Below the pieces are notes generated by a model. The model saw nothing but the letters and a program-made list of their open reading frames with translations, ran no database searches and was not told the DNA's origin. DNA of 63,242 bases, from NCBI GenBank assembly GCA_036504095.1, contig DASXVS010000059.1, positions 1 through 63,242 of the forward strand, read 5' to 3'. Of the stretch, positions 1-63,242 are shown piece by piece; within the stretch, counting starts at the first letter, position 1, and each line of letters begins with the position of its first letter. The DNA comes from Armatimonadota bacterium. GTDB taxonomy: Bacteria; Armatimonadota; DTGP01; JAKQQT01. Made by a program: the position numbers and the translations under genes.

Positions 1-78
1 ATCGGGACTGCCCGATGGCGCGCCGGTCCTAATCTTTCATTGCCAGGCTGGATTACAGCCCGATGGAGCGGTCCGGTC

Positions 79-420
79 TTACCAGCGTCCGCCGCCACCG
101 CCGTAGCCGCCGCGATCGCCGCCACGGTCACCGCCGCGGTCGAACCCGCCGCGTCCGCCTCCGCCGCCGCTGCGCTCTTCGCGCGGCTGTGCTTCGTTCA
201 CCGTAAGCGTGCGGCCTCCGAAATCCTTGCCGTTAAACGCCTCGATGGCAGCGTCGGCCTGGCCATCGTCAACGGTCACGAACGCGAAGCCGCGCGGGCG
301 GCCGGTCATGCGGTCCGTGGGCATATGTACGTCGGACACACCGTACGGTGTGAAAGCGCTCTGGAGGTCGTCTTCCGCTGTGTTGTAGGACAGGTTGCCC
401 ACAAAGAGACGTTTGCTCAT
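79..420 (-). CDS. RRM-domain glycine-rich RNA-binding protein
   Basis: This 113-residue protein has one RNA recognition motif: RNP2 is LFVGNL (residues 5-10) and RNP1 is RGFAFVTV (43-50). An Arg/Gly-rich tail (about 79-113, RGG and GGDRGG repeats) follows. The size and layout match the cyanobacterial and proteobacterial Rbp proteins, which bind RNA in the cytoplasm and are often cold-induced; the cold role here is inference. I chose the ATG at 418-420, where the RRM starts, although the frame stays open much further upstream. GAAGG abuts this ATG and GGGAAGG lies about 11 nt upstream. The gene stands alone, divergent from gcvT, behind an unusually long leader. Confidence 0.93.
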   Translation of the reverse strand: MSKRLFVGNLSYNTAEDDLQSAFTPYGVSDVHMPTDRMTGRPRGFAFVTVDDGQADAAIEAFNGKDFGGRTLTVNEAQPREERSGGGGGRGGFDRGGDRGGDRGGYGGGGGRW

Positions 421-646
421 CCTTCTATCATCCTTCCCAATACATGGCCCAATGAGTGGGCGATTAGTCGCGAGTGGTGTAGTCGAGACCTCGATCTGGG
501 AAGGAAGCGTGCTAGCCCTCGACGGGCTGTGACAACCAATAGCCAGGAGAGTGAGTCTCCTCCGATGAGGCAACCGAAACGGACTGGATCTAATCTGCGG
601 GATCCCGGTAACCGATACGAACCCATCTGGAAGGCGCACCACGCGC
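421..646 (-). promoter_or_regulatory. Long leader with several hairpins, RNA-binding protein mRNA
   Basis: The untranslated leader predicted from the promoter at 653-681 holds at least four short inverted repeats: the palindrome CGGGATCCCG (598-607), GGAGA/TCTCC (546-560), AGCCC/GGGCT (514-528) and GCCCA/TGGGC (447-461). The last sits about 25 nt before the start codon. Long structured leaders are known from cold-shock mRNAs such as cspA, so a temperature-responsive RNA is possible but not shown. I found no good match to a glycine riboswitch on the opposite strand, although gcvT starts at 783. The rest of the divergent region (682-782) must carry the gcv promoter, but I see no convincing hexamers there. 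Confidence 0.4.
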
Positions 647-652
647 ACAGCA

Positions 653-681
653 ATATTACCACAGAAAAAACACAAATACAA
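653..681 (-). promoter_or_regulatory. Sigma-70-type promoter of the RNA-binding protein gene
   Basis: Read on the minus strand, a -35 hexamer TTGTAT (676-681) and a -10 hexamer TAATAT (653-658) are separated by exactly 17 bp. Transcription would start near 646, which gives a leader of about 225 nt before the ATG at 420. It is the clearest promoter in this part of the window. Confidence 0.7.
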
Positions 682-782
682 CCCCCTTTGAGCCTCTTTT
701 TTCGGGAGTCCAGTCGTCACGCAGAGCGACCGGGCGCGGTCATTTGCCCTTGCCGCGCGCCATGACGTAGGATGTGCTTGTG

Positions 783-1865
783 ATGAGACGCACCCCCCTA
801 TTCAATGCCCACGTGACCGACGGCGCGCGCATGGTGGATTTTGCGGGCTGGCAGATGCCGGTCCAGTACGGAAGCATCCTCGACGAAGTCCGCGCGGTCA
901 GATCCGGCGTAGGAGTCTTCGACGTAAGCCATATGGGACAGGTACGCGTGTCAGGCGCCGGCGCGTTGGGCGCCATTCAGCGCCTGCTCACGAATGACGC
1001 TTCCAAGCTGGCTCCCGGCCGCGCCCAGTACAGCCTCATGTGCGATGATGGCGGCGGCATTCTGGATGACTTGATCGTATACCGAAGGGATGGCGGCGCC
1101 GGCGCGCCGGATTTCCTCATCGTCGTAAACGCGTCAAATCGCGAAACGGATTTCGACTGGATGAGCGCGCGAGGGAGCGGGCCGGATGCTGTGTTCGACG
1201 ATGTTTCGGACGACTACGCCCTGATCGCGGTCCAGGGCCCGATGGCGGAGGCAACCCTCGCACCGTCGCTCACCGGCTGCGATCTGGCTAAGCTTCCGGC
1301 TTTCTCACACGCCGCGGCGGTATTCGGCAGCGCCCCCGTCCACGTCGCCAGAACGGGGTACACAGGCGAGGACGGCTTCGAGATTTTCTCCGCGCCGACC
1401 GCCGCGGAGACGATATGGCGGACGCTTCGGGACAGCGGGGTTGTTCCCTGCGGCCTCGGGGCGCGCGACGTTTTACGCATCGAAGCCTCGTATTCGCTTT
1501 ATGGCCATGAGATCAACCGGGAAACCAACCCCTATGAAGCAGGGTTAGGTTGGGTGGTGAAGCCCTCTAAGGGCGATTTTATCGGGCGCGAGCCGATCGT
1601 GGCCGCCAAAGCCGCCGGGCTCACGCGCCGTTTGACGGGCATTCTCCCGGACGACGTGAGGGCGATACCAAGGCAGGGGACGGTGGTTACCACCGCTGCC
1701 GGAGCCGGAATTGTGACGAGTGGCACGATGTCGACCACGCTGGATCGTGCCATCGGAATCGCCTATCTGCCCAAGGACGCCGAAGGCGACGTGACGCTGG
1801 CAATGCGAGGGAGGGAATTACCCGCCCGGATTGTCGACTTGCCGTTCTACAAGCGCTGCCGCTGA
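783..1865 (+). CDS. gcvT: Glycine cleavage system T protein (aminomethyltransferase)
   Basis: This protein transfers the methylene group of aminomethyl-lipoyl-GcvH to tetrahydrofolate and releases ammonia. It has 360 residues, the usual GcvT length, and begins MRRTPLFNAHV with the family hallmarks DFAGWQMPVQYGS, FDVSHMGQVRVSG, GYTGEDGFEIF, and GARDVLRIEASYSLYGHEI. The ATG at 783 is preferred, with AGGA about 10 nt upstream; a GTG at 774 in the same frame is possible. It is the first gene of a tightly spaced gcvT-H-PA-PB operon with a lipoyl-assembly gene at the end. Confidence 0.97.
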   Translation: MRRTPLFNAHVTDGARMVDFAGWQMPVQYGSILDEVRAVRSGVGVFDVSHMGQVRVSGAGALGAIQRLLTNDASKLAPGRAQYSLMCDDGGGILDDLIVYRRDGGAGAPDFLIVVNASNRETDFDWMSARGSGPDAVFDDVSDDYALIAVQGPMAEATLAPSLTGCDLAKLPAFSHAAAVFGSAPVHVARTGYTGEDGFEIFSAPTAAETIWRTLRDSGVVPCGLGARDVLRIEASYSLYGHEINRETNPYEAGLGWVVKPSKGDFIGREPIVAAKAAGLTRRLTGILPDDVRAIPRQGTVVTTAAGAGIVTSGTMSTTLDRAIGIAYLPKDAEGDVTLAMRGRELPARIVDLPFYKRCR

Positions 1866-1900
1866 ACGGGAATCTCATCCCCAGGAAGGAAATCCACAGC

Positions 1901-2284
1901 ATGAACAACCCCACCGACCTGAAGTACTCCAAAACGCACGAATGGGTGCGCGTGGAAGCCGACGGCACCGCAACGATCGGCATCACAGATCACGCTCAGA
2001 GCGAACTGGGCGACGTGATCTACCTCGAACTGCCCGCGATCGGCGCCTCACTGACCCTCGATGAGCCGTTCGGAACGGTGGAATCGGTCAAAGCCGTCTC
2101 GGACCTGGTCGCGCCCCTTTCGGGCCGGGTTGTCAGAGTCAATTCCGATCTCGTAGACGCTCCGGAGGCGATCAACCCCGATCCGTACGGCTGCTGGCTG
2201 CTCGTTATCGAGGCATCAGCCCTCTCTGAGGCCGCCGATCTCCTCAGCGCCGAGGATTACGCGCTGTTCACCGAGGAGGGCTGA
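1901..2284 (+). CDS. gcvH: Glycine cleavage system H protein (lipoyl carrier)
   Basis: GcvH shuttles the aminomethyl intermediate between the P, T and L proteins on a lipoyl arm. The protein has 127 residues. The lipoylation site is Lys64 in the motif ESVKAVSD, and THEWV near the N-terminus is typical. It lies 35 bp after gcvT and 6 bp before gcvPA. The protein is also the likely octanoylation target of the transferase encoded at the end of the operon. GcvL (dihydrolipoyl dehydrogenase) is not encoded in the window and must be supplied from elsewhere. Confidence 0.97.
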   Translation: MNNPTDLKYSKTHEWVRVEADGTATIGITDHAQSELGDVIYLELPAIGASLTLDEPFGTVESVKAVSDLVAPLSGRVVRVNSDLVDAPEAINPDPYGCWLLVIEASALSEAADLLSAEDYALFTEEG

Positions 2285-2290
2285 CACACC

Positions 2291-3634
2291 TTGCCGGGAT
2301 ACGTGCCCCATACACCCGAAGACCAGCGCGGAATGCTGGATCGCATCGGCATCGCCGCCATGGATGAGCTGTTTGCGCAGATCCCCGGGAATCTGCGCCT
2401 GGCGGCATTGCTGGACTTGCCGCACGGGCTTTCCGAGGCGGAGTCGGTCCGCCACCTGGAAGGGATCGCCCGCACAAATCTCGATTGCGGGCGCGGCGCG
2501 TGCTTCCGCGGAGCCGGCGTTTACCGCCACTTCACACCCAGCGTCGTCCCGGCCATCATGGCCCGCGGCGAGTTCCTGACGTCGTACACCCCCTATCAGC
2601 CGGAACGCAGCCAAGGGATGCTGCAAACGATTTACGAATTCCAGTCGCTCGTCTGCCGCCTTCTCGGGATGGACGCTGCGAACGCCAGCATGTACGACGG
2701 AGCGACGGCGCTGGCCGAGGCCGTGGTTATGGCGAGTTCGATCACGGGTCGAAAGCGCGTCCTGATCCCCGCATCGCTTCATCCTGCTTACTATGATGTC
2801 TGCCGGACGTTTGTGCAGGGTCACGGGATTTGCCTGGAAACGGTCCCGCAGACCAACGGGCTCACCGACATCGACGATACGCGTAAGCGCTGCGGGAACG
2901 ACGTTGCGGCGGTCGTGGTGCCACAGCCCAACTACTTCGGGATGATCGAGGACGCCTCCGGCCTCGCCTCAGTCGCCCACGAAAACGGAGCCCTTGCGAT
3001 CGCCGTCGTCAACCCGATGTCGATGGCCCTGTTGCCCCCTCCGGGTGAGTGGAAAGCGGATATCGCCGTGGCCGAAGGACAGGCCCTCGGCCTCCCCATG
3101 AACTTCGGCGGGCCGCTGGTAGGACTCTTTACGTGCCGCAAGGAATTCGTTCGCCAGATGCCTGGGCGTATAGTCGGCGGAACGGTGGACAGCGAAGGCA
3201 AGCGAGCCTATACGCTCACACTCCAGACCCGCGAGCAGCACATCCGTCGGGAAAAGGCCTCGTCCAATATCTGCAGCAACGAAGCGCTCTGTGCGCTGGG
3301 CGTGACGATTTACCTGAGCCAACTCGGCAAGATAGGACTGCGCCGGGTCGCGGAAGTCAGCGTGCAGCGCGCCCACGAGGCATTCGAAGCCATTCGGACC
3401 GTCCCCGGGTTCGAACCGCTTTTCGACGGACCGTTCTTCCACGAATTCCCGATGCGCTGTCCGGTTCCGGTGGCCGAGATCAACACGAAACTCGCGGAAC
3501 GAGGCATCATCGGCCCGCAGGACCTCGGCGCGGACTATCCGGAACTCGGGAATGCCGGCGTGTTCTGCTGCACGGAGATGATTTCGCACGAGGACATCGC
3601 CGCGCTCGTCGCCACGCTCAAGGAGATCCGCTGA
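2291..3634 (+). CDS. gcvPA: Glycine dehydrogenase (decarboxylating) subunit 1
   Basis: This is the N-terminal half of the split glycine decarboxylase, which with subunit 2 decarboxylates glycine using pyridoxal phosphate and loads GcvH. It has 447 residues, normal for GcvPA, and starts [16 protein letters not shown], aligning with the family N-terminus. The start codon is TTG at 2291 with a GGAGG-containing ribosome site about 11 nt upstream, inside the end of gcvH. Recognisable stretches are [32 protein letters not shown] (split at FL) and [12 protein letters not shown]. The stop codon overlaps the start of gcvPB by 1 nt, so translational coupling is likely. Confidence 0.96.
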
Positions 3635-5073
3635 TGTTCGACGAACCCACAATCTTTGAGCGGTCGCGTCCGGGACGCTGCGGCATCAACCTTCCGGAGG
3701 CGGACGGCGCTGCCCTGGAAACCTTGCTGCCCGGTGTGGCGCTCCGGGAGAACCTGCCGCTGCCGGAAGTCAGCGAGATAGACGTTGTGCGGCACTTCAC
3801 GCGACTCAGCCAGACGAACTTCGGCATAGACCTCGGCATGTACCCGCTTGGCTCCTGCACGATGAAGTACAACCCGCGCCTCCACGAGCGCGTTGCAGCC
3901 CTGCCCGGGTTCGCCGATCTTCACCCCACGCAGTCCGCATCGACCTGTCAGGGCGCCCTGCGCCTCTTGTACGAACTGCAGGGCTACCTGGCCGAAATCG
4001 CCGGCATGGACGCCGTGACCTTGCAGCCCGTCGCCGGCGCGCATGGAGAGATGACGGGCCTGCTACTGATCCGCGCGTACATGCGACATCGCGGGGAGAC
4101 CGCCCGCACGCAGATTCTCGTGCCGGATTCGGCCCACGGGACCAACCCCGCGACCGCCAGCCTCGTGGGGTTCGAGATCGTCAAGATCCCCAGTAACGCG
4201 CGCGGTCGGGTTGACGTCGATGCCGTTCGCGCCGCTGTTGGCGAGCGCACCGCCGGCATGATGATGACCAACCCGAATACCCTTGGCCTGTTCGAGGATC
4301 AGATTGCCGAAATCGCCGGGATCGTACACGACGCCGGCGGCCTGATGTACGGTGACGGCGCCAACATGAATGCCATCGTGGGCGTCGCGCGTCCCGGCGA
4401 TATGGGTTTCGACGCCATGCACTTCAATCTGCACAAGACGTTCACCACCCCGCACGGCGGCGGTGGACCGGGCAGCGGCCCTGTCGCGGTGAAGGCCCCG
4501 CTGGAGCCATTCCTCCCGGCGCCGCGTGTTCAACGCCTCGACGACGGAACCTACGACTGGGATGCCGGGCGCCCCGAATCGATAGGCCGGATGCACGCCT
4601 TCAACGGCAATTTCGGCGTTCTGGTGCGCGCGTACACCTACATTCGGACGCTTGGCCCGGACGGCCTGAAGGCGGTAGCGCAGAACTCCGTTCTCAACGC
4701 CAATTACCTCCGCGTGGGGGTCGGCGAAAAGTACCAGATCGCGTATCCTGAACCCTGCATGCACGAGTTCGTCGCGAGCGCCACTGAACAGAAGAAGACC
4801 ACGGGCGTGCGGACGCTGGACATCGGCAAGCGCCTCATGGACTATGGCTACCACCCTATGACGGTCTACTTCCCGCTCATCGTCCCCGAAGCGATGATGA
4901 TCGAGCCGACGGAGACCGAAACACGTGAAACGCTGGATGAGTTCGTCGCCGCGATGCACGCTATCGCCGCCGAGGACCCCGAATTGGTCAAGTCCGCGCC
5001 GCACACCATGCCGGTGAAGCGGGTCGATGAGGTTCGCGCGGCAAGGGTTCTGGATATCGCGTGGGAGGGGTAA
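3634..5073 (+). CDS. gcvPB: Glycine dehydrogenase (decarboxylating) subunit 2
   Basis: This is the PLP-binding half of the split glycine decarboxylase, 479 residues. The PLP lysine is Lys268 in [20 protein letters not shown]. Other family marks are [16 protein letters not shown] near the N-terminus and [10 protein letters not shown]. The frame stays open well upstream inside gcvPA, but the ATG at 3634 is right because it gives the family N-terminus ([17 protein letters not shown]) and has AAGGAG 8 nt upstream. The start overlaps the stop of gcvPA (TGATG). The two-subunit form is the one found in many Gram-positive, Thermus-like and deep-branching bacteria. Confidence 0.97.
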
Positions 5074-5078
5074 GCGGC

Positions 5079-5801
5079 TTGCCCGAGGTGGGCCGCCTTC
5101 TGCCGGTCGAAACAGCGAACGGCGCGTATCAGATGCACCGGGATGAAAGCCTTCTGGCCGAATGCTCGCTCGGGCTTGCCGGCGCGGGTCCGCGCCTCCC
5201 CTACCCCGCGCTGCGGTTCTACCACTGGGATCCCCCCTGCATATCACTCGGCAGAAACCAGGACCTCGCCAACCCCCGCCACGGATTTATCGATCAAGCT
5301 TCGGCCGGACAATTGGGCGTGGAAATCGTCCGCCGCCCATCAGGTGGAAGGGCTATCCTTCACTTCCATGACCTGACTTACGCCCTGGTGATGCCCGCGC
5401 CGTCGGACGACGTTTCGTCGTCACACCGAACTATCGCGATGGGGCTTGCGGCCGGATTGCGCCTCCTCGGCCTGAGCGTGGATGATGGCCTCTCCATCAT
5501 GCCGGCGGACCGGAATCCCGCGGATTGCTTTGCCGCCGTGGCGGGCGCCGACCTGCAGGCCACAGGGCGCAAAGTGATGGGAAGCGCGCAGCGGCGCGCG
5601 GGCGGCGCGCTGCTGGAACACGGGACGCTGTATCTGGAATCGCCGGAGCCTCTATACAGCGAGGTGTTTGGGCAGCCGTTCGGCGGCGCTGTCATGGCGC
5701 TGGACGAAGCATTGGGGCGGCAGGCGACATTCGACGAAGTGGCCCAAGCCCTCCGCCTGGGGTTGGAGGCAGCGCTGGGCGTCGCGTTTCGTCTAGCGTG
5801 A
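5079..5801 (+). CDS. lipM: LipM-like octanoyl transferase (BPL/LplA/LipB family)
   Basis: This 240-residue protein belongs to the biotin/lipoate protein ligase fold. The motif RRPSGGRAILH resembles the RRxTGGRAVLHD signature, and the later segment around DCFAA and GRKVMGSAQRR matches Bacillus LipM, where a Cys acts as the acyl-carrying nucleophile. From the TTG start at 5079 that Cys is residue 150. LipM moves octanoate from acyl carrier protein to GcvH, the first step in making lipoyl-GcvH, which fits its place directly after gcvPB. A GTG at 5061 is an alternative start, but GGGAGGGG at 5063-5070 is well placed for 5079. A lipoate ligase is the alternative reading. Confidence 0.8.
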   Translation: MPEVGRLLPVETANGAYQMHRDESLLAECSLGLAGAGPRLPYPALRFYHWDPPCISLGRNQDLANPRHGFIDQASAGQLGVEIVRRPSGGRAILHFHDLTYALVMPAPSDDVSSSHRTIAMGLAAGLRLLGLSVDDGLSIMPADRNPADCFAAVAGADLQATGRKVMGSAQRRAGGALLEHGTLYLESPEPLYSEVFGQPFGGAVMALDEALGRQATFDEVAQALRLGLEAALGVAFRLA

Positions 5802-7313
5802 AGCGGCAGTCATCGACGTAACGGCCGTCTTCCCGGCGTCGTTGGCCGCATCGATCATCCGGCTGGGCGCGAGGAACGCGAATACCGTGAACAAAGCACA
5901 AGCCGCGACGACGATGGCGATCCCGGGCGCTACGTGCAGTTTCCGCGAACCGGGCTCACCCTCCCGCATCCACATGGCAACCACCACCCGCAGGTAGTAC
6001 CAGGCGCTCACAACGCTAGTGAGGACGCCGACGACCACCAGCCCCGTGTACCCGCGTTCAACGGCGTGCGCGAACAGGTAGAATTTGCCGTAGAATCCCA
6101 CCGCCGGGGGGATCCCCGCGAGGCTGAACATAAACACGCTCATCGCCAGCGCGAGGCCCGGGTTACGATGGTGAAGGCCGTTATAATCCTCGAACGTATC
6201 GTAGTCCCGTCCCTGACGGCTCATCGCGGCCACCACGGAGAAAGCGCCGAAGTTCATCACTGCATAGCACAGCAGGTAGAACAGAATTCCGGGCAGGTCG
6301 CCGGCAACGATCCCGATAAGCACGTAGCCGGCGTGAGCAATGCTGGAGTAAGCCAGCATGCGCTTTACGTTGTTCTGGCATACCGCCACGAAGTTGCCGA
6401 CGATCATCGTGGCCAACGCCATCGACGCAACCAGCGGCTGCCACGACTGGCTGGCTGTGGGAAACGCGAACAGAAGGATCCGCCCCATCGCGCCGAACGC
6501 GGCGGCCTTTGTCGCAACGGACATGAACGCCGTAACCGGGGTTGGAGCGCCTTCGTAAACATCGGGCGTCCACAAATGGAACGGCACCGCGGCCACCTTG
6601 AACCCCAATCCCACCAGCATGAGGCCTATTCCCGCAGGAAGCATGTAGGGGCCAACGGCCGCCAGTGCTCCGGGCTGGGCAAGCGTGTCTGCGATGACGT
6701 TCAGGTTGGTCGTCCCCATGGCGCCATAGATGAAGGCGATGCCGTACAGGAGGAACGCGGAGGAGAACGCGCCGAGCAGCAGGTATTTCAGGCCCGCTTC
6801 CTCGGAGCGCTTCTTTGATCTCGCGAAGGCCGAGAGCACGTACAGCGAGATCGAGAACGTTTCCAGCCCAACGAACAGGGTAATCAGTTCCGTTGCCTGC
6901 ACCATCAGCATCATGCCGCTGATGGCGAACAACATCAGCACATAGTATTCGCCGTGCATCAGATTGCGCTGGGCGAGCCATGTGTGCGATATCCACGCCG
7001 TCGCGAGACCGACCGACACAAACAACATGCACAGGAACAGCGCGTAGTTATCCGCGATCAGCTGGCCCGCAATAGGCGCGTCGATCGGCGCGAAAGTCGC
7101 GTGGAAGCCATTTCCCCAAAGGCGCAGGCAGGCGAACAAGGCGACGACGAGTCCGCCAATGGTCACGAGCGCCGTGTATTCCTTGCGCTTTGAGAAGGCG
7201 TCGGTCATCATGGCTCCCATCGCCGTCAAGACAACGATGGCGATGGGAATAGTGATGCCCCAGTTGACGGAGATGCCGGGCGCGCTCCACAGGCCGACAG
7301 GCATTGTGTTCAT
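5793..7313 (-). CDS. nuoN: NADH:quinone oxidoreductase subunit N
   Basis: This is one of three antiporter-like proton-pumping subunits of the complex I membrane arm. It has 506 residues and about 14 hydrophobic helices, with the family stretch VKRMLAYSSIAHAGYVLIG and the loop HLWTPDVYEGAPTPVTAFMS. It is the last gene of the 14-gene nuo operon, overlaps nuoM by 4 nt, and converges with lipM, overlapping its 3-prime end by 9 nt. No terminator fits between the two convergent genes. Confidence 0.96.
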   Translation of the reverse strand: MNTMPVGLWSAPGISVNWGITIPIAIVVLTAMGAMMTDAFSKRKEYTALVTIGGLVVALFACLRLWGNGFHATFAPIDAPIAGQLIADNYALFLCMLFVSVGLATAWISHTWLAQRNLMHGEYYVLMLFAISGMMLMVQATELITLFVGLETFSISLYVLSAFARSKKRSEEAGLKYLLLGAFSSAFLLYGIAFIYGAMGTTNLNVIADTLAQPGALAAVGPYMLPAGIGLMLVGLGFKVAAVPFHLWTPDVYEGAPTPVTAFMSVATKAAAFGAMGRILLFAFPTASQSWQPLVASMALATMIVGNFVAVCQNNVKRMLAYSSIAHAGYVLIGIVAGDLPGILFYLLCYAVMNFGAFSVVAAMSRQGRDYDTFEDYNGLHHRNPGLALAMSVFMFSLAGIPPAVGFYGKFYLFAHAVERGYTGLVVVGVLTSVVSAWYYLRVVVAMWMREGEPGSRKLHVAPGIAIVVAACALFTVFAFLAPSRMIDAANDAGKTAVTSMTAASR

Positions 7314-8827
7314 CGGGCGCTCCCTCCCGGAACGGTCCAGTCAGGGGATACTCTGTCGTGATAGGCCTTCACCGCGTTGGTGACGGTTAAGTGTGTCTTA
7401 TTGAAAACCGTGTCCGGGTGCACACCAAGCCAGACCATCAGGGCGAGCAGCGGCAGCAGATAAGCCATCTGCCATCGGGACAGGTCCTTCAGCGAGCGCG
7501 TCTCTTCGTGGGTCACGGGGCCGTACATCACTCTCTGGAACATCCACAGCAGATAGACGGCCGACAGGATCACTCCCGATGTCGCGAGCACGGTCATCAG
7601 CGGATGCGACTGGAATGCGCCAAGCAGGATGGTGAATTCCCCTATGAATCCGTTGAGCCCGGGCAGACCGGCCGATGACAGCACGGCTATCAGGAACACC
7701 ACGTTCAGGAGAGGCGTAACCTGTGCCACACCACCGTACTCGCGGATCAAACGTGTATGCCGCTGATCGTAAAGTACGCCTACCAGAAGGAAGAGGGCGC
7801 CCGTGCTGATACCGTGATTCACCATTTGGATCACGGCGCCCTGCCACGCCTGCGCGTTGAAGGCGAACAGCCCCAGCATAACGAATCCCAGGTGACTCAC
7901 AGAACTGTATGCCACGAGGCGCTTCATATCCGGCTGTACGGCCGCTACGATTGCCCCATAGATGATTCCGATGACCGCCAGGACAATGAACAGTGTGCTG
8001 AATTGCCGGGCCGCGTGCGGAAACAGCGGAAAACAGAATCGCAGAAAGCCGTACGTCCCCATCTTCAGCAACACTCCGGCGAGCATCACGGAACCTGCCG
8101 TGGGGGCTTCCGTATGCGCGTCGGGCAGCCAGGTGTGGAGCGGGAATACCGGCACCTTGATGGCGAATGCCAACGCGAACGCCAGGAAGAGCCACGTCTG
8201 GACACTTGGGGGAAGGTTCGCAGTGCGGGTAAGGGTTTCGATGTCAAACGTATGCCCCGCCTGGCTCCAGAGCCACATAATCGCGACGAGCATCAACAGG
8301 CTGCCGACGAGTGTGTACAGCACAAACTTGATGGTCGCGTAAACCCGGTTTGCGCCGCCATACATCCCGATGAGGAAGTACATCGGGATCAACTGGAACT
8401 CCCAGAAGCCGTAGAAAAGGAACAAATCGCGCGCCACGAACACTCCGATGAGCCCGGTCTCCAGCATCAGGATGAAGATCAGGAACTCACGGACGCGATC
8501 CTTGATGCTGTTCCACGAGGCCATCAGGCTGATGGGGGTTAGCAGCGTCGTCAAGAGCACGAGGAACAAGCTGATCCCATCTACCCCAATGCTGAAATTC
8601 GCCTTGAAAGCGCCCGCGGAAATCCACGGCACGTCAACCTGAAACTGGTAGCCGGACACGTTGGGATCAAAGCCGGTATACAGCCCCAGCGAAACCAGGA
8701 ACAGGAGGATGGCGCCCGAGAGCGCAATCGTCTTCTGCAATCGAACGTTGGCGCGGGGCACCAGAGCAATCGCCAACGCGAAAAGTAGCGGGCCGACCAG
8801 TAATGCTGTGAGAAGGAGGCCTGTCAT
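7310..8827 (-). CDS. nuoM: NADH:quinone oxidoreductase subunit M
   Basis: This 505-residue antiporter-like membrane subunit of complex I is a normal length for NuoM. It has the features YFLIGMYGG, PVFPLHTWLPDAHTEAPTAG (the lysine- and histidine-bearing channel segment) and MKRLVAYSSVSHLGFVMLG. The ATG at 8827 lies 1 nt downstream of the nuoL stop codon and the stop overlaps nuoN by 4 nt, so translation is probably coupled along nuoL-M-N. Confidence 0.96.
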   Translation of the reverse strand: MTGLLLTALLVGPLLFALAIALVPRANVRLQKTIALSGAILLFLVSLGLYTGFDPNVSGYQFQVDVPWISAGAFKANFSIGVDGISLFLVLLTTLLTPISLMASWNSIKDRVREFLIFILMLETGLIGVFVARDLFLFYGFWEFQLIPMYFLIGMYGGANRVYATIKFVLYTLVGSLLMLVAIMWLWSQAGHTFDIETLTRTANLPPSVQTWLFLAFALAFAIKVPVFPLHTWLPDAHTEAPTAGSVMLAGVLLKMGTYGFLRFCFPLFPHAARQFSTLFIVLAVIGIIYGAIVAAVQPDMKRLVAYSSVSHLGFVMLGLFAFNAQAWQGAVIQMVNHGISTGALFLLVGVLYDQRHTRLIREYGGVAQVTPLLNVVFLIAVLSSAGLPGLNGFIGEFTILLGAFQSHPLMTVLATSGVILSAVYLLWMFQRVMYGPVTHEETRSLKDLSRWQMAYLLPLLALMVWLGVHPDTVFNKTHLTVTNAVKAYHDRVSPDWTVPGGSAR

Positions 8828-8828
8828 C

Positions 8829-10967
8829 TCAGAACGCCCCCTTCCCTACTAACGATACCGGCGGCAATGGCGTCGCGGATCCCTGTGCCGCCGCATGGAG
8901 CAGGAGATAGGCGACGATGATAATGGTGCCCACAAGTACACTGAACGCGTAACTCCTGGCGTAGCCCGTGTTCCATTTTCGCAGAATCCTACCGACGATG
9001 CTTACCACGCGCCCGATGCCGTTGACAGCGCCGTCCACAATCCGGGCGTCAATCACCTGCCAGAGGAAACCGCCGAACTGCTTTCCGCCCGTTTGAAACA
9101 CCGCTCCATAGGCTTCATCTACCCGGTACTTCGATGAGAACAGAGCGTAAAGCGGTTTCGGAAGCCCGGACGTTTCGAGGGTGCGCTTGCCGAACAACAC
9201 ACGGGCCGCGAGCATGCCCGATATCGCGACCACGAGTGAAACGGCCGCAAGTGCAAGGTGGCTAACCACCTCCGGGTGGTCCGTCACGATGTGACCGCCG
9301 ACGGCCGGTTCCAGCCAGCGCTCGAACGAGAGGTTTTCCAGAGTTCCGCGCCACAGGGATGCGACTCCGAACACGCCGGCCACCATGCTGCAGGCAGCCA
9401 GCACCCAGAGCACGAAACTCATACCGGGCAGTTCGTGGATCAGTTGGTGCTTTTCATCGGGCAGCGGTTCATACGGCTCGTGCTCGGGTTCCGCCTCGCC
9501 CGGGTGCCCGTGACCGTGCTCCGATGCGTATTTCAGGTGCGCCCAATCGATCTTTTCATCGCCCTCGAATGCCAGGAGATATGATCGGGTCATGTAGAGC
9601 GCGGTCAGGAACGCGGTCACCAGCCCGATGGCGTAAATGGCGTAGTAATAGCCGCCGCGGTCAAACGCCGCCGCCAGGATATCATCCTTGCTCCAGAACC
9701 CCGCGAACGGGAAGATTCCGGCGATGGCGACGACGGCGATCAGGTAGGTGATGCGCGTTGCCGGCATGTATTTCTTCAGGTTGCCCATCTCGCGGACATC
9801 GATCCGGTTAGCCAGGCCGTGCATCACCGCGCCGGCGCCGAGGAACAGGCAGGCCTTGAAGAACGCGTGCGTGAAGAGGTGGAATACGCCCGCGGCATAC
9901 GCTCCGGTCCCCACCCCGATGAACATGTAGCCCAACTGCGAGACGGTGCTGTACGCGAGGATCTTCTTGAGATCGAATTGCGTCATCGCGATCGTTGCGG
10001 CCATGAGAGCGGTGAGTGCTCCAATTCCGGAGACGACCATCTGCGTCGTCGGCGAAGCGCTGAACAGCACGTGACAGCGAGCGACCATATAGACACCGGC
10101 GGTGACCATTGTGGCCGCGTGAATCAGAGCGGACACCGGGGTTGGGCCGGCCATCGCGTCCGGAAGCCACACGAAGAGAGGTATCTGGGCGGACTTACCC
10201 GTTGCCCCGAGGAACAACAGAAGGGTAACGCCCAGCAAGCCTGTATCACCGAGCAAGCTGGCATGGTCGAAGACTTCCGCAAATCTTAACGTGTGGGTAG
10301 CGGAAAAGATCCAGAACATCGCGACCAGGAAACCGAAGTCGCCTATCCGGTTCACAATGAACGCCTTCGTGCCGGCGGCGGAGTTCGCCATGTCCTCCCA
10401 CCAGAATCCGATGAGGAGGTATGAGCACAGCCCCACCCCTTCCCAGCCGATGAACATCATCGGGAAGGACGCGCCCATCACGAGGACGAGCATGAAGAAG
10501 ACGAACAGGTTCATCAGGCTGAAAAAACGGCTGTAACGCGCATCGTGAGCCATATAGCCCATCGCGTAAAAGTGAATCAGCGCGCCAACACCCGTGATGA
10601 TGAGCGTCATAGTGACGGAAAGCGGATCCAACAGTAAGTCAACGCCAAGGGTCAGCGACCGCGAACCCGCTTCGGCGCCGGGGATGGTGATCCATTGCCA
10701 CAGCGTCGTGTCGAACGATCGATCCCCTGCCGCCACGCCAAGCATGGTCCGAAAGACGCCAAGAGCCAGGACGAAGGAAATGCCAATGCACCCGGTGGCG
10801 ACGGCTCCGACGACCGTCTTTGGGATGCGCTTCCCGGCGAGGCCACAGAAGATGAAGCCCAGCAACGGCAGGAGCGGAATAAGTATAAGCAGAGTGTTCA
10901 TATATTCGAAGTAGACGGGAATCTGGAGATGGTAGGCGCTAAGCAGTGGCAAGGCGCTTGCGGCCAC
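8829..10967 (-). CDS. nuoL: NADH:quinone oxidoreductase subunit L
   Basis: NuoL is the distal proton-pumping subunit with the long lateral helix. Family stretches include FFMLVLVMGASFPMMFIGWE, PLFVWLPDAMAGPTPVSALI and HAATMVTAGVYMV. The product is 712 residues from a GTG at 10967, which has GGAGAG well placed upstream. An in-frame ATG at 10901 (MNTLLILIPLLPLLGF) matches the usual NuoL N-terminus better and would give 690 residues, but has no visible ribosome site. A charged, His/Glu-rich loop (GHGHPGEAEPEHEPYEPLP) lies between helices in the C-terminal third. Confidence 0.95.
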   Translation of the reverse strand: MAASALPLLSAYHLQIPVYFEYMNTLLILIPLLPLLGFIFCGLAGKRIPKTVVGAVATGCIGISFVLALGVFRTMLGVAAGDRSFDTTLWQWITIPGAEAGSRSLTLGVDLLLDPLSVTMTLIITGVGALIHFYAMGYMAHDARYSRFFSLMNLFVFFMLVLVMGASFPMMFIGWEGVGLCSYLLIGFWWEDMANSAAGTKAFIVNRIGDFGFLVAMFWIFSATHTLRFAEVFDHASLLGDTGLLGVTLLLFLGATGKSAQIPLFVWLPDAMAGPTPVSALIHAATMVTAGVYMVARCHVLFSASPTTQMVVSGIGALTALMAATIAMTQFDLKKILAYSTVSQLGYMFIGVGTGAYAAGVFHLFTHAFFKACLFLGAGAVMHGLANRIDVREMGNLKKYMPATRITYLIAVVAIAGIFPFAGFWSKDDILAAAFDRGGYYYAIYAIGLVTAFLTALYMTRSYLLAFEGDEKIDWAHLKYASEHGHGHPGEAEPEHEPYEPLPDEKHQLIHELPGMSFVLWVLAACSMVAGVFGVASLWRGTLENLSFERWLEPAVGGHIVTDHPEVVSHLALAAVSLVVAISGMLAARVLFGKRTLETSGLPKPLYALFSSKYRVDEAYGAVFQTGGKQFGGFLWQVIDARIVDGAVNGIGRVVSIVGRILRKWNTGYARSYAFSVLVGTIIIVAYLLLHAAAQGSATPLPPVSLVGKGAF

Positions 10968-10986
10968 TGCCTGCTCTCCACTTTCC

Positions 10987-11298
10987 TCACCATTTCATCA
11001 CGTTCATCGAGTCCACGTCCACCGTGTGCTCGCGATTCCGGAATATCGCCACGATGAGGCCCAGGCCCACAGCCACCTCGGCGGCTGCCACTGTCATGAC
11101 AAAGAAGACCATTACCTGGCCGTCCAGATGGCGCCATTGGCGCGAAAATGCCACAAGGGCGAGATTGGCCGCATTCAGCATTAATTCAACGCTCATGTAG
11201 ATCACCAGCGTGTTTCGCCGCGTGAGAACCCCCACGATTCCGATCGTGAACAGAAAGGCGCTGAGGACCAGGTTCCAGTGCAGTGGGATTTCAGACAT
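10987..11298 (-). CDS. nuoK: NADH:quinone oxidoreductase subunit K
   Basis: This small membrane subunit (103 residues, three helices) carries the conserved acidic residues in the proton path, visible as [18 protein letters not shown] and [13 protein letters not shown]. The start ATG at 11298 is supported by GGAAGG 5 nt upstream and by the family N-terminus; the frame is open further upstream but that would run inside nuoJ. It overlaps the end of nuoJ by 8 nt. Confidence 0.95.
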
Positions 11299-11839
11299 TG
11301 GTACCTTCCGTTTCGCCGTAGTCGTCCGTGTGGTCGCCTTCGTACCTGCGCCCAAGATACAAGGCCCCGACCAAAGCTGCCAGCAGGAGGATGGAAGTCG
11401 CCTCAAACGGCAGCAGGTAGCGGGAGTAGAGAAGGCGACCGATAGACGCTGGATCGCCCATCGGGGTGGGAGTGCCGCCGGAGTCAGGTGGCGCGATCTG
11501 GAGCCAGCCCACGGTGACGATGCCGACAAGGAAGGCCGCCGCGGCGATCCAGGCCGCGGGCCGAAGCCAGCCAAGGTGGGGATGAGCGCCTTCCTCTTTG
11601 CCGGCGGCAAGCAGCATCACAACGAACAGGAAGAGGACAACGATTGCCCCGGCGTACACGATTAACTGGACTGCCATCAGGAACGGTGCGTTCAGCAGGT
11701 AATAGATGACTGCGAGGCTCACGAGGTTCAGGATGAGCCACAACGCACTGTGGACCGGGTCCTTCTGCGTAATCACCATCACCGCGGAGGTAACCGCTAC
11801 AAAGGCAACAAGTATGAAAATGATGACGGGCGCGCTCAC
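11291..11839 (-). CDS. nuoJ: NADH:quinone oxidoreductase subunit J
   Basis: This 182-residue membrane subunit of complex I has five helices. The conserved [19 protein letters not shown] segment contains the third helix with its functionally important pi-bulge region. The start is a GTG at 11839. The C-terminal tail ([20 protein letters not shown]) is charged and probably cytoplasmic. It lies 50 bp after nuoI and overlaps nuoK by 8 nt. Confidence 0.94.
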
Positions 11840-11889
11840 GATGGCTCGATCCTCGGATCCTCACCGGCCCCATGCCGGAATCGCAGGGC

Positions 11890-12399
11890 TCAGACGGCCT
11901 CCAGCGGACTCAGCGGGGCGTTATCCTCCGGCTTGTCCACCAGCAGCCTATCCTTGTGATATATGAAATCTTTACGATCGTAATCGGCGAGTTCGTAGTT
12001 TCCCGTCATCACGATCGCGGTTGTCGGGCAAGCCTCAACACAGTAGCCACAGAAGATGCATCGCAGCATATTGATGTCGTAGACCTTCGCATAACGCTCT
12101 CCTGGAGAACGCCGGTCCTCATCCGTGTTTTCGGCCGGCTCAACGTAAATGCAGTCGGACGGGCACGCGGCTTCGCACAGCGAGCAGCCTATGCACATCT
12201 CCAGGCCATCCGCGTAGCGGCGCAACTGATGCAGTCCGCGGAAACGCGGATACGGAACCCATTTCTCCTCCGGGTAACTGATCGTGACGTTCGGGCGAAA
12301 TATATGCTTGAACGTCGTCAACAGACCCACGGTGAAACTGAATACCGTGTTCCAGGTTTTCCGCAGCGGCAGCTTAGTGCCGCCGACAACCTTCGCCAT
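11890..12399 (-). CDS. nuoI: NADH:quinone oxidoreductase subunit I (2x 4Fe-4S)
   Basis: NuoI carries iron-sulfur clusters N6a and N6b, which pass electrons from the peripheral arm toward NuoB. The 169-residue protein contains two ferredoxin motifs, [12 protein letters not shown] and [12 protein letters not shown], each with a complete set of four Cys. The start chosen is the ATG at 12399 ([16 protein letters not shown]) with GGAG about 11 nt upstream; a longer in-frame extension to 12441 lacks support. A 73-bp gap separates it from nuoH. Confidence 0.95.
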
Positions 12400-12472
12400 T
12401 ATGTAAACTCTCCGGGCAGGCGCTCGCGAGTGAGCCTTCACTCACGCACCAAAGCCCCAAGACGAATATCTA

Positions 12473-13465
12473 CTAGCCTCTAAACACAACCCATACCGCA
12501 GTCATTGCCACCCAACACAAAGCGGTGGGGAGCAGCACCTTCCACCCGAGTTTCATCAGGCGGTCGTAGCGCAGACGCGGCCACGACGCGCGAATCCAGA
12601 CATAAACGAACATGAAGACGGCCGTCTTCAACAGGAACCATACGAGCCCGATGATCGGGATTTTGTCCACCAGCGGACCGTGCCACCCTCCGAGGAATAC
12701 CGTAACGGCAAGCGCGGAGAATGTGATCATATTCACATATTCGCCCATATAGAACAGCGCGAATTTGAAGGACGAGTATTCCGTATGGAATCCGGCAACC
12801 AGTTCCTGCTCCGCCTCCACGAGATCGAACGGAGCGCGGTTCGTCTCCGCGACCATACAGATCAGAAAGATGACGAACGCTGGGAACTGTTTCCACCAGA
12901 GCCCGCTGAAGCCGACGATCTCGTCGGGGCGAAGGGTGCCGGTGTATATCAGGACACTGACGAGGGCCAGCCCCATCGACAATTCGTAACTGATCATCTG
13001 CGCCGAAGAGCGGATGCCGCCCAGCATGCTGTACTTGCTGCCGGAGGACCACCCAGCGAGAACGATGCCATATATACCCAGCGACGCCACGCACAGCAGG
13101 AACAGGAAGCCGATGGGCACGTCCGCCCCGATATGCAGCGGAATCGTGTAGCCGAACGCCTGGATGTCCGGCCCGAACGGAATGATCGCAAACGCGAGAA
13201 GGGCGGCAATCAGCGAGATCATCGGCGCGATCACGAATACCGCCTTATCGGCGTTGGCCGGCGTGAGGTCTTCCTTCATCGCAAGCTTCAATCCATCCGC
13301 GGCCGGTTGAAACAAGCCAAACGGGCCGCAGCGGTTCGGGCCGATGCGTACCTGGATGGTTGCGATGAGCCGGCGCTCAAACCACGTCATAATGGCGAAG
13401 CCGCTCAGGAGCCCCACGGGCACCAGGATGATCTTGACCAGAAGTATGAGTATATTGATCAGCAT
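12473..13465 (-). CDS. nuoH: NADH:quinone oxidoreductase subunit H
   Basis: NuoH anchors the peripheral arm and forms much of the quinone chamber. It has 330 residues and eight predicted helices. Signature stretches are RIGPNRCGPFGLFQPAADGL and the acidic loop ETNRAPFDLVEAEQELVAGF, followed by HTEYSSFKFALFYMGEY. The ATG at 13465 lies 25 bp after nuoG and has no clear ribosome site, so it may depend on upstream translation. Confidence 0.96.
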   Translation of the reverse strand: MLINILILLVKIILVPVGLLSGFAIMTWFERRLIATIQVRIGPNRCGPFGLFQPAADGLKLAMKEDLTPANADKAVFVIAPMISLIAALLAFAIIPFGPDIQAFGYTIPLHIGADVPIGFLFLLCVASLGIYGIVLAGWSSGSKYSMLGGIRSSAQMISYELSMGLALVSVLIYTGTLRPDEIVGFSGLWWKQFPAFVIFLICMVAETNRAPFDLVEAEQELVAGFHTEYSSFKFALFYMGEYVNMITFSALAVTVFLGGWHGPLVDKIPIIGLVWFLLKTAVFMFVYVWIRASWPRLRYDRLMKLGWKVLLPTALCWVAMTAVWVVFRG

Positions 13466-13490
13466 TGGGTTGGTTGGGAACTCGGCGGAA

Positions 13491-15938
13491 TCAGTCCGCC
13501 TTCCGGGCGATTCGAACCCGCTGAGTCTCGCGAATGGCGCTGGTGAGGGTGTTCACTCGGAAGGATGCGACCTTGTTCGGAATGAAGACCGTTCCGGGCG
13601 ATACCTTGTCACCCACTCGGGCCGGCAACTCCACCACATCAAACTCCGACGACACGGTGATCGTGTCCCCATCGGCGATCCCGGCGCTGGCGGCGTCGTG
13701 CCGCGAAACATCCACCCAGGGAGCCGGCTCAATCTCAGCGAACGCGGATGTCTCTCGGGTCAGTGGACCGTTGTCAAACAGCAGGTCACCGGTGAGAAGG
13801 ACCAGCGGCAAGGCCGCGCTTCCTTCTGAAGGCACGTGCGGCGCCGGCGGCACGGGGTGCACGGGCGGCCTGCGGTCATCCACCATCACGCCCGTGTCCG
13901 GGATGGACCCCGGAACCGCGCCCTGATACTCGGGCACCGCGCGCGCAATCTGACGCGTGACGTCCTCGACTGTTTTCACCCCGGGATCTCCGCCGAGGGC
14001 TTTCAGCAAGGCCGCGCATATCTCCCAGTCCGGACGTGCACCGCCCATGGGGTCGATCGCCTTTGAGAAGAACTGGATGCGACCCTCAAGGTTCGTGAAC
14101 GTTCCCTCGCGTTCGGCAAAGGCCAGCGCCGGAAGGACCACATCGGCACGGGCCGTCAGTTCGGACTTGGCGATATCCTGAACTACCAGGAACGGCACCG
14201 TATCAAGCGCCTTGTTGACCAGCGCCGCGTCCGGGAAGTTGGCCAACGGATCAGTGCCCATCAAATACAGAACCTGCATGTCTCCCGCGAGCGCCGCCTG
14301 AAGCATCCGGGTTGCGTTCATACCGGGGCGCGGAACGGGGAGCCATCCCGGGCCGTGATCGGGCACGGCGCCGAGGTCATACGCGCCGCGTGTATTATTG
14401 TTCGAATGCAGCAATCCGAAGCGGGCCCCCGGAACGGAATCCATCAGCGCCCAAAGCGCCTTGACGATGTCGGCGCCGTCCGTTTTCCGGGTTACGCGTG
14501 GACCGGCCACGAGTACAAACCCGCCCCTCAGGTCAGCCGCCAACTCCTGAAGCGCGTCAGGTTGAACCCCGGTCAGGCCGGCCCCCGCAACGCTTACATC
14601 CGCGGCCCCGAGCATCGCGGCCAGGCTCTCCAGAAGCAGTACGTCCGCGCCGGCCTGATAGCGGACAAGACGGTCCGCGAAGCCATCCGCCTCGGAGCCG
14701 CGTTCATCGATGATGATGAGCCTGGTGCCGCTGAAATGCGCATGGTGGGCGCGGAGCCAAACCACCGGTGCCTCCTCACGCGCATCGCAGGCGAACAGCA
14801 CGACGGTCTTGGCGCGCTCGATCTCTTCGAGCGGAAGCCCGGTGCCGGGGATCAGGGACGATGGGAAAACGGCGCCCTCGCGGTGGTCGATGTTGTTTGT
14901 CCCGACCCCGTCGCGCGCCAGTCGTTGGAACATGAAAATGTCCTCGTTGGACACCTTCTGGCTGCCGAGGAATCCGATCGACTCGGCGCCGTGCGAACGC
15001 TTCGCCGTTTCCAGCGCCTGCGCGACAGAGGACAGCGCCTCCTGCCACGAAATGGGCACCAGCCTATCGCCCCGGCGCCCCATCGGCGTTTTGAGCCGAT
15101 TGCCGCTGTTGACGTAATCGAGGCCGAACTTGCCCTTGTCACAGGTCCATGAGACATTGACATGGACGTTTTCGCGCGCAACGATGCGCACCAGTTCGTT
15201 CTGCCGCGTGTAGTTGGTGATGTTGCAGCCGACGGCGCAGTGAGGACAGATGCTCGGCGTTGCGTCCATCTCCCACGGGCGGGCCACCAGGCGGAACGGT
15301 TCGCTTGTCAGCGCGCCGACGGGGCAGACTTCGGTCGTGTTGCCGCTGAATTTGCTCTCGAAAGGCCCGCGCGCGAAGGTGGTGACACTGGTGGACGCGC
15401 CACGTCCGAAGAAATCGATGGCGTGGTCGCCGGACCATTCCAGTCCGAACCGGATGCACCGCTGGCACTGGATGCAGCGATCCATATCGCGCGCCACAAG
15501 CGAACCCATGTCGTAATCGACAAAATGCCGCTTTGTCTCACTGAACAGGCTGTGCCCACGTCCGTGGCCGAAGGCATTGTTCTGAAGGTCGCACTCGCCA
15601 CCCTTGTCGCACGTCGGACACTCCAGCGGGTGATTGGCGAGGAGAAAACTCACGATGCCTTCCCGCCAGCCGCGAACTTCGACGGACGATGCGTCCACGA
15701 CCATCCCCGGCGAGACCGTAGCCGTGCAGGAAGCGACCGGCTTGGGGACCTTCTCAACCTTCACAAGGCACTGCCGGCAGCCGCCAAACGGCGACATGTG
15801 CTTGTGGTAGCAGAACGACGGCACATCGACGCCAACGCTTCGGCACGCCTCAATGAGCAGCGTGCCCTTGGGAACGCTGATCTCCTTGCCGTCGATCACG
15901 CAGGTTACCATCTCCACTTGTGTTGTGGTTTCTGTCAT
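13491..15938 (-). CDS. nuoG: NADH:quinone oxidoreductase subunit G (iron-sulfur)
   Basis: This 815-residue peripheral-arm subunit carries several clusters whose ligands are all visible: 2Fe-2S N1b (Cys43, Cys54, Cys57, Cys71), N5 with its unusual His ligand (His103, Cys107, Cys110, Cys116), N4 (Cys155, Cys158, Cys161, Cys205) and the extra off-path cluster N7 (Cys231, Cys234, Cys238, Cys266). N7 is found only in some bacteria, such as E. coli and Thermus. The remaining two thirds is the molybdopterin-oxidoreductase-like fold, which in complex I has lost its cofactor. Confidence 0.96.
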   Translation of the reverse strand: MTETTTQVEMVTCVIDGKEISVPKGTLLIEACRSVGVDVPSFCYHKHMSPFGGCRQCLVKVEKVPKPVASCTATVSPGMVVDASSVEVRGWREGIVSFLLANHPLECPTCDKGGECDLQNNAFGHGRGHSLFSETKRHFVDYDMGSLVARDMDRCIQCQRCIRFGLEWSGDHAIDFFGRGASTSVTTFARGPFESKFSGNTTEVCPVGALTSEPFRLVARPWEMDATPSICPHCAVGCNITNYTRQNELVRIVARENVHVNVSWTCDKGKFGLDYVNSGNRLKTPMGRRGDRLVPISWQEALSSVAQALETAKRSHGAESIGFLGSQKVSNEDIFMFQRLARDGVGTNNIDHREGAVFPSSLIPGTGLPLEEIERAKTVVLFACDAREEAPVVWLRAHHAHFSGTRLIIIDERGSEADGFADRLVRYQAGADVLLLESLAAMLGAADVSVAGAGLTGVQPDALQELAADLRGGFVLVAGPRVTRKTDGADIVKALWALMDSVPGARFGLLHSNNNTRGAYDLGAVPDHGPGWLPVPRPGMNATRMLQAALAGDMQVLYLMGTDPLANFPDAALVNKALDTVPFLVVQDIAKSELTARADVVLPALAFAEREGTFTNLEGRIQFFSKAIDPMGGARPDWEICAALLKALGGDPGVKTVEDVTRQIARAVPEYQGAVPGSIPDTGVMVDDRRPPVHPVPPAPHVPSEGSAALPLVLLTGDLLFDNGPLTRETSAFAEIEPAPWVDVSRHDAASAGIADGDTITVSSEFDVVELPARVGDKVSPGTVFIPNKVASFRVNTLTSAIRETQRVRIARKAD

Positions 15939-15973
15939 ATTACCGTGTCAAGTCAGAATCCTGAGAGCGCGAA

Positions 15974-17263
15974 TCAGTGTGCCAGGTGCAATTCAAACGG
16001 GCAGTGGCCTTCCGTGATGTGGCGGTCGTAGTCTTCCCGGAACTTCTGGATGCTGGTTCTTACCGGCACAAGAGCGCTCTCACCCAGCAGGCAGAAACAC
16101 TTGCCGTCCATGCTGTCCGTCAGCTTCAGAAGGAGGTCGATATCCTCCTGGTTCCCCTTGCCCGCCTCGAAGCGGCGCAGCAGTTTGTAGAGCCAGTCGG
16201 TGCCTTCCCTGCACGGCGTGCACTTGCCGCAGCTTTCGTGACGGAAGAAGTGGATCAAGTTAAGCGCTACGCCCACCATACACGTTGTGTCGTCCATCAC
16301 GATGATCGCCGCGGAGCCCAACATGCTGCCGGCGGCGGCGACGCCCTCGAAATCTAGCGGCGTATCCAGCGCGTCCGGCGTCAGAATGGGGGCGCTCGCC
16401 CCACCCGGTATGACCGCCTTCAACGTTCGCCCTGGCCGGAGACCGCCCGCGTAATCATCGATCAACTGCCGGAGCGTGATCCCGAACGGCGCTTCGTAAA
16501 TATCGGGCTTCTGCACGTGGCCTGAGATGCAATAGAGCTTCGGGCCCTTGCTCTTCTCCGTGCCGATGCCCGCGAACCATGCGGCGCCCCGTTCGATGAT
16601 GTGCGGCACGCAACACAGCGTTTCGCAATTGTTGACCACCGTCGGCGCGAAATACAGCCCCTTTGCCGCCGGGAAGTACGGAGGGCGTAGGCGCGGATTG
16701 CCGCGCATGCCTTCCAGCGCTTCCAGCAGCGCCGTTTCCTCTCCGCAGATGTATGCGCCCGCGCCGCGATGGACCGCCAGGTCGAAATCCCAGCCGGTGC
16801 CGAGGACGTTTTTACCGAGGTAGCCCTTCCGGTATGCCTGGTCGATGGCGAACTCCAGGCGCTCCGCGGCCAACGCCATCTCGCCGCGGATGAAAATGTA
16901 ACTCTGCTTCGCGCTGATCGCGTACGAAGACAGGATCATCGCCTCTATGCACTGATGCGGGTCCCATTCCAGAAGCTGCCGGTCCTTGTACGTTCCCGGC
17001 TCCGACTCGTCCGCGTTCATCACAACGTATCGCGGAATGCTCAAATCCTTCGGGATGAAACCCCATTTTCGCGCCGCCGGGAATCCCGCCCCGCCCCTTC
17101 CCCGCAACTGCGAGTCGGCGACCTCCTTCATCACGTCGTCTGGCGACATGGTCTTCAGGCCCTTGCGCGTAGCAGCGTATCCGCCCCGGGATTCATAGAC
17201 GTCTATGTCCCATGCGCGGTCAACGAAGCGGTTCTTGAGCAGTACTTGTTCGAATTCAGGCAT
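15974..17263 (-). CDS. nuoF: NADH:quinone oxidoreductase subunit F (NADH/FMN, 4Fe-4S)
   Basis: NuoF oxidises NADH on FMN and passes electrons to cluster N3. It has 429 residues from the ATG at 17263 (MPEFEQVLLKNRF). The FMN/NADH-binding glycine-rich segment is RGRGGAGFPAARKWGF, followed by NADESEPGTYKDR and GAGAYICGEETALLEALEG. The N3 ligands are in ESCGKCTPCREG plus a later Cys in DGKCFCLLGE. No strong ribosome site precedes this ATG; longer in-frame starts reach back into nuoE but would add residues foreign to the family. Confidence 0.95.
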   Translation of the reverse strand: MPEFEQVLLKNRFVDRAWDIDVYESRGGYAATRKGLKTMSPDDVMKEVADSQLRGRGGAGFPAARKWGFIPKDLSIPRYVVMNADESEPGTYKDRQLLEWDPHQCIEAMILSSYAISAKQSYIFIRGEMALAAERLEFAIDQAYRKGYLGKNVLGTGWDFDLAVHRGAGAYICGEETALLEALEGMRGNPRLRPPYFPAAKGLYFAPTVVNNCETLCCVPHIIERGAAWFAGIGTEKSKGPKLYCISGHVQKPDIYEAPFGITLRQLIDDYAGGLRPGRTLKAVIPGGASAPILTPDALDTPLDFEGVAAAGSMLGSAAIIVMDDTTCMVGVALNLIHFFRHESCGKCTPCREGTDWLYKLLRRFEAGKGNQEDIDLLLKLTDSMDGKCFCLLGESALVPVRTSIQKFREDYDRHITEGHCPFELHLAH

Positions 17264-17321
17264 ATCAGGAAACGATGAACGATGAGAGATGAACGCCGGA
17301 ATGGCCGGCGGTTCACGTCCC

Positions 17322-18005
17322 TCAGGCGTCATCCGAAAGATCATGGTTGTCGTTCAGGCCGGTGCCGGCGGCGGGCGTGTTTTCCCGGCCGACACTGGTA
17401 TACCGGGTGCCGCTTGCCAGGCCCTTGTAGCGCGGGTCGTACGCGCCGGCAATTTCACGCCCGAAATGCCCGGTCTTGCCCCTCAGTTCGTCGATCAGCG
17501 CGTCGGCCTGTTCAAGCGTCAGGTTCTCGACGTAAAGATCGTTCACCTGCATCATCGGAGCAGTCCCGCACGATGCGAGACACTCGACCGGCACCAGCGT
17601 GAACTTGCCATCCGCGGTCGTCTGGCCCGACTTGATGCCCAGCTTATTCTCCAGATGGTGCAGCAAGGCAATGCCGCCGCACAAGGCGCAACTCAGTGTC
17701 GTGCAAACCTGGAGGACGTGCTCGCCTACGGGCTGTTTGGCGTACATCGTGTAGAAAGTGGCGACGCCCTCAACCTCCGTGGGGTGCATCTCCACCATTC
17801 TGGCGATTTCCAGGATGGCCCCGTGAGTGACGTAGCCGTGGTCGGCTTGCGCCACAAACAGCGCCGGCAACAGCACTGACTGCCTGCGCGGATAGCGGGC
17901 CATCAACTGGACGATCTTCTGGCGCGCCTCATCGCTGAGAGGCCGCATGTCCGGCGATCGCTTCGTCAGTATCTGGATGGGTGTGTGCCCGGTGGTCTCC
18001 GTCAT
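17322..18005 (-). CDS. nuoE: NADH:quinone oxidoreductase subunit E (2Fe-2S)
   Basis: NuoE is the thioredoxin-fold subunit with cluster N1a. The four ligands appear as CTTLSC and CLASC, with GVATFYTMY upstream as expected. The protein has 227 residues, longer than the usual 160-180, owing to a polar C-terminal tail of about 50 residues (from about GHFGREIAG) with no recognised motif. It overlaps nuoD by 4 nt (ATGA) and is followed 58 bp later by nuoF. Confidence 0.94.
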   Translation of the reverse strand: MTETTGHTPIQILTKRSPDMRPLSDEARQKIVQLMARYPRRQSVLLPALFVAQADHGYVTHGAILEIARMVEMHPTEVEGVATFYTMYAKQPVGEHVLQVCTTLSCALCGGIALLHHLENKLGIKSGQTTADGKFTLVPVECLASCGTAPMMQVNDLYVENLTLEQADALIDELRGKTGHFGREIAGAYDPRYKGLASGTRYTSVGRENTPAAGTGLNDNHDLSDDA

Positions 18006-19216
18006 CGGTCCACCTCGCCCAGAACGATATCGATACTTCCAATGAGGGCGACCACGTCCGCGATCATCCGTCCTTTCACCATTTCCGGCAGGGCCTGCAG
18101 ATTCACAAAGGATGGCGGCCGCACACGAACCCTCTGCGGGCGTCCGCTGCCGTCACTCACAATATAGAAACCGCACTCACCCTTGCTGGATTCCACCGGA
18201 ACATAGGCGTCGCCTTCGGGCACCGGGAATCCGGCCGTAGCGATCTTGAAATGATGGATCAGTTCCTCCATGCCCATCATGATCGTGTCCTTGGGCGGGC
18301 GCCGGTATTTGTCGTCGCTGATGTTGATATCGCCGCCAGGCATGCCGTCGAGCACCTGATGAAGGATCTTGACGCTCTCCCGCATCTCGGCCATGCGGAC
18401 CTTGTACCTTGCATAAACGTCGCCGGCCTCTTCCACGCAGACTTTGAAGTCCAACTGGTCGTAGATAAGATACGGGTTGTCCTTGCGAAGGTCGTGGGCC
18501 ACACCGGCCGCTCGCAAAACCGGCCCGGTCACCCCCAGGGCAAGAAGCCGGTCGGGGGCTATATATCCGATCGACTGGGTCCGTTCGAGGAATATCTCGT
18601 TGTGGGTGAGAAGCGCTTCATAGTCATCGATCTTCGCCGGAAGCGCGTTCAACCACTCCTTGCAGCGCTTCTCAAAACCCGGGGTGAGGTCCGCGGCCAT
18701 GCCCCCGACGCGGGTGTAGGAAGTGGTCATGCGGCCGCCGCTCAATTCCTCGAAGAAGTTGAGCACATCCTCTCGGTCGCGGAACGCATACAGGAAGGTG
18801 GTTGAGGCCCCGAGGTCCATTCCGCTGGTACCGTACCAAACCATATGTGACGCGAGACGCTGGAGTTCGCTTACAAGAACCCGGACGTAGGCGCATCGAG
18901 GGGTGATCTCAATGCCGCACAGTTTCTCAACCGATTGAACGTACGCGACGTTGTAGATCATCGCGCTGAGGTAGTCCATGCGGTCCGTATACGGGATGGC
19001 CTTGTGGTAGGTCTTGGCCTCCATGTTTTTCTCGAAGCCGGTGTGCAGATAGCCCATGTGCGGGATGCAGTTGACAACGGTTTCGCCGTCAAGCTCCAGC
19101 ACCAAGCGCAGCACCCCGTGGGTGCTCGGATGCTGCGGACCCAGGTTCAACGTCATCGTCTTCTGAGTCACGCTGCCGGGCGTGCCAATCTGCTCTTCGA
19201 GAATGTCGGTAGGCAT
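18002..19216 (-). CDS. nuoD: NADH:quinone oxidoreductase subunit D
   Basis: This 404-residue, 49-kDa-type subunit is evolved from a NiFe hydrogenase large subunit and lines the quinone site. Recognised stretches are LNLGPQHPSTHGVLRLVLEL, the quinone-site histidine region, HTGFEKNMEAKTYHKAIPYTD and the C-terminal SIDIVLGEVDR. It is separate from nuoC here, not fused as in E. coli. The ATG at 19216 is 44 nt after nuoC. Confidence 0.96.
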   Translation of the reverse strand: MPTDILEEQIGTPGSVTQKTMTLNLGPQHPSTHGVLRLVLELDGETVVNCIPHMGYLHTGFEKNMEAKTYHKAIPYTDRMDYLSAMIYNVAYVQSVEKLCGIEITPRCAYVRVLVSELQRLASHMVWYGTSGMDLGASTTFLYAFRDREDVLNFFEELSGGRMTTSYTRVGGMAADLTPGFEKRCKEWLNALPAKIDDYEALLTHNEIFLERTQSIGYIAPDRLLALGVTGPVLRAAGVAHDLRKDNPYLIYDQLDFKVCVEEAGDVYARYKVRMAEMRESVKILHQVLDGMPGGDINISDDKYRRPPKDTIMMGMEELIHHFKIATAGFPVPEGDAYVPVESSKGECGFYIVSDGSGRPQRVRVRPPSFVNLQALPEMVKGRMIADVVALIGSIDIVLGEVDR

Positions 19217-19260
19217 GGTCTGAATTCGTTTCCCGTTTGGCCGGGCAAACTCGGTGGTCC

Positions 19261-19785
19261 CTAGAATACGTCCGTCACGCTATCGTACAACTTCACAACA
19301 CCAGGGCCTTGCAGAGGGAAATCCCTGCGCAGCGCAAAATACGGCCATCCCTCGGGCGAGAGTATGCGTCGGAGATCCGGATGCCCGGTGAAGACGACGC
19401 CGAACATATCGTAGACTTCGCGCTCAAGCCAATTGGCCCCTTCCCACACCTCGGTCACCGTCGGGCATTCGCACGGCTCTGCGGAGACACCCACCTTCAG
19501 GCGCAGATACGAGTGCGAATCCAGCGAGTACAGGTGATAAACCACATCGTACCTGGGGTCGCGATCCAGAAAATCCACGCAAGTCAGGTCGGCGAGAAGC
19601 ACGAACCTGTAGTCCACGGCGTCGCGCAGCCACCTGCTTACAGGCACGATCGCATTGGGCGCCACACGCAGGCACGGCATGTCTACGCCCGGCGTAACCT
19701 GAAGGATGGAACCCGGGAATTCCGCTTCCAGGCGACCGGCCAGCTGCTCCAGCGCCGTATTGTTAGTAGTAGATTCGGTCTGCAT
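19261..19785 (-). CDS. nuoC: NADH:quinone oxidoreductase subunit C
   Basis: This 174-residue, 30-kDa-type peripheral subunit has the signature region ANWLEREVYDMFGVVFTGHP followed by LRRILSPEGWPYFALRRDFP, which packs against NuoD. The start ATG at 19785 gives a short polar N-terminus. It sits between nuoB (15 bp away) and nuoD (44 bp). Confidence 0.95.
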   Translation of the reverse strand: MQTESTTNNTALEQLAGRLEAEFPGSILQVTPGVDMPCLRVAPNAIVPVSRWLRDAVDYRFVLLADLTCVDFLDRDPRYDVVYHLYSLDSHSYLRLKVGVSAEPCECPTVTEVWEGANWLEREVYDMFGVVFTGHPDLRRILSPEGWPYFALRRDFPLQGPGVVKLYDSVTDVF

Positions 19786-19800
19786 GCTTGTTCCGATGGT

Positions 19801-20355
19801 TTACTCCCAACGCGAGCCTTTGCCGATTTTCTCCTGCAGTTTCAAGATGCCGTAAATGAGCGCCTCGGGGCGCGGGGGACAACCGGGAACATATACATCC
19901 ACGGGAACGATCTCATCCACGCCCTGCAGGATGGCGTAATTGTTGAACATGCCGCCGCTGCTGGCGCACGCGCCCATCGAGATGACCCATTTCGGATCCG
20001 GCATCTGGTCGTACACCCGCCGCAGGACCGGCGCCATCTTCCGGCTCACGCGGCCGGACACGATCATCAGGTCGCTCTGGCGCGGCGACGCCCGGAATAA
20101 TTCCATGCCGAATCGTGCAAGGTCATAGCGCGAACTGGCGGCGGCCATCATTTCGATCGCGCAGCACGCGAGGCCGAACGTCACCGGCCAGATGGAGTAA
20201 CGGCGCGCCCAGTTGACGAGCTTGTACAGATTGGTGGTGAGCACCGTTTCCTGAACGTCATCGCCGTCATCGAGGCGAATGATCGTCCCGCGCGGAACCT
20301 GGGCCCGGGGATCGTCGCGCATTTCCAATCCGCTGTTGTTCGGTTCTAGTCCCAT
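19801..20355 (-). CDS. nuoB: NADH:quinone oxidoreductase subunit B (cluster N2)
   Basis: NuoB holds cluster N2, the last iron-sulfur centre before quinone. Its ligands are the tandem Cys64-Cys65 in [10 protein letters not shown], Cys130 in [12 protein letters not shown] and Cys159 in [10 protein letters not shown], all conserved. It has 184 residues. The first 30 or so are a polar extension before the family core ([13 protein letters not shown]). The start overlaps the end of nuoA by 10 nt. Confidence 0.96.
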
Positions 20356-20735
20356 TCGATGGCCCCCTTCTTCAACATGTACACGTATCCGACGAGAAGG
20401 ATTGCCATGAAAATGCCCATCTCCACCAGGCCGAACCGCCCAAGGCTGAATTGCCCGGCGTGAGCGCGGAGCAAGATGGCCCAGGGATACATGAAAATGG
20501 TCTCAATATCGAAGATAATGAATACCATTGCCACGACGTAGAAATGGACGGGAAACTGCTGGCGAGCCGCGCCGATCGGGTTCATGCCGGACTCGTAAGG
20601 CATGCCTTTGGCTCTTGATGGCCGACGCGGGCCTAGAAACACGCTGACACAGATGAATATCCCCGCCAGCAAGGCAGCGAAGAGGAACAGCGCGAGGATA
20701 GCGGGAAACCCCGTGATGGGTGGTGGTTGCGTCAC
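20346..20735 (-). CDS. nuoA: NADH:quinone oxidoreductase subunit A
   Basis: This is the first gene of the complex I operon: a 129-residue, three-helix membrane subunit. The loop [20 protein letters not shown] and the following [15 protein letters not shown] are diagnostic. The start is a GTG at 20735 with GGAGG about 11 nt upstream. The operon promoter should lie in 20736-20853, but I see no convincing hexamers there, only the inverted repeat GGTTTC/GAAACC just after the upstream gene. Confidence 0.95.
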
Positions 20736-20853
20736 GGCCGGTCAGTCCTCCATAACTCCTGGCGCTCTAACAAGCGACGAATACCGCGCGGAACCGACGT
20801 CCCGCATCGTTTACAACCCTCGAAAGCGCCGTCAGGTTTCGCCGAAACCGCGG

Positions 20854-21081
20854 TCATTCCAATGTGAGCGTCACCTCACCGCAGTCATTACAGTAGCACG
20901 ATCTGATGACTCCCGCGGATTGTGATCCGCCCGACTCGCCCAACAGGACGAAACTCACCGGGTTACCGAGGGAGTCATGAATGCGGCCAATGAGGATCAT
21001 CTCGCTGGCGCACCGGGGACACTTCGGCCTCACCCGCCCCCGAGTGTTTATGTTGATCGGCGGCTGGGACGGTGAATCCAT
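20854..21081 (-). CDS. Small zinc-ribbon protein, function unknown
   Basis: This 75-residue protein has paired cysteine motifs CPRC (residues 21-24) and CYCNDC (62-67) typical of a zinc ribbon, with an Ile/Leu-rich stretch between them. Its ATG overlaps the stop of the upstream metallo-hydrolase gene by 1 nt (TAATG), so the two are translationally coupled. Short ribbons of this kind are common and mostly uncharacterised. I do not recognise a specific family. A short hairpin (GGTTTC/GAAACC, about 20836-20850) follows the stop and may aid termination before nuoA. Confidence 0.75.
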   Translation of the reverse strand: MDSPSQPPININTRGRVRPKCPRCASEMILIGRIHDSLGNPVSFVLLGESGGSQSAGVIRSCYCNDCGEVTLTLE

Positions 21082-21728
21082 TATCCTGGTCCGTGATCGA
21101 GCAGGAACGGGTTCGACCGCGCCTCTCGCCCGATGGTCGTTTTTGGCCCGTGCCCGGGGTACACAATCGTGTTTGGGGGTAAGGATAACAGGTTTCGCCG
21201 TATGCGGTCAATCAGCGTGAGGTGGTCCTGCCCCGGCAGGTCTGTACGCCCGATACTGTCGGCAAAAAGCGCATCTCCCGTAAACACTATCCCGGGCGCG
21301 GAGTATGCCACACCCGCGGGGCTGTGTCCCCTCACGTCCAGCGTGTCAAACTCGATTGGCCCAAACCTGAGCGTGCTTCCCGGGGTGAACCATTCATCCG
21401 GCGGCGGCGGTTGTGGTACGGTGAACCCCCAAAGCGTGCAGAATTCCGAAGCCAGCGCCCACAGATCCTGTTCCCCGTCCGGGGCAAGCACCGGCGCTCC
21501 AAACGCGTCCGCCACGTCATGCGCCGCCACGATATGGTCGGCGTGCGCGTGTGTGATGAGGACAGCCAGAACGCGAAGGCCCTGTTCCTTCGCCCGCGAG
21601 ACAATGCGGAGGCCCTCAGAGCCGGGATCGATGCACACCGCGTCCCGCGAGTCCGGATCGCCGTAGAGGTAGCAGTTCACACCGAGCGGCCCGACGACCA
21701 GGCGCTCGAAGAGGATGGGTTCAGCCAT
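21081..21728 (-). CDS. Metallo-beta-lactamase-fold hydrolase (glyoxalase II-like)
   Basis: This 215-residue enzyme has the dinuclear-zinc motif THAHADH (His60, His62, Asp64, His65), then GHSPAGVAY, FTGDALFADSIGRTDLPG and a final PGHGPKT, the full ligand set of the hydroxyacylglutathione-hydrolase-like branch. It has no signal peptide and is probably cytoplasmic. The exact substrate cannot be read from sequence; thiol-ester or persulfide hydrolysis is typical of the branch. It overlaps the upstream lipoprotein gene by 8 nt. Confidence 0.9.
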   Translation of the reverse strand: MAEPILFERLVVGPLGVNCYLYGDPDSRDAVCIDPGSEGLRIVSRAKEQGLRVLAVLITHAHADHIVAAHDVADAFGAPVLAPDGEQDLWALASEFCTLWGFTVPQPPPPDEWFTPGSTLRFGPIEFDTLDVRGHSPAGVAYSAPGIVFTGDALFADSIGRTDLPGQDHLTLIDRIRRNLLSLPPNTIVYPGHGPKTTIGREARSNPFLLDHGPG

Positions 21729-22398
21729 TCTGGAGTTTGCTCCAATCCAACGTCCCGGTGAGGACCGCGCGCCCCTCCTCTGTGGAGACGCCGCTGATAA
21801 CGAGCGCGGGATATACGGTCGCGAAATCGAACGAACGGGTGACCGGTATCGGGAATGGCAATCCGGCGGCGGTTACTTTATCCGAGACGAATTCGATGCC
21901 CGCGACGCCCACGACACGCGCCTTACCGGTGGCGACGATGCTCACCGGGAGAGCGCCGAGTACGGCGTATCTGCCGGAAATGACAATCTGGTCGGGGCGA
22001 ATTACCACAGAGGCGTCAGAGATCGTCCCTTCGTCGTCCACCATTTCCGCGAGGGAATTCGCGGTGACGTAAGCGCGCGCGGTGGTTTCTTCGGCGGTTT
22101 CGACCGTGCGCTTCCCACGGTCAACCTTCACGTTTCGTGCGCTTACGAATATCTCGTCCAGTATGAGGCCGGGTCCCGGCCGGACGTTCACACCGTGAAT
22201 GTCAACCCGAGCGATCCGACCATCCTGGAGACGCTGGAGACTGTCCCGTGACGTGGAAACATCGTAGCGATCGGCCGGCCCAAGATGCCGGATGGCAAGC
22301 GTGCGAATCGTCTCCCGTACCTTCCGGTAGGTTCCCGGGGGGGCGCAGCCGGCGAGGCTGAGCGCCGCGACGGCCACAATAGCGATTCGAAGTTTCAT
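21721..22398 (-). CDS. LmeA-like (DUF2993) lipoprotein
   Basis: The 225-residue product begins with a lipoprotein signal peptide ending in the lipobox LAGC (Cys18). The body looks like DUF2993, the LmeA family of lipid-binding proteins found in actinobacteria, cyanobacteria and others, with repeated short beta-hairpins (VDIHGVNVRPGPGLILDEI, ARAYVTANSLAEMVDD, VVIRPDQIVISGRYAVLG). It is probably anchored on the periplasmic face of a membrane. It overlaps both neighbours by a few nt in a six-gene run. Confidence 0.75.
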   Translation of the reverse strand: MKLRIAIVAVAALSLAGCAPPGTYRKVRETIRTLAIRHLGPADRYDVSTSRDSLQRLQDGRIARVDIHGVNVRPGPGLILDEIFVSARNVKVDRGKRTVETAEETTARAYVTANSLAEMVDDEGTISDASVVIRPDQIVISGRYAVLGALPVSIVATGKARVVGVAGIEFVSDKVTAAGLPFPIPVTRSFDFATVYPALVISGVSTEEGRAVLTGTLDWSKLQNG

Positions 22399-22940
22399 CG
22401 GATCCCGAGGCGCCGGACAGCGGTCAACAAGCCGAGGATCGTCTTGCTGTCGCGAAATTCACCGCGGTCGAGTGCCGCGAGAGCATCGTGCCATGGCATC
22501 TGGACCACGTCTATGAACTCATCGTCATCGCATTCGGCCGTCGCGGGAGACAGGTCCTGGGCCAGGAAGAACCGCTGCAGCTCGCTGGTGTAGCCCGGCG
22601 AGACGTATCCTTCGCACAGAAGCGTAAGGCGGGCCGGGGAAAGGCCGAGCTCCTCGGCGGTTTCCCGGGCGGCGCAATCTGCAGGATCTTCGTTTGCGCC
22701 CATGGTCCCGGCGGCGAGTTCCAGGAGAATTTCACCCGTGGCGTGACGGTACTGTCGGACGAAATAGACGACATCTTCGTTGCACGCCACGATGACCACC
22801 GAGCCGCGATGCTCGACAATTTCCCGGAAGGCCTCCCTGCCGTTCGGCAAAGTGACAATGTCCTTGTGGACGTTGAGCGTCTTGCCGGTGTAAATGGTCT
22901 CACGGCGCACCAGGGTCTCGAGAAGGTTTTCGCTACTCAC
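22395..22940 (-). CDS. Nudix hydrolase, ADP-ribose pyrophosphatase-like
   Basis: This 181-residue cytoplasmic enzyme contains a textbook Nudix box, G(x5)E(x7)REUxEExGU, seen as GTMGANEDPADCAARETAEE followed by LGL. The preceding LLELAAGTM and YRHATGEI pattern fits the ADP-sugar pyrophosphatase branch. Such enzymes hydrolyse ADP-ribose or related nucleotide sugars. The gene overlaps the DUF3866 gene by 8 nt and the lipoprotein gene by 4 nt. Confidence 0.9.
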   Translation of the reverse strand: MSSENLLETLVRRETIYTGKTLNVHKDIVTLPNGREAFREIVEHRGSVVIVACNEDVVYFVRQYRHATGEILLELAAGTMGANEDPADCAARETAEELGLSPARLTLLCEGYVSPGYTSELQRFFLAQDLSPATAECDDDEFIDVVQMPWHDALAALDRGEFRDSKTILGLLTAVRRLGIR

Positions 22941-24063
22941 AATTGGCCTCCCGCCGAAGGTTCATCGCCAGAATCCCCGCCGCGGCAGCGGCTTCGTAAT
23001 ACAGCGGGTCCTCGGAGCGCCCCCGCCCCATCGTCTTCCAGGCCCGCCAGTCGTTTTCGAACGATTGCAGCGCTTCCGTCGCGCCTTCCACAATATACCC
23101 CGAAATGCGCGGGCCCGTTTCGGCGCAGAGCGAGCACCATGCCTCCGCGTACCGGGACGCGAATCCGGCCGGCCACGCCGCCGAGAACGGGGCGGTCGCG
23201 ACGCGCGTAAACACCGTGCGCGTATGATGGCTGATCCCGGTGTGGCGGCCCCGAGCCTCCGCGCCGCTCGCGCGAACAACGCCGATGGGGCGACCCTCCA
23301 GTGCGGCAATGGCATTGATGGCTTCACCCTGCCGGACACCGCTGAAGCCCCACTTCGTTCCCGTGCCCACGGTGCCCGGCCCCGGCGTCACGATGGCGAA
23401 AGCCGCGCCGCAGGCAATCCTGGCGGCCAGCAACGCCGAATGCACGTTCACCGCCTCCAGATCGCCGCCGAACGCTTGCCCCGCCGTGATGACCGAGCAT
23501 ACGAATCCGCCCGAGCGCAGGTCCATCATGAGGTCGGAGTATTGCGCGGGCAGCGCGGCCTCATCGGAGACAGTGAGTGCAATGCGACCCGGTTCACCCC
23601 GGGATCGCAGCCCGGCGATTACCGCGGGAACCTGGCTCACGAGTTCACAACAGACCACCGGCATACCGGCCAGTGAATCGGCCGTCTCGATCGCGGAGTG
23701 GAATTCCGATGCCGGTTCCTCCACCGCGAGGAGCGCCATCTGATGCGGCGTGTACCGCAGTTTGACAATATGGCCGGTGGATTCGCGGGACTCACCCGGG
23801 TCCGAATCACGGGCGATGATGAAATGCACGCCGCCGGATCCAAGCGCAAGGTCGACCGCAGTCGTGTTGAGGAGGACGCGATCGCCCTCGGCGATGGTTC
23901 CGACGAGTTCCGGGTAGCCAACGGCTTCCGCCTCCGTCCCGTCGTCCAACCGGCAGAGCGCCCGGCTCAACCCGGACCGACCGGCGCGGATAGAGACCAC
24001 GGACGCCCACGCGCGGTTCATATGCGCCGTGGACCGGATTGGCGTCTCATCCTGGTCAGGCAT
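22933..24063 (-). CDS. DUF3866 family protein
   Basis: This 376-residue protein matches the DUF3866 family. The N-terminal part resembles GYPELVGTIAEGDRVLLNTT / AVDLALGSGGVHFIIAR, followed by GHIVKLRYTPHQMALLAVEE, then a glycine-rich TPGPGTVGTGTKWGFSG. The family has no established function and is found in actinobacteria, Firmicutes and relatives, often next to Nudix genes, as here. The ATG at 24063 lies 3 nt after the yqeY-like stop; a later in-frame ATG at 24021 is also possible. Confidence 0.8.
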   Translation of the reverse strand: MPDQDETPIRSTAHMNRAWASVVSIRAGRSGLSRALCRLDDGTEAEAVGYPELVGTIAEGDRVLLNTTAVDLALGSGGVHFIIARDSDPGESRESTGHIVKLRYTPHQMALLAVEEPASEFHSAIETADSLAGMPVVCCELVSQVPAVIAGLRSRGEPGRIALTVSDEAALPAQYSDLMMDLRSGGFVCSVITAGQAFGGDLEAVNVHSALLAARIACGAAFAIVTPGPGTVGTGTKWGFSGVRQGEAINAIAALEGRPIGVVRASGAEARGRHTGISHHTRTVFTRVATAPFSAAWPAGFASRYAEAWCSLCAETGPRISGYIVEGATEALQSFENDWRAWKTMGRGRSEDPLYYEAAAAAGILAMNLRREANCE

Positions 24064-24066
24064 CGC

Positions 24067-24522
24067 TTACCCGCTTGTGCTCATCAGTATCTCGCGCGCG
24101 ACGGAGTTTATCACGGAGCCATCCGCCCGGCCCTTCGCCGCGGGCACGGCATCCTTCATCACTCGGCCAAGGTCCGCGGGTCCTGTCGCTCCCGTGCGAT
24201 CGATGGCGGCCATAACGAGCGCGCGGATTTCGTCCGCGGTCATCTGCGCCGGCATATAGGCGCCGAGGATATCGAGTTCGGCCTGTTCGCGATCCGCCAG
24301 GTCATCGCGTCCCGCCTTCCGGTATTCCGCGATGGAATCCTTCCGCTGTTTCACTTCTTTCGCGACAACGCGGGCCTCGGTTTCTTCGTCGAGTTCACCC
24401 TTGTGGTCGATCTGCGTGAGCTTGAGGCTCGAAATCAAGAGTCTTATGGTATCGCGCCGGACAGTATCTCCGGAGCGCATCGAGGCCTTCAGGTCATCGT
24501 TCAGGCGTAGAATGAGAGGCAT
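24067..24522 (-). CDS. yqeY: GatB/YqeY domain-containing protein
   Basis: This 151-residue helical protein of the YqeY family resembles the tail domain of the GatB amidotransferase subunit. Recognised parts are RLNDDLKASMRSGDTVRRDT near the start, VAKEVKQRKDSIAEYRKAGR, and the end VMKDAVPAAKGRADGSVIN. YqeY proteins are thought to touch tRNA metabolism but are not well characterised. The start ATG at 24522 has a strong AAAGGAG site 6 nt upstream. It starts a six-gene run and lies 126 bp after the upstream ABC permease gene. Confidence 0.9.
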   Translation of the reverse strand: MPLILRLNDDLKASMRSGDTVRRDTIRLLISSLKLTQIDHKGELDEETEARVVAKEVKQRKDSIAEYRKAGRDDLADREQAELDILGAYMPAQMTADEIRALVMAAIDRTGATGPADLGRVMKDAVPAAKGRADGSVINSVAREILMSTSG

Positions 24523-24647
24523 GTGGTACTCCTTTCGCGGGGTTTGAGCCGCCGTGTTATGATAGCACCGCTCTGCGCTCGTGTCTTGCGAGGGGCAGCG
24601 CATCCGCTTCCGGGCGGGGGCAGTTTCGCGCGGCAAAGGAAGAGTCA

Positions 24648-25553
24648 TCATTCCTTAAGGCCGGACATCACGATGCCCTGGATGAAATATCGCTGCCCCG
24701 CAAAGAAGAGGACGAGAAGCGGGATGAGGACCATCACCGATCCGGCCATCAAGAGGTTCCAGTCGGTGCCCCGGATGGTTTGAAACGTTCGCAGACCCAG
24801 TTCCAGCGTGTGCTTCTCGGTGGAATTCAGGTAGATGAGCGGCCCCATCAGGTCCTTCCAGGAACCGATGAAAGCGAACAACGCCACGGTCACGAGCGCC
24901 GGCCTGCAAAGGGGCATGAGTATCCTCCAGTATACCTGGAGGAAACTGGCGCCATCGAGGCGCGCGGCCTCATCGAGCTCGCGGGGAAGGGTCAAAAAGA
25001 ACTGGCGCAGCAGGAATACGTTGAACGCACCGGCGAAATACGCCGGCACGATGAGCGGATAGAACGTATCGATCCAGTGAAGGTAGCGGAACCCGATATA
25101 GGACGGAATGGTCGTCACGATCCCCGGAAGCATCATGCTCGCCAGAAGCAGCACAAACAGACGGTCGCGCCCCGGGAAGCGCAATCGCGCGAAGCCGAAG
25201 GCAACGACCGACGACGACAAGGTCGTTCCCAGCGTGCCAAGAACCGCAATCAGGAGCGAATTGCGGAAGAACAGCGCGAAGGTGACATCGGTACCCTCGA
25301 TTTTCCAGGTGCGAACATAGTTTACCCACTGTGGAACCGCGGGGAGCGACCACGGATTCTGCGCAATCTCGGCGCTGGTCTTCAGCGACATGACCAGCAT
25401 GAGATAGAACGGTGTCAGCGTAAGAAGGGCCCCGACACACGCCACAACGAAGAGCAGGACGGACGCACGCTTTCTGACTCCGCGCTCGGACCCGCGTTTG
25501 CCTGCGGGCTGCGCCGAGGGGACTATGGGACGGGCTGTGTTCGAGGCGTCCAT
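24648..25553 (-). CDS. Carbohydrate ABC transporter permease (MalG type)
   Basis: This 301-residue inner-membrane permease of the CUT1 sugar importer family has about six helices and the EAA loop DEAARLDGASFLQVYWRILM, which contacts the ATPase. The end, AGQRYFIQGIVMSGLKE, is typical of MalG/LacG-like subunits. It follows the SBP-permease fusion directly (stop and start adjacent) with GGAGG 8 nt before the ATG, so the two permease halves are made together. No ATPase gene is in the locus; CUT1 systems often share one encoded elsewhere (MsiK-type). Confidence 0.93.
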   Translation of the reverse strand: MDASNTARPIVPSAQPAGKRGSERGVRKRASVLLFVVACVGALLTLTPFYLMLVMSLKTSAEIAQNPWSLPAVPQWVNYVRTWKIEGTDVTFALFFRNSLLIAVLGTLGTTLSSSVVAFGFARLRFPGRDRLFVLLLASMMLPGIVTTIPSYIGFRYLHWIDTFYPLIVPAYFAGAFNVFLLRQFFLTLPRELDEAARLDGASFLQVYWRILMPLCRPALVTVALFAFIGSWKDLMGPLIYLNSTEKHTLELGLRTFQTIRGTDWNLLMAGSVMVLIPLLVLFFAGQRYFIQGIVMSGLKE

Positions 25554-27953
25554 TTACTTCGCCTCCCCTCCCTCGTAGTGAACCCAGCCCGAGAGCCTTA
25601 ACTGCAGGAGCGTGAAGGCAAGGGTGATCAGGAAGAGAACCCACGCCATTGCGCTGGCGTAACCCATTTTCAGGAATTGGAACGCATTCTGGTAGAGGTA
25701 AAGCACATAAAAGAGCGTTGCGTTGTTCGGACCGCCTCCGGTCATGACGAACCCCTGGGTGAACACCTGGAACGATCCGATGACGCCCATTATCAGTGTG
25801 AAGAAGATCGTCGGGGTGAGAAGGGGCAGTGTCACGTTCCGATACTTCTGCCACGTGCTGGCGCCGTCCACCTCGGCTGCGTCGTAATACGCCTGCGGGA
25901 TGCCCTGCAGGCCCGCGAGGTAGATGATCATACCGCCGCCGATTCCCCACAGGCTCATGACGATCAGGCTGGCAAGCGCCGTTTTCTCGGAGCCCAGCCA
26001 GTTCACATAGCCCTTCACGGGGTCGGTCAGGCCCATCGCCTTCATCACGGGGGTCAGGCGGGCGGCGTCCATCAGATAGTTCACCAGCCCGCTCTCCGGA
26101 TTGAAGAGGCGCAGCCAGATCAACGACGCCGCCACAGCAGACGCAACGGCCGGGATGTAGTACAGGGTCCGGAACACGGACTGCCCACGAATCTTCGCGT
26201 TCAACAGCAGCGCCAGGCACAACGATCCCGCAACGCCGAGAGGCACGGAAAACAGAGTGTAGATGGCGGTGACGCGCAGGCTGGTGACAAACCGCTCGTC
26301 TGCCGCCATTTCCTGGAAATTGCCCAGCCCGACCCATTTCGCGGGTCCGATGACGTCCCACGATGAAAACGCGAGAAGGAGTGATACCAGCATCGGGCCG
26401 AGCAGGAATATGACAACCCCCACGATCCAGGGCAAGATGAACAGGAAGCCCGCCCGCTGTTCCGCCCGGGAGCCCATCAGCCGCCCGGCCTCCCGATCGG
26501 CGCGTGCGCCGGCCATGACCCACCACACGAGCCCGCCGGTGACAGCAAGGAGACCCGCGAGGCCGAGCGGCCAGTTCAGGTTGGAGTGGGCCGGAGGGTT
26601 GTTCAGTGAATCCAACATGGCCTGCGCCTTCGGCAGGAACGCCTCCACCGCCTTCTCCGGAGTGATGCTCCCATTCCACACCAGTTCCAGTTTCGGGTTG
26701 ATGATGCCTTCAACCTGCGACCAACTGGCGTGAATCACGTCCAGGCGGACGTATTCCACCTCTTCGATGGTGAGTTTCCGATTCCGCGGTCGCTGCCCGT
26801 CCAGCCAGAGCGGCGACGCAGCGATATTCGCCAGCGCAGGCTGCGCCAGGCCGGTTTGGGCGAGGCGCGAGAGGCCGGGCTTGCCGGCAAGGTATTTCAA
26901 CAGGTTCCAGGCTTCCCGCGGATGGCGCGTCGCCGAAGTCATCGCGTATCCCGACCAGCCTGTTGCGACCCCCCGCAGTCCCGTGGGGCCCTTGGGAAAT
27001 GGGGCGATGTCCCAATCGAACCGGTCTGCGATCTCCTCGCGAAAGCGCGGGACCTCCCAGATGCCGGACATATACATCGCGATGCGGCCCTGGGCGAACA
27101 GATCGTGTGTGCTGACACCGGAAGCCTGGAGGTCGGTGGAGGACGGCGTTACGTTGTACTTGTAACAGAGGTCCTGGGTGAGACGCATGGCGTTCAACAC
27201 CCGCGGGTCGTCATACAGCAATTTCGTCGGGTGGAAGACATCATCCACGAATGCCCCGCCGGCAGAGAACACAAGGTTATTCATCGTGTTGCTCGGCCAT
27301 GCGCCGGAGTAACCGTAAACGGTTCTCTGGCTGCCGCGCGCGGCCCGATGCGTGAGCTTCTGTGCAGACGTCAGGAAATCGCGGTGACCCCTCTCCGGGT
27401 GGGGCCGGTAATCCCACGACCAGGACTCGTCCGGGTATGGCACACCGGCCGCATCAAAGAGGGCCTTATTGTAATAGATGAGGCCGATCGGCGCGATGTC
27501 ACGCGGCAGTGCGTAGAGCTTCCCGTTCTGTGAAAACAGCTTGACAAGCTGCGGATAGTACTCGGAGAGCCTGACGGCGGGATCCCGTTCGACAAACGGC
27601 ATCAGGTCGAGGAGCATCCCTTTCTCCGCGAACTGGGCGAACTGTGAGCCGCAGAAAATGACGTCAGGGGTCAGCCCGGCGGCCTGTTCTATGAGCAGTT
27701 TCTGCGTGTACTCGCCGCCCGCCGGGACCCTCTCGCCGCGCACCGTCACGCCGGGGTAGTCCCTTTCGAACGCCCGGATCGTATCCTGAAGCGCCTGGAT
27801 CTCCTTGAAATCGCCCCAATACCGGAACCTCAGCGCCACCTTCTGCTCGTCGGCCCTCGCGCCGAACGGAGACAAGGCGAGCATCACGAGCATCGGCACG
27901 GCCGCGCGTAACCATATCTCGCAGCGGCGACGAAATCGGCTTCGGTTAGTCAT
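25554..27953 (-). CDS. Fused sugar-binding protein and ABC permease (MalE-MalF type)
   Basis: One 799-residue polypeptide joins two importer parts. Residues 1 to about 450 are a family-1 extracellular solute-binding protein with a signal-like N-terminus (VPMLVMLALSPFGARA) and YWGDFKEIQALQDTIRAFE. A single extra helix (LGLAGLLAVTGGLVWWVMAG, about 462-481) and a charged cytoplasmic linker lead into a six-helix permease (about 500-799) with the EAA loop YYDAAEVDGASTWQKYRNVT. The extra helix keeps topology consistent: binding domain outside, permease N-terminus inside. The ATG at 27953 overlaps the previous stop by 1 nt; a TTG one codon earlier is possible. Confidence 0.92.
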   Translation of the reverse strand: MTNRSRFRRRCEIWLRAAVPMLVMLALSPFGARADEQKVALRFRYWGDFKEIQALQDTIRAFERDYPGVTVRGERVPAGGEYTQKLLIEQAAGLTPDVIFCGSQFAQFAEKGMLLDLMPFVERDPAVRLSEYYPQLVKLFSQNGKLYALPRDIAPIGLIYYNKALFDAAGVPYPDESWSWDYRPHPERGHRDFLTSAQKLTHRAARGSQRTVYGYSGAWPSNTMNNLVFSAGGAFVDDVFHPTKLLYDDPRVLNAMRLTQDLCYKYNVTPSSTDLQASGVSTHDLFAQGRIAMYMSGIWEVPRFREEIADRFDWDIAPFPKGPTGLRGVATGWSGYAMTSATRHPREAWNLLKYLAGKPGLSRLAQTGLAQPALANIAASPLWLDGQRPRNRKLTIEEVEYVRLDVIHASWSQVEGIINPKLELVWNGSITPEKAVEAFLPKAQAMLDSLNNPPAHSNLNWPLGLAGLLAVTGGLVWWVMAGARADREAGRLMGSRAEQRAGFLFILPWIVGVVIFLLGPMLVSLLLAFSSWDVIGPAKWVGLGNFQEMAADERFVTSLRVTAIYTLFSVPLGVAGSLCLALLLNAKIRGQSVFRTLYYIPAVASAVAASLIWLRLFNPESGLVNYLMDAARLTPVMKAMGLTDPVKGYVNWLGSEKTALASLIVMSLWGIGGGMIIYLAGLQGIPQAYYDAAEVDGASTWQKYRNVTLPLLTPTIFFTLIMGVIGSFQVFTQGFVMTGGGPNNATLFYVLYLYQNAFQFLKMGYASAMAWVLFLITLAFTLLQLRLSGWVHYEGGEAK

Positions 27954-30025
27954 CAATTGCCGGCTTCCCGGGTTATCACAACGGCGACATCACGGAGGAC
28001 CTGCGGTGTCGCGATCGATAACGCGCCGTCCTCGGCGACGAAAACCCTGTTCTTCCGCAACGGCCTGCCCGCCTCGGTGTCCCACCAACGAACGGTGCAC
28101 CCGCCGCGTTCCAGCCCCGGAACCTTCAGCGTCCCGGAAACAGGCGTGTCCGTCCGGTTGTAGACCCACAAAACCGCGCAGGCACGGTTCGCCTTGCCGG
28201 CGACGCCAAGCCGGTATGCGTACGGATCCAGCGTGATGGATTTGAGGCAAACCCAGTCTTTGCCCGTGTTATCGAGCCTTATGTCGTGCCGGCCGGCAGG
28301 CACGGGAATCTCCACGCCGGCGTCCACGTCCATGTCCTTGTCGCCGGCCGGGAAATCGCGGGTGGAAAGAGGTGCGCCATCAAGTGACAGGACGATCCGG
28401 GCTCCGGCTTTCGCCACCTGTCCGATCCGCACCGAAAACGTGCCGGGTTTCGCATACTGCACGTGGAACGCCGCGTAAGGGAACAAGGCGCGGTGGGCGT
28501 CGCCCTGCAGGAAACGGGGCATTTCGGCAAGTCCCCGAACGTCGCCCGAAGGCGGCGCTATGAAGTCGGTCTGCTTCGCCGCCTCCCATTCGCCGCCGGG
28601 GCCGAACGACAGCGGGCCACGGTCATCCGTCTTCACGGTCGCGGCCACTGCCTTCAATCCGTGCATCTCCGCGAGACTGCTCCACGTCGCAAACGCCGCG
28701 GCCGATCTGAATATCGGAAAGAGGTTGTTCACATCGACGATGTGCCAGTCCCAGAACTGCGCCGCGCCGCTCGACTCGGACATCAGGCTGCCCCACAGGG
28801 CGCGACGAAGGAACGATGTGACATCAACGGAAGCGCTTCCACCGGGACCGATCTCGCCGAAAAAGGCGGGACGATCCGGCGGGAGCCCGTTCAGGCGCGA
28901 CACGGCGGACAGGGGGTCGGATGTGTAAACGTGGGGCTGCCAGTAGTCCAATCGATTGCCCAGGATCTTCGGATCCATGCTGAAACTGCTCGTAACGAGG
29001 TGCTTGTACGGATCGTGTTGGCGAAGGAATGCCGCCATGTCGTCGTGCCAGGCCGCGACGACCTTTGGATCCCCGCTTCGCGCGGCATCGGTCCACTGAA
29101 CCTCGTTGAACAGCTCCCACGCCATGAGGCTGGGGCTGTATCCCCACCGGGCGATGATATAGCGGTACTTCGCCTTCGTGAGGGCGATCGCCCGGGCGCT
29201 GGTGAAGAATTCCTCCGGCTTTGAAAGGAAACCGCCGTTAGCCACGTTCCACGGATTGTCCGCCCAGTTTGAATCTGTGCCGGTAGTGTACGGCCCGTGA
29301 TGCTGGAGGACCAACTGGAAGAGCACGCCGCTCTTTTCAGCCGATGACACAACCGCGTCCCAGCGTCTGGCGACGCCGAGGTCCAGCGACCCGAACGGGA
29401 TCGATTTGTGTTCCACCCAGTCGAGGTTCTTGCCGTCCCAATGGTCCATCCAGATACGCGCCCAGTTTTCGCCCGCCCGTCCCATTTTGGCGAGCATCAT
29501 CTCCACGGTGTCGGCTGAGGTAATCGTGTCCCACGCAACGTTGTTTCCGATGGGATAGTAGCCGCTGCCATTGTCCCTCACGAATCGGTGGGGATCGTTA
29601 CGGTCCCGCCGTACGAATCCAGGCGTCGGGACGCCGCTTACAACGAAAGCCGAGCGGCTGAGGCGAATCGGATGGATGGCATTGCCGTTTCGGGTGACGC
29701 CGGTAATCGCGTGCCTGCCGACCTGCGCGGGCGTGAAACGTACGCGCCAGGTCATTCCACCGTCAAAAAACGCCGGGATCTTCCGACTGCTTCCGTCCGG
29801 CTGGCGTATGGCCGCGACGATGTCGTTCGCGGTGAAATCGAAAGGGTTGCCTTGAACGCCGGGGATCTCGAAACGGATCTCGACCCTCGCGTATGCGCCG
29901 GCAGGGCGTGTTGTCTTGCCGGCGGAGCGGGAGACGACAGGTTGTCGGGGCCTCGGGGGCACAGGGCTGGATGCCATAGACGTAGAGGGTGACAGTGCGC
30001 ACAGCAGAGTGATCAGTGTCTTCAT
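27953..30025 (-). CDS. Secreted DUF5060-containing glycoside hydrolase (GH5-like)
   Basis: The 690-residue protein has a signal peptide (about 1-19), an N-terminal DUF5060 beta-sandwich (about 40-130, including FDFTANDIVAAIRQPDGSSR), and a TIM-barrel resembling clan GH-A. The likely acid/base is Glu308 in MAWELFNEVQW and the nucleophile Glu391 in AFFGEIGPGG. C-terminal beta domains follow. DUF5060 proteins are usually polysaccharidases for cell-wall glycans or agar-like substrates; the substrate here is unknown. Its stop overlaps the start of the importer gene, so enzyme and transporter are coupled. Confidence 0.83.
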   Translation of the reverse strand: MKTLITLLCALSPSTSMASSPVPPRPRQPVVSRSAGKTTRPAGAYARVEIRFEIPGVQGNPFDFTANDIVAAIRQPDGSSRKIPAFFDGGMTWRVRFTPAQVGRHAITGVTRNGNAIHPIRLSRSAFVVSGVPTPGFVRRDRNDPHRFVRDNGSGYYPIGNNVAWDTITSADTVEMMLAKMGRAGENWARIWMDHWDGKNLDWVEHKSIPFGSLDLGVARRWDAVVSSAEKSGVLFQLVLQHHGPYTTGTDSNWADNPWNVANGGFLSKPEEFFTSARAIALTKAKYRYIIARWGYSPSLMAWELFNEVQWTDAARSGDPKVVAAWHDDMAAFLRQHDPYKHLVTSSFSMDPKILGNRLDYWQPHVYTSDPLSAVSRLNGLPPDRPAFFGEIGPGGSASVDVTSFLRRALWGSLMSESSGAAQFWDWHIVDVNNLFPIFRSAAAFATWSSLAEMHGLKAVAATVKTDDRGPLSFGPGGEWEAAKQTDFIAPPSGDVRGLAEMPRFLQGDAHRALFPYAAFHVQYAKPGTFSVRIGQVAKAGARIVLSLDGAPLSTRDFPAGDKDMDVDAGVEIPVPAGRHDIRLDNTGKDWVCLKSITLDPYAYRLGVAGKANRACAVLWVYNRTDTPVSGTLKVPGLERGGCTVRWWDTEAGRPLRKNRVFVAEDGALSIATPQVLRDVAVVITREAGN

Positions 30026-30160
30026 TCGTCGCTTTCGCAGCGCCGGCGGCATTCGCCCCTACGCGAATGTCGTACAAACGATGCCATACATTGCATATTG
30101 TGGCGATCCGGGGCCAAACTCAGAGGCTTTCCGCGAGTCCGGCCGGCGAGGCGTCCACGG

Positions 30161-31975
30161 TCATTGTGACAGCACCAGCGCATCGAGCCCGAACAGGAAG
30201 CCGGTGGATGCCGCGTCCTTTCCAGTGACTTCCACAACCAGAGGGTTGTCACCGGCGGCCAGGGTGACGGTTCCGAGCGCAACGGCCCCGGTCGGGACCA
30301 CGTCGGGGCCATAGAAGTTCTGCTCCGCTCCCACGTTGATCGCGCCCAATTTGACTTGGAACTTGCCGTAGTCCTTCGCCCTGGTGAAGTACCCCGTCAG
30401 GGCATACGTTCCAGCCGTGGTGGCCGGAATGTGCAGCGTCAGCCTTGCTCCAATGGCCGTCGGCTGCCACCACAACTGCTGGCCGCCGCTCCAGCCAGAC
30501 CCGAAAGTCGTCATTTCCTGGACGCTCACAGCCCCGGCGGTGGCCTGGGCGGCGCCGACAAGCGACTCTCCCTCGATAGCGTTCGGTATCTGGTATGGCG
30601 GCGGCGCCACATACGGGAGGAGGAGCGAGGGATCGGTTGGGAACGCCGGGAACGCGGCATGCGGCTCGGCTTGATACCAGTAGGCGACGCTGCTGTAATC
30701 GCACTCGGTGTCGTTATTGGTTCCGTGCTCGATGGTCACGCGGATGGAAGTGGCGAAAGGCTTGGCGTCCTCCACGTGCCAGCGATACGTGGAAACGCGA
30801 CCGAGAGTCGTGTCCTTGATGATGCAGCCGTGATACGGGGCGGAATACGTTCCGTGATCGTAATACCAACCGCTGCTGAAATAGTCTTCCGTACCGGTGC
30901 CGGAGACGCTCGGAGTCGTCTCGCCATCCATGTACATCATCTCGTCGCCTTCGAGGAAGCCGAGGCCGGTTCCCTGGCGATTCTGCATGAAAAGCGCTGT
31001 GCCCACGAACTGTCCGCGGCCCGTGGCATCGAGGACGGTGTAGTTTTTCCCCCTTGAAGTGGGGTTCTCGCGACGCCATTGAGCGTGGAAATGGTGCAGG
31101 TCGCCGGGCAGCGAATCATAGGAGGTGTAATCGATGTTGTAGTAGAAAGCGTCTATGCGCTTCGTGCTCATATTGGTGAGCGTCCACCGGGCCGACTTGT
31201 GGAACGGCATCTCCCAGTAGCAGTTGTAACCGCCGCTCGTTTCGTTCAGCGGAAGCGACGTGAAATCTATCTGTTGTCCAAACCCCACCCCGAAGAAGGC
31301 GCCCACAGGAACTTCGACCGAGGGTGTGGTCTCCCCGTCCCAGTACATTCGCAGAACGCTCTGGCAGTGAAGGAGCAGGTCGGCGCGGGGGGCGATGGTG
31401 CACCAGAACCTTTGCAGGATGCCGGCGCCCTGCGCGTCGAATAGAGTGATGGTCTGCCCCGGATCGACGGTGCGGAAATCGGCGTTGCCGCCGGAAGTAT
31501 CGTGGCTTCCCTGCTGCCTGGCGTGCCCGGTCCGCGCCTTGGCCAAACCTGCCAGCGGACTACCGAGCCCCGCCGGAGGTCCCGAAATGGACAGGGTTTC
31601 CGCTACACGCGCGTATGGCGCCGCTCCCAGCGGAAAGCGCGGGGTCATCTCGGCATCGCCAGGCATTTCGACGCTGAGGTAGTACGGGTGGTCGAACGTC
31701 AGTGCCGGTGGAAACGGGTTCGTGTCACCGAGCACGGTGGAATAGACGCCGCGGGCAACGGGGACCGTCTTCGTTTCCTGCCAGAGAGCGACGCCGCCTG
31801 CCGGTTGGTCATACAGACGAAAGGTTGTAAAATATCCCCCGTCGGACAGCGGCGATCCGTTTGCCGCGGTGATCCGCCCCTGAAACGGGACGCCCGCCGG
31901 CAGGTCGGCGTGAGCGACAAATACCATCGAAAGGGCAATGACGCCTAGAGCGGATAGACGGCGGATAAGTTTCAT
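30161..31975 (-). CDS. Secreted DUF2961/GH172 family protein with C-terminal CBM
   Basis: This 604-residue secreted protein has a signal peptide (about 1-23), a tail-fibre-like N-terminal module (GVPFQGRITAANGSPLSDGG onward), a DUF2961 core (about 130-460) and a CBM35-like C-terminal domain (IEGESLVGAAQATAGA to the end). DUF2961 is now GH172, whose members act on difructose anhydrides or D-arabinofuranosides. The catalytic pair would be Glu342 (FLEGDEMMY) and Glu363 (SGTGTEDYF), 21 residues apart as I recall for the founding enzyme. GGAGG lies 9 nt before the ATG. Confidence 0.85.
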   Translation of the reverse strand: MKLIRRLSALGVIALSMVFVAHADLPAGVPFQGRITAANGSPLSDGGYFTTFRLYDQPAGGVALWQETKTVPVARGVYSTVLGDTNPFPPALTFDHPYYLSVEMPGDAEMTPRFPLGAAPYARVAETLSISGPPAGLGSPLAGLAKARTGHARQQGSHDTSGGNADFRTVDPGQTITLFDAQGAGILQRFWCTIAPRADLLLHCQSVLRMYWDGETTPSVEVPVGAFFGVGFGQQIDFTSLPLNETSGGYNCYWEMPFHKSARWTLTNMSTKRIDAFYYNIDYTSYDSLPGDLHHFHAQWRRENPTSRGKNYTVLDATGRGQFVGTALFMQNRQGTGLGFLEGDEMMYMDGETTPSVSGTGTEDYFSSGWYYDHGTYSAPYHGCIIKDTTLGRVSTYRWHVEDAKPFATSIRVTIEHGTNNDTECDYSSVAYWYQAEPHAAFPAFPTDPSLLLPYVAPPPYQIPNAIEGESLVGAAQATAGAVSVQEMTTFGSGWSGGQQLWWQPTAIGARLTLHIPATTAGTYALTGYFTRAKDYGKFQVKLGAINVGAEQNFYGPDVVPTGAVALGTVTLAAGDNPLVVEVTGKDAASTGFLFGLDALVLSQ

Positions 31976-31999
31976 CTCCCGGGGCCTCCGAGGAAAGTG

Positions 32000-32073
32000 C
32001 CACCCGGCGCTTGCCGCGCCGGGTGGCGAAGCGCCGGCGCCCTGCCTGACCTCCTGGTCCGCAGGGCGCCGGC
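32000..32073 (-). terminator. Double hairpin after the giant lectin-like gene
   Basis: Two perfect inverted repeats follow the stop at 32080. The first has a 13-bp stem, arms 32033-32045 and 32061-32073, with a 15-nt loop. The second has an 11-bp stem, CCACCCGGCGC with GCGCCGGGTGG (32000-32026), with a 5-nt loop. Neither is followed by a long T-run on the minus strand, so these may act as a weak terminator or RNA-stabilising element between the giant gene and the GH172 gene. Confidence 0.6.
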
Positions 32074-32079
32074 CGTTTG

Positions 32080-35000
32080 TTACAGGCCGCTAACCTTTCT
32101 CAGAATCGAGACGGCGTCCTCCAGCCCGATGATTCCGGCGGAAGTGCCCTTCACGACGTCGAGACGGAGCATGTCGGCTGATACGGCTGTCTGAAGTCCT
32201 CCGGCGACGCGGAGAGCGTTGACAGCATCCTGGCGGCTCAGCGGAACCGTTACCGCCGCGCTGCCATAGACCGCCACGTCGCTGATCTGAGATCCGGCCG
32301 GAATCGTGGCCTTGTACTGAACGTACCGACCGGCGACTCCGGTGAGGATAGAGGAACTGGTGGCCGCGTAGGTGGTGCCCGATGTGCCATCCGGTCCCAG
32401 GTACGGAAGAGCCGCCAGAGCGCCGAGTGTGTCGGCTGCCCGGTACTGGAGTTTCGCAGCGGTGGAGTTGCCACCGAGCGTGTCGGAGATCAACGTCAAG
32501 CCGGAGACGCCCATGTCGAGGACCCGGCTCTCGATCACGCCCGTCGTTGTGAGCGGCGAGAACTTGAAGTAATCGTAGTCGATAGGCTGCGTTCCGCTGG
32601 CCTGGTTCCACGTCTTGGCAAAGAAGCCGACGTACATGCCGGGCATCGAGTGCGAAAGCGTGAACGAGGTCGTTGGGGTGTAGGTGACACCGTCCGTGCT
32701 CACGGATCCGCTGAACACGTTGCCGGTTTTCCGGAGTCGCAGATAGTACGCGGTGTCGGTATAGCCGCCAACGCCTCCATCACCGTAGACGTTGTTATCG
32801 GCATGGAGCATGAAGATCGCGTCCTGGCGGTACGGTCCGTACGCGATGAGGTTTGTCATGTCGAGGCTGGCGTCCGGTGTGGGACCCGTCGCGGTCTGGA
32901 TGATCGCCAGGCCCTGGTTGCGGTCCGTGTCACGGCCGTTGGGGAACGACACGTACGTTTCGAGCTCGAAGTCGCCCGTCACGGGGGTTGCGTTGTAAAG
33001 GATGATGCGCGGCTTCTCAAGCGATGTGCCCGGCGACCAAGTGTCGCAGGGGGCGGTGGCGTTCACGCGAGCCCACCCCGGGTTCTCCGTAAAGGAATAC
33101 GTACTGGTTCCCGGGGGGGTATTGCTGAACAACCAGCCTGTTGTCGATGCGCTGAAGTTCTCCGTCACAGGCGTGCCGGTCCCAACGGTGGGGGTAACAA
33201 CGCCGGGGATCGTCGTCATGTCGATGCCATTCTTGACTGTGGCGGCGGCGAAGTCGGCGGCGTTGGTGTCGCGGACTACACGACTGGACGCGGTGGCATA
33301 TTGAATGCCGGCAGCGTGTATCACCGGCACGGCGGACGAGGTGGCGCCTCCTAGGAAGAGTCGCAGGTTCGGCGTGGTGACGCCGTCGAGCGCCGCGGGA
33401 ATCTTCGGCTCATTCGCCGTGAAGAATGTGCCGGCGGTTCCGTCCGGCCCAACGAAAGTGCCGCCGGGGCCCTGAACTTGCGCCTTCATATTGGACGTGT
33501 TCGAGCCATCGGCGAACGATACCAGGGCGTCCGGGTGGCTTCCAGCCGGGATCGTGATGGTGAAGTCCTTCTGCCCCGCGGGGGTCAGGTTGGAGACAGA
33601 CAGGTAGTTGTAGTCGTAGTTGATCGGCGCCTCGTCGGCCAGATCGTAGGACTTCCCGAGGAAGCCGATCTGTACTGGAACGAAATCCGCGCCGCCCGTC
33701 GCCATGCCCTTCGTATCGCGGTAGGCCAGCACACGCCAGGAGGGCGAAGCGGAGTCGGGGTCACGGAATGAAAGGGTTACCACAGTCCCCAGTTTTGTAA
33801 CGCGCAATTGAAGCGTGTTTGAGCCGTAGTTGTAAGTGACGGGGCCGGGTCCAAGGTTGTTCAGGACGGTGTCCTCAACCGGGCCCACATCATACGTGTC
33901 GGAGAAACGGCGGGCGAGGCCGATGCCCATGAAGTCGTTCGGTCCCATCCACATCTCGAGTGCGGCGAAACGGCTCTGCTGGGTCTCCAGGTTGACTTCA
34001 GTTTCAATTTCGAAGTTGTTCACGTCCACGCCTGCGGGAATGTTGCGCAGGAGTTTGACGCCGCCGAACTTAATCGTGCCGGTGTAGTAATCCTGGGGCC
34101 AGCCAACCTTCATGCGGAAATAGCCGGGGCGTTCCGTGAGGGAATAGTCGCCGACCACAGTCGGATCAAGGAGGGTATAGCCGGAGTCAAATGTCCAAGC
34201 AGGGTCCAGAACGGTCGACGCAAAGTCGTCACGGAACACTTCCGTGCGTTTCAGTGAGACGTCGCCATTGCCCGACTGCGTCTGAATCCCGCCGGCATCG
34301 GCTCCAAACTCCGGGCCCGACGAGAGAAGCGTGGCGGTCAGGCCGGCTGGGTGGAATGTGGCGCTGATGCTGCGGAGGAATGCCGGGAGGTTGGCCGGGT
34401 TGATCGTGTCATTCCCGGCAGGGGGCGTCGCCGCGTCCATGAACAGCTTGTATTCGAGGTAGCGCTTTCCGGTCGCGTTGGGCGCCACCTGGGCGGCGTC
34501 ATCGGTGAAGAACGTGGACGAGGTGCCATCGGGCCCAACAAAAGACCCCGCATCGGTGAGGGTGCCCGCGGCCAGGGTGTTACCGGCCCGCAACTGGTAT
34601 TTCAGAGTTTCTTTGAAATTCGTGTTCAGCGCAACCGTTTGCCAATCCGCGGCCAACCCGGCATCGAAGACGTTGGTGAAACTGCCGGCCATGGCGCCGA
34701 TCTGATTCACTTTCAAATAATCGAAATCATCGTCCTGATACTGCGCCGCGGAAGGGTTTGTACCGCCCCAGGAGATGGCCACGGGGCCCACCACCAGGCC
34801 GGGCCCGGCGGCCAGGTTCGGGTTCTTGAACCACTGATGGAATACCCACGGCGAGGCGTCGCTGTTTTTCACATAAGTGAAGAAGTAGGCCCCGCGCTTG
34901 ACGACCCGGACATACCAGGTTTGGCCCGGGAAACTGGTGGACGTGTAGTTCAGGGGGTACCCGTTCACGTTCGGGTAAATCCGGGAGCGGCTTATCGCCC

Positions 35001-35655
35001 GGGCAACGGGGTCAACTGTCACACCCGCCACAATATAGAGCGTGGTGTTGTCCAGCGGGACGTCGGTCGCCTGGCCCACATCGCCGGCAGCGGGCTGGCC
35101 GATGTAGATGCCGTCCACGCGCTGGTTGTTCGTCGCGCGATCCTGGGCGATGGTGAACTTCGTCTCGGCGACCCAATCGCCGGTAAGGATCTTCTTGTTG
35201 ATGGCGAACATGGGCGACTTCTGGCCCGGCAGGCCCGTGTTGAAAAAGTCCTGATTTCGCGAGCAGTGGAGGCGCAGCGCGCCGGCTGCAGGCGCCGTTG
35301 CTTCAGGCGCTGTGGGCGTGTCGGCCGAGAAGAGGAATTGCGAGGGGAAGGTGGCCAATTCGGCGTGATCGGCTGTATTGGGCGTTAAGAAGAGGTAGTT
35401 GGCAGACGCGCCGGCTACCGTTGTGTAGTTGAAATCGTCATTGATGATTGAGGCGCCAAGTGCCGGCATGACGCCGACCGCACCGGAAGGAGGTGTGCCG
35501 GTTGTCGTTTCCTGCATCACTTGAACGATGCCGTCCGAGATACCGGTCTGAAAGTCCGACTGGTTGGTGTGCGCAATGGTTGTTGCAGACGCGGTTCGGC
35601 AGGTCAGGAGACCCGCCACGCAGAGCGCTGCCACCGAGAATCGATGAAGACTCAT
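32080..35655 (-). CDS. Giant secreted multi-domain lectin-like protein, dockerin-like tail
   Basis: This 1191-residue protein has a signal peptide (about 1-25). The mature part shows an internal triplication. Each unit has a concanavalin-like beta-sandwich (DUF1349-like) ending near a DYDY motif (DDDFDYLKVN, NYDYNYLSVS, IDYDYFKFS). Each is followed by a module with the motif FVGPDGT or YLGPDGT (three copies). The last 50 residues (DAVNALRVAGGL, LEDAVSILRKVSGL) look like two dockerin-type repeats. It is probably a cell-surface or secreted glycan-binding protein; no catalytic residues are recognised. The ATG at 35655 has AAAGGA 6 nt upstream. Confidence 0.75.
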   Translation of the reverse strand: MSLHRFSVAALCVAGLLTCRTASATTIAHTNQSDFQTGISDGIVQVMQETTTGTPPSGAVGVMPALGASIINDDFNYTTVAGASANYLFLTPNTADHAELATFPSQFLFSADTPTAPEATAPAAGALRLHCSRNQDFFNTGLPGQKSPMFAINKKILTGDWVAETKFTIAQDRATNNQRVDGIYIGQPAAGDVGQATDVPLDNTTLYIVAGVTVDPVARAISRSRIYPNVNGYPLNYTSTSFPGQTWYVRVVKRGAYFFTYVKNSDASPWVFHQWFKNPNLAAGPGLVVGPVAISWGGTNPSAAQYQDDDFDYLKVNQIGAMAGSFTNVFDAGLAADWQTVALNTNFKETLKYQLRAGNTLAAGTLTDAGSFVGPDGTSSTFFTDDAAQVAPNATGKRYLEYKLFMDAATPPAGNDTINPANLPAFLRSISATFHPAGLTATLLSSGPEFGADAGGIQTQSGNGDVSLKRTEVFRDDFASTVLDPAWTFDSGYTLLDPTVVGDYSLTERPGYFRMKVGWPQDYYTGTIKFGGVKLLRNIPAGVDVNNFEIETEVNLETQQSRFAALEMWMGPNDFMGIGLARRFSDTYDVGPVEDTVLNNLGPGPVTYNYGSNTLQLRVTKLGTVVTLSFRDPDSASPSWRVLAYRDTKGMATGGADFVPVQIGFLGKSYDLADEAPINYDYNYLSVSNLTPAGQKDFTITIPAGSHPDALVSFADGSNTSNMKAQVQGPGGTFVGPDGTAGTFFTANEPKIPAALDGVTTPNLRLFLGGATSSAVPVIHAAGIQYATASSRVVRDTNAADFAAATVKNGIDMTTIPGVVTPTVGTGTPVTENFSASTTGWLFSNTPPGTSTYSFTENPGWARVNATAPCDTWSPGTSLEKPRIILYNATPVTGDFELETYVSFPNGRDTDRNQGLAIIQTATGPTPDASLDMTNLIAYGPYRQDAIFMLHADNNVYGDGGVGGYTDTAYYLRLRKTGNVFSGSVSTDGVTYTPTTSFTLSHSMPGMYVGFFAKTWNQASGTQPIDYDYFKFSPLTTTGVIESRVLDMGVSGLTLISDTLGGNSTAAKLQYRAADTLGALAALPYLGPDGTSGTTYAATSSSILTGVAGRYVQYKATIPAGSQISDVAVYGSAAVTVPLSRQDAVNALRVAGGLQTAVSADMLRLDVVKGTSAGIIGLEDAVSILRKVSGL

Positions 35656-35868
35656 TCGATTTCCTTTCATCTAAGGTCTTGCGTCTTGCTTGAGAGTACG
35701 AAAGTGGCGTCCCCGGAAAGGTCGCGCCATGACGCACTGGCCGTGGCGCGCCGGGAGATGATCCGCATGGCTGCCTGGATGGAGATCTTCCCCCGGGGTT
35801 CGTCAATTTCTTCAGGTGATTCGATGTCGCTTGTCAGATTGTTCGTCGCTCCGACATCGGGGCCAGCG

Positions 35869-36627
35869 TCACGGATTGGGGAAGCTGTATGCTCGGCCGG
35901 ACGCGAGATAGCCGTCCGTTTCAGGGACTCCCCAAAGGTTCTTCTGGTAAACCTCCGGCAGAGTGTAAGCCTGCGCGTGGCCTTCGGCGAACACGATGTT
36001 CATCCTCCTGTTGTGGGTGAAGAAGGCGCTGAACTTGCCGCCGTTGCCTGCATCGGCGGGCAAAGCGCCGGTGACGTCGGTAGTCCAGTTGTAGGTCCAG
36101 GGGCCGAGGTCCGGGTTAGCGGTCCGGCATTCGATGATAACCATCAGGGAGGCGGGGGATTTGATCATCGAGGTGCGCCGGGTTCCGTTCTGCTCGTGGA
36201 AGAAGCCGCCATTGTACGCGTAACCGGAGGGCAGCCATCTCGATTTGTCGGCTTTGATGGCGGGGTCGAGAGCGTTGCTCTCATCCCCGATCTTCAGCGA
36301 AAAGGGAAGCAAGCGGCTGCCCGCCGCGAGTTGGGCGCGGTTTGCCGGACAGCGCCAGACGTCGATGCTCTTCATGTAGGGCGTGAGGGCGCGTTTCCAC
36401 GTGTACGGGCTGCCCGGGTTGAAAAATCTATTGGCGGGATAGCACTGCTCGTTGTCATCCACGTACATCATCAGGCCCTTGCCTATCTGGTTCATATTCG
36501 ACAGACATGCGGTAACCAGTGCTCGGTCCCTGGCCTTGGCGAAGACGGGGAACAGGATGGCGGCCAGAATCGCGATGATGGCGATAACCACCAGCAGTTC
36601 AATCAGCGTAAAGGCCCTTCGAATCAT
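35869..36627 (-). CDS. Type-IV-pilin-like / prepilin-processed DUF1559-like protein
   Basis: This 252-residue protein begins MIRRAFTLIELLVVIAIIAI, a class III prepilin signal cleaved before Phe by PilD-type peptidase, with the invariant Glu after cleavage. A long soluble domain with a paired Cys region follows. The C-terminal segment contains His, nine residues, then Glu-Gly (HNRRMNIVFAEGHA), a variant of the H-X9-DG motif in planctomycete and armatimonad pseudopilins. Such proteins are often multiplied in these genomes and may build export or adhesion structures. The ATG at 36627 has AAGGA 7-8 nt upstream. Confidence 0.88.
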   Translation of the reverse strand: MIRRAFTLIELLVVIAIIAILAAILFPVFAKARDRALVTACLSNMNQIGKGLMMYVDDNEQCYPANRFFNPGSPYTWKRALTPYMKSIDVWRCPANRAQLAAGSRLLPFSLKIGDESNALDPAIKADKSRWLPSGYAYNGGFFHEQNGTRRTSMIKSPASLMVIIECRTANPDLGPWTYNWTTDVTGALPADAGNGGKFSAFFTHNRRMNIVFAEGHAQAYTLPEVYQKNLWGVPETDGYLASGRAYSFPNP

Positions 36628-36641
36628 TCCAATGTCCTTTC

Positions 36642-36657
36642 CCTCCACGCGTGGAGG
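36642..36657. repeat. Perfect 16-bp palindrome upstream of the pilin-like gene
   Basis: CCTCCACGCGTGGAGG lies 15-30 nt before the pilin ATG and partly overlaps its purine-rich ribosome-site region. A hairpin in the mRNA would end right next to that site, so it could modulate translation; it could also be a protein-binding site. It also lies just after the LacI gene stop (36685). Confidence 0.5.
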
Positions 36658-36684
36658 CAGCGGATATATAGAGCGCGAGCGGAC

Positions 36685-37722
36685 TTATTCCGCTTCCGTA
36701 GAAGCACGGATGATAAGGCGCGGTGTCGTACGCACGTCCTGAGACGGCTCGGAGTAATCGGGTTCGAGACGGCGCAGCAGGAGCTCCACCGCGGTTCGGC
36801 AAATGTCGACCAGTGGCAGATCGACGGTCGTGAGTGGGGTGTCGAGCTGAGATGCCAGAGGGATATCGTCGAAACCGACGACCGCTACATCCTCCGGCAC
36901 GCGAAGTCCGGCCCGGCGGAGCCCCATCATGGCGCCGATCGCCACCAGATCGTTGAAGCAGAGCAGGCCGTCGAAGGGTTCAGCGGTGCGCGCGATGGAT
37001 TCTGCAGCCTCGCGCGCCCGGCTTACGTCGCCCAGCCTGCTCTCATAAGGAAAGACCGCGGGAGGCATGCCGTGCGCGGTTAGGGTGTCGCAGAATCGCT
37101 GGAGGCGCAGATTTCCCGACCACAGCATCAATGATTCGCTCGGGCAAAGGTATCCGATGCGCCGCCGCCCCTTCGCCAGCAAATGCTCCACCGCCATCTG
37201 GGCGCCGAGTCCGAAATCCGCCGTAACGCAGTCCACTACTGTGCTGGGATATCCGAAGATGACAACCGGGCAACCCATACCCTTCTCCACCAGGCGGCGC
37301 CCCTCGGTCTCGCGTTCGCTCCACATGATGATCCCGTCAACGCCGCGGGCGTACAGCGTCTCCAGAAGGGCATTGTCATCGAGGTATCGCCCAGCGTCCA
37401 TGGCCATCACCAGCTCGTAGTTTGCGTCCAGCAGGAAGCCTTCGCAAAGCGTCGCCATTTCCGCGAAGAATGGGTTCTGGACGGGTCCGGCTGCCAAGCC
37501 GATGGTCAGACTGCTCTGGCGTCGAAGAGCCTGGGCCGCTCGATTGGCGCGGTAACCGAGTCGCGCCGCGGCATCGAGCACCCGCTGCCGGGTTTCGGTG
37601 CTCACGACGGTGCTGCTGCGGGCGCCGTTGAGGATGACGGCGGCCGTGGCCATATGCACGCCTGCTTCGGCGGCTACGGTGTGCAGGGTCGTTCTCTTGG
37701 CTTGTGGCGTAGAACGCTTCAC
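36685..37722 (-). CDS. LacI-family transcriptional regulator
   Basis: This 345-residue repressor-type regulator has an N-terminal helix-turn-helix (about residues 12-34, LHTVAAEAGVHMATAAVILNG) and hinge (TRQRVLDAAARLGYRANRAAQALRR), followed by a periplasmic-binding-protein-like sugar sensor with DGIIMWS, GFDDIPLASQLDTPLTTVDLP and a C-terminal dimer region. The start is a GTG at 37722. It heads the minus-strand carbohydrate locus running to 24648 and probably senses the imported sugar. Two similar operator-like sites lie just upstream. Confidence 0.93.
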   Translation of the reverse strand: MKRSTPQAKRTTLHTVAAEAGVHMATAAVILNGARSSTVVSTETRQRVLDAAARLGYRANRAAQALRRQSSLTIGLAAGPVQNPFFAEMATLCEGFLLDANYELVMAMDAGRYLDDNALLETLYARGVDGIIMWSERETEGRRLVEKGMGCPVVIFGYPSTVVDCVTADFGLGAQMAVEHLLAKGRRRIGYLCPSESLMLWSGNLRLQRFCDTLTAHGMPPAVFPYESRLGDVSRAREAAESIARTAEPFDGLLCFNDLVAIGAMMGLRRAGLRVPEDVAVVGFDDIPLASQLDTPLTTVDLPLVDICRTAVELLLRRLEPDYSEPSQDVRTTPRLIIRASTEAE

Positions 37723-37745
37723 GGGAACTCATATCCTCGCGGTTG

Positions 37746-37838
37746 GCCAATCCTTTGGTTCCGGCGTGGGCCCATCAGCGTGAAAGATAGCTAAACCGTG
37801 CGTAAACTGACGAATCATCGTCACACCAAAGGTTTGGC
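37746..37838. promoter_or_regulatory. Pair of operator-like quasi-palindromes upstream of LacI gene
   Basis: ACCAAAGGATTGGC (minus strand, 37746-37759) and ACCAAAGGTTTGGC (plus strand, 37825-37838) match at 13 of 14 bases and have CCAAA/TTTGG-type arms. They are 79 bp apart, in opposite orientation. They could be LacI-family operators allowing autoregulation or looping between the LacI gene and the divergent histidine kinase. Functional assignment is inference. Confidence 0.5.
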
Positions 37839-37861
37839 TAAATCGTTACAATGCATAATAC
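37833..37861 (+). promoter_or_regulatory. Candidate promoter for histidine kinase (plus strand)
   Basis: TTTGGC (37833-37838) and TAATAC (37856-37861) are 17 bp apart. The -35 overlaps the second operator-like site. The predicted transcript has a leader of nearly 390 nt before the kinase ATG at 38254, containing the tandem repeat at 38161-38207. Confidence 0.35.
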
Positions 37862-38160
37862 ACCGCGGCGCGATTATTTCCTACAAACAATCGGCCCGAA
37901 TTTTATCAGGCCGATGAAGAGGAGCCGAATCCTCGCCACGTTCCGCGACGAGGATGCGCTGCCGGTTGCGCTCTATAAGACCGGTTGGATGCCGGCGGCC
38001 AGGCGATGTTACAATGAGTGACGGCGGGACGCTGGCGCGCCGGGCCGGCGCGTCCATATACCCTGCCGAATGCTCCTGTAGCACTTCAGGAAGGCCGCGA
38101 CATGCGCAGTTCAGCCCATACTGTCGCTCCTGGCGTCGCTCTCAACCTTCGCCGCGTACA

Positions 38161-38207
38161 GCGGGAAAGGCGCCCGTTAGCGGGAAAGGCGCCCGTTTGC
38201 GGGGAAG
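38161..38207. repeat. 19-bp tandem repeat in kinase leader
   Basis: The unit GCGGGAAAGGCGCCCGTTA occurs at 38161-38179, again at 38180-38198 with a final T instead of A, then a partial copy GCGGGGAAG to 38207. It is about 47 nt before the kinase start codon. Likely a slippage-type duplication; a regulatory role is unproven. Confidence 0.75.
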
Positions 38208-38253
38208 AGGCGGCCCCCGGGCGTTGGCTCTCCAAGGGAATCCGGAGCCCGAA

Positions 38254-40884
38254 ATGAGATTACATAAAGTGCCTTCGAGGGCGTGGCTGCGGTGGATCTT
38301 AGCCGTCCTGATCCCCGCGATAGCAATCGCCCTGCGCGCCGACCCCCTGTCGGCGGTCGCGGACAGATCGCCTTATGTGACGTTCTACCCCGCGGTCCTA
38401 TTGACGGCGCTGTACGGGGGTGTATACCCCGGAGCGCTGGCGACCGCCATTTGCGCGGCGGCCGCAACACTGTGGACCTCCCCGGTTGGACGCGTCATCG
38501 GCTTTCGCGATCACAACGATATCCTCGGGCTAGCCGTCTTCGCCGTGAGCTGCCTGCTGATTTCGTGGGTCTGCGAGGCGATGCACCGTTCAAGCCTGAG
38601 GGCGCAAAATGCCACGGCTCAGTTGATGGTTGCGGAGGAGCGCCGACGGGCGAACGAGGCGCGGGAACGTTACGAACTCCTTGCCCGTCACAGTCGCGAC
38701 ATTATCCTGTTCGTTCGCAGAGAGGATGGCCGCATCGTCGATTGCAATGAAGCCGCGGAACGCGCCTACGGATGGGGACGCAAGGAACTCTGCTCTCTCA
38801 CGATCCACGATCTCCGCCTACCTGACGACCGCCACCTGATCGAGCGGCAGATCGACGTTGCGGACGCGGAAGGTGCGCTCTTCGAGACGTTTCACAAGCG
38901 CAAGGATGGAACCACATTCCCTGTTGAAGTCAGTGCCTCGGGCTCAACGATGGGAGGCGAACGGTATGTATTCAGCGTGATCCGGGATATCACCAGGCGA
39001 AAGCGCGCCGAAGATGCCCTGCGTGAGGCCGAAGCCAACGTGCGGGCAATACTGGACGCGGCCGCGGAATCGATCTACCTGTTCAGCGTCGACGGCATTA
39101 TCCTCAGCGCCAATCAGACGGCCGCGCGAAGGATCCAGAAAACGCCGAAGGAAATCATCGGCAGGCCGTTCACCGATTTTGTGTCCGAAGATCTCGCCGA
39201 GAAACGCTGGATTCCATTAAGACAGGTGGCGGCCACGGGCCTGCCTGTGCAGTTTGAGGATGAGCGCGAAGGGATCGTGTTCGACCACACGTTCTACCCC
39301 GTGTTTGACGAGGGAGGCGCCGTCCATCGCATCGCATCATTCAGCCGCGACATCACCGAACTCACAGCGGCCGAGGCCAAAGTACGTGACAGCGAACGGC
39401 TGTACCGGGCGATCGGCGAGTCGATCGACTACGGGGTCTGGGTCTGTGAACCGGATGGCCGCAACATATACGCCAGCGAATCCTTCCTCAACCTGGTGGG
39501 AATGACGCAGGAGCAATGCTCGAACTTCGGCTGGGGCGACGTGCTGCACCCTGATGACTCCGAGCGCACCATCGCCGCTTGGAAAGAATGCGTACAGACA
39601 GGAGCAACGTGGGATACCGAGCATCGTTACCGGGGCGTCGATGGACAATGGCACGCGATCCTGGCCCGCGGCGTGCCGGTCAGAAATGAGCGCGGAGAGG
39701 TCATATGCTGGGCCGGCATAAACCTGGATATCAGCCGGATGAAACAGGCCGAAGACGAGGCGAGACAGGCCAACCGCGCCAAAGATCAGTTCCTCGCGAT
39801 GCTGGCGCACGAACTCAGGAACCTTCTGGCGCCCATCTCCAGTTCGGCGGCCCTCATCGAAATGCTCGAGGCCGAAACGGAGGCCGTGCGTGAGCCCCTG
39901 GGAATCCTGAACCGCCAGGTGCGCCACACCGCCCGCCTGTTGGACGATCTACTCGATATGTCGCGTATCAATCACGGGAAATTGGAGCTGAGGATGGAAC
40001 CCGTGGACCTGGGCGCGGCCCTTCTAAAGGCCGCGGAAACGGCTCGTCCGCAGATGTGCGCGATGCGGCACACATTCTCGACCCGCCTGCCCAATGCTCC
40101 GGTATGGGTATTCGCAGACCCCACTCGTGTGGAACAGATCGTTGGAAACCTGCTTCATAACGCGGCAAAGTACACGGATCCGGGCGGGGAGGTCACGCTT
40201 GAGTTGTCAGTAGATGGCGAGCAGGCGGCCATACGCGTCCGGGATAACGGAAGCGGCATCGAGCCCGAGATGCTCTCCCGAGTGTTCGATCTGTTCACCC
40301 AGGAAGAACGGTCACAGGATCGCTCGCGCGGCGGGGTCGGTATTGGCCTCAGCCTGGTCAAAACCCTGGTGGAAATGCACGGCGGTTCCGTGGAAGCTCT
40401 CAGCAACGGGCCAGGGTCCGGCAGCGAGTTCATTGTACGCCTGGGAGTCCACGATCCCGGCGCCACTGCTCCCCTTCCCGCGCGGTCGCGGGCTGGAACC
40501 CGGGCTTCCAACATCCTCGTTGTGGACGATAACGTCGATGCGGCAGAATCACTGGCCGCGGTCCTCGAAGCGTGGGGGCATAACGTTGACTTCGTGCATG
40601 ACGGCACAGCCGCGATCGAGGCGGTGCGCCGGAACCGGCCCGAAGTGGTGCTCCTGGACATCGGCTTGCCCGGCATGGACGGTTATGAAGTAGCCCGCCG
40701 CCTTCAGCTTGAGGACGGTGCGCCCATGCGGCTGATCGCTCTCACCGGCTATAGCCCGGAAAAGGACTGCAGCCAATCCCGGGATGCAGGCTTTGACGAA
40801 CTCCTGATAAAGCCTGTCGACCTGGAGGCACTGAGCCGGGTGCTGGATCAGGGACCTCCCGCGGCAGAGCCTCAACGGCCGTAA
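38254..40884 (+). CDS. Hybrid sensor histidine kinase with DUF4118, three PAS, and receiver
   Basis: This 876-residue membrane kinase has an N-terminal DUF4118-like helical region (about 10-110, with PYVTFYPAVLLTALYGG), a coiled-coil, three PAS domains (about 135-260, 265-385, 390-505), a HisKA domain with phospho-His519 in FLAMLAHELRN, a HATPase domain (GNLLHNAAKYT, DNGSGIEPEM) and a C-terminal receiver with phospho-acceptor Asp802 (VVLLDIGLPGMDGYEV). There is no adjacent response regulator, so the phosphate may pass through its own receiver. I chose the ATG at 38254 because GGAG sits 6 nt upstream and the membrane domain follows; the frame is open further back. The signal is unknown. Confidence 0.92.
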   Translation: MRLHKVPSRAWLRWILAVLIPAIAIALRADPLSAVADRSPYVTFYPAVLLTALYGGVYPGALATAICAAAATLWTSPVGRVIGFRDHNDILGLAVFAVSCLLISWVCEAMHRSSLRAQNATAQLMVAEERRRANEARERYELLARHSRDIILFVRREDGRIVDCNEAAERAYGWGRKELCSLTIHDLRLPDDRHLIERQIDVADAEGALFETFHKRKDGTTFPVEVSASGSTMGGERYVFSVIRDITRRKRAEDALREAEANVRAILDAAAESIYLFSVDGIILSANQTAARRIQKTPKEIIGRPFTDFVSEDLAEKRWIPLRQVAATGLPVQFEDEREGIVFDHTFYPVFDEGGAVHRIASFSRDITELTAAEAKVRDSERLYRAIGESIDYGVWVCEPDGRNIYASESFLNLVGMTQEQCSNFGWGDVLHPDDSERTIAAWKECVQTGATWDTEHRYRGVDGQWHAILARGVPVRNERGEVICWAGINLDISRMKQAEDEARQANRAKDQFLAMLAHELRNLLAPISSSAALIEMLEAETEAVREPLGILNRQVRHTARLLDDLLDMSRINHGKLELRMEPVDLGAALLKAAETARPQMCAMRHTFSTRLPNAPVWVFADPTRVEQIVGNLLHNAAKYTDPGGEVTLELSVDGEQAAIRVRDNGSGIEPEMLSRVFDLFTQEERSQDRSRGGVGIGLSLVKTLVEMHGGSVEALSNGPGSGSEFIVRLGVHDPGATAPLPARSRAGTRASNILVVDDNVDAAESLAAVLEAWGHNVDFVHDGTAAIEAVRRNRPEVVLLDIGLPGMDGYEVARRLQLEDGAPMRLIALTGYSPEKDCSQSRDAGFDELLIKPVDLEALSRVLDQGPPAAEPQRP

Positions 40885-41540
40885 GCATCCGGATCGGGGC
40901 GATCAGCGATTGCGGCCGTACCCTGGCCGTTCGCAACTCGCGGCCAATCTGGGCTATCATTGTACCAAGCGAACTGCTCTCCTGGCTTTGGCCACCGCTG
41001 TCACCCGGCGTCATATCCCATTCTGCCAATGGGTTCCCCGGGCAGGCGCCGGCGATGGCCGCTTGTGGACGCGGACCCATGGTCCCGCGTTCGCCGGCGC
41101 CATCCGTGATCGAGGTCTCCGCAACATGCGGGACGCCCCTTCGCGCCAAGGGCTCCGTTTGCGATGACGGTCTGAAGATACCTGAACGTGAACTAAGCGA
41201 TTAGTTGCGCGTCCGGCGTTGGTCGCGACCTGGCCGGTTACCGGCCTGGAGGACTACCGTTGCAGTGGCACGCTTTATACACCTCCGGTCTACAAAGAGG
41301 TCCGACGGTCCTCGGTTGTAGCCTACACCACGACTCCGGCGCGAACCCCCATTGCCGGGTGAACGCACTCACGCTTCCACCGCAGCCTGCAAATCGCGCC
41401 GCTGCGGCCGCCTCACATCGGCGAGCAAGGGCTTCCGTGACAGCCCCACACCGCGCCGAGCAACTCATCATCGTCACAGAGTTTTCCCCTGCGACGGGTC
41501 CGAGCGGGCCCGCCACACTCGTGGAGAAGGGAAGAGAATC
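40885..41540 (+). other. Long intergenic region / leader before dockerin-tailed gene
   Basis: This 656-bp stretch has no gene that I can support. It contains small inverted repeats, including CGGCC/GGCCG shortly after the kinase stop and GGCCGG/CCGGCC around 41231-41248, but no clear hairpin plus T-run. The second half is probably a long leader for the gene at 41541. I looked for riboswitch-like patterns (cobalamin, c-di-GMP) and found no convincing match. Confidence 0.4.
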
Positions 41541-43865
41541 TTGAGAAGACACCTTTGGGCCGTATTGGCCACTCTCGCCGGCGTTGCGCTCGGCGGCGCG
41601 TCGTCAGCGCAATCCTATCGAGTCTATTCGGCAGTGAGCCCGGCCGTGGTGCCCGGCAGCGCCACGACAAGCTACTCCGGTATGAACGTCAACCGGAACC
41701 CGGGCAGCCCGTATTACGGCTATCTGTACGTCTGCGACAAAGCGTCGACGACGCTGAAAGTGAAGATCTTCGCGCCCAACGTCCCGGGGCCCGCGGCCAC
41801 CACATACACCGACACGGGTTTGACCATCGCGCCAACCGGTGCGGGCGCTACGGGGCCATGGGACGTGGAGATCGGACCGGATGATACCGTCTGGATCATG
41901 AATCTAGGCGGAAACACCATCCAGACCGCTCCGCCGGTGCCCCCCGCAGGGACGAGTGTCACGGCAATCACGCAGATCGACAGGGTCCGCGACACGCCCA
42001 CCAGCGTGACGATCGCCCTCGGAGGGTTTCGCGGGTTCGGCGTGAAGGGGCCGATTACGGCCGCTCGTGTCTACATCGCCGAAACCTCCAGTTCTGCTTA
42101 TCAGGTTTTCGACGTTGCCACCGCCAATCCGCTTACCGCGGGGACTCCGACCCACGTTTGGTCGAAGGTCTCTGCCGGCGGGGCTACCGCGATGAACTAC
42201 GGTGTAGCAATCGATCCCGCCGGTAATTCGTACTGGACGCAGTCCGGTGGGTCCGCGAGTTGCCTCTCGAAAATGGACCCGGCGGGCAATGTCGATCCGA
42301 GTTTCTTCGCCAAGAGCCCGTCGTTTGCGGGTACGCCCACGTTGTCGGATGCCACGTTCATCCCGGATGCAACCGCGCCCGGCGGAGCCGGATACATCTT
42401 GATGAGCTGCCGTATCACGCCGAACGGTACGGTTTCCAACTCGAATCCGCAACGCGTGGGCGTGTTGCGGTTCGCCTTGGACGGCACCTGCCTCGATGGC
42501 TTCGGACCGGCAATGACCAGTTCCACTCCGCTATGGAGCACTGTGGATCTACGCGCGCGAGGCGCATCCAAATCGACCGGGACGGCGTCCAGCGCCCAGT
42601 ACTGCGGGTTCGATGACGCCGGCAACTGCTACGTTGGTACGGACGACGGCGTCAATAACGGCCAGATCGTAAAGGTTCGCGCTACACCAGCCGCCTCCAC
42701 CGGTCCGTGGGGCGACGTGGACGCAGACGGGCTCGTGACGGTGGCCGACGCGAACCTGGTGGACACTTACATCGTCGATCCCACCTCCCTCTCGATGGAG
42801 CAGCGGGAGCGCATTAAGCGCTACGGTGACATCAACGGCACCCAAAACGTCTCTGTCGTCGGTGACGGCGTCGTCGACATGAACGATCTGCTCCGCATCG
42901 CCCGCGTCGCCGCAGGGATTTTGGACCCGGGAACCGCCGGTGCACAGTACCCGCACTACGGCGATGTGGACAACGACGGCAAGGTAACGATCGCGGACGT
43001 GGTCCACGTAGCGCGATACCTTAACGGATTGGACGCCGGGCTGAACAAAGCCCCCGGAGTTGGCGATGTTGCGCCCACAACCCAGAAGGTAACGTTCGGC
43101 GACGGCCAGATCACCACCGCGGACAGCCTCCTCATTCGCCAGAGGGCGATGGGTACCGAGGTCAACCCGCCCGCCTATCGGGACTACTGGCCGATGATCC
43201 AGGGCGATCAGCACCAGTTCACCGACGTCAATCATCGCTCCGGCGACGCACTGAGCCAGACCAGGTTCGGAACGTCCGCGGGAACGAGCCCGCTCAACTA
43301 CGCGTTTGAGCCGAGAGGCTACACGCTCACCGAAGTTGCCGGCGACGACGGCGCCAGCCTGGCCGGCGTCTTCAAGGGCATCAACGGCAGTATCTATGCG
43401 CTCTATGTCCAGTTCCCCTACTTCTCCGCCCAGCGGATGGACTTCCAGTCTCCGATGAAGGTTCTGGACGTGACGCAGCTCACGCCTGGGGCGACTTGGA
43501 CCGGCGACCTCACCAGCAAGATGAGCCTCGGGCAGCGCCCGGTGCACTACAAGGTGACCGTTCTGCGCGTCGGCGACACCTACACCAATGCGGCCGGCGC
43601 CTACCAGGCGTCCACGCCTATCGCCTCCACGTGGTCGAAATCGGTTTCCGTTCGGATTGATATCGCGGTTCTCGGAGTTCCCGGAAGCCCGATGGAGATG
43701 CAGCAGGCCGTGTTCTTCGACTTCGCGCCGGGCATCGGGGTAGTGAGACGCGGACAGGCCCCGATTCAGGGGATGGCGGCCCCAACAACCGATCGCCCTC
43801 TGCTCGAGCTCGACCAGACGGCCGTGCGCGGCATCACGTACAACCAGACGACGCCTGCCCCGTAA
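41541..43865 (+). CDS. Secreted protein with beta-propeller-like part and dockerin-like repeats
   Basis: The 774-residue product starts at a TTG (41541, GGGAAG upstream) with a signal peptide (LWAVLATLAGVALGGASSAQ). The N-terminal half (about 25-380) has repeated TGPWDVEIGPDDTVWIMN- and YGVAIDPAGNSYW-like strands, which suggests a beta-propeller. Several calcium-binding dockerin-like loops follow (GDVDADGLVTVADANLVDTY, GDVDNDGKVTIADVVHVARY, FGDGQITTADSLLIRQRA) and then a C-terminal beta domain. It may be an extracellular binding or adhesion protein. No catalytic motif is seen. Frame continues upstream, but the signal peptide fixes the start. Confidence 0.75.
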   Translation: MRRHLWAVLATLAGVALGGASSAQSYRVYSAVSPAVVPGSATTSYSGMNVNRNPGSPYYGYLYVCDKASTTLKVKIFAPNVPGPAATTYTDTGLTIAPTGAGATGPWDVEIGPDDTVWIMNLGGNTIQTAPPVPPAGTSVTAITQIDRVRDTPTSVTIALGGFRGFGVKGPITAARVYIAETSSSAYQVFDVATANPLTAGTPTHVWSKVSAGGATAMNYGVAIDPAGNSYWTQSGGSASCLSKMDPAGNVDPSFFAKSPSFAGTPTLSDATFIPDATAPGGAGYILMSCRITPNGTVSNSNPQRVGVLRFALDGTCLDGFGPAMTSSTPLWSTVDLRARGASKSTGTASSAQYCGFDDAGNCYVGTDDGVNNGQIVKVRATPAASTGPWGDVDADGLVTVADANLVDTYIVDPTSLSMEQRERIKRYGDINGTQNVSVVGDGVVDMNDLLRIARVAAGILDPGTAGAQYPHYGDVDNDGKVTIADVVHVARYLNGLDAGLNKAPGVGDVAPTTQKVTFGDGQITTADSLLIRQRAMGTEVNPPAYRDYWPMIQGDQHQFTDVNHRSGDALSQTRFGTSAGTSPLNYAFEPRGYTLTEVAGDDGASLAGVFKGINGSIYALYVQFPYFSAQRMDFQSPMKVLDVTQLTPGATWTGDLTSKMSLGQRPVHYKVTVLRVGDTYTNAAGAYQASTPIASTWSKSVSVRIDIAVLGVPGSPMEMQQAVFFDFAPGIGVVRRGQAPIQGMAAPTTDRPLLELDQTAVRGITYNQTTPAP

Positions 43866-43903
43866 TTCGGGGTCGGCATCGCGGCCTTGACCGGCCAACT
43901 ACC

Positions 43904-43965
43904 GAGCGGGGGCTTGCCAGATTCTTGGCTGGCCGGCCCCTGCTCACCAGATTGTGGGGCCGACC
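43904..43965 (+). terminator. Two mutually exclusive hairpins downstream of dockerin-tailed gene
   Basis: GAGCGGGGGC (43904-43913) can pair with GCCCCTGCTC (43936-43945) with one mismatch, while GGCCGGCCCC (43931-43940) can pair with GGGGCCGACC (43956-43965), also with one mismatch. They share bases 43936-43940, so only one can form at a time. This could be a terminator with an alternative fold; no long T-run follows. Confidence 0.4.
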
Positions 43966-44076
43966 GGGCTGTCGCCCGCACGCTTCACGATCTGCGGCGC
44001 ACCGGATGCGGCGAAGCCATCGGGGGATTTAGGAAAAGCAGCCAAGCGATATTGTGCTCAAAATGTGCGTGGGAAG

Positions 44077-44085
44077 TGGTATAAT
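44077..44085 (+). promoter_or_regulatory. Extended -10 promoter for the glycan operon
   Basis: TGGTATAAT (44077-44085) contains the perfect -10 hexamer TATAAT preceded by TG, the extended -10 form that compensates for a poor -35. No good -35 hexamer is 16-18 bp upstream. The transcript would start near 44092 and lead into the dehydratase gene. Confidence 0.6.
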
Positions 44086-44273
44086 GAATACGTATCTGTT
44101 GATTCGCGCAGGCACGTGGCGCCTTTGCAGAGGCACTCCTCCCGAAGCCCCCTTGTCGCGGCGTATCCCCATCTCAATCAAGTACGCCTGAGAACGACGC
44201 AGGAACCGTGCGACCCTGTGCCGGTCACGAATCGGATGATCGATCCATTCGTGGCTTTGTAACGTGAATTCCT

Positions 44274-46283
44274 ATGAGCATCCCGCGGTCACGATATTCC
44301 CTTGCCCTCGCGAAAGCCTGCATCGACGCAGGCCTTGTTGTGCTTTCATGCTTCCTCGCTTTCTACCTGCGTTTCGAAGGACACGTTCAGCCCTCCTATG
44401 TCGCCCTCGGACTGCGGTGGCTGCCGGTTCTGGTGGCCTGCCGACTCGGAGCGATCGTCGCGGTAACCCGTTACCGCCTTCAGTGGCGCTCCACGGGCGT
44501 AGGTGAGCTCATTTACATCGGCATCGCGATAGCGCTCGGCAGTTTCGCATTCGCCTCGCTGCTGTATACGAGACACGTTCATGCTTATGGAGTCAGCCTC
44601 CTTCTACTCGAGGCCTTCCTGACCATCAACCTGATGATTTGCGTCAGAGTCGGCACGCGCGTGATTGTCGGCTACCACGCGCGACGCCTGGAAGGCAATG
44701 ATGAGCGCTGCAAACGTGTACTCGTCGTGGGGGCGGGCGCGGCTGGGGAGCGCATCGTCCGCCAGATGAAAGAGGACGTACGCGCGAATCTGCTCCCGAT
44801 CGGCTTTCTGGACGACGATCGATCCAAAGCCCATCGCCTGATCCACGGGGTGCCCGTCCTCGGGAATATTAGCGACATCAAGTCAGTTGCCGCCGGGCGC
44901 GAGGCCGACCAGATACTCATCGCCATCCCGTCTTTGTCGGGGGCGGGAATTCGCGATATCGTGAGGGCGTGCTCGGGAACCCGGGCCGAACTCACGATCC
45001 TCCCCTCGCTGCCGCAGCTTCTCGCCACGGGTTACTCCACGAATGGCATCCGAAAAGTGAAGGTGGAGGATCTTCTCGAACGGTCGGCGCTGCGTATGGA
45101 TATGGACGCGATCGCGGCATATACCGTGGGACAACGAATTCTCGTTACCGGCGCCGGCGGCTCCATTGGCAGTGAGTTATGCCGCCAGATCGCCCGTCTG
45201 AATCCGGAATCGCTCATCCTTCTGGACAACGGTGAGAACAGCCTGTTCTGGATTGAACACGAATTGAGGAACGAGCACGGGTTTCACGCCGCGATGGTAA
45301 TCGCGGACATCAGGGACCGACACCGGTTGGAGGAAGTGTTCCGCAAGTTCCGCCCGACGGTGGTGTTCCACGCGGCGGCCCACAAGCACGTGCCTATGAT
45401 GGAAGCGAACCCCGGCGAGGCGGTAAAGACGAACGTATTCGGCACCGTCAACCTCGCGGAGTTGTCCATGGAATTCGGCGTTCACAAGTTCGTCTTCATT
45501 TCCACGGACAAAGCCGTCAACCCGACAAGCGTTATGGGAACGACGAAACGCGTCGCCGAAATGGTTGTACAGAGCTTGGCGCAACGCATCGAGGCCGCAT
45601 GCGCCGGCGTCGGCCCCTCGCAGGCGTGGGGATTCGAGGCGATCCGTCCGGACCGTGTCAAGACTGCCTTCTCAGCCGTCAGGTTTGGAAACGTATTGGG
45701 CAGCAACGGGAGCGTGATTCCGACCATGGAGCGACAGATCGCCAAGGGCGGGCCCGTTACGGTCACGCATCCCGAAATGACGCGGTACTTCATGACGATC
45801 CCCGAGGCAGTGCAGTTGGTCATTCAGGCCGGCGGCATGGGCGTGGGCGGCGAGTTATTTGTGCTCGACATGGGTAAGCCGGTGCGCATCATGGACCTTG
45901 CCTGGAACCTGATCCGCCTGTCCGGCCTAGTGCCAAACGTGGACATCAAGATCGAGATCATCGGAACGCGCCCCGGCGAGAAGCTGTACGAGGAGCTCTT
46001 AACCACAGAAGAAGGGACAAACCTCACGCGCCACGAGAAGATCAGGACAGCCAAGGCGAGCGCCATTGACCATCGTACTCTCGGCGATGAGCTGAAGCGG
46101 TTGTGGCAGGCCGCCCACGAAGGCGATCCCGAATCGATCAAAGACGTGCTTTACGCGTTGGAGCCCTCCTACGACAGACACGGCGCGCTCAGATCGGCCG
46201 GCGTCGCGCCGACGGCTCTGCGGAAGGCCAAGCCCGCCGCCGGCAGGGGTCTGTTGTCACAACCGGTGTCCGGCGGCGATTGA
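44274..46283 (+). CDS. Membrane nucleotide-sugar 4,6-dehydratase (WbpM/CapD/FlaA1 type)
   Basis: This 669-residue protein has four N-terminal membrane helices (about 10-125) and two Rossmann modules: a CoA-binding-like domain (VLVVGAGAAGERIVRQMK) and the catalytic dehydratase (ILVTGAGGSIGSELCRQI). The active site is the WbpM-type Ser-Met-Lys set, Ser410 and Met421/Lys425 in STDKAVNPTSVMGTTKR. It probably converts UDP-GlcNAc to a 4-keto-6-deoxy sugar at the inner membrane. A small insertion (about 25 residues, AACAGVGPSQAWGFEAIR) sits after the active site. With the aminotransferase 80 bp downstream, it should make a diamino or bacillosamine-like sugar for a surface glycan. Confidence 0.92.
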   Translation: MSIPRSRYSLALAKACIDAGLVVLSCFLAFYLRFEGHVQPSYVALGLRWLPVLVACRLGAIVAVTRYRLQWRSTGVGELIYIGIAIALGSFAFASLLYTRHVHAYGVSLLLLEAFLTINLMICVRVGTRVIVGYHARRLEGNDERCKRVLVVGAGAAGERIVRQMKEDVRANLLPIGFLDDDRSKAHRLIHGVPVLGNISDIKSVAAGREADQILIAIPSLSGAGIRDIVRACSGTRAELTILPSLPQLLATGYSTNGIRKVKVEDLLERSALRMDMDAIAAYTVGQRILVTGAGGSIGSELCRQIARLNPESLILLDNGENSLFWIEHELRNEHGFHAAMVIADIRDRHRLEEVFRKFRPTVVFHAAAHKHVPMMEANPGEAVKTNVFGTVNLAELSMEFGVHKFVFISTDKAVNPTSVMGTTKRVAEMVVQSLAQRIEAACAGVGPSQAWGFEAIRPDRVKTAFSAVRFGNVLGSNGSVIPTMERQIAKGGPVTVTHPEMTRYFMTIPEAVQLVIQAGGMGVGGELFVLDMGKPVRIMDLAWNLIRLSGLVPNVDIKIEIIGTRPGEKLYEELLTTEEGTNLTRHEKIRTAKASAIDHRTLGDELKRLWQAAHEGDPESIKDVLYALEPSYDRHGALRSAGVAPTALRKAKPAAGRGLLSQPVSGGD

Positions 46284-46363
46284 GGACGTCAGGGCTTTAC
46301 ACACAGAAAGAATGAACCGGCGCGCGGGTTACTCCCAGGCACAAGCCGGCGAGGATTTTACTT

Positions 46364-47566
46364 TTGGATACGGCTGCGAAAAGGATATACCTCTCCTCCC
46401 CGCATATGGGTGAAGAAGAGGAGCGATTTGTGGCGGACGCTTTCGCCACCAACTGGATCGCCCCGCTGGGCCCTCACGTGGACGCCTTTGAGGCGGAACT
46501 GGCCGGCTACGTCGGCGTCCGTGGCGCAGCGGCGCTTTCGTCGGGAACGTCCGCCGTCCACCTCGGCCTGAAGCTGCTGGGCGTCAAAAAGGGGGACACG
46601 GTCTTCTGTTCGTCGCTCACTTTCGCCGCGAGCGCCAACCCCATCGTCTACGAAGGCGCGACGCCGGCGTTCATCGACTCTGAACCGGGGTCATGGAACA
46701 TGTCGCCCGCCGCTCTTCAACGGGCGATGCAGGAAGCCGATCGCGAACGGCGCCTGCCGAGCGCCGTCATCATCGTGGATCTCTACGGTCAGAGCGCCGA
46801 TATGGATCCGCTTCTCGCGATCTGCGAGCGCTACGGTGTTCCGGTCCTCGAAGACTCCGCCGAGGCGCTGGGCGCAACCTATCGGAACCGCAAGTGCGGC
46901 GGCCACGGCCATATGAGCGTATTCTCGTTCAACGGCAACAAGATCATTACGACATCAGGGGGAGGCGCCCTCGTTTGCGATGATGTGGACGCCCTGGCAA
47001 AGGCTCGGTTCTGGGCCACGCAGTCGAGGGACCCGTCTCCCCATTATCAGCACACCGAGATCGGTTACAACTACCGTATGAGCAACGTGTGCGCCGCTAT
47101 TGGGCGCGGACAGCTCAGAGTGCTGGATCAGCACATCGAAAGCCGCCGCGCGGTCTTCAGCCGCTATGCTGAGGCCCTCGGAGGTCTGCCAGGCCTCGGC
47201 TTCATGCCCGAATCCCGCTTTGGGAAAAGCACACGATGGCTCACCGTGCTGACACTTGATCCCCGCGAAGCCGCCGCCACCCCGAGCGAGGTGATGAATG
47301 CCCTGGCTCAAAGCAACATCGAGTGCCGGCCGGTGTGGAAGCCGATGCACCTGCAGCCGATTTTTCAGGGCTGCCGCTACTATCGCCACGCCGCGGAGCT
47401 GGACGTGTCGGGAAGAATATTTGAAACCGGCCTTTGCGTTCCTTCAGGCTCCAACCTCAGCGCCGATGACCTGAATCGGGTCATCGCCGCGCTCAGAGCG
47501 GCCCTCGGAGCGCCGGCCCTGCATACGAGCCAAGCGGCCGGCAACCAACCCGCCCTGCGCCTCTGA
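46364..47566 (+). CDS. DegT/DnrJ/EryC1-family sugar aminotransferase
   Basis: This 400-residue PLP enzyme is like PglE and other 4-amino-sugar transaminases. The PLP lysine is Lys193 in SFNGNKIITTSGGG. Other markers are PLGPHVDAFEAELAGYVG, SSGTSAVHLGL, VLEDSAEALGATYRNRKCGG and EIGYNYRMSNVCAAIGRGQL. The TTG at 46364 has GAGGA 8 nt upstream. It probably takes the 4-keto sugar from the dehydratase upstream and adds an amino group. No glycosyltransferase follows, so the remaining glycan genes must be elsewhere. Confidence 0.93.
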   Translation: MDTAAKRIYLSSPHMGEEEERFVADAFATNWIAPLGPHVDAFEAELAGYVGVRGAAALSSGTSAVHLGLKLLGVKKGDTVFCSSLTFAASANPIVYEGATPAFIDSEPGSWNMSPAALQRAMQEADRERRLPSAVIIVDLYGQSADMDPLLAICERYGVPVLEDSAEALGATYRNRKCGGHGHMSVFSFNGNKIITTSGGGALVCDDVDALAKARFWATQSRDPSPHYQHTEIGYNYRMSNVCAAIGRGQLRVLDQHIESRRAVFSRYAEALGGLPGLGFMPESRFGKSTRWLTVLTLDPREAAATPSEVMNALAQSNIECRPVWKPMHLQPIFQGCRYYRHAAELDVSGRIFETGLCVPSGSNLSADDLNRVIAALRAALGAPALHTSQAAGNQPALRL

Positions 47567-47595
47567 CGGCGGCGTCAGGCTTTCAAATTGATAGT

Positions 47596-47659
47596 TGCGA
47601 CAAAGCGCCGGCAATAAGCCAGTCCACGTGGGCTGTCATACTGCCGGCGCTTTGTCGCA
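47596..47659. terminator. Perfect 18-bp inverted repeat between convergent genes
   Basis: TGCGACAAAGCGCCGGCA (47596-47613) is repeated inverted and exact at 47642-47659, with a 28-nt loop that contains the palindrome CCACGTGG. It lies between the convergent aminotransferase (stop 47566) and BSP peptidase (stop 47702) genes and probably serves as a bidirectional terminator. Typical T-runs are missing. Confidence 0.7.
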
Positions 47660-47701
47660 TTGTCATGGCGGTCAGCAACTACCGCCAAGCTTGAATGACC
47701 G

Positions 47702-48817
47702 TCACTGTTTGGCGGGTGAGCCGCCCATGGCGACCGTGGGCTTTGGGGCACCGGCCGGCAGCGTCGCCTTCCACTCGGCCCAGAGGTCCGCAATCGCCTT
47801 GTTGGTCTTCTGCTTCCAGATATCGTCGGAGTAGGTTCCAGCGCGCATCGCAGTGTTCAGTTCCGGCACCAGGTTCTTGTCATATTTGGCCTGAGCCCAA
47901 TCCAGGAACTGGGCGCCAATCTGATAGGCCTGGGGATCGTTCGGCACACGGTCAGCCGTGAAGTGCAGGGCCTTGCTCATCGGTTCATATCGGTAAAACC
48001 GGATGTAGTCGTCCACTGCTTCCACAAGCCAGCCAGGATTGTTGCCGTGGTAGTTCTGTATCACGTGGGTCATCTCGTGCACCACTGCGCCGTAGTCATC
48101 CGGGTGGCTCCGGAAATAGGCGGCCGAGAAGAAACAGCCGTCGCCTGACGTGTAGGCAACGCCCGACATCTCTCGATAAGTCTGGGTGAACTTTGATGGG
48201 GGCGTGACACCATCGGAATGCAGATAGGCGGAAATGAACGGGTAGTAGGCCTCGCAGATCGCCTTCGCGCGTCCCGCAAACCCGGCAAGGTCCGGAGCGC
48301 CGGTTGTGTCGAGCGTGATCTCGGGTGTATCCTTTTCCAGTTTCGCCTTAGAAGCCGCCAGCGCCTCCGCGGACAGAGCGGGCGGCGAAGGGGGGGTGAC
48401 GGTCACGCTGGCCGGACGCGCGGGAAGCAGAACGACGCGTGTCGCGGTGAACGATCCGTCGTCCTTGGCGGCCCCGTAGACACCGATTCGGGCGTCCACT
48501 TTCAGGTCCGCCCGTGACGCTTTGCCATCGGGGATGCGGTCGATGGTCGCAGTAGCCGGTATCGTCACCGTCACGTCCCCGCGGCGGCTCGTGAGGGTGA
48601 AGACGTCGCCCTTGATGTCTTTGATCGTGCCCGAGCGGTCGGGACGCGTGAATCCCGCGCTACCCGGGCCAGCGGGAGGCGTCACCGGGGCGGCCTGGAA
48701 CGCTTGGGAGGCGCCTGCGGCAAGCAGGAGAACAGCCCCGCAGGCGACAACAGAGGACAGATTGGCATGGCGATGATTTGTACCGCAGATGTGGTTGAAA
48801 CGCAGCTTGGTAATCAA
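47702..48817 (-). CDS. Secreted BSP-family metallopeptidase with DUF5666-like domain
   Basis: This 371-residue protein starts at a TTG (48817) with GGAGG 9 nt upstream. A signal peptide (about 18-39, VVACGAVLLLAAGASQA) is followed by a DUF5666-like beta-barrel (about 62-131) and a basic-secretory-protein peptidase domain. The zinc motif is HEMTH (His247, Glu248, His251), followed by NNPGWLVEAVDDYIRFY. BSP proteases occur in plants and soil bacteria; substrates are unknown. The frame is open back to 48895, but there is no ribosome site there. Confidence 0.85.
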   Translation of the reverse strand: MITKLRFNHICGTNHRHANLSSVVACGAVLLLAAGASQAFQAAPVTPPAGPGSAGFTRPDRSGTIKDIKGDVFTLTSRRGDVTVTIPATATIDRIPDGKASRADLKVDARIGVYGAAKDDGSFTATRVVLLPARPASVTVTPPSPPALSAEALAASKAKLEKDTPEITLDTTGAPDLAGFAGRAKAICEAYYPFISAYLHSDGVTPPSKFTQTYREMSGVAYTSGDGCFFSAAYFRSHPDDYGAVVHEMTHVIQNYHGNNPGWLVEAVDDYIRFYRYEPMSKALHFTADRVPNDPQAYQIGAQFLDWAQAKYDKNLVPELNTAMRAGTYSDDIWKQKTNKAIADLWAEWKATLPAGAPKPTVAMGGSPAKQ

Positions 48818-48875
48818 CTGACCTAACCTCCATTCACAGGGGCGCCCCGATCCCGGGTGGCCCGATTGGGGTTGC

Positions 48876-48909
48876 GCGCTCTGCGGAGTGTTCAAACTCC
48901 GCAGAGCGC
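48876..48909 (-). terminator. Perfect 14-bp hairpin after GH38 gene 1
   Basis: GCGCTCTGCGGAGT (48876-48889) and ACTCCGCAGAGCGC (48896-48909) form a 14-bp stem with a 6-nt loop. It begins 7 nt after the stop of the first alpha-mannosidase gene. No T-run follows on the minus strand. Confidence 0.7.
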
Positions 48910-48916
48910 AAGTGGA

Positions 48917-51900
48917 TCAACGTTTGGCAAGCGCCGCGATATGCTCCGGCAAGAGGGCCTTGTCGTAAAGCCGGAAGTCTGCTATGTCTCCCGCGTAGAA
49001 ATCGCGAACTGGTGCGCGAGCGCCCTTGGTGGCGATGCACAGGGGGTCAGATGACGTCGCGATGGCGCCGGTGCCGTCTGCGCGGGCAACGGAGACCCCG
49101 TCCACGTAGATAAAGATGTTCGCGCCGTCGTAGGTTGCCGCCACGTGATGCCATTGGCCGGCGGTGGGAAGCGCACATTCCGCCGAGCCCACACCGCTGA
49201 GTTCGAACAGCAGTTTCCCCTCGCTGGCCGTGAGGCGGAACTGATTGTCATTATTCCCTTTTTGGACGATGCGGTGATTGTCGTTCCAGTTTGCGGGATG
49301 GATCCAAGCGGAGAGTGTGATCGCGTCCGTCGGATTGAGCTCCGCGCGATTCGGCACGATCACGGCGTCGTTCGTCCCGTTGAATGACAGCGCGGCGCCA
49401 TGCGGACCTTGAACCTCGGCCGGTGCGCCCAGCACTCGCAGGACGATTCCCGGCACCGTTCCCTGGGCGTTATCAAGCCCCGGAAGGAGCGCCAGAATCG
49501 GTGTGGCGGGGGAAAAGGCGCGGCCGGCGGCCATCGCGATAGAGTTCGCGTGTGGGGACGTGTCCTGCACGCCGTTGACGCTAAGAGAATAGGACTGGCC
49601 GGCTTCCGGCGCCGGGCTCACAGTGATGTCCACGCTCCGCCCGTCCCCCGCGAGCCGGGCGGTGCGAACGGTCAGGCCTTCGATCTTGTACAGGTCCGCG
49701 TTCGCTCCGGAGGACGCATTCACCGGCTCGGAGAATGTGACCCGGATGAGAGGTGATCCCGCCGCGGAAGTGATCCCCGTCACCGTCGGAGGCGTACGGT
49801 CATCAACTTTGTACGTGCCCGATACGACAGGGCCCGCCGGCTTGTTTCCGTGGAAGGCGCGGGCGCGAATCACGGTATCGTGGCTCACCCGGATGGGCAT
49901 CTGATAGACGGCGGAGGTGGCGACGGGATCGGAGCCATCCGTTGTGTAGACGAGCTTCGCGGTAGAGTCGTACACGGACGGCCGAAGGGAGACCGACATG
50001 GTGTCGTTTGAGCTTCCGCTCGCCGGGCTCAACTCAGGGGTCGAGCCGGTTGTGCCGAAGGCGTCATAGAGATACTGCGCCGGTTTGGCAGCGTCGTTCG
50101 TGCCGGAGGCGGCGGTGACGGCGAAAACCCTGATAGCCGGATTCTTTGGCAGTGTGAGCGTCTTTGCGCCGGCAGGCACGTCCAGGCCATAGCGGAAGAC
50201 ATAGGCGTACGCGTAGATGTCATTCCCCCCCGCCGCATTGTGGCGGTGCGTCGCGTAGAACGCGATGGGGTCCCGTTTGATGTAGGCGGGCTGGAGTCCA
50301 TAGATGCCGCCGTCCAGAAGCTGAAGGCCCGGCGCGCTCGCCGGCTTTTCCCAGATCCGGTTGTCCCACTGGCCGATGAAACCGCTCCAGTCCTGGACCG
50401 ATACCGGTATTGCCTTTCCTCCGGCGACAAATGTGTCATGCGTGTCGCCCCCGAAGGCGGCGGCCAACACGTACACTCTTGTCATTCCACCGGGCAGCTT
50501 CACCGTCTGGCCGTTGCAGGCCAGGGCGGTCTTGGCGCCGGGCGATCTGCGGGCCATCTGGAATTTGACCCCACCCGATACGAACGTTCCGGGGAACATC
50601 TCAATGGGGAAGGTGTGGCCCTTGCCATCGAATCCCTTGGCGTTAGCCTTTCCGTCATATCCTGCTGCCACCACGTCGTAAGGGATAGCAAGCGGTTTAC
50701 AGACGGGCATTGTGAGGCGCGCGGCGGGCTTGCCGAGGCGGATCGCGAACGCCCGCGGGTTGTAGGCGCTCATCTTGAGGCTCAGCGCGCCGCTCTTCAG
50801 GTTGGCGGGGCCGATCGTGCGCTCCTGGCCATTGACTTCGCGGGCCGAAACGATCGGCGCGGCCGCGGAGAGTGTTACGGAGACAGGCGCCCCGCTCAGT
50901 TCCTGCAGGCGAACGATAACGTCATCGCTGTCTTCGGCCTTCTTGATGGCGGTGATGGCAACTTGGGTTGTATTGACCGTGAACAGGGAGAATGTGCCGC
51001 CGAGCTTGCCCGCGTGGGCCGGCGATTGGAAGGCCACGAGCGGCTGGTTGAGCCGCGCTGCTTCCCAGGGCGTCTTGCCCTTCCAGCTGCCATTGTGACC
51101 CTCGAGGGCGTAAAGAACGCGGTGAGTGCCTACGTCCTGAGTCGCCTGGTCCGGGTAGGACCTGGCGCCAGGCGTTCGGAGCAGAGTGAGCCGCAGGGTG
51201 TGGTCGTCGGGCTTGTCCGAACCGAATTTCGAGTCTTCCAGAACGGACACGCCATAGCGGCCCGCGGCATCGGTGAGGTCGAACCACTCGTGCGAAACAA
51301 CTTCGTACTTCTTTTCGTCGTCGGTGGAGCGCTTAATGGTCCCCATTCCGAGGTTGTAAGTGGCCATCTCGTTGGACACCGCCAGCGGGAACTCGGTCTT
51401 AAGCGTCGTCTTCCGCTCGTTCCAATTGATGGTGTTGTCAAACTCCACGCGGTTGCCTGCTCCGGCCGCGGCGAGGCGAATAACCTGCACGAATTTTGAG
51501 CCGCTCGTGTTGCGTGTTACTTCAAGGGCGACCCGCACGGGACCATTCTCAACGACGCGTACCTTGGCCGGTCCCGACACGTAGCCGATAGACGGAGCGC
51601 TTTGATCGCGCCAGTCCATATTCCAGGCCGGCCACTGATCGGGCTCTTCAAACCTCAACGCGAGGCGCGCCGGCCCGGCGAGCAGCGGGCGGCCGTTGGC
51701 CTTATCCGTGATCTGCTCAACGTCTCCGCCTGCATTCAGCGTGACCTTGTATCGATTGTTCTGCAGGACGCCGCTCTGAACACTCAGGCCGGTAGACATC
51801 ACGCACGGTTTGGCAGAAGGGCGAACGTCGTAGGTAACGAAGCCGACGGACGGGGCCTTGGCGAGAAACAGTACTTCCACCGTGCCGCCATCGCGCCCGG

Positions 51901-53290
51901 CAACCTGGGAGGGAACCTCAACGCCGCCCGGGCCGTACACGCGAACAGCCGCCGGCGCCTTGTCAAAACGCACCTTTGCGTCTACCACATCCTCGCGGGC
52001 AACGGACAGCGGGTTGTACACAACCACAGAGACGCCCTTGGCGCGCGTATCCATCGCGCGGATCACAGCGCCCGCCCCATCGCTCAGCGCGCTGGCCGAG
52101 TGATTCAAAGCGGTCACTTCATCGTTCCAGGAGAACTCGTAAGCCTTCGGGATGCTCGTGCCCGGCAGGATGTCGTGGAACTGACCGCCGAGGATGAGCC
52201 GCCACGCATCGTTCATGTGCTGCTGAGGATACTTCTCCGCACCCAGCCAGTCGGCGGCGACGGAGGCGCGCTCCGCGGAGTCCGCCAGAAGCTCGTTCTT
52301 GCGGTTCCAGCGCTTCATGTACGCTTGGGAAGTGAGGGAACCGGCGGAGTGCTGGGTCAGTTCCAGGTCGCCCTTATACGTGGGCAGCTTGGAAACCTGC
52401 TTGGGGGTCAGATCGCGGAAGATCTGGTCGGACGGGGAAGCGACCACGGTTACAGGGCCGGTCCCGTTTACACTCTTTTCCATCCACTGGGCGGAGCTCT
52501 CCGCGGGGGCGCCGCCGACATCACCCGTTCCATAGTAACGGAAGTCCACGAAAGCGCCGGACTTCTCGCCAATCTTGTTGATGCGGTCCAGGATAAACTG
52601 GCTCTGGCTGAGATCCTCGTTGACCCTGGCACTGTAGGAGCCGGCATCGAGGGCGGAAGTGACGAACTTGCCGTCCGGGCCATACCAGTTGCCCACCGTG
52701 AACGGAATGGGATACGGGAAGCCCCAGGTGAGTTTCTGGGTGGAAAATCCCTTGATCCCGCAGTGCGCGAGAATGGACGGAAGGGAGGCAGGGAATCCGA
52801 AGCAGTCCGGAAGGATGAAGTCGATGCTCGTTTCGCCCATCTCTTTCGTAAAGAAATGGTTGCCGTAGAGAAGCTGGCGAATGATCGACTCGGCTGACGG
52901 AACGTTCACGTCGTTCTCTTCGACAGAGGATCCCGCCACGAACCAGCGCTTCTTCCGAATGTACTCTTTGACCTTGGCGAAGTCCTTCGGATAGTACTCT
53001 TTCATCATCCGGTAGCGGTTGGAACCGGAAAACGAGAAGATGTAGTTCGGATACTTCTCGAACAGCGCGAAGTTATCCTTCATCGTGTTCGGGATGTATT
53101 CACCGATCGTATCGAGATAGCTCCATCGCCACTGGGTATCGAGGTGTGAATAGCCGACCTCATAAAGTACCTTGTCCGTCGCCGGGTTGTAGGCGGAACG
53201 GGCGCGCGCACGCTGGGCAGCGGGCTGGGCGGCATCGCAAGACGCCGCTAACGCCAGGCCAATCACGGCCAGAGCGAGATGATTCCTCAT
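48917..53290 (-). CDS. Secreted GH38 alpha-mannosidase with FN3-like, SbsA-Ig and LamG modules
   Basis: The 1457-residue protein has a signal peptide (about 1-20, possible weak lipobox ASC). The GH38 catalytic domain has the zinc-binding YSHLDTQWRW (His49, Asp51) and nucleophile Asp162 in FILPDCFGFP, plus GQFHDILPGTS. The GH38 C-terminal beta domains extend to about 850. An NPCBM-like part, a chitobiase-C-like module (LVYTTDGSDPVATSAVYQ), an SbsA-type Ig domain (PPTVTGITSAAGSPLIRVTF) and a LamG lectin domain (WHHVAATYDGANIFIYVDGV) follow. Retaining GH38 enzymes release alpha-mannose. Operator-like repeats lie upstream, shared with the divergent PTS operon. Confidence 0.93.
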   Translation of the reverse strand: MRNHLALAVIGLALAASCDAAQPAAQRARARSAYNPATDKVLYEVGYSHLDTQWRWSYLDTIGEYIPNTMKDNFALFEKYPNYIFSFSGSNRYRMMKEYYPKDFAKVKEYIRKKRWFVAGSSVEENDVNVPSAESIIRQLLYGNHFFTKEMGETSIDFILPDCFGFPASLPSILAHCGIKGFSTQKLTWGFPYPIPFTVGNWYGPDGKFVTSALDAGSYSARVNEDLSQSQFILDRINKIGEKSGAFVDFRYYGTGDVGGAPAESSAQWMEKSVNGTGPVTVVASPSDQIFRDLTPKQVSKLPTYKGDLELTQHSAGSLTSQAYMKRWNRKNELLADSAERASVAADWLGAEKYPQQHMNDAWRLILGGQFHDILPGTSIPKAYEFSWNDEVTALNHSASALSDGAGAVIRAMDTRAKGVSVVVYNPLSVAREDVVDAKVRFDKAPAAVRVYGPGGVEVPSQVAGRDGGTVEVLFLAKAPSVGFVTYDVRPSAKPCVMSTGLSVQSGVLQNNRYKVTLNAGGDVEQITDKANGRPLLAGPARLALRFEEPDQWPAWNMDWRDQSAPSIGYVSGPAKVRVVENGPVRVALEVTRNTSGSKFVQVIRLAAAGAGNRVEFDNTINWNERKTTLKTEFPLAVSNEMATYNLGMGTIKRSTDDEKKYEVVSHEWFDLTDAAGRYGVSVLEDSKFGSDKPDDHTLRLTLLRTPGARSYPDQATQDVGTHRVLYALEGHNGSWKGKTPWEAARLNQPLVAFQSPAHAGKLGGTFSLFTVNTTQVAITAIKKAEDSDDVIVRLQELSGAPVSVTLSAAAPIVSAREVNGQERTIGPANLKSGALSLKMSAYNPRAFAIRLGKPAARLTMPVCKPLAIPYDVVAAGYDGKANAKGFDGKGHTFPIEMFPGTFVSGGVKFQMARRSPGAKTALACNGQTVKLPGGMTRVYVLAAAFGGDTHDTFVAGGKAIPVSVQDWSGFIGQWDNRIWEKPASAPGLQLLDGGIYGLQPAYIKRDPIAFYATHRHNAAGGNDIYAYAYVFRYGLDVPAGAKTLTLPKNPAIRVFAVTAASGTNDAAKPAQYLYDAFGTTGSTPELSPASGSSNDTMSVSLRPSVYDSTAKLVYTTDGSDPVATSAVYQMPIRVSHDTVIRARAFHGNKPAGPVVSGTYKVDDRTPPTVTGITSAAGSPLIRVTFSEPVNASSGANADLYKIEGLTVRTARLAGDGRSVDITVSPAPEAGQSYSLSVNGVQDTSPHANSIAMAAGRAFSPATPILALLPGLDNAQGTVPGIVLRVLGAPAEVQGPHGAALSFNGTNDAVIVPNRAELNPTDAITLSAWIHPANWNDNHRIVQKGNNDNQFRLTASEGKLLFELSGVGSAECALPTAGQWHHVAATYDGANIFIYVDGVSVARADGTGAIATSSDPLCIATKGARAPVRDFYAGDIADFRLYDKALLPEHIAALAKR

Positions 53291-53316
53291 GACTGCACAT
53301 GTCTCCGTCGAAGCGT

Positions 53317-53338
53317 GTTGGTCCATGTTTGGACCAAC
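53317..53338. promoter_or_regulatory. Operator A: direct and inverted TTGG sites
   Basis: GTTGGTCCATGTTTGGACC (53317-53335) is one of five copies of a 19-bp element with two TTGG half-sites at 11-bp phasing. It also forms an inverted repeat with 8-bp arms (GTTGGTCC and GGACCAAC, 53317-53338). It sits 27 bp upstream of the first mannosidase ATG. Confidence 0.6.
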
Positions 53339-53356
53339 GGGAAGTTTTGAGCGGCA

Positions 53357-53385
53357 CTTGGTACCGCTTTGGTCAACGTTATACT
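53357..53385 (+). promoter_or_regulatory. PTS operon promoter overlapped by operator B
   Basis: The -35 TTGGTA (53358-53363) and -10 TATACT (53380-53385) are 16 bp apart. The element CTTGGTACCGCTTTGGTCA (53357-53375) covers the -35 and most of the spacer, a typical repressor position. It matches 14 or more positions of the element upstream of the GntR gene. Confidence 0.6.
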
Positions 53386-53467
53386 ATTACGGAGCGGCTA
53401 CCCGTCAGCAAACCGGGGCGTCCCGGACCAGGAATTTCGCCGCAGACGACACCCGAGAGGCAGAGGA

Positions 53468-55975
53468 ATGGCTTGCGAGCACAGTTTTCAGTTCCCGTTA
53501 GAGCACGGTTTACATGCTCGCCCGGCTTCGGTCCTGCGGGACGCCGCGGATGCACATAGCGCTGATATCCGCTTTATCAACCATCGCAACGGCATCGAGG
53601 CCAACGCCAAGAGCGTGCTGTCGCTCATCGCGGCGGACGTACACCTCGGCGATCCTTGCTCCATCATCGTTGAAGGCGATGACGAACGGTCCGCTTGCGA
53701 TGCGCTCGCCGCCTTCCTCACAGACGTCTTCCCGGGCTGCGACGAACCGTTGCCGGCCCCGTCCATCGATGAGTCCGGAACAGCCCAGCCGCCCCGCGTT
53801 GTCGCATCCAGCGGCGCGACTTTCATCCGGGGTCTTTCGGCCTGTCCCGGTGTCGTTGAGGCGCCGGCGTTCGTCCTCGAAGCGGAGCCCCTGCCGGACG
53901 TGCCGGACCGCGCAGACTCGCCGGACCGGGAGAAAGCCATATTCGACATGGGTTTGGACGTCACCGCCAGCGATATGGTGACATCGCTCGAGCGCGTTTC
54001 CAATCCCACCGAGGCCGACGTACTGAAGGCGCATCTAGCCATCCTGCGCGACCCGGAGTTCCGAGACCGCGTTAACAGCGCCATCGCCTCGGGCTGCTCC
54101 GCCGGCGGAGCGATTATTGACGTTCAGACACACTACACGACGGTATTGGGGACATCGGAAAGCGCCTACCTGCGCGAACGAGCGATGGACGTCCGAGACG
54201 TCTCTTCCCAATTGCTCCGCCGCCTGTATCCGGATGCGTCGCGCCGTGAAAGGCCGGCGCCCTCTGGGCCGCATATCCTCGTTGCACAGGACCTCACCCC
54301 GTCCGAGTTCCTGTCGCAGGACAAGGCGCTCATCGCCGGAATCGTCCTCAGTGAAGGCGGAATCACCTCCCACACGGTGATCCTCGCCAGGGCGGCGGGA
54401 ATCCCCTGCGTTGTCGGCGCCCGAAACGCCCATCGCCTGGTTTCGACCGGTGTTCCGATGATCCTGGACGCGCGGCGCGGCTTGGTTTTGCCGGAGCCTC
54501 CCGAGGCGGTCTCCCGTTACTACCGCCTGGAGCAGAAGCGCGCCCGGCGGCGCCGCGAACAACTGGAAATCCACGCCGGCGCCCCAGGCCGGACTGCCGA
54601 CGGCCGTCCCGTCGAGGTCTCCGCCAACGCCAGCAGCGCCGAAGAAGCGGAAGCCGCCTTCATGGCCGGCGCGGAGGGCATCGGCCTGTTCCGCACTGAA
54701 CTGCTCTTTATGGACCGCTCCCAGCCCCCCACCGAGGAGGAGCAGTTCACGGTTTACTCCCGCCTCGTCACCGCCGCGAAAGGGCGGCCGGTGATCATTC
54801 GAACGCTCGATGTCGGCGGCGACAAGCCGGTACCCTATCTCTCTCTGCCCGAAGAACCGAATCCATTTCTGGGATACCGCGCCGTCCGGTTCTACCCGGA
54901 CCACGAGGATCTGCTGGCGACGCAGTTGCGGGCGATACTGCGCGCCGCGGCCCTCGGACCCGTACGCGTGATGGCGCCGATGATCTCCTGCGTGGAGGAA
55001 GTGCGATATGTGAGGGCTCTCGTGGGCAGGGTTGCCGAGGGTCTCGTTGCGGCCGGGCAGGCGCATGGCGCCGTCGAGATCGGCATCATGATTGAAGTGC
55101 CCTCCGCGGCGATGATCGTGGACGCGCTGGCCGTCGAGGCCGAGTTTTTCAGCATAGGCACCAACGATCTGGCGCAATACCTGATGGCCGTGGACCGGGG
55201 AAATCGCAAGATCGGGAAACTGGCGGGCATGCTGCACCCGGCTTTGCTCCGCACGCTCACCAAGATCGTGGACGACGCTCACGCCGCGGGACGATGGGTT
55301 GGCATGTGCGGCGAAATGGCAGGCGTGGAACGCCTCGCCCCGGTTCTGGTTGGCCTTGGGCTCGACGAATTAAGCATGGCAGGCCCCAACGTTACGGCGA
55401 TGAAGGCCGCGCTAGGGAAATGGCGCACGGACGAGTGTCGCGCGATGCTCGAAGCAGCCTCCAAAGCGCCAACTGCGACGGATGCCGACGCCATCGTGAC
55501 GGCATTCTCGCCGGCGGGTGAGAAACCCGGCGTCCTCGACGCGGCTATCGTAAACCTGGAATCCGAAGCACGGTCCCGCGACGAAGCCATCAAGGAACTG
55601 GTGGATCTCTTGTCGCTCGATGGCCGGATCGGCGATCCGAATCTCGTCGAAGAGGCGATCTGGCGCAGGGAAGACGAATATTCCACGGGAGTGGGATATG
55701 GATTCGCCATTCCGCACTGCAAATCCAAAGACGTGACGGTTAACTCAATCGGATTCCTGAAGCTGAACGAGCCGATCGAATGGCAGACGCTGGACGATGA
55801 GCCGGTGCGCGTCGTGCTGATGCTCGCAATCCGCGAGGCCGACCACGGCACGGAGCACCTCAGGATCTTCGCCCAACTCGCCCGAAAGATAATGGACGAT
55901 GACTTCCGTGAACGGCTGCTCACGGAAAATGACACAGTAGAGTTGGTTCGGTTCATCCAGTCAGAGATAGAGTAG
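53468..55975 (+). CDS. Multiphosphoryl transfer protein: HPr-EI-EIIA(Fru) fusion
   Basis: This 835-residue cytoplasmic protein unites three PTS parts in one chain. The HPr domain (about 1-90) has His16 in HGLHARPAS and the regulatory-type Ser49 in NAKS. Enzyme I (about 120-660) has active His302 in GGITSHTVILAR, and the PEP-binding GMCGEMAG is present. The EIIA(Fru) domain (about 690-835) has His750 in GFAIPHCKSKDV. The order matches E. coli FryA/PtsA-type proteins. It would carry phosphate from PEP to the EIIB encoded downstream. The ATG at 53468 is where the HPr domain begins; the frame runs a little further upstream. Confidence 0.95.
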   Translation: MACEHSFQFPLEHGLHARPASVLRDAADAHSADIRFINHRNGIEANAKSVLSLIAADVHLGDPCSIIVEGDDERSACDALAAFLTDVFPGCDEPLPAPSIDESGTAQPPRVVASSGATFIRGLSACPGVVEAPAFVLEAEPLPDVPDRADSPDREKAIFDMGLDVTASDMVTSLERVSNPTEADVLKAHLAILRDPEFRDRVNSAIASGCSAGGAIIDVQTHYTTVLGTSESAYLRERAMDVRDVSSQLLRRLYPDASRRERPAPSGPHILVAQDLTPSEFLSQDKALIAGIVLSEGGITSHTVILARAAGIPCVVGARNAHRLVSTGVPMILDARRGLVLPEPPEAVSRYYRLEQKRARRRREQLEIHAGAPGRTADGRPVEVSANASSAEEAEAAFMAGAEGIGLFRTELLFMDRSQPPTEEEQFTVYSRLVTAAKGRPVIIRTLDVGGDKPVPYLSLPEEPNPFLGYRAVRFYPDHEDLLATQLRAILRAAALGPVRVMAPMISCVEEVRYVRALVGRVAEGLVAAGQAHGAVEIGIMIEVPSAAMIVDALAVEAEFFSIGTNDLAQYLMAVDRGNRKIGKLAGMLHPALLRTLTKIVDDAHAAGRWVGMCGEMAGVERLAPVLVGLGLDELSMAGPNVTAMKAALGKWRTDECRAMLEAASKAPTATDADAIVTAFSPAGEKPGVLDAAIVNLESEARSRDEAIKELVDLLSLDGRIGDPNLVEEAIWRREDEYSTGVGYGFAIPHCKSKDVTVNSIGFLKLNEPIEWQTLDDEPVRVVLMLAIREADHGTEHLRIFAQLARKIMDDDFRERLLTENDTVELVRFIQSEIE

Positions 55976-56014
55976 AACCGGGCCCAACCCAATGAACACT
56001 AAGGAGCACCCCCG

Positions 56015-57154
56015 ATGGCATTTGAACCCCGGCGGCTAAAGCAGTACCTCTTGAGCGGCGTCTCGTACGCCATTCCGTTCGTCGCGTGCGGCGGCATTAT
56101 GATCGCCTTTGCGCTGGCGTTCGCCCCCAAGGGAGCGAACAACGCGCCTGACCCGTCCGGTTCCCCGGTCCTCTCCCTCATCTTGAATATCGGCGTTGCC
56201 GCATTCACGCTGCTGGTGCCGGTCCTGGCCGCCTATATTGCGTACGGAATTGCCGACCGCCCTGGCCTGGTCCCGGGTATGGTTGGCGGCTGGATCGCAA
56301 CCCACCTGGCGCCGGCCACGAAACTCGTGGCTATCACCGTCCCCGGGCTGAAGGATACGTATCAGCTCAAGCAGCTCACCCAAGCCACGATGGGTAACGG
56401 CGATTACATCAGCGCCGGGTTCCTGGGTGGTATCGTCGCCGGCCTCATCGCGGGATTCATCGCGCTGCAGATGAAGCGCATCAAGATGCCCCCCTACCTG
56501 AAGCCGATCATGCCGATCATGATCATCCCGGTTGTCTCTTCCCTCATCGTCGGTTTCATCATGTACAAGATCGTCGGCAACCCGGTGGCTGACCTGATGA
56601 ACTGGCTCACCGGTTGGCTGGCATCGATGGGTACCGGCAGCCAATGGGTGCTGGCCCTGATCCTCGGCGCGATGATCGCGTTCGATATGGGCGGCCCCGT
56701 GAACAAGGTGGCGTTCTTCTTCGGCGCGGCGATGATTACCAAGGGCAACCCTTATGTGATGGGCGCCTGCGCCGCCGCCATCTGCATCCCGCCGATCGGC
56801 CTCGGGCTGGCCACCATCGTCGCCAAGAGATTGTGGACCGAAGAGGAACGGGAGTCCGGCATCGCGTCACTCGCCATGGGTATGATCGGCATCACCGAAG
56901 GCGCCATCCCGTTCGCGGCGGCGGACCCGGTGCGTGTCATCCCGACTATTATGATCGGCTCGATGACCGGCGCGGTGATCGCCATGCTGATGAAGGTCGG
57001 TGACCAGGCGCCGCACGGCGGCCCCATCGTACTGCCGGTGGTCATCAACCGCGGATGGTTTGTGGTGGCCATCGTCGTTGGATCGGTTGTGGTAGCCACA
57101 ATCATCAACACGTTGCGCGCTATCGCGCAGAGGAAAGAGGAAGCGAAAGCATGA
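56015..57154 (+). CDS. PTS fructose-family EIIC membrane transporter
   Basis: This 379-residue membrane protein has about 10 hydrophobic helices and the fructose-type EIIC signature GITEGAIPF (292-300). Other marks are AFDMGGPVNKVAFFFGAA and GGIMIAFALAF. It carries the sugar through the inner membrane as it is phosphorylated by EIIB. The family takes up fructose, mannose or 2-O-alpha-mannosyl-glycerate. AAGGAG lies 8 nt before the ATG. Its stop overlaps the EIIB start by 4 nt. Confidence 0.95.
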   Translation: MAFEPRRLKQYLLSGVSYAIPFVACGGIMIAFALAFAPKGANNAPDPSGSPVLSLILNIGVAAFTLLVPVLAAYIAYGIADRPGLVPGMVGGWIATHLAPATKLVAITVPGLKDTYQLKQLTQATMGNGDYISAGFLGGIVAGLIAGFIALQMKRIKMPPYLKPIMPIMIIPVVSSLIVGFIMYKIVGNPVADLMNWLTGWLASMGTGSQWVLALILGAMIAFDMGGPVNKVAFFFGAAMITKGNPYVMGACAAAICIPPIGLGLATIVAKRLWTEEERESGIASLAMGMIGITEGAIPFAAADPVRVIPTIMIGSMTGAVIAMLMKVGDQAPHGGPIVLPVVINRGWFVVAIVVGSVVVATIINTLRAIAQRKEEAKA

Positions 57155-57453
57155 AGTATGTAGCCCTGACATCGTGCCCAACGGGCATCGCCCACACGTA
57201 CATGGCCGCCGAACAGCTCAAGAAGACCGGCAAGAAACTGGGCCACGACGTGAAGGTGGAAACCCAGGGCGCCATGGGCATCGAAGACCAATTGTCGGCA
57301 AAAGACATCCAGGAGGCCGACGCGGTGATCATCGCCTGTGATCTGCCCGTCATCGGCCGGGAGCGCTTCGATGGCAAGCGGATTCTGGAAGTGCCGGTTC
57401 AGGAAGCACTGAAGAACGCTCCCGGCATCTTCGAGAAGGTGCTGGCGGTCTAG
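57151..57453 (+). CDS. PTS fructose-family EIIB
   Basis: This 100-residue cytoplasmic domain has the phosphocysteine motif TSCPTGIAHTYMAAE with Cys9. It receives phosphate from the EIIA part of the fusion protein and gives it to the sugar. The ATGA overlap with EIIC shows coupled translation. Genes for a sugar-phosphate kinase or mannose-6-phosphate isomerase are not next to it, so the later metabolism is encoded elsewhere. Confidence 0.95.
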   Translation: MKYVALTSCPTGIAHTYMAAEQLKKTGKKLGHDVKVETQGAMGIEDQLSAKDIQEADAVIIACDLPVIGRERFDGKRILEVPVQEALKNAPGIFEKVLAV

Positions 57454-57490
57454 TTAGTCACCAACGTGTGCGCCGCTTCCTCCGGGACAG

Positions 57491-57557
57491 CGGCCGGCAA
57501 CACAAAGCGAAGCCTCTCAACGATGGGTTGAGAGGCTTCGCTTTGTGTTGCCGGCCG
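57491..57557. terminator. Perfect 31-bp hairpin between PTS and GH38 gene 2
   Basis: Arms at 57491-57521 and 57527-57557 are exact inverted copies (31 bp) around a 5-nt loop. It lies between the EIIB stop (57453) and the convergent second mannosidase stop (57575), so it probably terminates transcripts from both sides. An exact 31-bp stem is exceptionally long for a terminator. Confidence 0.85.
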
Positions 57558-57574
57558 ATTCTTCTTAGCGGGGC

Positions 57575-60109
57575 TTAGAACCCCACTCTGATCGTACCGA
57601 TGCCATACGGACGTGTCGTGACGTTGGCCAGGTTCCCCGTAACGGTGATCGAGCCGACCTGCTGGTGCTCCAGGATGTTCGTCGGTACGGCCGTCGTGAG
57701 AGGCTTCGGGAACGACACCTGCCCGTTCAGGGTTTGGCCGTGGTCTTCGTAGTATCGCAATATGTAGCCGCTGCCGTCTTCCGCGCGTTTGAAGGCCGTG
57801 ATGATCGCGTTCGGCAGATCCGTGCTGAGCATGGATTTCTCCGCGCCCCAGTCTCCCGTGTGCACCGTACAGGGCATCTGCCGGAGGCCCAGGTTGAACT
57901 GATAGCCGCGGCGCATGGTGTCTCCCAGTTTCCAGTCTCCGCTGTGCGGATAGACGGAGTAATTGATGAGGTGCTTTCCCTTGTCGCCAACGGTGTCCGG
58001 GTTTGAAGTACCACGCAGGAGCGATATCCGCATCGTGGAGCCGTTGACATCCGCGCCATACTTGCAGTCATTGAGCACGGAAACGCCATAAGTCGTCCCC
58101 TGGCTCTCGTCCATCCATTTCTGCATCGGGATATCCACGTGGCCATCGGTGGGACGCTGGATCGCGTAGAACGGACCGTCCATCGTGGCGATGGGCGATG
58201 TGAGCGACGTCGGGATGATGGATTTGAGCAGGAGGTTGTAGTCGTTGAAATCGGCATTGATGCGGGCGTCCACCCGCGGGACACCGCGATAGATGAAGAT
58301 GTCCTGCACGTAGGTTGAGGTGCCGTTCGGGTAAGTGGCCTGAAAATGCGCCCGCACCGGGCCGGTCTCGAGCACTTTGAAATTGGTCGCGGTATCGAGG
58401 TAGGTTGTCGTTCCGTTGAGGGAGATGGACCACGCGCTGTTGCCCGAGTTTTCGCCCAGCACTACGAGGCGAAACGCCTTCTGGCCGGTGGCGAGCACTT
58501 CCTTGTTGTTGATTCGGTCGTAAAGCCTTGAGACCTGGCCCGTGGGCCCATCAATATTGACGATGAACTGAGGCGTTGTGACGACCTGGGTGGTACCGTT
58601 CACGGTCACTGTGATCGGATCGTTGAGCGTCATGTCTGCAGCGGCGGGAGCTACGTGATACACGCGGTATCCCAGGCTGGGCATGGAATTCGCCACGAAC
58701 GTGAAGGTGATGAAAACCTTGCCGTCCCTCGCCTCCCGGCCGATGATCTGGGCCGCCTGACGAACACCCTGCGGATCCGTGACCGCGACGAACGGTGTGT
58801 CCGCATCAAACGGCATGGTCACTTCAATGGGGTCGCTGCGGGTCCAGGCCACGGGGTTAAAGAGGGTAAAGGGCTTCCCGTCCCCTGTCGTGTCCACGTG
58901 CTTTTCCAGCACGCTCCACGCGTTACCGATATGCTTATCGGTGATCAGTTTCATCAGCTTCTGCTTGTTCGCCGCTTCCTCGTACGTGCTGTGGATGGCG
59001 GTTCCGGGCGCGATGTCGTGGAACTGGTTGAAAGCCACGTGCCGCCAGCCGAAGCGGAGGTCGTCGTACGGATAGTCGCCGCCGTTTATGCTTGCGAGCG
59101 ACGCGAGGGTTTCGGCGACATACATCTCGTTTTCAGAGTCGCGGACGATGCGCTTCATGTCTCCGTGGGTGGTGTAGCAACCCTCGAAGGTGTACTGGAG
59201 GTCGCGATTAACGGAGGGGAATCCGGTGGAGGGTTCCGCGGCCCGAACGGCGTTGTAAAAATCAAGGAACTGGGCCTCGCGGACTTCCGGGAAAGTCGGA
59301 TCGGTCTTCAGCATCTCGAGTGCGGTGAGGTCGGAGATCGCCGGGCCCCCGCCGTGGTCTCCGGTTCCCAGCGCAACAAGCGCCATATTAACGCCGCTTT
59401 GCGCCTTGATCGTGGCCGGATAGTTCGTCTGATTCGCCGGGTCCACGGTGTTGTTATACCACCCGGGCGAGAACGGGGAATATGCCAGGACGCGCGATTG
59501 ATCGGGCCCCTGCCACCAGAACAGGTTTACATCCGGGCCGCGCACCGGGCACCGCGCAAAGAAGAAGTTCTGGATTTCGGCCTCCCGGAGGATCTGCGGA
59601 AGCTGGCGGGTGTGCCCGAACGTGTCGGGGAGGAAGCCCACCTCGGCCTGCTTCCCGAATTTCTCCTTGAAGTATCCCTGGCCGTAAATGAATGACCGCG
59701 CCAGCGCCTCTCCACTGGGGATGTCCTCATCGCTTTCATCCCACATCCCGCCCAACAGCTCCCACTGGCCATTGGCGACCTTCGCCTTGATGTCCTGGAA
59801 AACCTTCGGGTCCATCCGTTCCATCGCCAGGTACGCCGACGCCTGAGTTTCGCCGAAATGGAAGCCCGGGAACCGGTACATAAGGTTCAGCTGCGTCTGT
59901 GCCGTTCCGCTCCACGTCTTCGTCGTGTCCGGCCAGTCCCATAGCCAGTTGAAGTCGATGTGGCTGTAGCCGCAGTAGTAGAGGACGCCGGCCGGGCTGC
60001 CAGGCGATCGCTTAACGATAAGCGTTGCCGGCTCCTTCGGCATTTTCAGGTGGGCCGCAGCGGGCGGAACGATCAACAGCGCGGCGAAGAGAGCGAAGCG
60101 TACCTTCAT
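57575..60109 (-). CDS. Secreted GH38 alpha-mannosidase 2
   Basis: This 844-residue protein has a signal peptide (about 1-19, FALFAALLIVPPAAA) and a GH38 catalytic domain: zinc ligands in GYSHIDFNWLWDW (His50, Asp52), nucleophile Asp162 in GFLPDTFGHTRQLPQ, and FNQFHDIAPGTAI. It ends with the normal GH38 C-terminal beta domains and lacks the extra lectin modules of the first mannosidase, to which it is only distantly similar. It may act on a different linkage or shorter oligosaccharide. An operator-like element overlaps its likely promoter. Confidence 0.93.
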   Translation of the reverse strand: MKVRFALFAALLIVPPAAAHLKMPKEPATLIVKRSPGSPAGVLYYCGYSHIDFNWLWDWPDTTKTWSGTAQTQLNLMYRFPGFHFGETQASAYLAMERMDPKVFQDIKAKVANGQWELLGGMWDESDEDIPSGEALARSFIYGQGYFKEKFGKQAEVGFLPDTFGHTRQLPQILREAEIQNFFFARCPVRGPDVNLFWWQGPDQSRVLAYSPFSPGWYNNTVDPANQTNYPATIKAQSGVNMALVALGTGDHGGGPAISDLTALEMLKTDPTFPEVREAQFLDFYNAVRAAEPSTGFPSVNRDLQYTFEGCYTTHGDMKRIVRDSENEMYVAETLASLASINGGDYPYDDLRFGWRHVAFNQFHDIAPGTAIHSTYEEAANKQKLMKLITDKHIGNAWSVLEKHVDTTGDGKPFTLFNPVAWTRSDPIEVTMPFDADTPFVAVTDPQGVRQAAQIIGREARDGKVFITFTFVANSMPSLGYRVYHVAPAAADMTLNDPITVTVNGTTQVVTTPQFIVNIDGPTGQVSRLYDRINNKEVLATGQKAFRLVVLGENSGNSAWSISLNGTTTYLDTATNFKVLETGPVRAHFQATYPNGTSTYVQDIFIYRGVPRVDARINADFNDYNLLLKSIIPTSLTSPIATMDGPFYAIQRPTDGHVDIPMQKWMDESQGTTYGVSVLNDCKYGADVNGSTMRISLLRGTSNPDTVGDKGKHLINYSVYPHSGDWKLGDTMRRGYQFNLGLRQMPCTVHTGDWGAEKSMLSTDLPNAIITAFKRAEDGSGYILRYYEDHGQTLNGQVSFPKPLTTAVPTNILEHQQVGSITVTGNLANVTTRPYGIGTIRVGF

Positions 60110-60269
60110 TTGATGACCTCACGATCTGTGATCAATGGACAATGGCCGATTGGCGATCTGCCGCAAGATTCCTGTGAAAAATTCAATCCCCGCACTTCCT
60201 GGTGGCCCCCCGAACGTCCGGGCAAGGCTGCTTGACTTTGTCGTCGAAATACTGTTGTCACCTTCGATG

Positions 60270-60319
60270 TTGCGGTCCAATCCATGATATCATATAGACG
60301 GACCATAATTGCACCAAAA
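60270..60319. promoter_or_regulatory. Divergent promoters sharing operator C
   Basis: Plus-strand promoter: TTGCGG (60270-60275), 17 bp, TATAGA (60293-60298), driving the NHL gene. Minus-strand promoter: TTTTGG (60314-60319), 17 bp, TATATG (60291-60296), driving the mannosidase. The element TTTGGTGCAATTATGGTCC (minus strand, 60300-60318) overlaps the minus -35 and spacer and the plus start site, so a bound repressor could block both. Confidence 0.5.
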
Positions 60320-60339
60320 TTCACAAGAGGTTGCACCAG

Positions 60340-62748
60340 ATGCGCTCATTTATCCGTTTCTTCGTTTCAGCGGCCGCCGTGGCGTCCGCGATCGCGGCGG
60401 TTTCGGCCGCAACGCCGGTAGTCGTGAACATCGTCGGATCCGGCCCGCTCGGGTGGGATAACGGGGTCTTCGCCGGGGAGGCCTCGCCGGCGCCAATGGC
60501 GAGCCTGGACGCGCCCACGGGTGTGACGACGACCTCCGACGGGCGTATCCTGATGGCCGATTTCATGGGCAACCGCATCCGGGCCGTCGGCACGGACGGA
60601 TTGATCTCCACGCAGGCCGGCAACGGCTGGCCGGGGAGCCAGGGTGGGACGACTGCGCCCACCATCAGCCTGTGGGGGCCGTGGAGCGTGGCCGTCCGCG
60701 GCACAGGCGTAGCATTTTCAGACTCGTTCAACTCGTCCATACGCACGATTACGGGTGGCACCATCATACAGACCGCCGGCGTCATCGGCACCGTCTCCAA
60801 CACGTACTACACCGGCTGGGCCGGATTTGACGGCGACAACGGACCTGCGACTTCCGCCCACCTGAACTGGCCGACGGGCATTGCCTCCGACAGCGCGGGC
60901 AATCTTTATATTGCCGACTCCTGCAATCATCGGATCCGCAAGATCAACGCCGCCGGCACCATCACAACGGTGGCCGGAAACGGCTGGCGGGACACCTGGG
61001 GCCGCGGACGCTACGCCGGAGACGGCGGTCCGGCCACATCTGCGTGCTTGAACTGGCCGACGGCGGTAACCGTGGACGGGCTGGGTAATCTGTACATCGC
61101 CGATACCTATAACCAGCGTATCCGGCGGGTGGACTCCCAGACGCAGGTCATCACCACCGTGGCAGGCACCGGGGACGTCGGCGGTGACGGCGATGGCGGC
61201 CCCGCGACGTCTGCCCGCCTGAACCATCCCCAGGGTCTGGCTCTGGGTGCGGACGGAACGCTCTACATCGCGGATTCGCTTAATCACCGCATCCGCTCGG
61301 TCAGCAGCGGCGCCATCAGCGCCGTGGCCGGGACCGGAGTGCGAGGTTACGCCGGCGATAACTACAGCGCCCTGTCGGCACAGTTCAGCGAACCCCGCGG
61401 CCTCGCCGTCACGCCCCTCGGCGACCTCATCGTCGCGGACACCGGCAACAATCGCGTGCGGATGATCATCTTCGGCGACACGGGACAGCTCGAAGGCATC
61501 GTCCGCGACGGCCAGACGAATGCCCCCATCCCCGGCGCCTCGGTTTGCTGGAGCGGCCTGCAGTCTTCCGCGGACGCGAATGGTTACTATATGCTGACGC
61601 TTCGGACCGGCAGCCCGGTGGTCACAGCCTCGGCTCCAGCGTATGGTCCGGCGGCGGACACAGTGGACATCACGGCCGGCGTTACCACCGTTCACGACTT
61701 CCTCCTGCCGTCCGGCACCGTCACCGGTCACGTGAGCGATGACGGCGGACACATCGTCGCGGGCGCAACGGTTACGGCGGCAGGTGCAACTGCGACGACC
61801 GGACCGGATGGTTCCTTCCAGATGCGGCTTGCGCCCGGCGCCCAGCCGATGACCGCCTCGAAATTCGGCTATGGACCGTCGACCACAACCGTCCAGGTGC
61901 CCACCAACGGCTCCATTCCCGTCCGACTGGTGGTCAGCCGCATCCGCTCCGTCGCCGTGCCGCTGAGCTACAACACCGACTGGATGTCGTGGCACACCAA
62001 TCCCGGCGATTACACCAACCCATCCATAGACTACGCCTACCCCGCCGAGCAGTTGCCGGCTTCGCTCAGCATCTTCACCCTGCCCACATCCGGCGCCCCC
62101 GTGGACTTCTCGTTCCCGGACAAAACCGACGGAGTGAATAACTGCATCTTCATCAACTCACAGGTCATCAACGTGCCCCAGGGGCATTATGCGGGGCTTC
62201 ACATGCTGGAGTCGGCGCGTTTTGGCGGGTTCACCGGCACAGTCACCCTGACGTACTCGGACGCCAGCACCACCAGCGCGTCGCTGATGTTCAGCGACTG
62301 GGCCTGGAATGCCGTTGGAAGCCCGTTGGGCGCGAACGAGAGCGTCGCGATTTCCTGCGACCACCGGCATCAAACGGGCGCTGCCCAAAGCACACCGCCC
62401 GTGGACATCCTCCACTCGCAGATGGCCGTCAACCCGGCTAAGACCCTCGTTTCCATCACTTTGCCGGCCGATAGTTCGGGGAGCGGTTCCAAGGACGGTT
62501 ACCTCTTCGCTCTGTCCCTCGATTCCATCGGCGCCGCCCTGAGCTATGGCGATATCGACGGCGACGGAGTCGTCACCGCCGCGGACGCGGCCGCCGCTTT
62601 GTCCAATGCGGCGGGCCTGTCGGCACTCAGCGCGCCTCAGACGATCCGCGGCGATGTCGCGCCAGTCTGGCCTGACGGATCCTACGGCGACGGCACGATC
62701 GGCATCGACGACGCCCTGCGGATTCTCCGCCTGGCCCGCATGGGCTGA
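60340..62748 (+). CDS. Secreted NHL-repeat, carboxypeptidase-regulatory-like, dockerin-tailed protein
   Basis: The 802-residue product has a signal peptide (about 1-24), five or six NHL beta-propeller blades (TVAGNG, YAGDGGPATSA, LNWPTAVTVDGLGNLYIADT repeated), two carboxypeptidase-regulatory-like Ig domains (LEGIVRDGQTNAPIPGASV; TVTGHVSDDGGHIVAGATV), a beta domain, and a C-terminal dockerin-like pair (YGDIDGDGVVTAADAAAAL; YGDGTIGIDDALRILRLARM). It is likely a secreted binding or scaffold-associated protein. The ATG at 60340 has AGAGG about 9 nt upstream; a TTG at 60331 is possible. Confidence 0.88.
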   Translation: MRSFIRFFVSAAAVASAIAAVSAATPVVVNIVGSGPLGWDNGVFAGEASPAPMASLDAPTGVTTTSDGRILMADFMGNRIRAVGTDGLISTQAGNGWPGSQGGTTAPTISLWGPWSVAVRGTGVAFSDSFNSSIRTITGGTIIQTAGVIGTVSNTYYTGWAGFDGDNGPATSAHLNWPTGIASDSAGNLYIADSCNHRIRKINAAGTITTVAGNGWRDTWGRGRYAGDGGPATSACLNWPTAVTVDGLGNLYIADTYNQRIRRVDSQTQVITTVAGTGDVGGDGDGGPATSARLNHPQGLALGADGTLYIADSLNHRIRSVSSGAISAVAGTGVRGYAGDNYSALSAQFSEPRGLAVTPLGDLIVADTGNNRVRMIIFGDTGQLEGIVRDGQTNAPIPGASVCWSGLQSSADANGYYMLTLRTGSPVVTASAPAYGPAADTVDITAGVTTVHDFLLPSGTVTGHVSDDGGHIVAGATVTAAGATATTGPDGSFQMRLAPGAQPMTASKFGYGPSTTTVQVPTNGSIPVRLVVSRIRSVAVPLSYNTDWMSWHTNPGDYTNPSIDYAYPAEQLPASLSIFTLPTSGAPVDFSFPDKTDGVNNCIFINSQVINVPQGHYAGLHMLESARFGGFTGTVTLTYSDASTTSASLMFSDWAWNAVGSPLGANESVAISCDHRHQTGAAQSTPPVDILHSQMAVNPAKTLVSITLPADSSGSGSKDGYLFALSLDSIGAALSYGDIDGDGVVTAADAAAALSNAAGLSALSAPQTIRGDVAPVWPDGSYGDGTIGIDDALRILRLARMG

Positions 62749-62759
62749 GTGGCAAGCGC

Positions 62760-62778
62760 TTTGGAAACAAATTGGACC
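62760..62778 (+). promoter_or_regulatory. Operator D upstream of GntR gene
   Basis: TTTGGAAACAAATTGGACC has TTGG half-sites 11 bp apart. It merges into the palindrome AAATTGG-A-CCAATTT (62769-62783). It begins 12 bp after the NHL gene stop and about 120 bp before the GntR gene start. Confidence 0.55.
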
Positions 62779-62834
62779 AATTTCGCCCAAACCTGTAGGT
62801 TTTGTCGCCCCACGGGTGTATTTATTAAGTGAAG

Positions 62835-62853
62835 TTTGGTACAGGTTTGGACA
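62835..62853 (+). promoter_or_regulatory. Operator E upstream of GntR gene
   Basis: TTTGGTACAGGTTTGGACA matches operator B (53357) most closely. It lies about 30 bp before the GntR gene start codon, a good position for autoregulation. Confidence 0.6.
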
Positions 62854-62882
62854 TTACTTGACCAACGCAGGATCACGCTCTG

Positions 62883-63242
62883 TTGAAGAAACTCGACCCC
62901 TACCCCATTCTTGAATCCCGCATTCGCGCGGGAGTCTACGCCCAGGGCGCCTGGCTCACCCCGGAACGTGAACTCGCCCGGGAGTTCGGGGTCCATCGCC
63001 AGGCCATCCGGCGCGCCGTTGCGCGCTTATCCGAAATGGGTCTCCTCGAGCGCCGGGCGGGCCACCGCCCCATCGTCCGCCGGCCGGACAGCATCGAACC
63101 TCCTCCCAACATCGTCGCCTTCCTGATGGGCAACGAGCCCCTGTTCCGCTCCTTCCAGGCCATCCTCAAAGGCTGCGAACAGGAACTCGTGGGCGCCGGC
63201 TACCGCCTCATGTTCGTCGACACGTACGCCGAGAGCGAGGAA
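62883..63242 (+). CDS. GntR-type regulator with LacI-like sensor (partial, cut by window end)
   Basis: The visible 120 residues start at a TTG (62883, AGGA about 10 nt upstream; a stop lies just before in frame). The first 65 or so are a GntR winged helix (AGVYAQGAWLTPERELAREF followed by GVHRQAIRRAVARLSEMGLL and ERRAGHRPIV). The next segment (PNIVAFLMGNEPLFRSFQAI, then LKGCEQELVGAGYRLMFVDT) resembles the start of a LacI-type sugar-sensor domain, the layout of AraR-like regulators. The protein continues beyond 63242. It probably controls the mannosidase/PTS locus. Confidence 0.88.
   Translation, partial: MKKLDPYPILESRIRAGVYAQGAWLTPERELAREFGVHRQAIRRAVARLSEMGLLERRAGHRPIVRRPDSIEPPPNIVAFLMGNEPLFRSFQAILKGCEQELVGAGYRLMFVDTYAESEE

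Follow-up and report, generated by a model that had tools for sequence, protein, structure and literature searches.

The window, by which we mean the whole stretch of DNA analysed, is contig C59 in full (63 kb), from a 4.68 Mb genome that is 98.6% complete. Two genes for exported-type GH38 alpha-mannosidases, GH38_A (48917–53290) and GH38_B (57575–60109), both on the minus strand, lie on either side of a three-gene PTS operon on the plus strand, with which GH38_B is convergent. The first PTS gene encodes a fusion of HPr, EI and EIIA(Fru), here denoted MTP (53468–55975), and is followed by separate genes for an EIIC of the fructose superfamily (56015–57154) and for EIIB (57151–57453), which carries the phospho-cysteine motif CPTGIAHTYMAAE and whose start overlaps the EIIC stop codon (ATGA). 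On the 3´ side of the locus, also on the plus strand, are the gene for a secreted NHL beta-propeller/carboxypeptidase-regulatory-like protein (60331–62748) and a GntR-HTH regulator gene (62883–63242), which is truncated at 120 aa by the contig end. A BSP-type metallopeptidase-like protein (PF04450; Pfam BSP 1.6e-18), encoded downstream of GH38_A (47702–48895, minus strand), is a possible further part. All of the elements named in the initial annotation, a GntR regulator, a fructose-family PTS and two GH38s, were found, with active and phospho-sites intact.

Two other ORFs in the window were noted. One (25554–27956) joins a solute-binding protein domain to a BPD_transp_1 permease domain that comes after it, which is either an uncommon fusion or an artefact of the reading frame. 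The other (41352–43865) codes for a protein of 837 aa that matches a dockerin type I domain and lies immediately 5´ of polysaccharide biosynthesis genes.

The two mannosidases and the promoter regions

GH38_A consists of the GH38 N, mid, C and C2 domains followed at the C-terminal end by CHB_HEX_C_1/Fn3_assoc, Big_5 (Ig-like) and Laminin_G_3 domains, bearing out the LamG and Ig modules initially ascribed to one mannosidase, while GH38_B has the GH38 domains alone. For both enzymes, the GH38 N, middle and C domains score above the curated cut-offs, and the HxD, D-nucleophile and His zinc/catalytic motifs are intact. After the GH38 domains of GH38_A there is a conserved domain of ~228 aa (50048–50731) with no Pfam match, which is also present in L010 and L011 and absent from L012; an AlphaFold model of this domain was set aside (pLDDT 49).

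The listed GH38_A ORF starts at 53326, but because its first ATG sits within a perfect palindrome (see below), the start is probably M13, at 53290. From M13, the GH38_A N-terminus (MRNHLALAVIGLALAASCDAAQ), like that of GH38_B (MKVRFALFAALLIVPPAAAHLK), is basic at its beginning and contains a strongly hydrophobic stretch, such that Kyte-Doolittle hydrophobicity over 12 residues, a heuristic measure of export rather than a SignalP prediction, is 2.7 for GH38_A and 2.6 for GH38_B as against 0.3 for the cytoplasmic MTP. These signal-peptide-like segments agree with the signal peptides attributed to both enzymes in the initial annotation. From its N-terminal sequence, GH38_A could be either a lipoprotein or a substrate of type I signal peptidase. 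A similar hydrophobic segment was found in all 19 of the other PTS-linked GH38 loci listed, which cover two GH38 subfamilies and four phylum-level groups (maximum Kyte-Doolittle mean 1.8–3.1, compared with 1.25 for E. coli MngB).

The divergent region between GH38_A and the PTS operon contains two candidate operators, the perfect palindrome TTGGTCCATGTTTGGACCAA (53318–53337), part of which is kept in the related genome G001, and the direct-repeat site TTGGTACCGCTTTGGTC (53358–53374, plus strand). The latter overlaps the -35 element of a sigma-70-like promoter for the PTS operon (TTGGTA-16-TATACT, 53358–53385, plus strand), which is conserved in G001. Since the TTG listed as the MTP start (53369) falls within this promoter, translation probably begins at the ATG at 53468, after AGAGGA. 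Two sites similar to the direct repeat are found in the divergent region between GH38_B and the NHL gene (TTGGTGCAATTATGGTC, 60301–60317, minus strand) and 5´ of the GntR gene (TTGGTACAGGTTTGGAC, 62836–62852, plus strand). There are exactly three occurrences of the putative operator pattern, TTGGTRCNNNNWTGGWC, in the 63 kb, each of them at a promoter of this locus; in the other loci examined, besides copies of this locus and G001, there was one match (L028). The shuffled expectation for the pattern was zero, a value biased by the derivation of the pattern from the very sites it recovers, and conservation in G001 is the better evidence. There, the site at the PTS promoter is perfect, that at GH38_B/NHL has two mismatches and that before GntR has one.

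G001 represents a sister genus and is the sole other sampled genome of the window's family. One of its contigs (L125) carries BSP, GH38_A, MTP and EIIC, and a second (L291) carries EIIC, EIIB, GH38_B, NHL and GntR, all in the order and orientation seen in the window; the contigs of this assembly break within EIIC. The GH38_B ortholog, in the same position, is 78% identical. The regulator ortholog in G001, which extends for 250 aa before its own contig end, has a GntR HTH followed by a LacI-type periplasmic-binding sensor (Peripla_BP_1), without a UTRA match. This is the layout of GntR/LacI hybrid (AraR-like) regulators and departs from the MngR-like regulator that had been suggested, since MngR consists of a GntR HTH and UTRA, and its match to the window regulator is confined to the HTH (15 bits).

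Affiliation of the PTS

The domains of MTP come in the order HPr, EI, EIIA-2, as initially read, and the phospho-sites of HPr, EI, EIIA and EIIB are all intact. A search of the window genome for EIICs of the PF02378 type gave a single one, and there is one real EI, the remaining EI matches being partial, with 30–37% identity over short stretches. With one such EIIC and one EI in a genome of this completeness, the PTS is self-contained, as proposed. A sole, self-contained phosphorelay might instead serve chiefly as a sensor, its phosphorylation state reporting the outside sugar and controlling the mannosidase genes with little transport. We think this very unlikely, given the complete EIIC and intact EIIB and given that we recognised neither a PRD regulator nor any other protein under PTS control in the locus.

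The PTS subunits match fructose-family models. In an EIIC tree, which has long branches among other E. coli rows, the EIICs of all modules of this kind group together (100/99), with E. coli FrwC as their sister (97/89), and are separated both from MngA and from the FruK-linked FruA clade (100/99). MTP matches E. coli FryA over its full length (607 bits) and partial PtsA with 545 bits, and an AraC regulator adjoining the module in several relatives matches YijO of the frw locus (148 bits). On these grounds we class the PTS as Frw-type. The frw (PtsA, FrwC, FrwB, YijO) and fry (FryA, FryB, FryC, YpdC) systems of E. coli share with the window an HPr-EI-EIIA fusion and separate EIIB and EIIC, but lack a GH38; the genes linked to frw encode a glycyl-radical enzyme pair, joined in relatives by fructose-6-phosphate aldolase and glycerol dehydrogenase. 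As FryA and PtsA have the same domain order, the fusion itself is not a novelty. We also rejected a fruBKA-type fructose PTS, the EIIC being outside the FruA clade and no 1-phosphofructokinase being linked; by similarity, no FruK was found next to the module in the loci scanned. The window genome does have a 1-phosphofructokinase (1-PFK)-family gene and a phosphomannose isomerase (PMI) gene, both unlinked to the locus.

The E. coli mngR-mngA-mngB system likewise combines a GntR regulator, a fructose-family PTS and GH38, and the window locus might be a variant of it, taking up mannosylglycerate as the phosphate and hydrolysing it inside the cell. Beyond these three broad families, however, the two differ in each component. 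MngB is cytoplasmic and acts on the phosphorylated product, 2-O-(6-phospho-mannosyl)-D-glycerate (PMC2815779), whereas both GH38s of the window have export-type N-termini. GH38_A and GH38_B are 22% and 25% identical to MngB, respectively, and score 67 and 98 bits with its NCBIfam model PRK09819, for which the cut-off is 1138. MngA is a single EIIABC protein, whereas in the window EIIA is fused to HPr-EI and EIIB and EIIC are separate, with the EIIC 36% identical to MngA and in a different clade. The sensor of the regulator is of the LacI type, and Bacillus altitudinis (L256) has a cluster of the MngB type whose GH38 is not exported. The enzyme, permease and regulator features exclude the locus from MngRAB, making such a variant extremely improbable, and the initial view that the plan differs from mngR-mngA-mngB stands. 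The MngAB and window partnerships of GH38 and PTS appear, from these comparisons, to be independent and of opposite topology. The B. altitudinis cluster (2192–9753), in which the GH38 without export signal is accompanied by separate EIIA, EIIB and EIIC, a ROK-like kinase and an antiterminator-like regulator, is an intracellular counterpart.

Linkage of the PTS to GH38 genes in other genomes

The window genome has 13 GH38 genes, such that a single GH38 near the PTS carries little weight, and we relied on conservation in other genomes. Module loci were gathered by PTS similarity alone, through a protein scan with MTP and whole-genome searches; phylum labels of genomes with G handles were taken from the named genomes at the search centres. 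This gave 35 loci with this PTS and the HPr-EI-EIIA order, three in 291 genomes of the window's phylum, four in 392 Planctomycetota and 25 in 396 Acidobacteriota, completed by one in Fibrobacterota and two further ones in Acidobacteriota. A GH38 gene adjoins the PTS in 20 of the 35 (some loci end at contig edges), representing four phylum-level groups. The linked enzyme is GH38_A in 16 of these 20, among them the Fibrobacterota locus and each of the four from Planctomycetota, and another export-type GH38 in the other four, all from Acidobacteriota. The 15 modules with no adjacent GH38, some of which end at contig edges, are likewise all from Acidobacteriota; in those scanned, the genes alongside are for the most part unrelated, and two have a GH95. 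No GH125 or GH76 relatives were found beside the module in the loci examined, and only a plasmid of Acidisarcina, described below, has them.

The GH38_A subfamily is a 100/100 clade that contains all 16 PTS-linked GH38_A rows as well as two paralogs from the window genome and unlinked copies from G293 and G294. A second GH38_A paralog of the window genome (L260, contig C71, ~2139–12381) has genes for the permease and solute-binding protein of a sugar ABC transporter in its vicinity.

Among the Acidobacteriota genomes examined that have a module but no adjacent GH38, eight carry GH38_A elsewhere (1150–1330 bits), three of them on the contig of the module at a distance of 15–36 kb, and two (G905 and G1063) have no GH38_A match at all. 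Overall, GH38_A was detected at >700 bits in 20 of 26 Acidobacteriota genomes with the PTS, compared with none of 44 without it (Fisher p = 1.4e-12, or 2.6e-11 when one control genome with a match at 671 bits is counted; relatedness of the genomes is uncorrected in both values).

These data bear on the possibility that an ordinary fructose PTS came to lie by chance between two of the 13 GH38 genes. The subunit matches to fructose-family models, the 1-PFK-family gene elsewhere in the genome, which makes fructose possible, and the richness of the genome in GH38 are all in keeping with this idea. The linkage and co-occurrence nevertheless recur across four groups, and G291 and G292 have a single GH38 match each, which is the PTS-adjacent one. 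The separation of the EIIC from the FruK-linked clade (100/99) and the presence in the window's phylum of a separate FruK-linked fructose operon (G027) also argue against it. On the strength of the recurrence in other genomes we rejected chance adjacency in a GH38-rich genome, and we regard the fructose reading as a whole as improbable.

The initial annotation considered a system of this form not to have been described. That does not hold for the fused phosphotransferase, for which FryA and PtsA are precedents, but it does hold for the coupling of a PTS to exported GH38 enzymes, in that no report of such coupling, or of such a system in Armatimonadetes or Acidobacteria, was found in the part of the literature covered. 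As read from these genomes, the new element is the trans-phylum coupling of a Frw-type PTS to exported GH38 enzymes.

Proposed route and candidate substrates

From the sequence-based features, namely the gene content, intact active and phospho-sites, export-type N-termini, linkage and co-occurrence, we propose, with somewhat better than even confidence, that this is an outside-in alpha-mannoside utilisation locus in which exported GH38s release a sugar, most likely mannose, that the PTS imports as mannose-6-phosphate. Working either in the periplasm or extracellularly, the exported alpha-mannosidases would trim terminal mannose off alpha-mannosides, and the freed sugar would be taken in via EIIC and phosphorylated by EIIB, itself supplied from PEP by the one-protein EI/HPr/EIIA relay. 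The resulting mannose-6-phosphate would pass to phosphomannose isomerase. We infer repression as the mode of control, with the GntR/LacI-type protein predicted to repress the PTS/GH38_A, GH38_B/NHL and its own promoters via TTGGTRC-N4-WTGGWC until a sugar, the presumed ligand, binds. The outside-in character of the system, already suggested in the initial annotation, is well supported by the export-type N-termini in all loci examined, the recurrent GH38-PTS linkage and the shared putative operator.

We infer the sugar and the linkage attacked, taking alpha-mannosides as the substrate because of the GH38 family, a plasmid cluster in Acidisarcina and a precedent in Vibrio cholerae. Plasmid pACPOL4 of Acidisarcina polymorpha (L292, 126569–135255) encodes an exported-type GH38_A homolog (47% identity) together with GH125 and GH76, with a TonB receptor, an MFS transporter and a ROK protein in place of the PTS, and is a cluster of the alpha-mannan type. 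Bacteroides-type alpha-mannan clusters contain GH38, GH76 and GH125. For the window locus, mannan is a plausible substrate. In V. cholerae, the manR-manP-manA locus (VC1825-VC1827) encodes a fructose-family PTS, ManP, that carries mannose and fructose, and an AraC-type regulator (PMC9392796). ManP, likened here by description and not by sequence, differs in being a single EIIABC protein with linked manA and no mannosidase.

The neighbours of GH38_A in other genomes argue against one simple substrate. In one Acidobacteriota clade (L294-L299, from G894, G917, G1072, G863, G909 and G941), GH38_A is beside a same-strand ORF of ~440–464 aa, which was a myo-inositol-1-phosphate synthase in all three cases checked by Pfam (L294, L295 and L296), making a mannosyl-inositol link conceivable. 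In G293 and G294 (L301 and L302), the GH38_A homolog adjoins a pro-kumamolisin (S53-type) peptidase. A pairing of mannosidase and secreted protease is thus seen repeatedly, with kumamolisin in these two loci and the BSP metallopeptidase in the window. With the BSP gene in mind, mannosylated glycoproteins are, speculatively, a possible target.

The GH38s could also act outside while the PTS imports and phosphorylates another product, such as mannobiose, mannosyl-glycerate, mannosyl-inositol or another small mannoside. The separate clade to which the EIIC belongs, with the orphan FrwC as its sister, and the GH38_A genes beside myo-inositol-1-phosphate synthase would fit this. A phospho-mannoside would need a cytoplasmic hydrolase, yet all PTS-linked GH38s look exported, and in the module loci we recognised no phospho-mannosidase of the cytoplasm next to the PTS. 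We therefore consider import of a small mannoside unlikely and favour mannose.

Descriptions of Gram-negative-type environmental bacteria usually treat uptake through a PTS and the export of enzymes that degrade polysaccharides as distinct strategies. We tentatively suggest, at rather less than even confidence, that the module serves bacteria of several phyla as a unit for scavenging alpha-mannosides, its self-contained Frw-type PTS being devoted to what the exported GH38s release, and that it evolved independently of MngAB and with the opposite topology. On this reading, the specificity of its EIIC, whether for mannose or for a small mannoside, would predict what the orphan Frw PTS of E. coli transports. 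The layout is the opposite of that in the E. coli system, which imports first and then cuts inside. A cassette of this kind in Acidobacteriota, Planctomycetota, one Fibrobacterota genome and the window's phylum would represent a new alpha-mannoside route in soil and similar habitats, and, through guilt by association, would point to a substrate for PTS permeases of the Frw branch, the orphan system of E. coli among them.
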